In this document: positions 1 through 22,944 of the stretch, piece by piece
Layout: every line of letters starts with the position of its first letter
Numbering within the stretch: position 1 is the stretch's first letter
IMG/VR virus record: IMGVR_UViG_3300008267_009156
Coordinates: 1-22,944 of that record
From: a virus
Reading direction: 5' to 3' (one strand)
DNA length: 22,944 nt
Notes under the pieces: model-generated
Told to the model about the DNA's origin: nothing
The model's database searches: none
Seen by the model: only the letters and a program-made list of their open reading frames with translations
Program-made: the position numbers and the translations under genes

Positions 1-1779
1 TCTACCATAGAAACGGTTGTTAACCATTTTCTTAGCGTATCTCGTCATTATACCTTTGATCGGTGTAAAGTTGAATGGGTTATACATTGTAGGTGTTAAT
101 TGTAGAGGTACATACGGAGCATATACATATCCTGTGTCTAACAAAGATGAACCTTTGTGTCCGATAAGGATTTGGTTAGCTGGGAAGTATGGATCTCTAT
201 ACACTTGGTAACGACCTGCTAATGTACCAACTCTTTCGATACCCATGTTGTACTGATCTTGCTCCGGAGAAGCGTTAGATACGTGGAAGTACTCAAGGTC
301 ATCAAAGATTGCAGAAACTTCAGAAGAAACAACGATCCAGTTAGCTCCACCTCTTAAAGTAGATTTGTGGATTTGTGCTGACAATTGGTTAATTGCTGTA
401 ATCAAAGTTTGATTCCAATCTTTTTGAGTGTATGATGTTGTTTGAGCAATTCTTCTCCATCCGTTGTAATCCCATCTTAGGTTCCAAGCCGCTCCTTTTC
501 TAAGGTCTCTCAAGATTTCTCTATCGATTTCTGCTGCCACTTGCTCAGACAATAATGCTGTTAATTCAGCTTCAGCGTCGATGTTATGGAATGCAGAAAC
601 GTCTTGTGCTAATTCAGGTGACCATTGTGCTCTTAGTTTTCTTTCTGTAACTGATACAGTAACTGACTCAAGGTCAAAAGATACTTCACCAATTTTATCT
701 TCAAATTCTAAGTTCGCATATCTTTTATATACCGCAGTAAATGAAGATGCTGACAATATACCACTTACAGTTGCTCCTGTGTATCCGTCTAATGATGTTG
801 CGTCACAATCAGCACATACCGGACAAGAAAGATCAACTTCTAAAATAATACAACCTTCGTTATTACATACAGTATTGTATGAACCACCATTTCCACTAGG
901 GAATGTTGTGTTTACAGGACTATAAGAAGGGTTAACCATACTTCTACCATATTGTTGTGTAACAACTCTAAATAATAATGGTGTAGTCGAAGAAACAGCA
1001 CATGGGGATGAACCTGCAATAGTTAAACCTGAGTCTTTAATAATTCTTAAATCAGAAAGGAAAGTTTCAGTATCAACTTCAGATCCATCAGGACCAACTA
1101 ATTTACCAGAATCTGCTTGATAAAAATTACAAAGTTTGATTAAAACTTTTCTAACCCCTGTTGTAGATGCGGTGTATGTTGCACTGTTATTTGAATCAAC
1201 TAATGTACCGTTAGACCACTCTAAAACTGTTGTAGTAGCCGTTACCGCAGTAAAGGTACCTTTTGAATAATCAAATAATCCTGGAGGGTTTAAACCTGCT
1301 TCAGCACCTTCATAAAATAAATCATAAAGATTTTTACCATAAGCATCTGCTCCACTATAACCTGTACCATCAGCAGCATTATAACTTGTTGACCCAATTG
1401 GTGCGAAGTGGTTTGTTCCAGCTGCAGTATCTGCGGAGTTATAACCTTGAATTTTAGGTACGAAGTAGAACAATTTACCGATTGGTAAGTTCATTGCTTG
1501 TACAGATACTAAATCATTTGCTAACAATTTAGAGAATACTCTTCTAACGATAGGAAATACTACAGTTTCAAATGAACCTGAACTGTCAGTAGATGCCGCT
1601 TCGTTAATTAGGTGAGACGCTTGGTTTTCATATAATTGTGCCATGTTCTCTTTGATGTGTCCTTTCAAACCATCTAGGAATCCTAATCTATCCCATTTGT
1701 TAATTGTGTCTTCTTTGATAACTTTCAAGTGCTTAAGTCCGATGTTACCTACAAGACCTGATTCTAATAATGCTCCCAT
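1..1779 (-). CDS. 23: Major capsid protein, T4 gp23-like (3' end beyond window)
   Basis: This is the main shell protein of the phage head. 593 codons are open to the window edge, so the C-terminus is missing, though the last residues visible (IKGIMTRYAKKMVNNRFYGR) resemble the end of gp23. Residues about 385-410 (SPELAQDVSAFHNIDAEAEL followed by EIDREILRDLR) match the T4 gp23 stretch around IELAQDLRAVHGMDADAEL. The N-terminus has a helical, charged prepeptide ending HLINE-AAS at residue 60. INE fits the (L/I)xE rule of the prohead protease and sits where T4 gp23 is cut (after residue 65). The protein is longer than T4 gp23 (521 aa) because of an insertion at about residues 190-345 that holds a cysteine cluster. 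Start: ATG after an A-rich leader, no Shine-Dalgarno. It is last in the 17-20-21-22-23 order. Confidence 0.95.
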   Translation of the reverse strand, partial: MGALLESGLVGNIGLKHLKVIKEDTINKWDRLGFLDGLKGHIKENMAQLYENQASHLINEAASTDSSGSFETVVFPIVRRVFSKLLANDLVSVQAMNLPIGKLFYFVPKIQGYNSADTAAGTNHFAPIGSTSYNAADGTGYSGADAYGKNLYDLFYEGAEAGLNPPGLFDYSKGTFTAVTATTTVLEWSNGTLVDSNNSATYTASTTGVRKVLIKLCNFYQADSGKLVGPDGSEVDTETFLSDLRIIKDSGLTIAGSSPCAVSSTTPLLFRVVTQQYGRSMVNPSYSPVNTTFPSGNGGSYNTVCNNEGCIILEVDLSCPVCADCDATSLDGYTGATVSGILSASSFTAVYKRYANLEFEDKIGEVSFDLESVTVSVTERKLRAQWSPELAQDVSAFHNIDAEAELTALLSEQVAAEIDREILRDLRKGAAWNLRWDYNGWRRIAQTTSYTQKDWNQTLITAINQLSAQIHKSTLRGGANWIVVSSEVSAIFDDLEYFHVSNASPEQDQYNMGIERVGTLAGRYQVYRDPYFPANQILIGHKGSSLLDTGYVYAPYVPLQLTPTMYNPFNFTPIKGIMTRYAKKMVNNRFYGR

Positions 1780-1822
1780 TTTTTATTTTTTTTAATTAGA
1801 GTTTATTTTTTATTTTATGTAT

Positions 1823-1830
1823 ATAAATAT
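1823..1830 (-). promoter_or_regulatory. ATATTTAT motif upstream of gp23, candidate late promoter
   Basis: Read on the minus strand this is ATATTTATATA, 44 bases before the gp23 start. The same core lies upstream of several other minus-strand genes. It is AT-rich and could occur by chance; the supporting point is its repeated placement in short gaps before starts. The T4 late promoter core TATAAATA is related in composition but appears here on the opposite strand. Confidence 0.4.
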
Positions 1831-1855
1831 ACAGTAATTTTAAAAAGTTTATTTT

Positions 1856-3322
1856 TTATTTAATTTTTGACATTAAATCCTTCATTCTCAAGAATTGTGG
1901 ATTTTCATAAGTTTTACTTTCAATCAAATTAGAAGAAGATCCATTTTGTGGTGTTTTGATAACTTTTCTTTGTACAGATTCATTAATTGATTCGTTTGTT
2001 TTGTTATCGCCTAATTCTTCTTTAATTGATTTGTAAAGATTTTTTGACTCTTTAAGAGACTCAACGTTATCAAATCTTCTAAGAATATTAATCTTTTCTT
2101 GTTTTGTTGTTGAGTGTTCAGTAAATAGTCTTGTTGAGTAAGCTAAATTAGAGTTAAAAACTGCAACTTCATTAAGTTTGTTTCTGAAGAAATCTAAAGC
2201 CTTTTTATATTCTTCATTTTTTTCTCTTAATAAATTCAATTCTTTGTCAACTGATTCGACTTTAAGGTGTCTTGGTGCTGTTCTTACTTTTGGTAAACCT
2301 TTTCTACCCCAATACTTACCGTTACCTAAAGTTCTTGCGGCTTCCATTGTTTCAGCTTCACCATCCATACCTACAACATCTCCAATTTCTTCATCAGTCA
2401 TCCATTCTTCACCTAATTCATCTTCAGGTGTTTCAGTTACTCCGTGTTTCATTTTAGATGGGTAAGGGTCTTTTTTAAAATTACCACCTTTACCATGTCT
2501 TTTAGGGCCTTCTTTCATTTTGTACGAAACTTTATCCATATTAGGTTTTTTTGAATATTTAAAAGTCTCCAAAACAGATTCAAGTTCTTCTTGATCAACT
2601 TCAAAAACAGTTTCTTCCTCGTACCCCCCATAATGGCTTCCCATTTCGTCACCTTCGGTAAATTCTTCATAAGGACTTCCCATTTCGTCACCTTCGGTAA
2701 ATTCTTCATAAGGACTCCCCATTTCGTCACCCTCAACTTCTAATTCATAAACAGTACCTTCATAATTTGTACCGCCCATTTCGTTGTTTTCCATATAATT
2801 TTCCATCATATTCATTTGTTCTGCGGGTTGACTTTCTCCACCAAAAGTAATTAGGTATTCAGTGTTACTATTGTTATCAACTAAATGAACGTCACCGTCA
2901 TCTTGTTTTTTAACAATAATTCCATCTTGATCACCCATCGCTTTAAAAACTCTTAAAACTTCCTCAGGCGATGCTTGAGTCATATCAAGAGGCGGTAGTT
3001 CTTCTCCCCCAACATTATCACCATCAACACCCGCTTGTGGCATTTCCGGCTCTTCTACACCCTCTTCTGAATTAATGTCTTCTTCCGATTCATCATCTTC
3101 TGAATCATACTCTACATCAACTTCTTCTTCTTCACCATCTACTGGTGCTTCTGCATCTTGTTCGTGTAACCTTTTTCTCTGATTTAGAGATTCTTTTACT
3201 AATTGGCTGATTTCTTCCTTCATTGTAGAAGCAAGTATTCCTTTTGCGTTTTCACTGATAGCCTCCTCTACTGCTCTAATTTGCAATAAAGTTTCTTCAA
3301 CTACAGATTTGTTTTTTTCCAT
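1856..3322 (-). CDS. 22: Prohead core scaffold protein, T4 gp22-like
   Basis: This is the likely internal scaffold around which the capsid shell assembles, later degraded by gp21. It is 488 aa when started at the ATG at 3322; an upstream TTG in frame (3334) was not chosen. The N-terminal helix is followed by a very acidic stretch (about residues 60-95), an acidic tandem repeat (GDEMGSPYEEFTE, about residues 200-235) and a basic Lys/Gly patch. The C-terminal coiled-coil part contains LNEVAVFNSNLAYSTRLFTE and INILRRFDNVESLKESKNLY, which fits large gp22-type scaffolds. Position between gp21 and gp23 agrees with T4 order. Many (L/I)xE sequences offer protease sites. It is much longer than T4 gp22 (269 aa). 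A terminator and an ATATTTAT motif upstream suggest it starts its own transcript. Confidence 0.8.
   Translation of the reverse strand: MEKNKSVVEETLLQIRAVEEAISENAKGILASTMKEEISQLVKESLNQRKRLHEQDAEAPVDGEEEEVDVEYDSEDDESEEDINSEEGVEEPEMPQAGVDGDNVGGEELPPLDMTQASPEEVLRVFKAMGDQDGIIVKKQDDGDVHLVDNNSNTEYLITFGGESQPAEQMNMMENYMENNEMGGTNYEGTVYELEVEGDEMGSPYEEFTEGDEMGSPYEEFTEGDEMGSHYGGYEEETVFEVDQEELESVLETFKYSKKPNMDKVSYKMKEGPKRHGKGGNFKKDPYPSKMKHGVTETPEDELGEEWMTDEEIGDVVGMDGEAETMEAARTLGNGKYWGRKGLPKVRTAPRHLKVESVDKELNLLREKNEEYKKALDFFRNKLNEVAVFNSNLAYSTRLFTEHSTTKQEKINILRRFDNVESLKESKNLYKSIKEELGDNKTNESINESVQRKVIKTPQNGSSSNLIESKTYENPQFLRMKDLMSKIK
2638..2733 (-). repeat. 39-bp tandem repeat in the scaffold gene
   Basis: Two full 39-base copies (2638-2676 and 2677-2715) are almost identical and are followed by a partial third copy to 2733. 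They encode GDEMGSPYEEFTE units in frame. The near identity of the DNA suggests recent slippage expansion. Confidence 0.9.
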
Positions 3323-3364
3323 ATAAAAATGCAATTTTTTGCTTTTGTTGGTTTATTTTATTAG

Positions 3365-3372
3365 ATAAATAT
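3365..3372 (-). promoter_or_regulatory. ATATTTAT motif upstream of gp22, candidate late promoter
   Basis: On the minus strand the core ATATTTAT lies 43 bases before the gp22 ATG and just after the terminator that closes the preceding gene. That is where a new transcript would be expected to begin. Confidence 0.4.
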
Positions 3373-3403
3373 GTAGATACTTGAAAAAAAACTTTTTTAA
3401 CAC

Positions 3404-3436
3404 AAAAAAAGGGAACACTTACGTATCCCCTTTTTA
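3404..3436 (-). terminator. Probable rho-independent terminator after the DUF4494-like gene
   Basis: Read on the minus strand, A5-GGGG leads into a short imperfect stem that returns with CCC-T7. The A/T arms extend the stem. It lies 27 bases past the stop codon at 3463 and before gp22, so it probably separates the gp21 transcript from gp22/gp23. Confidence 0.65.
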
Positions 3437-3462
3437 AATCTTTTTAAATTAAATAAAATTAA

Positions 3463-3672
3463 TTACTCAATAACCTCATCAATTTTACTTTCAACAATTG
3501 CTGTTATTCTCCAATCCATAGTGTAAGTTTCATATGCCTTTGTGACTTTCGCTTCTACGTCTGTTGGTGAAAAGGCCTTAACCAATTTTTCCTCTTTAAT
3601 TTTTTTTACTTTACCTGTGTTTTCGTCAACCATATCGGTTGTTACTCTTGCAACAAAATACTTTTCATCCAT
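3463..3672 (-). CDS. Small DUF4494-like protein
   Basis: This is a 69-aa protein of unknown function. The pattern YFVARVTTDMVDENTGKVKK, then LVKAF, then a C-terminal YTMDWRITAIVESKIDEVIE resembles one half of the DUF4494 proteins of Bacteroidota as recalled (a two-repeat family of about 150 aa). Here only one repeat is present. It starts 12 bases after the gp21 stop and is followed by a terminator, so it is the last gene of that transcript. Its place between gp21 and gp22 suggests a small head or assembly role, but nothing in the sequence proves it. The family match is from memory of the pattern. Confidence 0.65.
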   Translation of the reverse strand: MDEKYFVARVTTDMVDENTGKVKKIKEEKLVKAFSPTDVEAKVTKAYETYTMDWRITAIVESKIDEVIE

Positions 3673-3684
3673 AATTTAATTTTT

Positions 3685-4395
3685 TTATTTATCCAAATAA
3701 TCGGACAATCTTTTCATTAAGTCAACAGATTTGTTTAGTGGGTTTGATGATAATTCAACATTTTCATGTTCTGTTAATTTTTCTTCATATTTTGGTCTAT
3801 CGTTTTTATTTAAATAAAGGTAAGCCCCTGGTGTTGATGGAGATGAAACTAAGTCAAAACATATCAATTCAAAATCGTCTTGAACCTCATTTTGTTCTCC
3901 TTTTTTAACTAAAGATCCAACACCACGAGAAGATACTCCCATAGTAACACCTTGTCTCATCATATTTGCTGCTATATCACCTTTAGAAGAAACAATACCT
4001 CTTTCGTGAAATCCAGGAGTTGTCAATAACTTAATTTTACCCATTAATACGTTATCTTCCCACCATACTTCTGTGATTAAATGTGCAACTCTGTCTAAGT
4101 CAATAAGTGAAGATTCCGGGTGATTTAATTCAGAAATAGACATTCCTTTATTAATCATTTCTTTATATTTTTCAGCCTCTCTTTTTAATATTTTTTCAGG
4201 ATATACTCTACCATTTCTATTTGGTACCCCATATTTTTGTAAAGTTGCATAAAATACAAATGGTTTTGAATGATCAAGTTGCCCGTATGATTCTCTAATT
4301 ACTTGATTGTTTCTATGTTCGTTTGGATTAATTATCCCCGCATCCCACTCAACTAAAATCCCCTTACCTGTATCGTTTGGTCCTAATATTTTCAT
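3685..4395 (-). CDS. 21: Prohead core protease, T4 gp21-like
   Basis: This serine protease matures the prohead by cutting scaffold, capsid and internal proteins after (L/I)xE. It is 236 aa, close to T4 gp21 (212 aa). Catalytic features visible are His92 in SELNHPESS and the serine in MGVSSRGVG (Ser155/Ser156), followed by Asp181 in CFDLVSSPSTPGAY. These match the His-Ser arrangement of the herpesvirus-assemblin-like phage protease family. The N-terminal GVPNRNGRVYP segment is also typical of the family. An ATATTTAT motif lies 14 bases before the start, overlapping the stop of the preceding gene. Its presence supports reading (L/I)xE sites in gp23 and in the leader-bearing proteins as substrates. 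Confidence 0.93.
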   Translation of the reverse strand: MKILGPNDTGKGILVEWDAGIINPNEHRNNQVIRESYGQLDHSKPFVFYATLQKYGVPNRNGRVYPEKILKREAEKYKEMINKGMSISELNHPESSLIDLDRVAHLITEVWWEDNVLMGKIKLLTTPGFHERGIVSSKGDIAANMMRQGVTMGVSSRGVGSLVKKGEQNEVQDDFELICFDLVSSPSTPGAYLYLNKNDRPKYEEKLTEHENVELSSNPLNKSVDLMKRLSDYLDK

Positions 4396-4408
4396 AATCT
4401 TTTTTATG

Positions 4409-4416
4409 ATAAATAT
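4409..4416 (-). promoter_or_regulatory. ATATTTAT motif upstream of gp21
   Basis: On the minus strand the core ATATTTAT ends 14 bases before the gp21 ATG and overlaps the last base of the upstream stop codon. This is the same core as at the other minus-strand sites. Confidence 0.35.
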
Positions 4417-4865
4417 TATGTAGTTTTGGTTTCTTTTATTTTTGTTTTACTTAATGTAAAATACTTTGAATTTTTTAAGTCGTCAAAATAAATTGAAGAT
4501 ATTATTTTTTTAATTTTTGATTTTAAAATAAAAGACTTGAAATCAATTGTTTTATCATGTACAAATAACGTTATTTCTAAATTTAAAAAACTTTTTTTAT
4601 TCTTTTGTATCCCACTAACCCTTAAATCTAAATCAACAATTTGTTTTCTTTCAAATGTTAAAGTGTCCGTTACTTCTACTAGTGTGTGTTGTATTTGTCT
4701 TTTTATTATCCCCGTAATCCTATTCCAATTTTCTTCTTCATTTAATGGTTCGATCCATGTTTGTAATACCACATAAATTGATTTTAATTCTTTTGAGTCG
4801 ACCGTACCATAGTGACATTTTGCATCATCAAAAATGTTTAATTTTGACGTTTTTCCTTTTTTCAT
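4416..4865 (-). CDS. Hypothetical protein, head-gene cluster
   Basis: This 149-aa protein is not recognised. It is Lys-rich and soluble, with alternating hydrophobic stretches (SIYVVLQTWIEPL, LEITLFVHDK) that suggest a beta-rich core, and it has no signal peptide or membrane segment. It stands between the two-TM protein and gp21 on the same strand, and diverges from the bS21 gene 105 bases away. T4 has small head proteins in this area (gp67, gp68), but no sequence resemblance was seen. The start is the first ATG, with an A-rich leader. Confidence 0.7.
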   Translation of the reverse strand: MKKGKTSKLNIFDDAKCHYGTVDSKELKSIYVVLQTWIEPLNEEENWNRITGIIKRQIQHTLVEVTDTLTFERKQIVDLDLRVSGIQKNKKSFLNLEITLFVHDKTIDFKSFILKSKIKKIISSIYFDDLKNSKYFTLSKTKIKETKTT

Positions 4866-4918
4866 TTTTCATATCTTGAAAGTTTATTGTTTTATAAAAT
4901 ATAATAAAACTTTACATT

Positions 4919-4950
4919 ATTGTCAAAATTTAAAATTTTTCCTACTATTT
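4919..4950 (+). promoter_or_regulatory. Weak Bacteroidota-type promoter candidate for bS21
   Basis: ATTG, then 20 bases, then TACTATTT. This is a degenerate fit to TTTG-N19-TAnnTTTG and would place a start of transcription about 15 bases before the ATG. It is far weaker than the sites at 17123 and 19649. Confidence 0.25.
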
Positions 4951-4970
4951 ATAAATTAAACCAAAAAAAC

Positions 4971-5159
4971 ATGATTATTGTACACGTAAAAAACTCAAAT
5001 TCTTTAGAACAAGCACTTAAAACATATAAGTTTAAAATTTACAAAACAAAACAAATTCAAAAATTACAAGAAAGACAAGAATACAAAAAACCCTCCGTAA
5101 AACGAAGGGCTCAAATTAAAAAGGCTCAATACAAACAGAAAAATCAAATTTCTTCTTGA
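4971..5159 (+). CDS. rpsU: Phage-encoded ribosomal protein bS21 homologue
   Basis: This is a 62-aa small-subunit ribosomal protein. MIIVHVKNSNSLEQALKTYK is the bS21 N-terminus, and YKKPSVKRRAQIKKAQYKQK matches the basic C-terminal helix seen in bS21 of Bacteroidota. bS21 sits on the 30S platform near the 3' end of 16S rRNA. In Flavobacterium johnsoniae, bS21 Tyr54 helps hide the anti-Shine-Dalgarno; this protein has a Tyr at position 54. The ATG at 4971 was chosen over an upstream TTG because it begins exactly at the family start. No Shine-Dalgarno precedes it (leader CCAAAAAAAC). It is the only plus-strand gene inside the minus-strand virion block, and its 3' end overlaps the convergent gene by 16 bases. 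Confidence 0.88.
   Translation: MIIVHVKNSNSLEQALKTYKFKIYKTKQIQKLQERQEYKKPSVKRRAQIKKAQYKQKNQISS
5084..5109 (-). terminator. Rho-independent terminator, inside the bS21 gene on the opposite strand
   Basis: On the minus strand CCCTTCG, loop TTTTA, CGGAGGG is followed by six T. It closes the minus-strand transcript 35 bases past the stop codon at 5144, while on the plus strand the same bases encode bS21 residues about 38-46. Confidence 0.8.
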
Positions 5160-5413
5160 GTTTCTTCTTTCTTTTCTTCAGATTTTTTTCCAAAAATCTT
5201 TTCTGTGGAGGTAAGACCTAAACACCCAAACGCCAACATAGCAACAGCATTTACTAATGTGTCAGAAGGTTTGATGTCTCCGTGTGTATAACTGTTCGCA
5301 TATAAAGTAATACAAAGAGAAACACCGCAAAGAATACCTACAAATCTTTTTGAAGATGCGTTACCTTGACTGTCCATAAACAATCTACCGATTCCTTTAA
5401 AAAATTTTTTCAT
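5144..5413 (-). CDS. Small two-TM membrane protein, possible holin
   Basis: This 89-aa protein has two hydrophobic segments (about residues 23-40 and 53-69), a basic N-terminus and a highly charged C-terminal tail (KKSEEKKEETQEE). That is the general layout of class II holins, which form lysis holes in the inner membrane. The SSKRFVGILCG lead-in to TM1 is like other small phage membrane proteins. It overlaps the preceding gene by ATGA, so translation is probably coupled, and a terminator follows. No endolysin gene was seen nearby, which weakens the holin reading; a head-assembly membrane anchor (compare T4 gp40) is an alternative. Confidence 0.55.
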   Translation of the reverse strand: MKKFFKGIGRLFMDSQGNASSKRFVGILCGVSLCITLYANSYTHGDIKPSDTLVNAVAMLAFGCLGLTSTEKIFGKKSEEKKEETQEEI

Positions 5414-6141
5414 AGTCCCAAACTTAATTTTTTTAGTTTATAATAATCATAATGGTTACATTTTGACTCCATTACTTTATTGATTGTTTTGTTAATAGTA
5501 CCTTCAAGTTCTTTATCTGATGACTCATTAATTGAAACTTTTAGGTTATCCAAAACAAGTTTTTTAAGATTATCAAAATTTTCTTTTAACTCTTCTCCGT
5601 TAAGTGATAAAATCTGATCTAATTCTTTTTTATCGTTTTCGTTTAAGTGCCCTAATTCTTTTTTTAAATTTTCATTTGCGATTTTTACCATAGAAGAAAT
5701 CGGTAAAAAACTACTTTCAGTGATGTCTTTTCTATTTTCTTCCTTTGTAATTATATTTTTAATATTTTTTTTAGACTCTAAAATATTTTCAAGATTTTTA
5801 ATACCAGTTTTATAAATGGCATTATCAATATCAAAATAATTATTAGTTGATTCATCATTCCAAGAGTTTATCCAATTGTTTATTTCTTTTAAACGTCTTG
5901 ACTGACTTTCTAAGAGTATTTGTGAATACTCAATAGATTCATTAATGTAATCATTTGCAATATCGGTGGGTAATCCCTTATTTGATGATAAATCATCATA
6001 AATGTAATATAACTCAGAAAGATCTTTATTTTTTAAAAATACCTCGTTGAATTCAAAAATAAATCTTTTAAAAGACGGCTTTTTAGATAGTTCAATTGCC
6101 GTGTTTTCTATTTTTGTTTTAATTGTACCAAAAGTGTTCAT
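5410..6141 (-). CDS. Hypothetical protein between gp20 and gp21
   Basis: This 243-aa protein is not recognised. It is Lys/Glu/Asn-rich and predicted largely helical, with heptad-like stretches near residues 150-215 (IANENLKKELGHLNENDKKE). No signal peptide or membrane segment was seen. It begins 22 bases after the portal stop, behind an ATATTTAT motif, and ends in an ATGA overlap with the two-TM gene. The position matches the small prohead core proteins of T4 (gp67/gp68), and a helical charged protein would suit a core component, but this is by position only. Confidence 0.75.
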   Translation of the reverse strand: MNTFGTIKTKIENTAIELSKKPSFKRFIFEFNEVFLKNKDLSELYYIYDDLSSNKGLPTDIANDYINESIEYSQILLESQSRRLKEINNWINSWNDESTNNYFDIDNAIYKTGIKNLENILESKKNIKNIITKEENRKDITESSFLPISSMVKIANENLKKELGHLNENDKKELDQILSLNGEELKENFDNLKKLVLDNLKVSINESSDKELEGTINKTINKVMESKCNHYDYYKLKKLSLGL

Positions 6142-6154
6142 ATAATTTTTTTAT

Positions 6155-6162
6155 ATAAATAT
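6155..6162 (-). promoter_or_regulatory. ATATTTAT motif between portal and the 243-aa gene
   Basis: On the minus strand ATATTTATATAAA lies in the 22-base gap after the portal stop and ends 14 bases before the next ATG. The spacing is the same as at gp21. Confidence 0.4.
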
Positions 6163-6163
6163 C

Positions 6164-7969
6164 TTACTTATTCAATAAGTTATTTAATTTTTCATCAATT
6201 TCTTCCAATTTTATTCTTCCTTTTGATAGGTCAAAAGAATTTGACCCATAATATAAACTATCTTCTAATAGTAAATCTAAATCTTTTCTAACAAATCTTT
6301 CAGGGGTTACTGCTCCCCCACCAGCATCTGGCGGTGGTGGTGGTGCTCCACCTGCATCACCACCCGCTGGTGGTGCCCCTCCACCTGCATCACCTTCAGG
6401 TGCTGCTCCTCCCGCTTCACCTTCTTTTTTACCATATAGGTTATCAATATTATCAAATATCCCCGTTTTTGGTATAACTTCTGCAGTTTTCTCTAATTCA
6501 GCATAAACAGCCCTTTCAATTCTTTGTTGTTGAATGTCTAACCTAATTTCTTCATCTGAAAACCCTAAAATGTGTTTTTTGGCCCAAGAAGCTGAAACAG
6601 GTGCTAAAGACTTTGCGATTTCTGCCGTCGCGTCTTTATATAACGTAATTTTTTCTTTCCAAATTTCTAACGACAATAATTCACCTTGTTTTGAAGGGTT
6701 ATGTAACCCTAAAGTAAAATTAGTAAGTTCATCCTCAAACCCTAATAAAAATAAATGAATAATTGCAATTTTATTTAATTCAGCTATCATTGATTTTTGT
6801 ATTCTATTGATTGTCCTAGCGAATCTAATATCTAGTAAGGATAAATTTTTACCGTCACCAACCGCTTCTTCAAAACCTAAATACGCTTTAGGGATTCTAA
6901 GTGCGGTTACTAATTTCTTTTGTATATATTCAATGTCGGCAATTTCCGCCAAATTTTGTCCAGCAGGTAATGTTTCAATTGGATTTGTTGCTCCTGGGTC
7001 TCTTACAGGTATAAAATAATCTTGATCAACAGCCAACTGATTATATCTCATATCAACGTTACCCGTATTTGGATCTGCAATTTGGTCTCTTTTAAATTTA
7101 TTTGCAACTTTTTGTACATATGCATCCACATCCTTATCATCCATGTTACCAACAAAAACCTTAAATACCCTTCTTTCAGGTGCTCTTGAAACCCTATAAA
7201 CTAACATCGCATCTTCAGATAGTAATAATTGTTTCCATATACGTCTAGCCTTTTCTAACATAGACGTACCATAAGGTAATTTTCTATCATCGCCCAAAAT
7301 TCTAAAATGGGCAATTTCCCATGTATTAAATTCCATGTTTTTTTCTTTCCAAACAAACTTCAATGCATCGTTTTCCATTTCTTGTGAATATTTGTCGGGC
7401 TGGAATCTCATACCTTTTTCTAACCTTTCTATTTGTATGTTTGGTAATTGTTGACAACCAACTACCCCTTTTTCAGGGTCTAATTTTAAATAAACAAAAT
7501 TATCACCAAATTTACATGTGTTTCTTGTCCACATAGGTAAATTTGTATTTATATCTAATTTATTTGTGAATAGGTCGGTTAAAACTTGTTTTATTCTTTT
7601 AGATTCTGAATATACTTTTAAAATTAAACCATCTTGGTCAGGTGTTGTCGATTCCTCAGAATATATATCCAAAGCCGCAGAAATTTCAGGAGTATATTCC
7701 ATAGATTCGTAATCATAGTATGATGCCATTCTTGTTGGTTCATAATAAACCGCCTGTTGATAAAGATTACCTTCGACTTTTTGCCATTGTTTACCAATGT
7801 ACATCGTTTGTTGTGCTTCAAGTTTTTCCCTCTCAAACTCAGCCTTGTCTGTTGTTTTTAAAAGTTGTTTTTTATCGAATTTAAAAACAGGTGTCTGTTG
7901 ATCCATAGTAGATGAAGGTCCGAAAACCTTACCTAATCTTTGCCAAACTGTAATTTTTTGATCTGCCAT
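6164..7969 (-). CDS. 20: Portal vertex protein, T4 gp20-like
   Basis: This forms the dodecameric ring at the head vertex through which DNA enters and leaves. The 601 aa compare with 524 in T4. Typical gp20 segments are visible: RMASYYDYESMEYTPEISAA near residue 80, then ALDIYSEES, TRNTCKFGDNFVYLKLD near 150, LPYGTSMLEKARRIWKQLL near 240, and RIPKAYLGFEEA near 360. An unusual Gly/Pro-rich linker (about residues 514-557, runs such as GGAPPPPPDAGGGA) precedes a final helical 44-residue segment. It follows the terminase gene by 38 bases and starts with ATG after AATAAAAAAATT. Confidence 0.93.
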   Translation of the reverse strand: MADQKITVWQRLGKVFGPSSTMDQQTPVFKFDKKQLLKTTDKAEFEREKLEAQQTMYIGKQWQKVEGNLYQQAVYYEPTRMASYYDYESMEYTPEISAALDIYSEESTTPDQDGLILKVYSESKRIKQVLTDLFTNKLDINTNLPMWTRNTCKFGDNFVYLKLDPEKGVVGCQQLPNIQIERLEKGMRFQPDKYSQEMENDALKFVWKEKNMEFNTWEIAHFRILGDDRKLPYGTSMLEKARRIWKQLLLSEDAMLVYRVSRAPERRVFKVFVGNMDDKDVDAYVQKVANKFKRDQIADPNTGNVDMRYNQLAVDQDYFIPVRDPGATNPIETLPAGQNLAEIADIEYIQKKLVTALRIPKAYLGFEEAVGDGKNLSLLDIRFARTINRIQKSMIAELNKIAIIHLFLLGFEDELTNFTLGLHNPSKQGELLSLEIWKEKITLYKDATAEIAKSLAPVSASWAKKHILGFSDEEIRLDIQQQRIERAVYAELEKTAEVIPKTGIFDNIDNLYGKKEGEAGGAAPEGDAGGGAPPAGGDAGGAPPPPPDAGGGAVTPERFVRKDLDLLLEDSLYYGSNSFDLSKGRIKLEEIDEKLNNLLNK

Positions 7970-8007
7970 AATTTTTTTATTAAAAAAGTAAGTTTAAAAT
8001 TATTATT

Positions 8008-9783
8008 TTAAACCCTTCCCGAACCGAATAACCATAAATACTTTTCATAGTCACTTTTTGTTAATTGCGACCTACCTATATAATTATTTTGTGTTGGGGT
8101 GGAGACTACTCCCGGATTAAAATTTGTATATTCTCCTGTGTAATTATTTGTCTCAACCGACCACGACTCTAACATAGCCTTTGCCTGTTCGGTTGCTTTT
8201 TCTAATTTAGAAAATGAGGTTTCAGCAACATATAAGGCCATAGCCATTGCCATTATTAAATCGTCATGTTGTCCTTTTTGGTGGTCAGGTTTACCATTAA
8301 TATAAACAAATGTATTTAATTCATTAAATAATCTTTGTGACCTAATTCCAAAATCGTGTCTAAGGGCCTCTTCAAATGCTGCAACAATTTGTACTCTTTT
8401 TGAATTGAAATTAATCCCGGGTATTTTTTCGTTTACCTTTGGATCCCATTTCCATTTATCGGAGGCGTTAACCCCATCTACATATAAATTTTTGTATCCT
8501 AATTCTTGTAATTTTCTTGATGTTGCAACACCCATTCCTCCCGTAATATCGGTAACAATAAATGCATTATACATTGTTGCCCACCTATATGCAATTTCTG
8601 CCACAACATCAGGTGGTACTTTTGCAATATATTCTAAAACTTGTTCCCTTTCATCAAAATCAATAATTATAAATGTTGTAAAATCTTCACTATCACCTCT
8701 GGATACATCCATACCCATAATATATTTATGTCCTTCAATTGGTTCTTTCCATTGCCATAAAACACCACCCATAAATTTATTTTCGGGTTCTCTTAATTGG
8801 TTATCTTTAATCGATTTCATTGTTTCAGGTGGAATAACATTATCCCCCGACCCTAAAAAGTTACATTCAAGTTCCTGTGATATTTTTCTCCTATCAAATT
8901 TTAACTTTTTGGCCATAGCTTCAAACCATGAGCTATATGCCCTATAACCTTGTTCTAATTTTATTTTAATATCTTCAAAATCTCTTTCTTTAATTTTTGT
9001 TTGTGAGTAATCAAGAGTTATTTCGTTGTCTTTGTAATCTGCCCTATTTAACATATAATGTACAATATCCTGACATTTAATAAGTTTTAAGTCTTTTGAA
9101 TAACGTGGATCTCTCCACCAATACATTTCTGTAATTCTAAAGTCATTCATACCTTTTATCGCCTGACTATATATTGAATAATAGATTGGGTCAAATCCGT
9201 TTGGTGTTGAAATTACAATAACTTTACCTCCTGTAGAAAGGGAAGCCATACAAGCAGACCAAAAGTCCTCATCTGCATCAATATACGCCGCCTCATCAAA
9301 TATAAGGATCGTAGGTGTATAACCACGTAAAGCATCTTTTGATGTTGCAACTGCCTTAACTTCACAACCGTTAGTTAATTTAAAGTGTCTTTGTGAATTT
9401 TTTTCGGCAGAAAACCCAACACCCATCCATTTTGGCCATTGATCCACAAATGCCCTAACTTTGTTCGCCATCTCAACCGCGGTGTCAAGTTTGTTTGCAA
9501 TAATTAGAATTTTTTCTGGTTTTTCTTTTTTAGCAAAAACCAATCTTTTTGATGCCCATGCAGATGTCACTGTAGAAACACCAGCCTGACGGTATTTTAG
9601 TGCTATGTTCTCATCACATTCGTCATAATCTTTTACAAGCGTGACTTGATCGTTAAATAACTCTAACGGAACATATTTTGATTGTGTGTTATCGTAAGTT
9701 TGTAAATATGTTTTAAGTGCGTAAGGAGTGTCGTTTACACATTTAGCGTATTCCAATAATGCTTGTTCCCTTGATAAAGACAT
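8008..9783 (-). CDS. 17: Terminase large subunit, T4 gp17-like
   Basis: This is the DNA-packaging ATPase and nuclease motor, 591 aa (T4 gp17 is 610). ATPase domain: adenine/Walker A region ALKYRQAGVST (residues 61-71), Walker B ILIFDEAAYID with Asp163-Glu164, and coupling motif ISTPNG (191-196). The Walker A has Val where Lys is usual, with a basic Lys/Arg just before, a known variant among terminases. RNase H-like nuclease domain: Asp359 in IMGMDVSRGD, Asp412 in VTDITGG and Asp507/508 in HDDLIMAMAMAL, so all three acidic positions are intact. It starts 3 bases after the DUF3008 gene stop, suggesting coupled translation. Confidence 0.96.
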   Translation of the reverse strand: MSLSREQALLEYAKCVNDTPYALKTYLQTYDNTQSKYVPLELFNDQVTLVKDYDECDENIALKYRQAGVSTVTSAWASKRLVFAKKEKPEKILIIANKLDTAVEMANKVRAFVDQWPKWMGVGFSAEKNSQRHFKLTNGCEVKAVATSKDALRGYTPTILIFDEAAYIDADEDFWSACMASLSTGGKVIVISTPNGFDPIYYSIYSQAIKGMNDFRITEMYWWRDPRYSKDLKLIKCQDIVHYMLNRADYKDNEITLDYSQTKIKERDFEDIKIKLEQGYRAYSSWFEAMAKKLKFDRRKISQELECNFLGSGDNVIPPETMKSIKDNQLREPENKFMGGVLWQWKEPIEGHKYIMGMDVSRGDSEDFTTFIIIDFDEREQVLEYIAKVPPDVVAEIAYRWATMYNAFIVTDITGGMGVATSRKLQELGYKNLYVDGVNASDKWKWDPKVNEKIPGINFNSKRVQIVAAFEEALRHDFGIRSQRLFNELNTFVYINGKPDHQKGQHDDLIMAMAMALYVAETSFSKLEKATEQAKAMLESWSVETNNYTGEYTNFNPGVVSTPTQNNYIGRSQLTKSDYEKYLWLFGSGRV

Positions 9784-9786
9784 CCA

Positions 9787-10347
9787 TTATCTTTTAATAC
9801 TTTTAATTGTTCTTAATAATTCACCTTTTGTTGTATGTGGAGGTAAATAATCTTCAATAAGTTTTAAAATGTTTTCTTCAAGTTTCTTTACATTTTCTTT
9901 TGATTTTACTTTTTTTGGTAATCCTTTGTGTTTTGTAGATGCAAAATCTTCTAAATCCTTTTCTGACATTTTATTAGCCATATCTTTTACTGATTTAGAA
10001 ACTTTTGATTTTGAGGTATCTCCTCTTTTAACAGAAAGAGCTAATCCCATAATTTTTTGTTGTTGTGTTGATTTAGACCTTTCAGTAACTTCTGTCTCAA
10101 TAACCTCAATACCACCAGGTACTTGTTTAACAACACTATTATTTTGAACAGGAACACCTTTTTGAGCATCATCACCAGTAAGTGTTGTGACTGTTTTTGT
10201 TTCAGTTTTTTTAGTTACCGCTTCTTTGGTTTCTTTTTTTACCTTTTCATAAAGTAAAGATATTTGATTTCTATTAAAACTTGAAATCGTTTTCATAGAA
10301 AACCCCTCGCGTAATAACGTCTCAATTTTGTAATCAATATGTTTCAT
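9787..10347 (-). CDS. DUF3008-domain protein upstream of terminase
   Basis: This 186-aa basic protein starts at the ATG at 10347; a GTG one codon earlier is less likely. Residues about 92-150 (QQQKIMGLALSVKRG, then VKDMANKMSEKDLEDFASTK and HKGLPKKV) match the DUF3008 pattern recalled from phage and bacterial proteins, whose function is unknown. The N-terminal 35 residues form a separate helical segment (FSMKTISSFNRNQISLLYEK), followed by a low-complexity Thr/Lys linker. T4 places the small terminase subunit gp16 directly before gp17, so this gene occupies the gp16 slot, but no helix-turn-helix or gp16 likeness was seen. It overlaps the previous gene by 14 bases. Confidence 0.75.
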   Translation of the reverse strand: MKHIDYKIETLLREGFSMKTISSFNRNQISLLYEKVKKETKEAVTKKTETKTVTTLTGDDAQKGVPVQNNSVVKQVPGGIEVIETEVTERSKSTQQQKIMGLALSVKRGDTSKSKVSKSVKDMANKMSEKDLEDFASTKHKGLPKKVKSKENVKKLEENILKLIEDYLPPHTTKGELLRTIKSIKR

Positions 10348-10747
10348 CACTTATTAAATTTTTTTCCCAGTTTAGTATGACATCTCGTTCATATAATTTA
10401 TCATTAACGGTTTCTACACTATCACCATAATTAAAAACTAAACGTTTTCTTTTATGTATTAAAATTTCATCACTGTTTGAGTTTTCCCAAGCCAATGCAA
10501 TAACACCATCAACCGCATCAAAAACACCAAAAAAATCAGAGTTTTGAATTAAATTTAAACTTATTTCTGAATTTTTTAAAACCCCAACTTTTTTTATATA
10601 ATTAACATTTGGTGGGTATGGTTTACCTGAAGCAGGTTCAGCGTCCCAATCATCTCCCCAAACATCGTCCAAATCTGAAAATATAAATTCATATATATTA
10701 TCCCCTTTATAATTTGGCCCTAATTCATTTACATATACTAAAATCAT
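10334..10747 (-). CDS. Hypothetical protein in packaging operon
   Basis: This 137-aa acidic protein is not recognised by function. It contains the striking segment ELGPNYKGDNIYEFIFSDLD followed by DVWGDDWDAEPASGKPYPP, rich in Trp and Asp, then a predicted beta-rich region (FFGVFDAVDGVIALAWEN). It overlaps the gene before it by ATGA and the gene after it by 14 bases, so it is translationally linked to the packaging genes. A structural or packaging accessory role is inferred from position alone. Confidence 0.75.
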   Translation of the reverse strand: MILVYVNELGPNYKGDNIYEFIFSDLDDVWGDDWDAEPASGKPYPPNVNYIKKVGVLKNSEISLNLIQNSDFFGVFDAVDGVIALAWENSNSDEILIHKRKRLVFNYGDSVETVNDKLYERDVILNWEKNLISDETY

Positions 10748-12033
10748 AAAATCCTCCCTCTTGGTGTAACTTTAATTTGTTTTCCGTTTTTAGTAAAAAT
10801 TAAATTTTCTTTGTTTGTTTTACCTACAAACTTTGCATTATTTTCTAATAAGTTTAAACCTTTTTCCATTTGAATAACGGTTTCACTTAAATTTCTAATT
10901 TCTTTTTTTATTTCAGCTTTTTGTAGTTGGTTTTTTAAAAAGTCTTTTTTGTTTTTTTCCTCTAATATTGGTCTTTCCGAAGGTGACATCTTAAAATATC
11001 CACTTAAAACATTTTCAACCACAGATCCACCAGCACCCATAGGAGGCATTGGTTCTTGTGGTGGTTCAGCCATTGTTTCACCCATTCCGCCCATATCAAA
11101 ATCTTCATCAGATGGTAAGTCAAGATCGCCCGCACCTTCAGATCCATACTCATCTGCTTCATCAAACTTAGATAAAATATCTTCTCTATCGTCTTCTTCA
11201 AGATTATCTAAATTTAAAGCCGAAATTATTGAATTTAAAACATATTTAATATCATCAGACTCCAAATTTTTATCTTTTTCCATAGTTCTAAGTCTTTGAC
11301 TTAATTTACCTGTAAGTCTTTGTATTGATTTAAAGCTTGGCATCTTTGATTCCCCTTCTAAATCAAAATCTTCTGCTGGTGGCATTTCAGGTTCCATACC
11401 CATATCTTCACCAGGAGGTGGTGGAGGTGTTGCTCCCATATCTTCTGCAGGTGGCGGAGGTGTTGCTCCCATATCTTCACCAGGAGGTGTCATATCACCC
11501 ATATCTTCTGCAGGTGGAGGAGGAGGTGTTGCTCCCATATCTTCTGCAGGTGGCGGAGGAGTAGGTGTTGCTCCCATATCTTCTGCAGGTGGCGGAGGAG
11601 TAGGGGGTGTACCACCTACGTCAGGAGTTTCAGAATTAGTTTTAGGAAGTTTTAGTATGAACTTTTTTTTTTGAGCGGATTGTTCTCCGATTAAATTGAT
11701 ACCTTCATCATTACCATAAACTCTATTTAGTTCTGATGCGGTTAAGTTCAATTTTTTCATTGCCTCTGAATAAGATCTAAAGTGTTTTCTTTGTTTCATT
11801 GGTTCCGAATAATCCAAAAAAGATTCATTAAGACCTTTTTTAATTATATACCCAAGTCTTTCTTTAACAATACCATACGTATACCCATCAGCCAATTGAA
11901 TCGTATAATCTATTGATGATTGCTCATTAATATTTTGTTTGGGGGTTTCTTTATATTTTGCAATATCCAAAATCCTTTGAATTTTTTCCATCCCCGTTAA
12001 TTTTTCACTCCCAAGTGGTTTTAAATCTGCCAT
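10744..12033 (-). CDS. Pro-rich repeat protein, first gene of the virion operon
   Basis: This 429-aa protein is of unknown function. The N-terminal part (1-120) is helical and ends KKLNLTASELNRVYGNDEGI. A central tract (about 130-225) is built of repeats such as ATPPPPPAEDMGA. It is followed by a helical acidic region (SLDNLEEDDREDILSKFDEA-like), a Met/Pro-rich stretch, and a C-terminal coiled coil (KDFLKNQLQKAEIKKEIRNL) with a basic end. The extended Pro-rich middle would act as a flexible spacer between two folded ends. It leads the operon of packaging genes, behind a 92-base gap with an ATATTTAT motif, and its stop overlaps the next start by ATGA. Confidence 0.8.
   Translation of the reverse strand: MADLKPLGSEKLTGMEKIQRILDIAKYKETPKQNINEQSSIDYTIQLADGYTYGIVKERLGYIIKKGLNESFLDYSEPMKQRKHFRSYSEAMKKLNLTASELNRVYGNDEGINLIGEQSAQKKKFILKLPKTNSETPDVGGTPPTPPPPAEDMGATPTPPPPAEDMGATPPPPPAEDMGDMTPPGEDMGATPPPPAEDMGATPPPPPGEDMGMEPEMPPAEDFDLEGESKMPSFKSIQRLTGKLSQRLRTMEKDKNLESDDIKYVLNSIISALNLDNLEEDDREDILSKFDEADEYGSEGAGDLDLPSDEDFDMGGMGETMAEPPQEPMPPMGAGGSVVENVLSGYFKMSPSERPILEEKNKKDFLKNQLQKAEIKKEIRNLSETVIQMEKGLNLLENNAKFVGKTNKENLIFTKNGKQIKVTPRGRIL
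11395..11613 (-). repeat. Pro-rich coding repeat
   Basis: This holds six to seven imperfect copies of a unit of about 30-39 bases reading GGTGTTGCTCCCATATCTTC on the plus strand, followed by TGCAGGTGG or ACCAGGAGG. The units encode (T)PPPPPAEDMGA and vary in the number of prolines, consistent with slippage. Confidence 0.9.
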
Positions 12034-12094
12034 CTTATATGTTTTTTTGTGTTTAATATTAAAAATAAAAATTAATTAGTACTTTTATTTTTAT

Positions 12095-12102
12095 ATAAAT
12101 AT
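12095..12102 (-). promoter_or_regulatory. ATATTTAT motif before the virion operon
   Basis: On the minus strand ATATATTTATATAAA lies 62 bases before the first gene of the packaging operon, in the 92-base gap after the nucleotidyltransferase gene. Confidence 0.4.
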
Positions 12103-12125
12103 ATCATTATTTTGTAATTTTTAAA

Positions 12126-12875
12126 TTACTCTATATTTTCTTGTTCTAATGATAATTTTCTATCAACAAACTCGTTTTTAAAGTTTTCCAATTTGGCAAT
12201 ATATCCGTTCCTTCTTAAAAATTTGAACACCAAATTTTCATAAGAATATTCACCTTCTTTCTTTAAACCACAAGTTCGATATTTTCTTAATTTTTCTCTG
12301 TATTTTTTAACTAAAGTAACCGCATCTTCAATGTCCTCATCTTGTGCGTTTTCTAAAACACCATCAATAATGTCCATCCATTGATTTACTTTAGACATTA
12401 GTTTTTTCTTATCTACTTTAAAATTTTCTTTTTCTGGGGTTTTTAACCATTCGTCATTTAATAATGAATATACGCCTTGGCTTTCATTTTTTTCATTTGC
12501 GTCTTGTACATATAATTCAGTTTCGAATCCCTTTATAAAAATGTCGTGAGCGGCGTTAAATACGGTTTTTTTAAGTCTAAATAATTCTTCTGTCATTTTT
12601 CTATTTTCAGACTCATCAAGATCAATTAGTATATGAATATCAAAATCAGAAAACTCACTCCAATTGTACCCAACCAAGGAACCAACAAAAATTATATCTT
12701 GTATAAAAAGATCGGTATCCAAATAATCAATAAAAAGATTTGCAACTTTTAAAAGTCTTTGTCTTATTTCAGGTTTTAGTTTTACTGTTTTTGGGTTGTC
12801 AGAATTATCCCATACATTTGGATTAAATTCGTCCTGTAAATAAAAACTGTTTATAATTTTATCAGTACTTGCCAT
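12126..12875 (-). CDS. Nucleotidyltransferase-fold protein
   Basis: This 249-aa protein has the signature of the DNA polymerase beta-type nucleotidyltransferase superfamily: Gly65-Ser66 in FVGSLVGYNWSEFSDFDIHI and the metal-binding pair Asp77-x-Asp79, with a likely third carboxylate in FETELYVQD (Glu118/Glu120). A helical C-terminal region (about 150-245) is Lys/Glu-rich. The superfamily transfers nucleotides to RNA, proteins or small molecules; the substrate here cannot be told. It follows the KTSC gene by 22 bases on the same strand and precedes the virion operon. Its ATG lies only 4 bases from an ATATTTAT motif. Confidence 0.8.
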   Translation of the reverse strand: MASTDKIINSFYLQDEFNPNVWDNSDNPKTVKLKPEIRQRLLKVANLFIDYLDTDLFIQDIIFVGSLVGYNWSEFSDFDIHILIDLDESENRKMTEELFRLKKTVFNAAHDIFIKGFETELYVQDANEKNESQGVYSLLNDEWLKTPEKENFKVDKKKLMSKVNQWMDIIDGVLENAQDEDIEDAVTLVKKYREKLRKYRTCGLKKEGEYSYENLVFKFLRRNGYIAKLENFKNEFVDRKLSLEQENIE

Positions 12876-12879
12876 GTAT

Positions 12880-12887
12880 ATAAATAT
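12880..12887 (-). promoter_or_regulatory. ATATTTAT motif abutting the nucleotidyltransferase start
   Basis: On the minus strand ATATTTATATAC is followed directly by ATG. If it were a minus-10-like box, the transcript would be leaderless. This close spacing is the odd one among the copies and argues for caution about the promoter reading. Confidence 0.3.
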
Positions 12888-12897
12888 GGCGTGAAAA

Positions 12898-13146
12898 TTA
12901 TTTATCTAACTTTTTAAATTTGTATGTTTTTGAAATTTGGGTATTGAAAAATTTACCTTGTGATTCTGAAAGTCTAAATTGAGCGTAAATATTATGGGGA
13001 ACCTCATCATATTCATATTTGAATCCATTTTTAAACTCAACTATTAATTTATTAGATTCGGTATCATATATAGTTGTTTTAAGGTTACTTGATTCTATTT
13101 CACAAGTAATTTTGGTTCCGTCAATATCTGTTCTTTTAATTGCCAT
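12898..13146 (-). CDS. KTSC-domain protein
   Basis: This 82-aa protein fits the KTSC domain, a small beta-barrel-like module first noted at the C-terminus of some lysyl-tRNA synthetases and common in phage proteins. The conserved run is visible: SSNLKTTIYDTESNKLIVEF, then NGFKYEYDEVPHNIYAQF, then SQGKFFNTQISKTYKFKKL. The function is unknown; nucleic-acid binding has been suggested for the family. It heads a two-gene unit with the nucleotidyltransferase. Divergent from it, about 30 bases away, begins a host-type promoter for the membrane peptide and rhomboid genes. Confidence 0.85.
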   Translation of the reverse strand: MAIKRTDIDGTKITCEIESSNLKTTIYDTESNKLIVEFKNGFKYEYDEVPHNIYAQFRLSESQGKFFNTQISKTYKFKKLDK

Positions 13147-13175
13147 AATTTTTTATTAGAAAAATATTAAAAAAG

Positions 13176-13206
13176 TTTTTTAAATCAAGAAATTTGATTA
13201 TATTTG
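13176..13206 (+). promoter_or_regulatory. Bacteroidota-type promoter for the rhomboid unit
   Basis: TTTT, then 19 bases, then TATATTTG. The -7 box fits TAnnTTTG exactly and the -33 box has three of four bases of TTTG. It is followed by TAGTATAATTATT, a run also present after the promoters at 17123 and 19649. Predicted transcription start is about 30 bases before the peptide ATG. Confidence 0.65.
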
Positions 13207-13241
13207 TAGTATAATTATTCACCTCTTAAAAAATAAACCTT

Positions 13242-13346
13242 ATGAAAAATTTAGAATCAACTATCGTTTTATCATTACTTGGACTTATGTATTTGTCAGT
13301 AATTATAAACATCGCCTTATTTGGAATTAAAGTAACTTTATTTTAA
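13242..13346 (+). CDS. 34-aa single-pass membrane peptide
   Basis: The product is a short peptide with one hydrophobic helix (about residues 8-27, IVLSLLGLMYLSVIINIALF) flanked by MKNLEST and a Lys-containing end. It lies 35 bases after a good host-type promoter, has an A-rich leader like other genes here, and stops 9 bases before the rhomboid gene, so the two are almost certainly co-transcribed. There is no signal-peptidase or lipobox site. Function unknown; with a rhomboid next door, a substrate, inhibitor or partner role is conceivable but unproved. Confidence 0.65.
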   Translation: MKNLESTIVLSLLGLMYLSVIINIALFGIKVTLF

Positions 13347-13355
13347 TAAAATTTT

Positions 13356-13943
13356 ATGAAGACAATAAAACATATACCTATACTTACTAGGTCTTTGATT
13401 TTACTCTCAATAATATTTTATTTATTAAATTGTTATTATGGTAATATTAATGACTTTTTTGGTATGTACCAATTATCTAATGAAAATTTTAATATATTTC
13501 AAATTTTAACTTTTTCTTTTTGTCATGAAATTAACCCGTCTCATTTATTAAATAATATTGCGTTTTTCATATTAGTCTCTTCTCAATTAGAAAAAAAAAT
13601 AGGTTATAATATATTATTTTTAATTTTACTAACAATATTAATAAATGTAATTGGTATAAATTTAGTATCTATAGAAAGTAACGTTATTGGATTATCTTCC
13701 GTACTTTTTTCTATGATTACGTTTTTTATACTAACTAAAAATAATTTAGATCATACACTTAACTTTGGTTTAAAATTTGTTTTGTTACTATTTGTTTTAG
13801 ATAATTTAATCGCTATTGTTTTTGGATTAATGAATAATGATTTTAACATAAATTTTTACAGTACATACCTACACTTTTTAGGGATTATTTCGGGGTTGGT
13901 GTTTTACTTATATATAAAAATAAAAAAACTTATCAAAAGATAA
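13356..13943 (+). CDS. Rhomboid-family intramembrane serine protease
   Basis: This 195-aa polytopic membrane protein has about six hydrophobic segments. The rhomboid landmarks are present in order: QILTFSFCHEINPSHLLNN (residues 49-67) with His63-x3-Asn67 as in GlpG His150/Asn154, the LE...G turn after TM2 (SSQLEKKIGYN), the GxSx motif Gly112-Leu-Ser114-Ser (catalytic Ser114), and catalytic His173 in TYLHFLGIISG. The Ser-His pair is intact, so it should be active, cutting transmembrane substrates in the host inner membrane. Its length fits the minimal six-TM core with no extra cytosolic domain. It is co-transcribed with a 34-aa membrane peptide and ends in a terminator that overlaps its last codons. 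Confidence 0.9.
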   Translation: MKTIKHIPILTRSLILLSIIFYLLNCYYGNINDFFGMYQLSNENFNIFQILTFSFCHEINPSHLLNNIAFFILVSSQLEKKIGYNILFLILLTILINVIGINLVSIESNVIGLSSVLFSMITFFILTKNNLDHTLNFGLKFVLLLFVLDNLIAIVFGLMNNDFNINFYSTYLHFLGIISGLVFYLYIKIKKLIKR

Positions 13944-13952
13944 GTTTTTTTA
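13922..13952. terminator. Bidirectional terminator between rhomboid and convergent gene
   Basis: AAAAAACTTATC, loop AAAA, GATAAGTTTTTT gives a perfect 12-bp stem with A and T tails on either side, so it can act in both directions. It includes the rhomboid stop codon and lies just past the stop of the convergent gene at 13964. Confidence 0.8.
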
Positions 13953-13963
13953 TTAAATTTATA

Positions 13964-14422
13964 TTAATCAGGAATATTTAAAATGTTCCATTTTTCAGGA
14001 TAAGGGACGGTAATTCCTCTTCTTATAATCTCCTGAGATCCTTTTTTAATTGATCCAAGAATTGATGATGTTGCACAATTTGAACCACCTAACCCAACAA
14101 TATATGCGTTAATCATATCGTATTCGCTATCGACATCACTCATTTCAGAATTAAAATATGCACACCAACCTTTACCTGAATGATTTGTGATTTCGGTACT
14201 AAATTCTTTTAAATCATCTCTGCTTTTCATAGTTAGTACTGCAGCTAATGCTGCCGGTTCATCATCATCAACATTTACACCGAGTATTGTTTTTTCAAGA
14301 GCATGTATAAAAGATTTAGCCGCGGTTGTACCGACACCTTCATTCAATAATCTTGATTCTTTAACAACTCTTCTTACAAGTCTTGTAAGATCTGATTCTG
14401 TTAATCTAATAATTCTTTTCAT
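13964..14422 (-). CDS. Leader A protein, putative internal capsid protein
   Basis: This 152-aa protein is of unknown function. It begins MKRIIRLTESDLTRLVRRVV, the same leader as the genes at 20905 and 22259. Candidate prohead-protease sites are LTE (residues 7-9) and LLNE-G at residue 28. The rest has two cysteines, one in KGWCAYF and one in GSNCATSS, and lacks a signal peptide or membrane segment. It stands alone between a bidirectional terminator and an ATATTTAT motif 32 bases before its start. A role as a packaged head protein is inferred from the shared leader; another possibility is a virion-surface protein using the leader as an anchor. Confidence 0.75.
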   Translation of the reverse strand: MKRIIRLTESDLTRLVRRVVKESRLLNEGVGTTAAKSFIHALEKTILGVNVDDDEPAALAAVLTMKSRDDLKEFSTEITNHSGKGWCAYFNSEMSDVDSEYDMINAYIVGLGGSNCATSSILGSIKKGSQEIIRRGITVPYPEKWNILNIPD

Positions 14423-14454
14423 AATTTTATTTTATTTTTTTATTGTCTTTTCAA

Positions 14455-14462
14455 ATAAATAT
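14455..14462 (-). promoter_or_regulatory. ATATTTAT motif before the leader A gene at 14422
   Basis: On the minus strand GATATATTTATTTG lies 32 bases before the ATG and just after the terminator of the UVR-domain gene. It is the only recognisable promoter-like element in the gap. Confidence 0.4.
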
Positions 14463-14489
14463 ATCGTTTTTAAAAAAAAGTTGTAAACC

Positions 14490-14523
14490 AAAAAAAAAAA
14501 CCCATCCTTACGGACAGGTTTAA
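14490..14523 (-). terminator. Rho-independent terminator of the UVR-domain gene
   Basis: On the minus strand AAACCTGTCC, loop GTAA, GGATGGGT is followed by a run of T. The stem has two G-T pairs. It begins 19 bases after the stop codon at 14543. Confidence 0.8.
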
Positions 14524-14542
14524 AAACTAAAATAAGAACATT

Positions 14543-14908
14543 TTATTTTAAACTTCTAATTTTATCTCTTATTTTGATTGCATTTTCAAAATCTTGTTTT
14601 TTTACACATTCATCTAGTTCTTCATTAAGTTTTATAAGTTCTTCTTTATTTTTTTCTAAATTTTTAATTTTGTCTCTTAACTCTACAGCTTCCTCAAAAT
14701 TTTGTTCATCGACAGCAATATCTAATTTTTGTTTTAATAAAGATATTTCATCTTGTTTATTAAGTCCCCCTCGTTTATTTGTGATGTAGGTAAATGAGAT
14801 ACTACCATCTTCAGACTTATAGTTTTTCCTTTCCCAATTATCACCATTAAAAAATGGATCTGACGACCATAGTTCGTTAAATAGTTTTTCAAAATTCCTA
14901 CTAAACAT
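14543..14908 (-). CDS. UVR-motif protein, possible ClpC adaptor (McsA-like)
   Basis: This 121-aa protein has two UVR motifs, QNFEEAVELRDKIKNLE (residues 69-85) and QDFENAIKIRDKIRSLK (105-121), at the end of a helical C-terminal half. The first 50 residues (with FFNGDNWERKNYKSEDGSIS) form a separate small domain of unknown kind. UVR motifs mediate contacts in UvrB, McsA and the middle domain of ClpC, and McsA works with ClpC. Here the gene is divergent from a ClpC-like gene that carries its own UVR motif, so an adaptor that docks UVR to UVR is a reasonable inference. It has no zinc-binding CXXC pairs, unlike bacterial McsA. Confidence 0.75.
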   Translation of the reverse strand: MFSRNFEKLFNELWSSDPFFNGDNWERKNYKSEDGSISFTYITNKRGGLNKQDEISLLKQKLDIAVDEQNFEEAVELRDKIKNLEKNKEELIKLNEELDECVKKQDFENAIKIRDKIRSLK

Positions 14909-14962
14909 AATTTTATTTTTTTTATAAGTTTATTTTGGTATGATTTTACACTAATTAAATGC

Positions 14963-15003
14963 CAAACATAAAAACATGACAAAATGTCAGTATTATACTG
15001 ACG
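14963..15003. promoter_or_regulatory. Palindromic operator region between UVR gene and clpC-like gene
   Basis: Two overlapping inverted repeats are visible: TGACA-AAA-TGTCA (14977-14989) and GTCAGTATTATACTGAC (14986-15002, perfect apart from the centre). On the minus strand a perfect -7 box TATGTTTG lies at 14970-14963, and the first palindrome falls in the spacer just upstream of it. This looks like a binding site for a dimeric regulator of the divergent pair. The regulator is unknown. Confidence 0.6.
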
Positions 15004-15024
15004 ATATGACAATAATAAAAAAAT

Positions 15025-15056
15025 ATTGATTATTAGTTTAGTTTCATTTAACTTTT
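15025..15056 (+). promoter_or_regulatory. Candidate Bacteroidota-type promoter for the clpC-like gene
   Basis: ATTG, then 20 bases, then TAACTTTT is an imperfect match to TTTG-N19-TAnnTTTG. It would start transcription about 20 bases before the ATG and lies downstream of the palindromes. Confidence 0.35.
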
Positions 15057-15084
15057 AACCAAATAAAAAAATAAAAAAAGTATT

Positions 15085-17121
15085 ATGATTGAATCATTTG
15101 ACGAATCAGAAAAATCTAAAAATAAAAATACTGAGACTAAAACAAAAACACCTGTTTTAGATAACTTTTCAAGAGACCTTATAAAACTAGCAGAAGAAGG
15201 AAAGTTAGATCCCGTTGTTGGTAGAGAAAATGAAATTAATAGAATTGCTCAAATTCTTTCAAGAAGAAAAAAAAATAACCCTATTATATTAGGAGAACCG
15301 GGTTGTGGTAAAACGGCAATAGTTGAAGGTTTAGCAAAGAAAATATTTGAGGGTGATTGCCCACAAAATTTATCAGGTAAAAGAATTGTTTCGTTAGATA
15401 TGACATCAATTGTTGCTGGAACAAAATATAGAGGACAATTTGAAGAAAGAATGAAAGTTATTATTGAAGAATTATATAATAACCCAGATATTATAATTTT
15501 TATTGATGAGATTCACACTATGATTGGTGCTGGAAATTCATCAGGGTCTATGGATGCGTCAAATATATTCAAACCGGCACTATCAAGAGGTGAATTACAA
15601 TGTATTGGTGCAACTACTTTAGAAGAATATAGAAAAAACATTGAAAAGGACGGAGCACTTGAAAGAAGATTTCAAAAAGTAATGGTTGACCCATCAACAA
15701 AAGAAGAGACCTTACAGATACTTCAAAATTCAAAAGATAGATATGAAAACCACCATAAAGTAACATATAGTGATGATATATTAAAACTATGTGTTGAATT
15801 GGCTGATAGGTATATCACAGATAGAGAGTTTCCTGATAAGGCGTTTGATATTATTGATGAGGTTGGTGCAAGATCTCAAGTAGAAATTAAATTACCTGAA
15901 ATTATTGAGGACCTAAAAAAACAAGCCCAAGAAATCAAAGAAGAAAAAGTTAGAGTGATAAACAGTCAGAGATATGAGGAGGCTGCAAATCTTAGAGATA
16001 AAGAAAGAAAAGTTTTAAATGATTTAGAAAGAGAAAAGGCTGAATTTGAAAAAAATAGAAATTTATTCAAAAGAGAAGTTACCGATGAGATTGTATATGA
16101 TGTTGTATCACTAATGACAAAAATACCAATTTCTAAAATTTCAACAGACGAAACTGAACAATTAAAAACTTTAAAAGATACCTTATCAACAAAAGTCATT
16201 GGTCAAGATGATGCTGTTGCAAAAATATCAAGATCAATTCAAAGAAATAAGGTCGGATTAAACGACCCTAAAAAACCAATATTTAGTGGATTATTAATTG
16301 GTAATTCGGGTGTTGGTAAAACTGAGTTGGCAAAACAACTTGCAAAACATATGTTCAATACAGAAGATGCACTTATTAGATTAGACATGAGTGAATTTTC
16401 AGATAAAATTGCAACATCAAAATTAACAGGAACATCTCCAGGTTATGTTGGTTATGAAGATGGTTCACCATTTTTAAATAAAATTAAAAATAAACCATAC
16501 TCAGTTATTTTATTAGATGAGATTGAAAAGGCCCATCCTGAAATATTTAATGTATTTTTACAAATGTTAGATGAAGGGTTTTTGACTGACGGACATGGAA
16601 GAAAAATTAATTTCAAAAATTGTATAATTTTAATGACATCAAACGTTGGGACAAAGGTGGTTCAAGATTTTGGTACCGGTGTTGGATTTGCAACAAACTC
16701 TAAAATTGAGAAAAAAGAAGAAGAGATAAAATCTTTATTAGAAAAAGAATTATTTAAAAAGTTTGCACCTGAGTTCATTAATAGATTTGATGAGATCATA
16801 TACTTCAAAGACTTAAACGAAAATGATTTAATGAAAATTGTTGATTTAGAACTTGAAAAAGTATATGAAAGGGTGTTATCAATTGATTTTGAATTAGAAG
16901 TTGATGAGACATTAAAAAAACATATTATAAGTGTTGGGACCGATACTAGGTTTGGTGCTCGAATATTAAAAAGAACCATTCAAAAGTGGGTAGATGATGC
17001 AGTTACTGATAAAGTAATTAGTGATAACCCTGAAAAAGGATCTAAATTTATTCTATCATATAATGAAAAAGATAAAAAAACTGAGGTTAAAATAAAAAAA
17101 CCGACAAAACGTAAAAAATAG
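15085..17121 (+). CDS. ClpC-like AAA+ unfoldase lacking the Clp N domain
   Basis: This 678-aa double AAA+ protein belongs to the ClpA/B/C group. A short charged N-terminus (1-23) replaces the usual double Clp N repeat of about 140 residues. D1 has Walker A GEPGCGKT (70-77), Walker B IIIFIDEIH (Asp141-Glu142) and ERRF. The short middle region (about 270-330) carries a UVR motif (SQRYEEAANLRDKERKV), as in ClpC and unlike the long ClpB coiled coil. D2 has Walker A GNSGVGKT (406-413), Walker B ILLDEIEKAHPE and INRFDE. A GVGF sequence (532-535) sits where ClpC holds its ClpP-binding VGF loop, so docking to host ClpP is plausible. A basic tail ends the protein. No terminator was seen directly after it; the next promoter begins 2 bases later. 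Confidence 0.93.
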   Translation: MIESFDESEKSKNKNTETKTKTPVLDNFSRDLIKLAEEGKLDPVVGRENEINRIAQILSRRKKNNPIILGEPGCGKTAIVEGLAKKIFEGDCPQNLSGKRIVSLDMTSIVAGTKYRGQFEERMKVIIEELYNNPDIIIFIDEIHTMIGAGNSSGSMDASNIFKPALSRGELQCIGATTLEEYRKNIEKDGALERRFQKVMVDPSTKEETLQILQNSKDRYENHHKVTYSDDILKLCVELADRYITDREFPDKAFDIIDEVGARSQVEIKLPEIIEDLKKQAQEIKEEKVRVINSQRYEEAANLRDKERKVLNDLEREKAEFEKNRNLFKREVTDEIVYDVVSLMTKIPISKISTDETEQLKTLKDTLSTKVIGQDDAVAKISRSIQRNKVGLNDPKKPIFSGLLIGNSGVGKTELAKQLAKHMFNTEDALIRLDMSEFSDKIATSKLTGTSPGYVGYEDGSPFLNKIKNKPYSVILLDEIEKAHPEIFNVFLQMLDEGFLTDGHGRKINFKNCIILMTSNVGTKVVQDFGTGVGFATNSKIEKKEEEIKSLLEKELFKKFAPEFINRFDEIIYFKDLNENDLMKIVDLELEKVYERVLSIDFELEVDETLKKHIISVGTDTRFGARILKRTIQKWVDDAVTDKVISDNPEKGSKFILSYNEKDKKTEVKIKKPTKRKK

Positions 17122-17122
17122 T

Positions 17123-17153
17123 TTTGTAATTGTCAAAAGTTTTCGTAAGTTTG
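17123..17153 (+). promoter_or_regulatory. Perfect Bacteroidota primary-sigma promoter
   Basis: TTTG (17123-17126), exactly 19 bases, then TAAGTTTG (17146-17153). Both boxes match the published consensus TTTG and TAnnTTTG. The same arrangement is conserved at the second DUF2927 gene. Confidence 0.85.
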
Positions 17154-17170
17154 TATTATAATTATTTAAT

Positions 17171-17782
17171 ATGGTTCTTATGAAAACTTTTCTTTTTTCT
17201 TTATTTTTATTTTTATCTTTGTTTTCTGTTTCTCAAACACAACAAGAGATTCAATCATACTTTAATGAAGTTGCGTATGGTAGTGATCAAATGAAAGGTG
17301 ATAATACTAATAAAATAACAAAGTGGGATAAAGATATTAAAATGTATTTGGATGGTTACTACACTAACCAAGATTTGATCAATGTAAAAAGTTTAATAAC
17401 AGAATTAAATACTTTAATTGGTAATATAAAAATTACAATTGTAAAAAATAAATCCGAAGCAAATTCAATTGTATTTTTTGGTGATTTTAACACTTTTAAT
17501 TCTAAATACCTATACAATCAATCACCATATATTTATTGTAATGGATATTGTCTAATATACGGTTTTGATGATAGTATTATTATTGATAATGTAAAAATTT
17601 TTATTAGAAATGATGTTTCATCTTTAGATAAAAAACACGCAATAATTGAAGAAATTACACAATCGTTAGGTTTAGCAAACGACTCTTGGTCTTATGAAGA
17701 TAGTATGTTTTATGAAGGTTATTCAACAACACAACAATTATCTAAAATGGATAAAGAAGTAATTAGAATGTTATATAAATAA
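17171..17782 (+). CDS. Secreted DUF2927-like protein, copy 1
   Basis: This 203-aa protein has an N-terminal signal peptide (MKTFLFSLFLFLSLFSVSQT), so it should leave the cytoplasm of the infected cell. The mature part ends with the DUF2927 hallmarks: HAIIEEITQSLGLANDSW, then DSMFYEGY, then LSKMDKEVIRMLYK. The H-x3-E-E arrangement recalls metallopeptidases, but no zinc site is proved. Two cysteines (YCNGYC) may form a disulfide. A second ATG at 17180 (MKTF) gives a more typical signal peptide and a longer untranslated leader, and may be the real start. It has a perfect host-type promoter and ends in a bidirectional terminator. It is a paralogue of the gene at 19697. Confidence 0.85.
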   Translation: MVLMKTFLFSLFLFLSLFSVSQTQQEIQSYFNEVAYGSDQMKGDNTNKITKWDKDIKMYLDGYYTNQDLINVKSLITELNTLIGNIKITIVKNKSEANSIVFFGDFNTFNSKYLYNQSPYIYCNGYCLIYGFDDSIIIDNVKIFIRNDVSSLDKKHAIIEEITQSLGLANDSWSYEDSMFYEGYSTTQQLSKMDKEVIRMLYK

Positions 17783-17813
17783 AAAAAAGGAACCAATTTG
17801 GTTCCTTTTTTTT
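17781..17813. terminator. Bidirectional terminator
   Basis: A8-GGAACC-AATTT-GGTTCC-T8 is symmetric and serves both the DUF2927 gene on the plus strand and the convergent gene ending at 17815. A near-identical hairpin lies at 20303. Confidence 0.9.
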
Positions 17814-17814
17814 A

Positions 17815-18759
17815 TTATTGCCATTTTAGGTTTGTACAAAAATATTCGGCATGTTTATTTGCTATTTCGTCAGGTGTTTTACCTATATCATCAAAAGAAT
17901 ACATATTATACCCCCCTTTTTTTGCTAAAGCAACAACCATACGACCAAAACCACCGCCATCTGAAACCCATCTACTTGATGGTACTGTTGGTTCTGAACT
18001 TGTCGACCATTTTTTAAATTTACAAGAATACTTTGCAGTTCTACAATTAATAGAATACTCATTTTCACCAGCTTTCATAAGAAAATCTTTGTTTGTTGTT
18101 TTGTCAGGACCATTACAAATGGTACTTACTGTGACAACTTCATCACCTTGTTTAGATCTATCAAAATCAAGATCTGTGTCAAATAAATAATATCCAATGT
18201 CATTATCCGCCTGACCAGATGGTTTAGTTAATTTTTTAGGTTCGTTTGACGGTGTTGTTGTCGTCGGTGTTGTTGTTGTCGTTTTTTGAGTTGCCGCTGG
18301 TTGGGTTAATTTATTACATAATGTAGTTACTATACTTTGCGCTATGTCTTTAATTTTTTTTCCTCCCTCATTTTTGTGAACTGCTAATCCGTTAGGATCG
18401 TATTTTAATACTATATCTTCAAAAGGATTTGAACCCGTTATCCAACCAGTTTTACAAAAATAATCAGTATCTGTTTTTTTACCAACTGTGACAAAATTAG
18501 TAACAAAATCATTTGACGGAAATATTCTAATACTAGCCTTAGAATCGGTTGGACTATCAATATTTATAGTATAATTAAAATAATCAGTCAAAACTGAATT
18601 CATTGCCGCAATTTTTTGATTTTCAAAAGCTTGAGCCGAAGTTGTTGTTTTTTGTGTTGCCGGTTTTTCAGTTAAGTACTGTCGGTTTGATGCTCTATAA
18701 TGCATCTCTAAAATCCTTCTTTTTTCAGATTCATTTAAACTTGATAAAATATTTTTCAT
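17815..18759 (-). CDS. Leader B protein with two YxC modules
   Basis: This 314-aa protein begins with leader B (MKNILSSLNESEKRRILEMH, then YRASNRQYLTE). LTE at 29-31 is a candidate gp21 cleavage site. The first module (about 45-145) contains TDYFCKTGW, NPFED and a closing IAQSIVTTLC, and is clearly like the C-terminal module of the gene at 19604. A Thr-rich linker (TTTTTPTTTTPSNEP) leads to a second module with several cysteines that ends IANKHAEYFCTNLKWQ, echoing the first module's end. There is no signal peptide or membrane segment. It follows the gene at 18777 by 17 bases of TAAA repeats. The function is unknown; an internal or head-associated virion protein is inferred from the leader. 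Confidence 0.75.
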   Translation of the reverse strand: MKNILSSLNESEKRRILEMHYRASNRQYLTEKPATQKTTTSAQAFENQKIAAMNSVLTDYFNYTINIDSPTDSKASIRIFPSNDFVTNFVTVGKKTDTDYFCKTGWITGSNPFEDIVLKYDPNGLAVHKNEGGKKIKDIAQSIVTTLCNKLTQPAATQKTTTTTPTTTTPSNEPKKLTKPSGQADNDIGYYLFDTDLDFDRSKQGDEVVTVSTICNGPDKTTNKDFLMKAGENEYSINCRTAKYSCKFKKWSTSSEPTVPSSRWVSDGGGFGRMVVALAKKGGYNMYSFDDIGKTPDEIANKHAEYFCTNLKWQ

Positions 18760-18777
18760 GTTATTTATTTATTTATT
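18669..18777 (-). repeat. Leader B DNA repeat, copy 1
   Basis: About 109 bases covering the leader B codons plus the TAAA-repeat spacer are nearly identical to 21648-21756, with only a few mismatches. The flanking coding sequence differs, so the leader moved or was copied as a unit. Confidence 0.85.
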
Positions 18778-19604
18778 TATTTTTGTGGAAATCCTACCGC
18801 CGCACAAACGTTTGTTACGAATGTTTGTGCAATAGATGCTGGTGTTTTTCCCGATTCAGTCTTATATACTGCGTAATTATCTTTTTTGTATTCTAGACTA
18901 AAAGTTTCAAAAGGGTTTGGCCCACCCCAACCAGTTTTACAATAATAAATTTCATTATTTTTGGCACCAACCTTTACAAAATTTTGATTTGCCGAATTTT
19001 TTAAAGTTATATGTAACGCAGGATTTTGTGGTGTTGATGAGCCTTCTGCGGATAATTCACCCATATTAAAATAATCACTATCACCATATTTAGAAATAGC
19101 GTTAAACATCTTACTTTTAAATTGTTCTTTTGCTATTTGAGCAGGTGTTTTGGCCTTTGCCGCAGTTGTAGCAACCGGTTTAGGTGCTAATTTTGCGGAT
19201 GCCTCACATTGTCTTTTTGCTAATGGTTCCATTCTTTCCACAACATTCCACAAAGGTTCGTAAATATAATTTTCATCATCTGGATTACCCTTTTCACCGA
19301 ATTTTGTGTAATTATAGATTCCAATGTTTGGAAATTTATCACTCCAATATTTACCAGGATTATTACATATATATTCTAAATTACCTTCTTTACTTTGGTA
19401 TTGGGGTAAAAGAGTAAAAGAAATTGCTGTTGGCTTATCTGTTCCCAATACTTCAGCCTTTGTTGCATATACTGTTGCTAATTCAGCCGCAGTTATATTA
19501 CTTTTAAACCCTTCAGTAAGGTACTGTTTTCCTGATGCCCTATAATGCATCTCAAGAATTCTTCTTTTTTCACCTTCATTAAGGTTTGTTAAAATATTTT
19601 TCAT
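18777..19604 (-). CDS. Leader B protein with a YxC module
   Basis: This 275-aa protein starts with leader B (NLNEGEKRRILEMHYRASG, then KQYLTE-G), the likely protease site being after Glu31. The middle part (ITAAELATVYATKAEVLG, then YICNNPGKYW, then KRQCEAS) follows a pattern of a hairpin, a Y-x-C and a later Cys. An Ala/Lys/Pro linker joins it to a C-terminal module (EIYYCKTGW, NPFET, SIAQTFVTNVC) shared with the gene at 17815. It is first in a two-gene minus-strand unit. An ATTTAT motif lies 18 bases before the start. No known family was recognised. Confidence 0.75.
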   Translation of the reverse strand: MKNILTNLNEGEKRRILEMHYRASGKQYLTEGFKSNITAAELATVYATKAEVLGTDKPTAISFTLLPQYQSKEGNLEYICNNPGKYWSDKFPNIGIYNYTKFGEKGNPDDENYIYEPLWNVVERMEPLAKRQCEASAKLAPKPVATTAAKAKTPAQIAKEQFKSKMFNAISKYGDSDYFNMGELSAEGSSTPQNPALHITLKNSANQNFVKVGAKNNEIYYCKTGWGGPNPFETFSLEYKKDNYAVYKTESGKTPASIAQTFVTNVCAAVGFPQK

Positions 19605-19622
19605 ATAATTTTATTTTTATTA

Positions 19623-19630
19623 ATAAATAC
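19623..19630 (-). promoter_or_regulatory. GTATTTAT motif before the gene at 19604
   Basis: On the minus strand GTATTTATTAATAAAAA lies 18 bases before the ATG, in the same layout as ATATTTATTAATAAAAA before the gene at 22259. Confidence 0.4.
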
Positions 19631-19648
19631 ATTATATCAACAAAAAGT

Positions 19649-19679
19649 TTTGTAAATATCAAAAGTTTTCGTAAGTTTG
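19649..19679 (+). promoter_or_regulatory. Perfect Bacteroidota primary-sigma promoter, second copy
   Basis: TTTG (19649-19652), 19 bases, then TAAGTTTG (19672-19679). The sequence AAAAGTTTTCGTAAGTTTGT is shared with the first copy. Confidence 0.85.
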
Positions 19680-19696
19680 TACTATAATTATTTAAT

Positions 19697-20305
19697 ATGA
19701 CTTTTATGAAATCTTTTCTTTTTTCTTTATTAATGTTAATAACATTTTATTCTGTTTCTCAAACACAAGAAGATATTCAATCATACTTTAATGAAGTTGC
19801 GTATGGTAGTGAAGAAATGGAAGGACCAAAAAGAAAATTATTGTTAAAATGGGATAAAGAGATTAAGATGTATTTGGACGGTTATTATACCAATCAAGAT
19901 TTGATAAACGTTAAAAATATAATATCGGAGCTTAGTGTTTTAAGTGGTATTAAAATAACAATTATTAAAAATAAATCAGAAGCAAATTCAATAGTCTATT
20001 TTGGTGATTTCAATACATTTAATTCAAAATATTTATACAATCAATTACCATATATAAATTGTTATGGGTATTGCACAATATATGGTTTTGATGATAGTAT
20101 TTTTATTTCTGAAGTTAAAATATTCATCAAAAATGACGTATCATCGTTAGATAAAAAACACGCAATAATTGAAGAAATTACACAATCTTTAGGTTTGGCA
20201 AATGATTCTTGGACTTATGAAGATAGTATGTTTTATGAAGGTTATACCACAACTCAACAATTATCTAAAATTGATAAAGAAGTTATCAGAATGTTATATA
20301 AATAA
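19697..20305 (+). CDS. Secreted DUF2927-like protein, copy 2
   Basis: This 202-aa paralogue of the product at 17171 has the same signal peptide layout (MKSFLFSLLMLITFYSVSQT) and the same C-terminal motifs: HAIIEEITQSLGLANDSWTY, DSMFYEGY and LSKIDKEVIRMLYK. Differences cluster after the signal peptide (EEMEGPKRKLLLKWDKE) and in the first third, while the C-terminal half is nearly unchanged, so that half is under stronger constraint. The cysteine pair (NCYGYC) is kept. An internal ATG at 19706 may be the true start, as in copy 1. It has its own perfect host-type promoter and a bidirectional terminator. Confidence 0.85.
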   Translation: MTFMKSFLFSLLMLITFYSVSQTQEDIQSYFNEVAYGSEEMEGPKRKLLLKWDKEIKMYLDGYYTNQDLINVKNIISELSVLSGIKITIIKNKSEANSIVYFGDFNTFNSKYLYNQLPYINCYGYCTIYGFDDSIFISEVKIFIKNDVSSLDKKHAIIEEITQSLGLANDSWTYEDSMFYEGYTTTQQLSKIDKEVIRMLYK

Positions 20306-20335
20306 AAAAAGGAACCTAATTGGTTCCTTTTTTTA
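20303..20335. terminator. Bidirectional terminator, second copy
   Basis: A7-GGAACC-TAATT-GGTTCC-T7 lies between the DUF2927 copy 2 stop and the stop of the convergent gene at 20336. Confidence 0.9.
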
Positions 20336-20905
20336 TTATTGTTTTGTTAATTTAACTTGTTGTATTTTTTTCTGTGATGCCTGACATTGTAATTTACAAG
20401 CCGCCATAAATTCATTGTATTCAGTACTACCTTTTTTGAAATATAGGTCGTAATATTGTGCGCTTCCCGCTACGTTAGTACCTTCTGTTACACAAAAATA
20501 TGTCGGTGTTGCTATTAAATTTTGCATTCTTGGGTCCTCTTTCGGGGTTTTCATTTCAATATAAACCGTACTAACAATTTTATTACCTTCAGCTCCGCTA
20601 ACATTGACTTTAGATCCCCCAAAAGCTGCGAGTTTATCATTAATAACACTACTTCTCCAATCAACCATATTACTAACGTAGGTATCTAAAGGTGTTGTAC
20701 CAGCACCAGCATTTGCTGCTGTACCTGCTTGTGCCGTTGCACAATGTTTAGTAAAAAACCCATCAGCAATACCGGTAAACCCATCAACTGTCTTTTTTGT
20801 ACAATCAACTGGTAGTGAAATATTTTTGGGTGTGTTTTGTTCAGATATTACTCTTTTTATTAATCTAGTAAGTTCTGATTCTGTTAATCTAATTTTTCTT
20901 TTCAT
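20336..20905 (-). CDS. Leader A protein with CTKKTV segment and YxC module
   Basis: This 189-aa protein starts with leader A (RLTESELTRLIKRVISE-Q), with candidate cuts after LTE (residue 9) and ISE (residue 22). It is followed by a segment nearly identical to the gene at 22259 (DCTKKTVDGFTGIADGFF, then HCATAQAGT). The C-terminal module (SSVINDKLAAFGGSKVNVSG, EGNKIVSTVYIEMK, TYFCV, YYDLYFKKGS, CKLQC) is homologous to that of the leader B protein at 20917. So it combines leader A with a module that elsewhere carries leader B. It is last in the three-gene unit 22259-20336. Function unknown. Confidence 0.75.
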   Translation of the reverse strand: MKRKIRLTESELTRLIKRVISEQNTPKNISLPVDCTKKTVDGFTGIADGFFTKHCATAQAGTAANAGAGTTPLDTYVSNMVDWRSSVINDKLAAFGGSKVNVSGAEGNKIVSTVYIEMKTPKEDPRMQNLIATPTYFCVTEGTNVAGSAQYYDLYFKKGSTEYNEFMAACKLQCQASQKKIQQVKLTKQ

Positions 20906-20909
20906 ATTA
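20727..20909 (-). repeat. Leader A plus CTKKTV DNA repeat, copy 1
   Basis: About 180 bases are nearly identical to 22084-22263, covering the start region, leader A and the DCTKKTV segment, with a one-codon length difference. The downstream coding sequence is unrelated between the two genes. Confidence 0.85.
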
Positions 20910-20916
20910 TGTTATT

Positions 20917-21738
20917 TTATTTTCCTTTAATTTTTAATCCTGATGCTTTACATTGTTTTGCGCCTGCTGCCATCATTAATTTATAAGGGTCCGAATTGTA
21001 TTTAAAATATTTTTGATAATACCTTAAACTATTCGCAGCAATCTCCTCAGTAGGACGGGCGGTACATGCATAAGTTGGCTGACTACCGTCTTTATTTAAA
21101 TCAACCTTCATTTGAAACGTAACACTAAAAATAAATTTATTACCAATATCTCCTGAAACATTAATAGATGTTGCACTAAATGCGGATAATAAATCATTAA
21201 TTACTGAAGTAGTGTAATCTATCATACCTTTTGTTAAGGATTCTGTTGGTTGTTGTTGTTCTTTTCCTGGTGTTGTTGTATTAGCCACAGGTTTAGTTTG
21301 TCCACCTGTTTGATTATTTGTAACAATTCCTTTTGATTTATTAAATTCAGCCTGTGAGTGATCACATTGTTTTAAACCTAATTCTTTTAATTTATTAACA
21401 TCTAGACTTGGATATGCCTTTGTTTGTGTTGTTGCCCCTCTAAAAGTTTCTTGACCTGTACTTGCAGCTCTCCTACAATAGACACTAGGTGTAGCAACTC
21501 CTTGATTAGTACCTGGATTTAATTTTTCTTGAGCCATTTTAAAAACAATAATATCTGGACCAACCGCATTGTCAACTAACACTTCAACAGAAGATGCACC
21601 TAAAGCGGATAGTTCGGCACTAGTAATTATTACATCTTTAACACCTTCAGTTAAATACTGTCGGTTTGATGCTCTATAATGCATCTCTAAAATCCTTCTT
21701 TTTTCGGATTCGTTTAAACTTGATAAAATATTTTTCAT
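20917..21738 (-). CDS. Leader B protein with YxC modules
   Basis: This 273-aa protein begins with leader B, identical to that of the gene at 17815 (LNESEKRRILEMHYRAS, then NRQYLTE-G). The first module (IITSAELSALGASSVEVLVD, then SVYCRRAAS, then LKQCDHSQ) resembles the middle of the gene at 18777. A Thr/Gln/Pro linker follows, then a C-terminal module (TTSVINDLLSAFSATSINVSG, NKFIFSVTFQMK, TYACTARP, YYQKYFKYNS, AKQCKAS) homologous to that of the leader A protein at 20336. It starts 17 bases after the stop of the gene at 21756, through the same TAAA-repeat spacer seen at 18760-18776. Function unknown; head-internal protein inferred. Confidence 0.75.
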   Translation of the reverse strand: MKNILSSLNESEKRRILEMHYRASNRQYLTEGVKDVIITSAELSALGASSVEVLVDNAVGPDIIVFKMAQEKLNPGTNQGVATPSVYCRRAASTGQETFRGATTQTKAYPSLDVNKLKELGLKQCDHSQAEFNKSKGIVTNNQTGGQTKPVANTTTPGKEQQQPTESLTKGMIDYTTSVINDLLSAFSATSINVSGDIGNKFIFSVTFQMKVDLNKDGSQPTYACTARPTEEIAANSLRYYQKYFKYNSDPYKLMMAAGAKQCKASGLKIKGK

Positions 21739-21756
21739 GTTATTTATTTATTTATT
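21648..21756 (-). repeat. Leader B DNA repeat, copy 2
   Basis: This is the partner of the repeat at 18669-18777. The spacer reads TAAATAAATAAATAAC just before ATG on the minus strand and carries stop codons in all three frames. Confidence 0.85.
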
Positions 21757-22259
21757 TATAATTTACCTAATTGTTTTGCCTTTTGTCTCCATGCTAAGTT
21801 TGTTTGACATTGTTTCATATAAATAGGTTTAAGAGCGGCCCTAACCGCATCCGTAGTGCCAGGATCCTTCGTCTGCCATTTATATGTGTATTCCCAATAA
21901 GAATTAAAGCATTGGAATTCATTTTGTCCCGGCCCCATTATAACATCACCATAGGTACTTTCTCTGTTATATGGTAATGTATTAACACCAACAGCTTTCA
22001 TTTGATCTAAGGTTATGTTAAAATCAGGCATACCTGGTAATTCATTTGATTTTGTCTTAGTTCCTGCTTGTGTGGTTGTACCCGCTTGTGCCGTTGCACA
22101 ATGGGGTGTAAAAAACCCATCAGCAATACCGGTAAACCCATTAACTGTCTTTTTTGTACAATCAACCTTCACTGTTACGTCTTTTGTTGTTTGTTCAGAT
22201 ATTACTCTTTTTATTAGTCTAGTAAGATCTGATTCTGTTAATCTAATTTTTCTTTTCAT
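21756..22259 (-). CDS. Leader A protein with CTKKTV segment
   Basis: This 167-aa protein begins with leader A (RLTESDLTRLIKRVISE-Q) followed by the DCTKKTVNGFTGIADGFF segment shared with the gene at 20336. Its C-terminal part (ITLDQMKAVGVNTLPYNRES, then EFQCFNSYWEY, then IYMKQCQTN) differs in sequence but keeps the order hairpin, aromatic-x-C, later C. It is the first gene of a three-gene minus-strand unit. An ATATTTATTAATAAAAA motif lies 18 bases before its ATG, in the same gap as the divergent promoter of the M20 peptidase. Function unknown. Confidence 0.75.
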   Translation of the reverse strand: MKRKIRLTESDLTRLIKRVISEQTTKDVTVKVDCTKKTVNGFTGIADGFFTPHCATAQAGTTTQAGTKTKSNELPGMPDFNITLDQMKAVGVNTLPYNRESTYGDVIMGPGQNEFQCFNSYWEYTYKWQTKDPGTTDAVRAALKPIYMKQCQTNLAWRQKAKQLGKL

Positions 22260-22263
22260 ATAA
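22084..22263 (-). repeat. Leader A plus CTKKTV DNA repeat, copy 2
   Basis: This is the partner of 20727-20909. High DNA identity over the leader and the first segment only, then abrupt loss of similarity, is the mark of modular recombination. Confidence 0.85.
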
Positions 22264-22264
22264 T

Positions 22265-22295
22265 TTTGTTTTTATTAATAAATATACTATCTTTA
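22265..22295 (+). promoter_or_regulatory. Bacteroidota-type promoter for the M20 peptidase
   Basis: TTTG (22265-22268), exactly 19 bases, then TATCTTTA (22288-22295), one base from TAnnTTTG. It overlaps the ATATTTAT motif of the divergent gene. Confidence 0.6.
22278..22285 (-). promoter_or_regulatory. ATATTTAT motif before the gene at 22259
   Basis: On the minus strand AGTATATTTATTAATAAAAAC lies 18 bases before the ATG, matching the layout before the gene at 19604. Confidence 0.4.
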
Positions 22296-22308
22296 TAAAA
22301 AAATTTAA

Positions 22309-22944
22309 ATGAACATAGACAAATTCAAAGAATTACTATCGATCCCTTCTAAAACATATCAAGAAGAAGATATGGTGGAATATCTTTGTAATGAACTTGA
22401 CACAATTCCAGGCGTCTCCTACTACCGAGATGATATGATGAATATATATGTAACTAAAGGTGAATTAAACGAAGGTGAATACTACCCAATGTTTATTTCA
22501 CACACGGACACCGTTCATCATAAGGTAGATAAAATCGTAGTTAAAGAAGAAGACCTCATCAGACCCAATACATTTGGAAAAAAGTTTGATGAGGTTAAAG
22601 TCCCATGTTTAAAAGCATACACCGAAGATGGTAATCCAACAGGTATAGGTGGTGATGATAAATGTGGTATTTTTATTTGTTTAGAGTTATTAAAAACTTT
22701 AGATAAAGTAAAAATTGGTCTGTTTGTTTCAGAAGAAACAGGTTGTCATGGATCTTCAAAATGTGATGAAAACTTTTTACAGGATGTTGGATACATTACA
22801 CAATATGATGCTCCAGGAAATCATTTAATCTCCGAGATTTGCTCGGGAGTTCGTTTATTTGAACGTGATAGTGAATTTTTTATTAAAACATTAGATGTTA
22901 TTGAAAATGCGTTTGGAAATGAAATGCTTGTTCAATCACACCCT
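22309..22944 (+). CDS. M20-family metallopeptidase, PepT-like (3' end beyond window)
   Basis: 212 codons are visible and the C-terminus is missing. The binuclear zinc site of the M20 family is recognisable: His65 and Asp67 in MFISHTDTVH, Asp116/Asp117 in GIGGDDKCG, the catalytic and ligand glutamates Glu142-Glu143 in VSEETGCHGSS, and Asp167 in QYDAPG. This order and the GGDDK and EETG wording are close to peptidase T, an aminotripeptidase. The last ligand histidine would lie beyond the window. It should be cytoplasmic (no signal peptide). A host-type promoter precedes it. In a phage it might recycle peptides or act on a peptide-linked metabolite; the substrate cannot be told. Confidence 0.9.
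   Translation, partial: MNIDKFKELLSIPSKTYQEEDMVEYLCNELDTIPGVSYYRDDMMNIYVTKGELNEGEYYPMFISHTDTVHHKVDKIVVKEEDLIRPNTFGKKFDEVKVPCLKAYTEDGNPTGIGGDDKCGIFICLELLKTLDKVKIGLFVSEETGCHGSSKCDENFLQDVGYITQYDAPGNHLISEICSGVRLFERDSEFFIKTLDVIENAFGNEMLVQSHP

Follow-up and report, generated by a model that had tools for sequence, protein, structure and literature searches.

A phage ribosomal protein bS21 that keeps Tyr54, has a leader without a Shine-Dalgarno sequence and is predicted to stand outside the rpsU feedback of its host

Results

A bS21 gene among phage head genes

The window is the whole stretch of DNA that was analysed, a virus record of 22,944 nucleotides (IMG/VR IMGVR_UViG_3300008267_009156), in which a gene for ribosomal protein bS21 lies on the strand opposite to a cluster of head genes (Table 1). 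Its product, MIIVHVKNSNSLEQALKTYKFKIYKTKQIQKLQERQEYKKPSVKRRAQIKKAQYKQKNQISS, is the sole match to the PF01165 profile within this 22.9-kb record (E 1.2e-11, 44.5 bits, cut-off 27) and also matches TIGR00030 (E 3.6e-10, 39.5 bits, cut-off 28.95). A phmmer comparison with Flavobacterium johnsoniae bS21 (7jil chain z) aligned residues 1-57 on 1-57 without gaps (E 4.7e-10). A TTG farther upstream, at 4920, would give a protein of 79 aa; it was dropped as a start because F. johnsoniae bS21 begins in line with the ATG at 4971.

As the alignment to 7jil is ungapped, Tyr54 of the phage protein corresponds to Tyr54 of F. johnsoniae bS21. The first-pass annotation had claimed that this residue is kept, with the proviso that it might fall elsewhere once compared with the protein of the host; against F. 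johnsoniae bS21 the two tyrosines share a column, with no shift. The anti-Shine-Dalgarno-sequestering bS21 of the Bacteroidia is marked by Tyr54, or another aromatic residue, stacking on A1534; by alignment, the phage protein has the tyrosine, which may stack there as well. A few phage relatives have His or Phe at position 54. The traits by which Chen et al. (2022) characterized phage bS21, an aromatic residue 54 and divergence at 21, 23 and 28, are all found in the window protein (Tyr54, Phe21, Ile23 and Gln28), and the phage bS21 is under purifying selection (median dN/dS ~0.09 over 696 pairs of relatives).

Table 1. Features of the bS21 locus and of the neighbouring head genes in the window.
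Feature	Position	Strand	Remarks
Major capsid protein Gp23	1..1779	-	Runs past the window end
Prohead protease (Peptidase_S77)	3685..4395	-	Profile match
Divergent neighbour, 149 aa	4416..4865	-	Conserved, no family
Promoter-like TTGACA-N17-TATATT, belonging to the divergent gene	4898..4926	-	Conserved with or without bS21
TATTTATA element	4946..4953	+	25 nt before the bS21 ATG; likely phage late promoter element
Leader CCAAAAAAAC, without Shine-Dalgarno	4961..4970	+	From pairing energy with the 16S tail
bS21 (ribosomal protein S21) gene	4971..5159	+	62 aa, ATG start; profile matches and alignment
Tyr54 codon TAC	5130..5132	+	Equivalent to F. johnsoniae bS21 Tyr54 in the ungapped alignment to 7jil
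Convergent neighbour, 89 aa	5144..5413	-	No family; by eye, two stretches are hydrophobic
Portal protein (Portal_T4, gp20)	6164..7969	-	Profile match
Large terminase	8008..9783	-	Profile search

The convergent neighbour, possibly the gene that Chen and colleagues called bS21_CN, overlaps the 3' end of the bS21 gene by 16 nt (5144-5159). This overlap is kept in 75 of 79 loci and may constrain the C-terminus of bS21, which is conserved within clades (Chen et al., 2022; PMC9723584).

Relatives were also defined through the adjacent protease, as the 74 viral loci that encode a close relative of it and extend far enough upstream. The bS21 gene is present in 69 of these, always on the opposite strand, and missing in the other five, among them a record of 281 kb that has no PF01165 match at all; since some relatives do without it, the gene is useful to the lineage without being essential. 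Searched against the phage collection, the terminase has a best match of 29-30% identity. For the set of Chen et al. (2022; PMC9723584), membership would call for a terminase within about 70% similarity of theirs. No Rfam families or tRNA genes were found in the window.

Several other genes of the window deserve mention. The gene at 15085-17121(+) encodes a Clp/Hsp100-type ATPase that has no N-domain and, by eye, a VGF loop as in ClpP-binding ClpC, and the one at 14543-14908(-) a small McsA-like protein with two UVR motifs. McNutt et al. (2023; PMC9976891) speculated on phage bS21 and on host bS21 as the target of a protease encoded by a phage. Near-identical N-termini (MKNILSSLNESEKRRILEMHYRAS... 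and MKRKIRLTESDLTRLIKRV...) recur in two sets of otherwise different proteins, encoded at 17815-18759(-), 18777-19604(-) and 20917-21738(-), and at 13964-14422(-), 20336-20905(-) and 21756-22259(-); they are reminiscent of the capsid-targeting leaders of internal head proteins of T4. The genes at 17171-17782(+) and 19697-20305(+) are duplicated DUF2927 genes, 79% identical.

The phage leader lacks the Shine-Dalgarno sequence of Flavobacterium rpsU

Pairing was scored as the best duplex energy between the last 25 nt of a leader (-25 to -1) and the 16S 3' tail AUCACCUCCUUUCU, a scale that reproduces the published value near -20 for F. johnsoniae rpsU; pairing below -13 kcal/mol was taken as the mark of an rpsU autoregulated through its Shine-Dalgarno (SD). 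The bS21 leader of the window reaches +1.6 kcal/mol at best, on the far side of this limit, in agreement with the earlier statement that it has no SD. Values from +1.6 to -6.2 kcal/mol were obtained for 79 related phage bS21 leaders, compared with -17.5 to -23.3 kcal/mol before rpsU in Flavobacterium and its close kin (80 of 80 leaders). Counting distinct leaders, uncorrected for relatedness, the medians are -19.6 for 25 host and 0.8 for 34 phage leaders.

In the wider set found through the protease, one of 49 distinct bS21 leaders has a strong SD (L505, -12.2), and several contain a weak AAAAGG. Absence of an SD is thus near-universal in the bS21 family of these phages. Other phage families with a Bacteroidota-type bS21 are mostly without an SD as well, save for one group at -9.6 (L329-L332) and the 735-kb phage LR756501 at -12.1 (LR756501.1, L359). 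These two and L505 combine an SD-like leader with a retained Tyr54, which makes them natural contrasts for the idea of an escape from feedback.

The same absence extends to the rest of the phage: energies of -6 kcal/mol or lower occur in 28 of 409 phage leaders in the SD window and in 62 of 409 in a mock window (p 1e-12). Because phage genes generally avoid an SD, its absence before bS21 is the phage norm, and the contrast lies with host rpsU; almost every gene of the phage and of its presumed hosts is without an SD, rpsU of the host being the exception. A strong SD before 10334-10747(-) (-12.3) was set aside as not conserved: homologues score -6.3, -3.8 and -12.8, and the sequence falls within the end of the preceding coding region.

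The F. johnsoniae rpsU has an extended SD and is best translated by ribosomes without bS21; replacing Tyr54 (Y54A) raises the output of an SD-driven rpsU'-gfp about 3-fold, and ribosomes without the C-terminus of bS21 perform poorly on SD-less mRNA (McNutt et al., 2023; PMC9976891). How widely a strong SD precedes rpsU determines how far the contrast with the phage gene can be carried. The earlier statement that host rpsU has a strong SD is correct for Flavobacterium and close kin, as seen above, and does not extend to the class, where only 17 of 110 leaders of rpsU, the bS21 gene, reach -13 kcal/mol; the same value is reached in 27 of the 30 best-scoring genes of a Flavobacteriaceae sample and in 5 of 30 of an order sample. 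A Flavobacterium-like host is presumed; it is supported only moderately by our trees and is backed by one CRISPR spacer and by gene similarity (Chen et al., 2022; PMC9723584).

A candidate late promoter element that accompanies bS21

Of 78 bS21 leaders of the family, 77 carry the TATTTATA element at a distance of 25-29 nt from the ATG, within a block of conserved columns, and TATTTAT precedes bS21 in all 49 distinct leaders of the wider set. When the leaders of other genes were examined in the window and three large relatives, no 8-mer was more enriched than ATATTTAT (67 sense against 15 antisense occurrences among 409 leaders, p 5e-9). The sense motif reads ATATTTAT/TATTTATA and not TATAAATA, the type of element that a gp55-type sigma factor recognises in T4-type late promoters. 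The TATTTAT element is likely the late promoter of bS21, and the mRNA leader is perhaps 10-16 nt long, too short for the longest SD helices.

In three loci with the same neighbours (L500, L514 and L522) bS21 is gone, and the TATTTAT motif with it, while the divergent TTGACA-type promoter is retained. For this reason the latter is assigned to the divergent gene, and we rejected a conserved TTGTCAA as part of the bS21 promoter: it is TTGACA on the other strand and persists without bS21. In two further loci (L469 and L471) the opposite-strand slot between the portal-side genes and the divergent gene holds another small ORF of 71-84 aa, lipoprotein-like and basic, with a TATATTTATA element of its own. 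The position of bS21 is thus a cargo slot, and as the motif is lost with bS21 and the replacement brings its own TATATTTATA, the TATTTAT motif travels with the cargo gene. A second leader motif, AATAAAC/ATAAACTT (28 sense against 5 antisense; 14 against 0), precedes the major capsid protein gene, 14543-14908 and 4416-4865, in the window and in relatives.

Discussion

A probably late bS21, predicted to stand outside the host feedback

The explanation that we favour, and that as a whole we consider somewhat more probable than its negation, is that the product of 4971-5159 is a functional phage copy of a Bacteroidota-type bS21 which, made late from an SD-less mRNA, keeps ribosomes replete with bS21 while standing outside the host feedback. 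The gene would probably be transcribed late, from its own promoter element and on the strand opposite the head genes, and its mRNA would be translated by an SD-independent route, like nearly all genes of this phage. The protein most likely enters 30S subunits of the host, where its Tyr54 would keep the anti-SD folded away; ribosomes would stay bS21-replete and SD-blind, presumably the state best suited to SD-less mRNAs such as those of the phage. Because its mRNA is without an SD, synthesis of phage bS21 should not fall as ribosomes fill, whereas that of the SD-controlled host rpsU should. Since rpsU of Flavobacterium and its close kin has a very strong SD and the phage mRNA has none, phage bS21 should lie outside the host feedback. 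We regard this escape as a sound prediction from the leaders, conditional on a Flavobacterium-like host because the SD contrast varies with the host. The entry of another phage bS21 into E. coli 70S ribosomes (Mizuno et al., 2019; PMC6375957) speaks for the explanation as a whole, as do the published effects of Y54A and the joint transcription of bS21 and head genes; the fall of translation to about 5% in that E. coli experiment, the relatives that have no bS21, the one with a strong SD and those with His or Phe at 54 speak against it.

The existence of specialised ribosomes in bacteria is disputed, and few cases are as clear as rpsU of Flavobacterium. With Tyr54 but no regulatory SD, the phage bS21 is a natural means of probing this feedback loop from outside, through its effect on host rpsU and on SD-less mRNAs.

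A second, SD-less bS21 in the Flavobacteriaceae

The absence of the SD may be inherited, and it is at the same time the phage default. At least two bS21 genes score over the cut-off in 26 of 60 Flavobacteriaceae genomes sampled, and wherever both kinds were read, in 14 genomes, a single copy with a strong SD (-17 or lower) is accompanied by copies with none (-5.5 to +2.6); such an SD-less second bS21 beside a strong-SD first copy is seen in the genomes L424-L463. McNutt et al. (2023; PMC9976891) do not name Bacteroidota in their list of organisms with extra bS21 genes. The second copies are chromosomal, with an rpoD-like gene for a primary sigma factor, named by eye, adjoining in two of seven loci read (L454 and L457). 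They are altered at residues 23, 24 and 27 and keep Tyr54 in 16 of 18 cases, and Lys27 is found in 26 of 26 phage proteins, 15 of 18 second copies and none of 41 SD-controlled copies.

In trees, phage bS21 clusters with these second copies (support 86/76, and 94/86 in a reduced tree). The trees rest on ~64 columns and have long stems. A tree without the second copies and other phage families placed the phage clade near other Bacteroidia, with weak support, and this changed when the kin were added. The SD-less second bS21 as nearest cellular kin of phage bS21 is thus a lead, not proof; if it holds, the loss of the SD does not have to be explained as an adaptation on the part of the phage.

The chances seem to us about even that the escape was never selected, the missing SD reflecting the phage default together with ancestry shared with, or descent from, a second bS21 of this kind. 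The mechanism would be the same as in the explanation we favour and the difference would lie in why, being outside the feedback becoming a by-product. Depletion of the SD window across phage genes, the two-gene arrangement of many Flavobacteriaceae, the grouping in the trees and the common Lys27 speak for it; set against this are the short alignment, the long stems and the other, weakly supported placement, and Lys27 could be convergent. The SD-less second genes hint that the hosts, too, work with a comparable pair of bS21 genes. A further reading, which we consider doubtful, would make phage bS21 an active, feedback-proof regulator: by filling 30S subunits it would deprive host rpsU of the bS21-free ribosomes on which its translation depends, so turning rpsU down and keeping the cell in the SD-blind state used by phage mRNAs, and its ancestor would be one of the little-noticed SD-less second bS21 genes, with a similar job in uninfected cells.

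Leaders and the choice between mRNAs

The model of Chen et al. (2022) and of the first-pass annotation, that phage bS21 shifts the choice of ribosomes toward phage mRNAs over those of the host, appears unlikely to us. In its favour are phage-specific changes at residues 21, 23, 24, 27 and 28, all on the N-terminal side of the protein; according to Chen et al. (2022; PMC9723584), the mRNA passes by this half. Changes at 23, 24 and 27 are not confined to phages, as the SD-less host copies are altered there too. The leaders are also alike: A makes up a mean fraction of 0.49 at -20 to -1 in 383 phage genes and of 0.44 in 950 host genes (background 0.39 and 0.37), and both groups are SD-less and use an A near -12/-13, so that leaders alone cannot clearly separate phage from host mRNA. 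The phage bS21 leaders are richer in A (0.61, and 0.70 in the window). The suggestion that the phage favours its own A-rich leaders finds no support in these values.

It is quite improbable that phage bS21 serves to slow host translation or has an extra-ribosomal role such as packaging into the virion: a Pelagibacter phage bS21 poisons E. coli ribosomes, entering 70S and lowering translation to about 5% (Mizuno et al., 2019; PMC6375957), and virion packaging was raised as a possibility by Chen et al. (2022; PMC9723584), but the poisoning was seen in a distant host, and ribosomes must be active for a gene to be expressed late, together with those of the capsid.

Comparison with known systems

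Much of the setting is already published: Chen et al. (2022) described the phage group and its gene order, the kept Tyr54, the late expression of bS21 and its substitution in ribosomes, and McNutt et al. (2023) the rpsU feedback. In 47 freshwater genomes of up to 331 kb with Bacteroidetes hosts, Chen et al. (2022, ISME Commun.; PMC9723584) reported a reverse-strand bS21 flanked by two hypothetical genes, in a cluster of terminase, portal, protease and capsid genes, with Tyr54 in 54 of 61 proteins and another aromatic-ring residue in the rest. They found bS21 and head genes to be highly transcribed together in lake metatranscriptomes and proposed that phage bS21 replaces that of the host. The window resembles these phages in its opposite-strand bS21, hypothetical flanking genes, head cluster, aromatic residue 54 and divergent residues 21, 23 and 28. 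Their main text holds no analysis of leader, SD or promoter motif of the phage gene, which is added here, and in the literature searched we found neither an account of phage-bS21 leaders or of their lack of an SD nor an experiment on any Bacteroidota phage bS21. New in the present work are the near-universal absence of the SD, the TATTTAT element and the kinship with SD-less second bS21 genes.

With F. johnsoniae rpsU (PMC9976891) the phage gene has in common a Tyr54 bS21 of the type that helps to fold away the anti-SD, whereas the F. johnsoniae leader pairs at about -20 kcal/mol through an extended SD and the phage leader has none. The bS21 of Pelagibacter phage HTVC008M (Mizuno et al., 2019; PMC6375957) is phage-encoded too and has been shown in 70S ribosomes, but is of the alphaproteobacterial type and belongs to another host. 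The second bS21 of Flavobacteriaceae is like that of the phage in its missing SD, its Tyr54, its changes at residues 23-27 and, mostly, its Lys27, and unlike it in being chromosomal, in the RpoD-like sigma gene beside two of the seven copies read and in having no head cluster around it.
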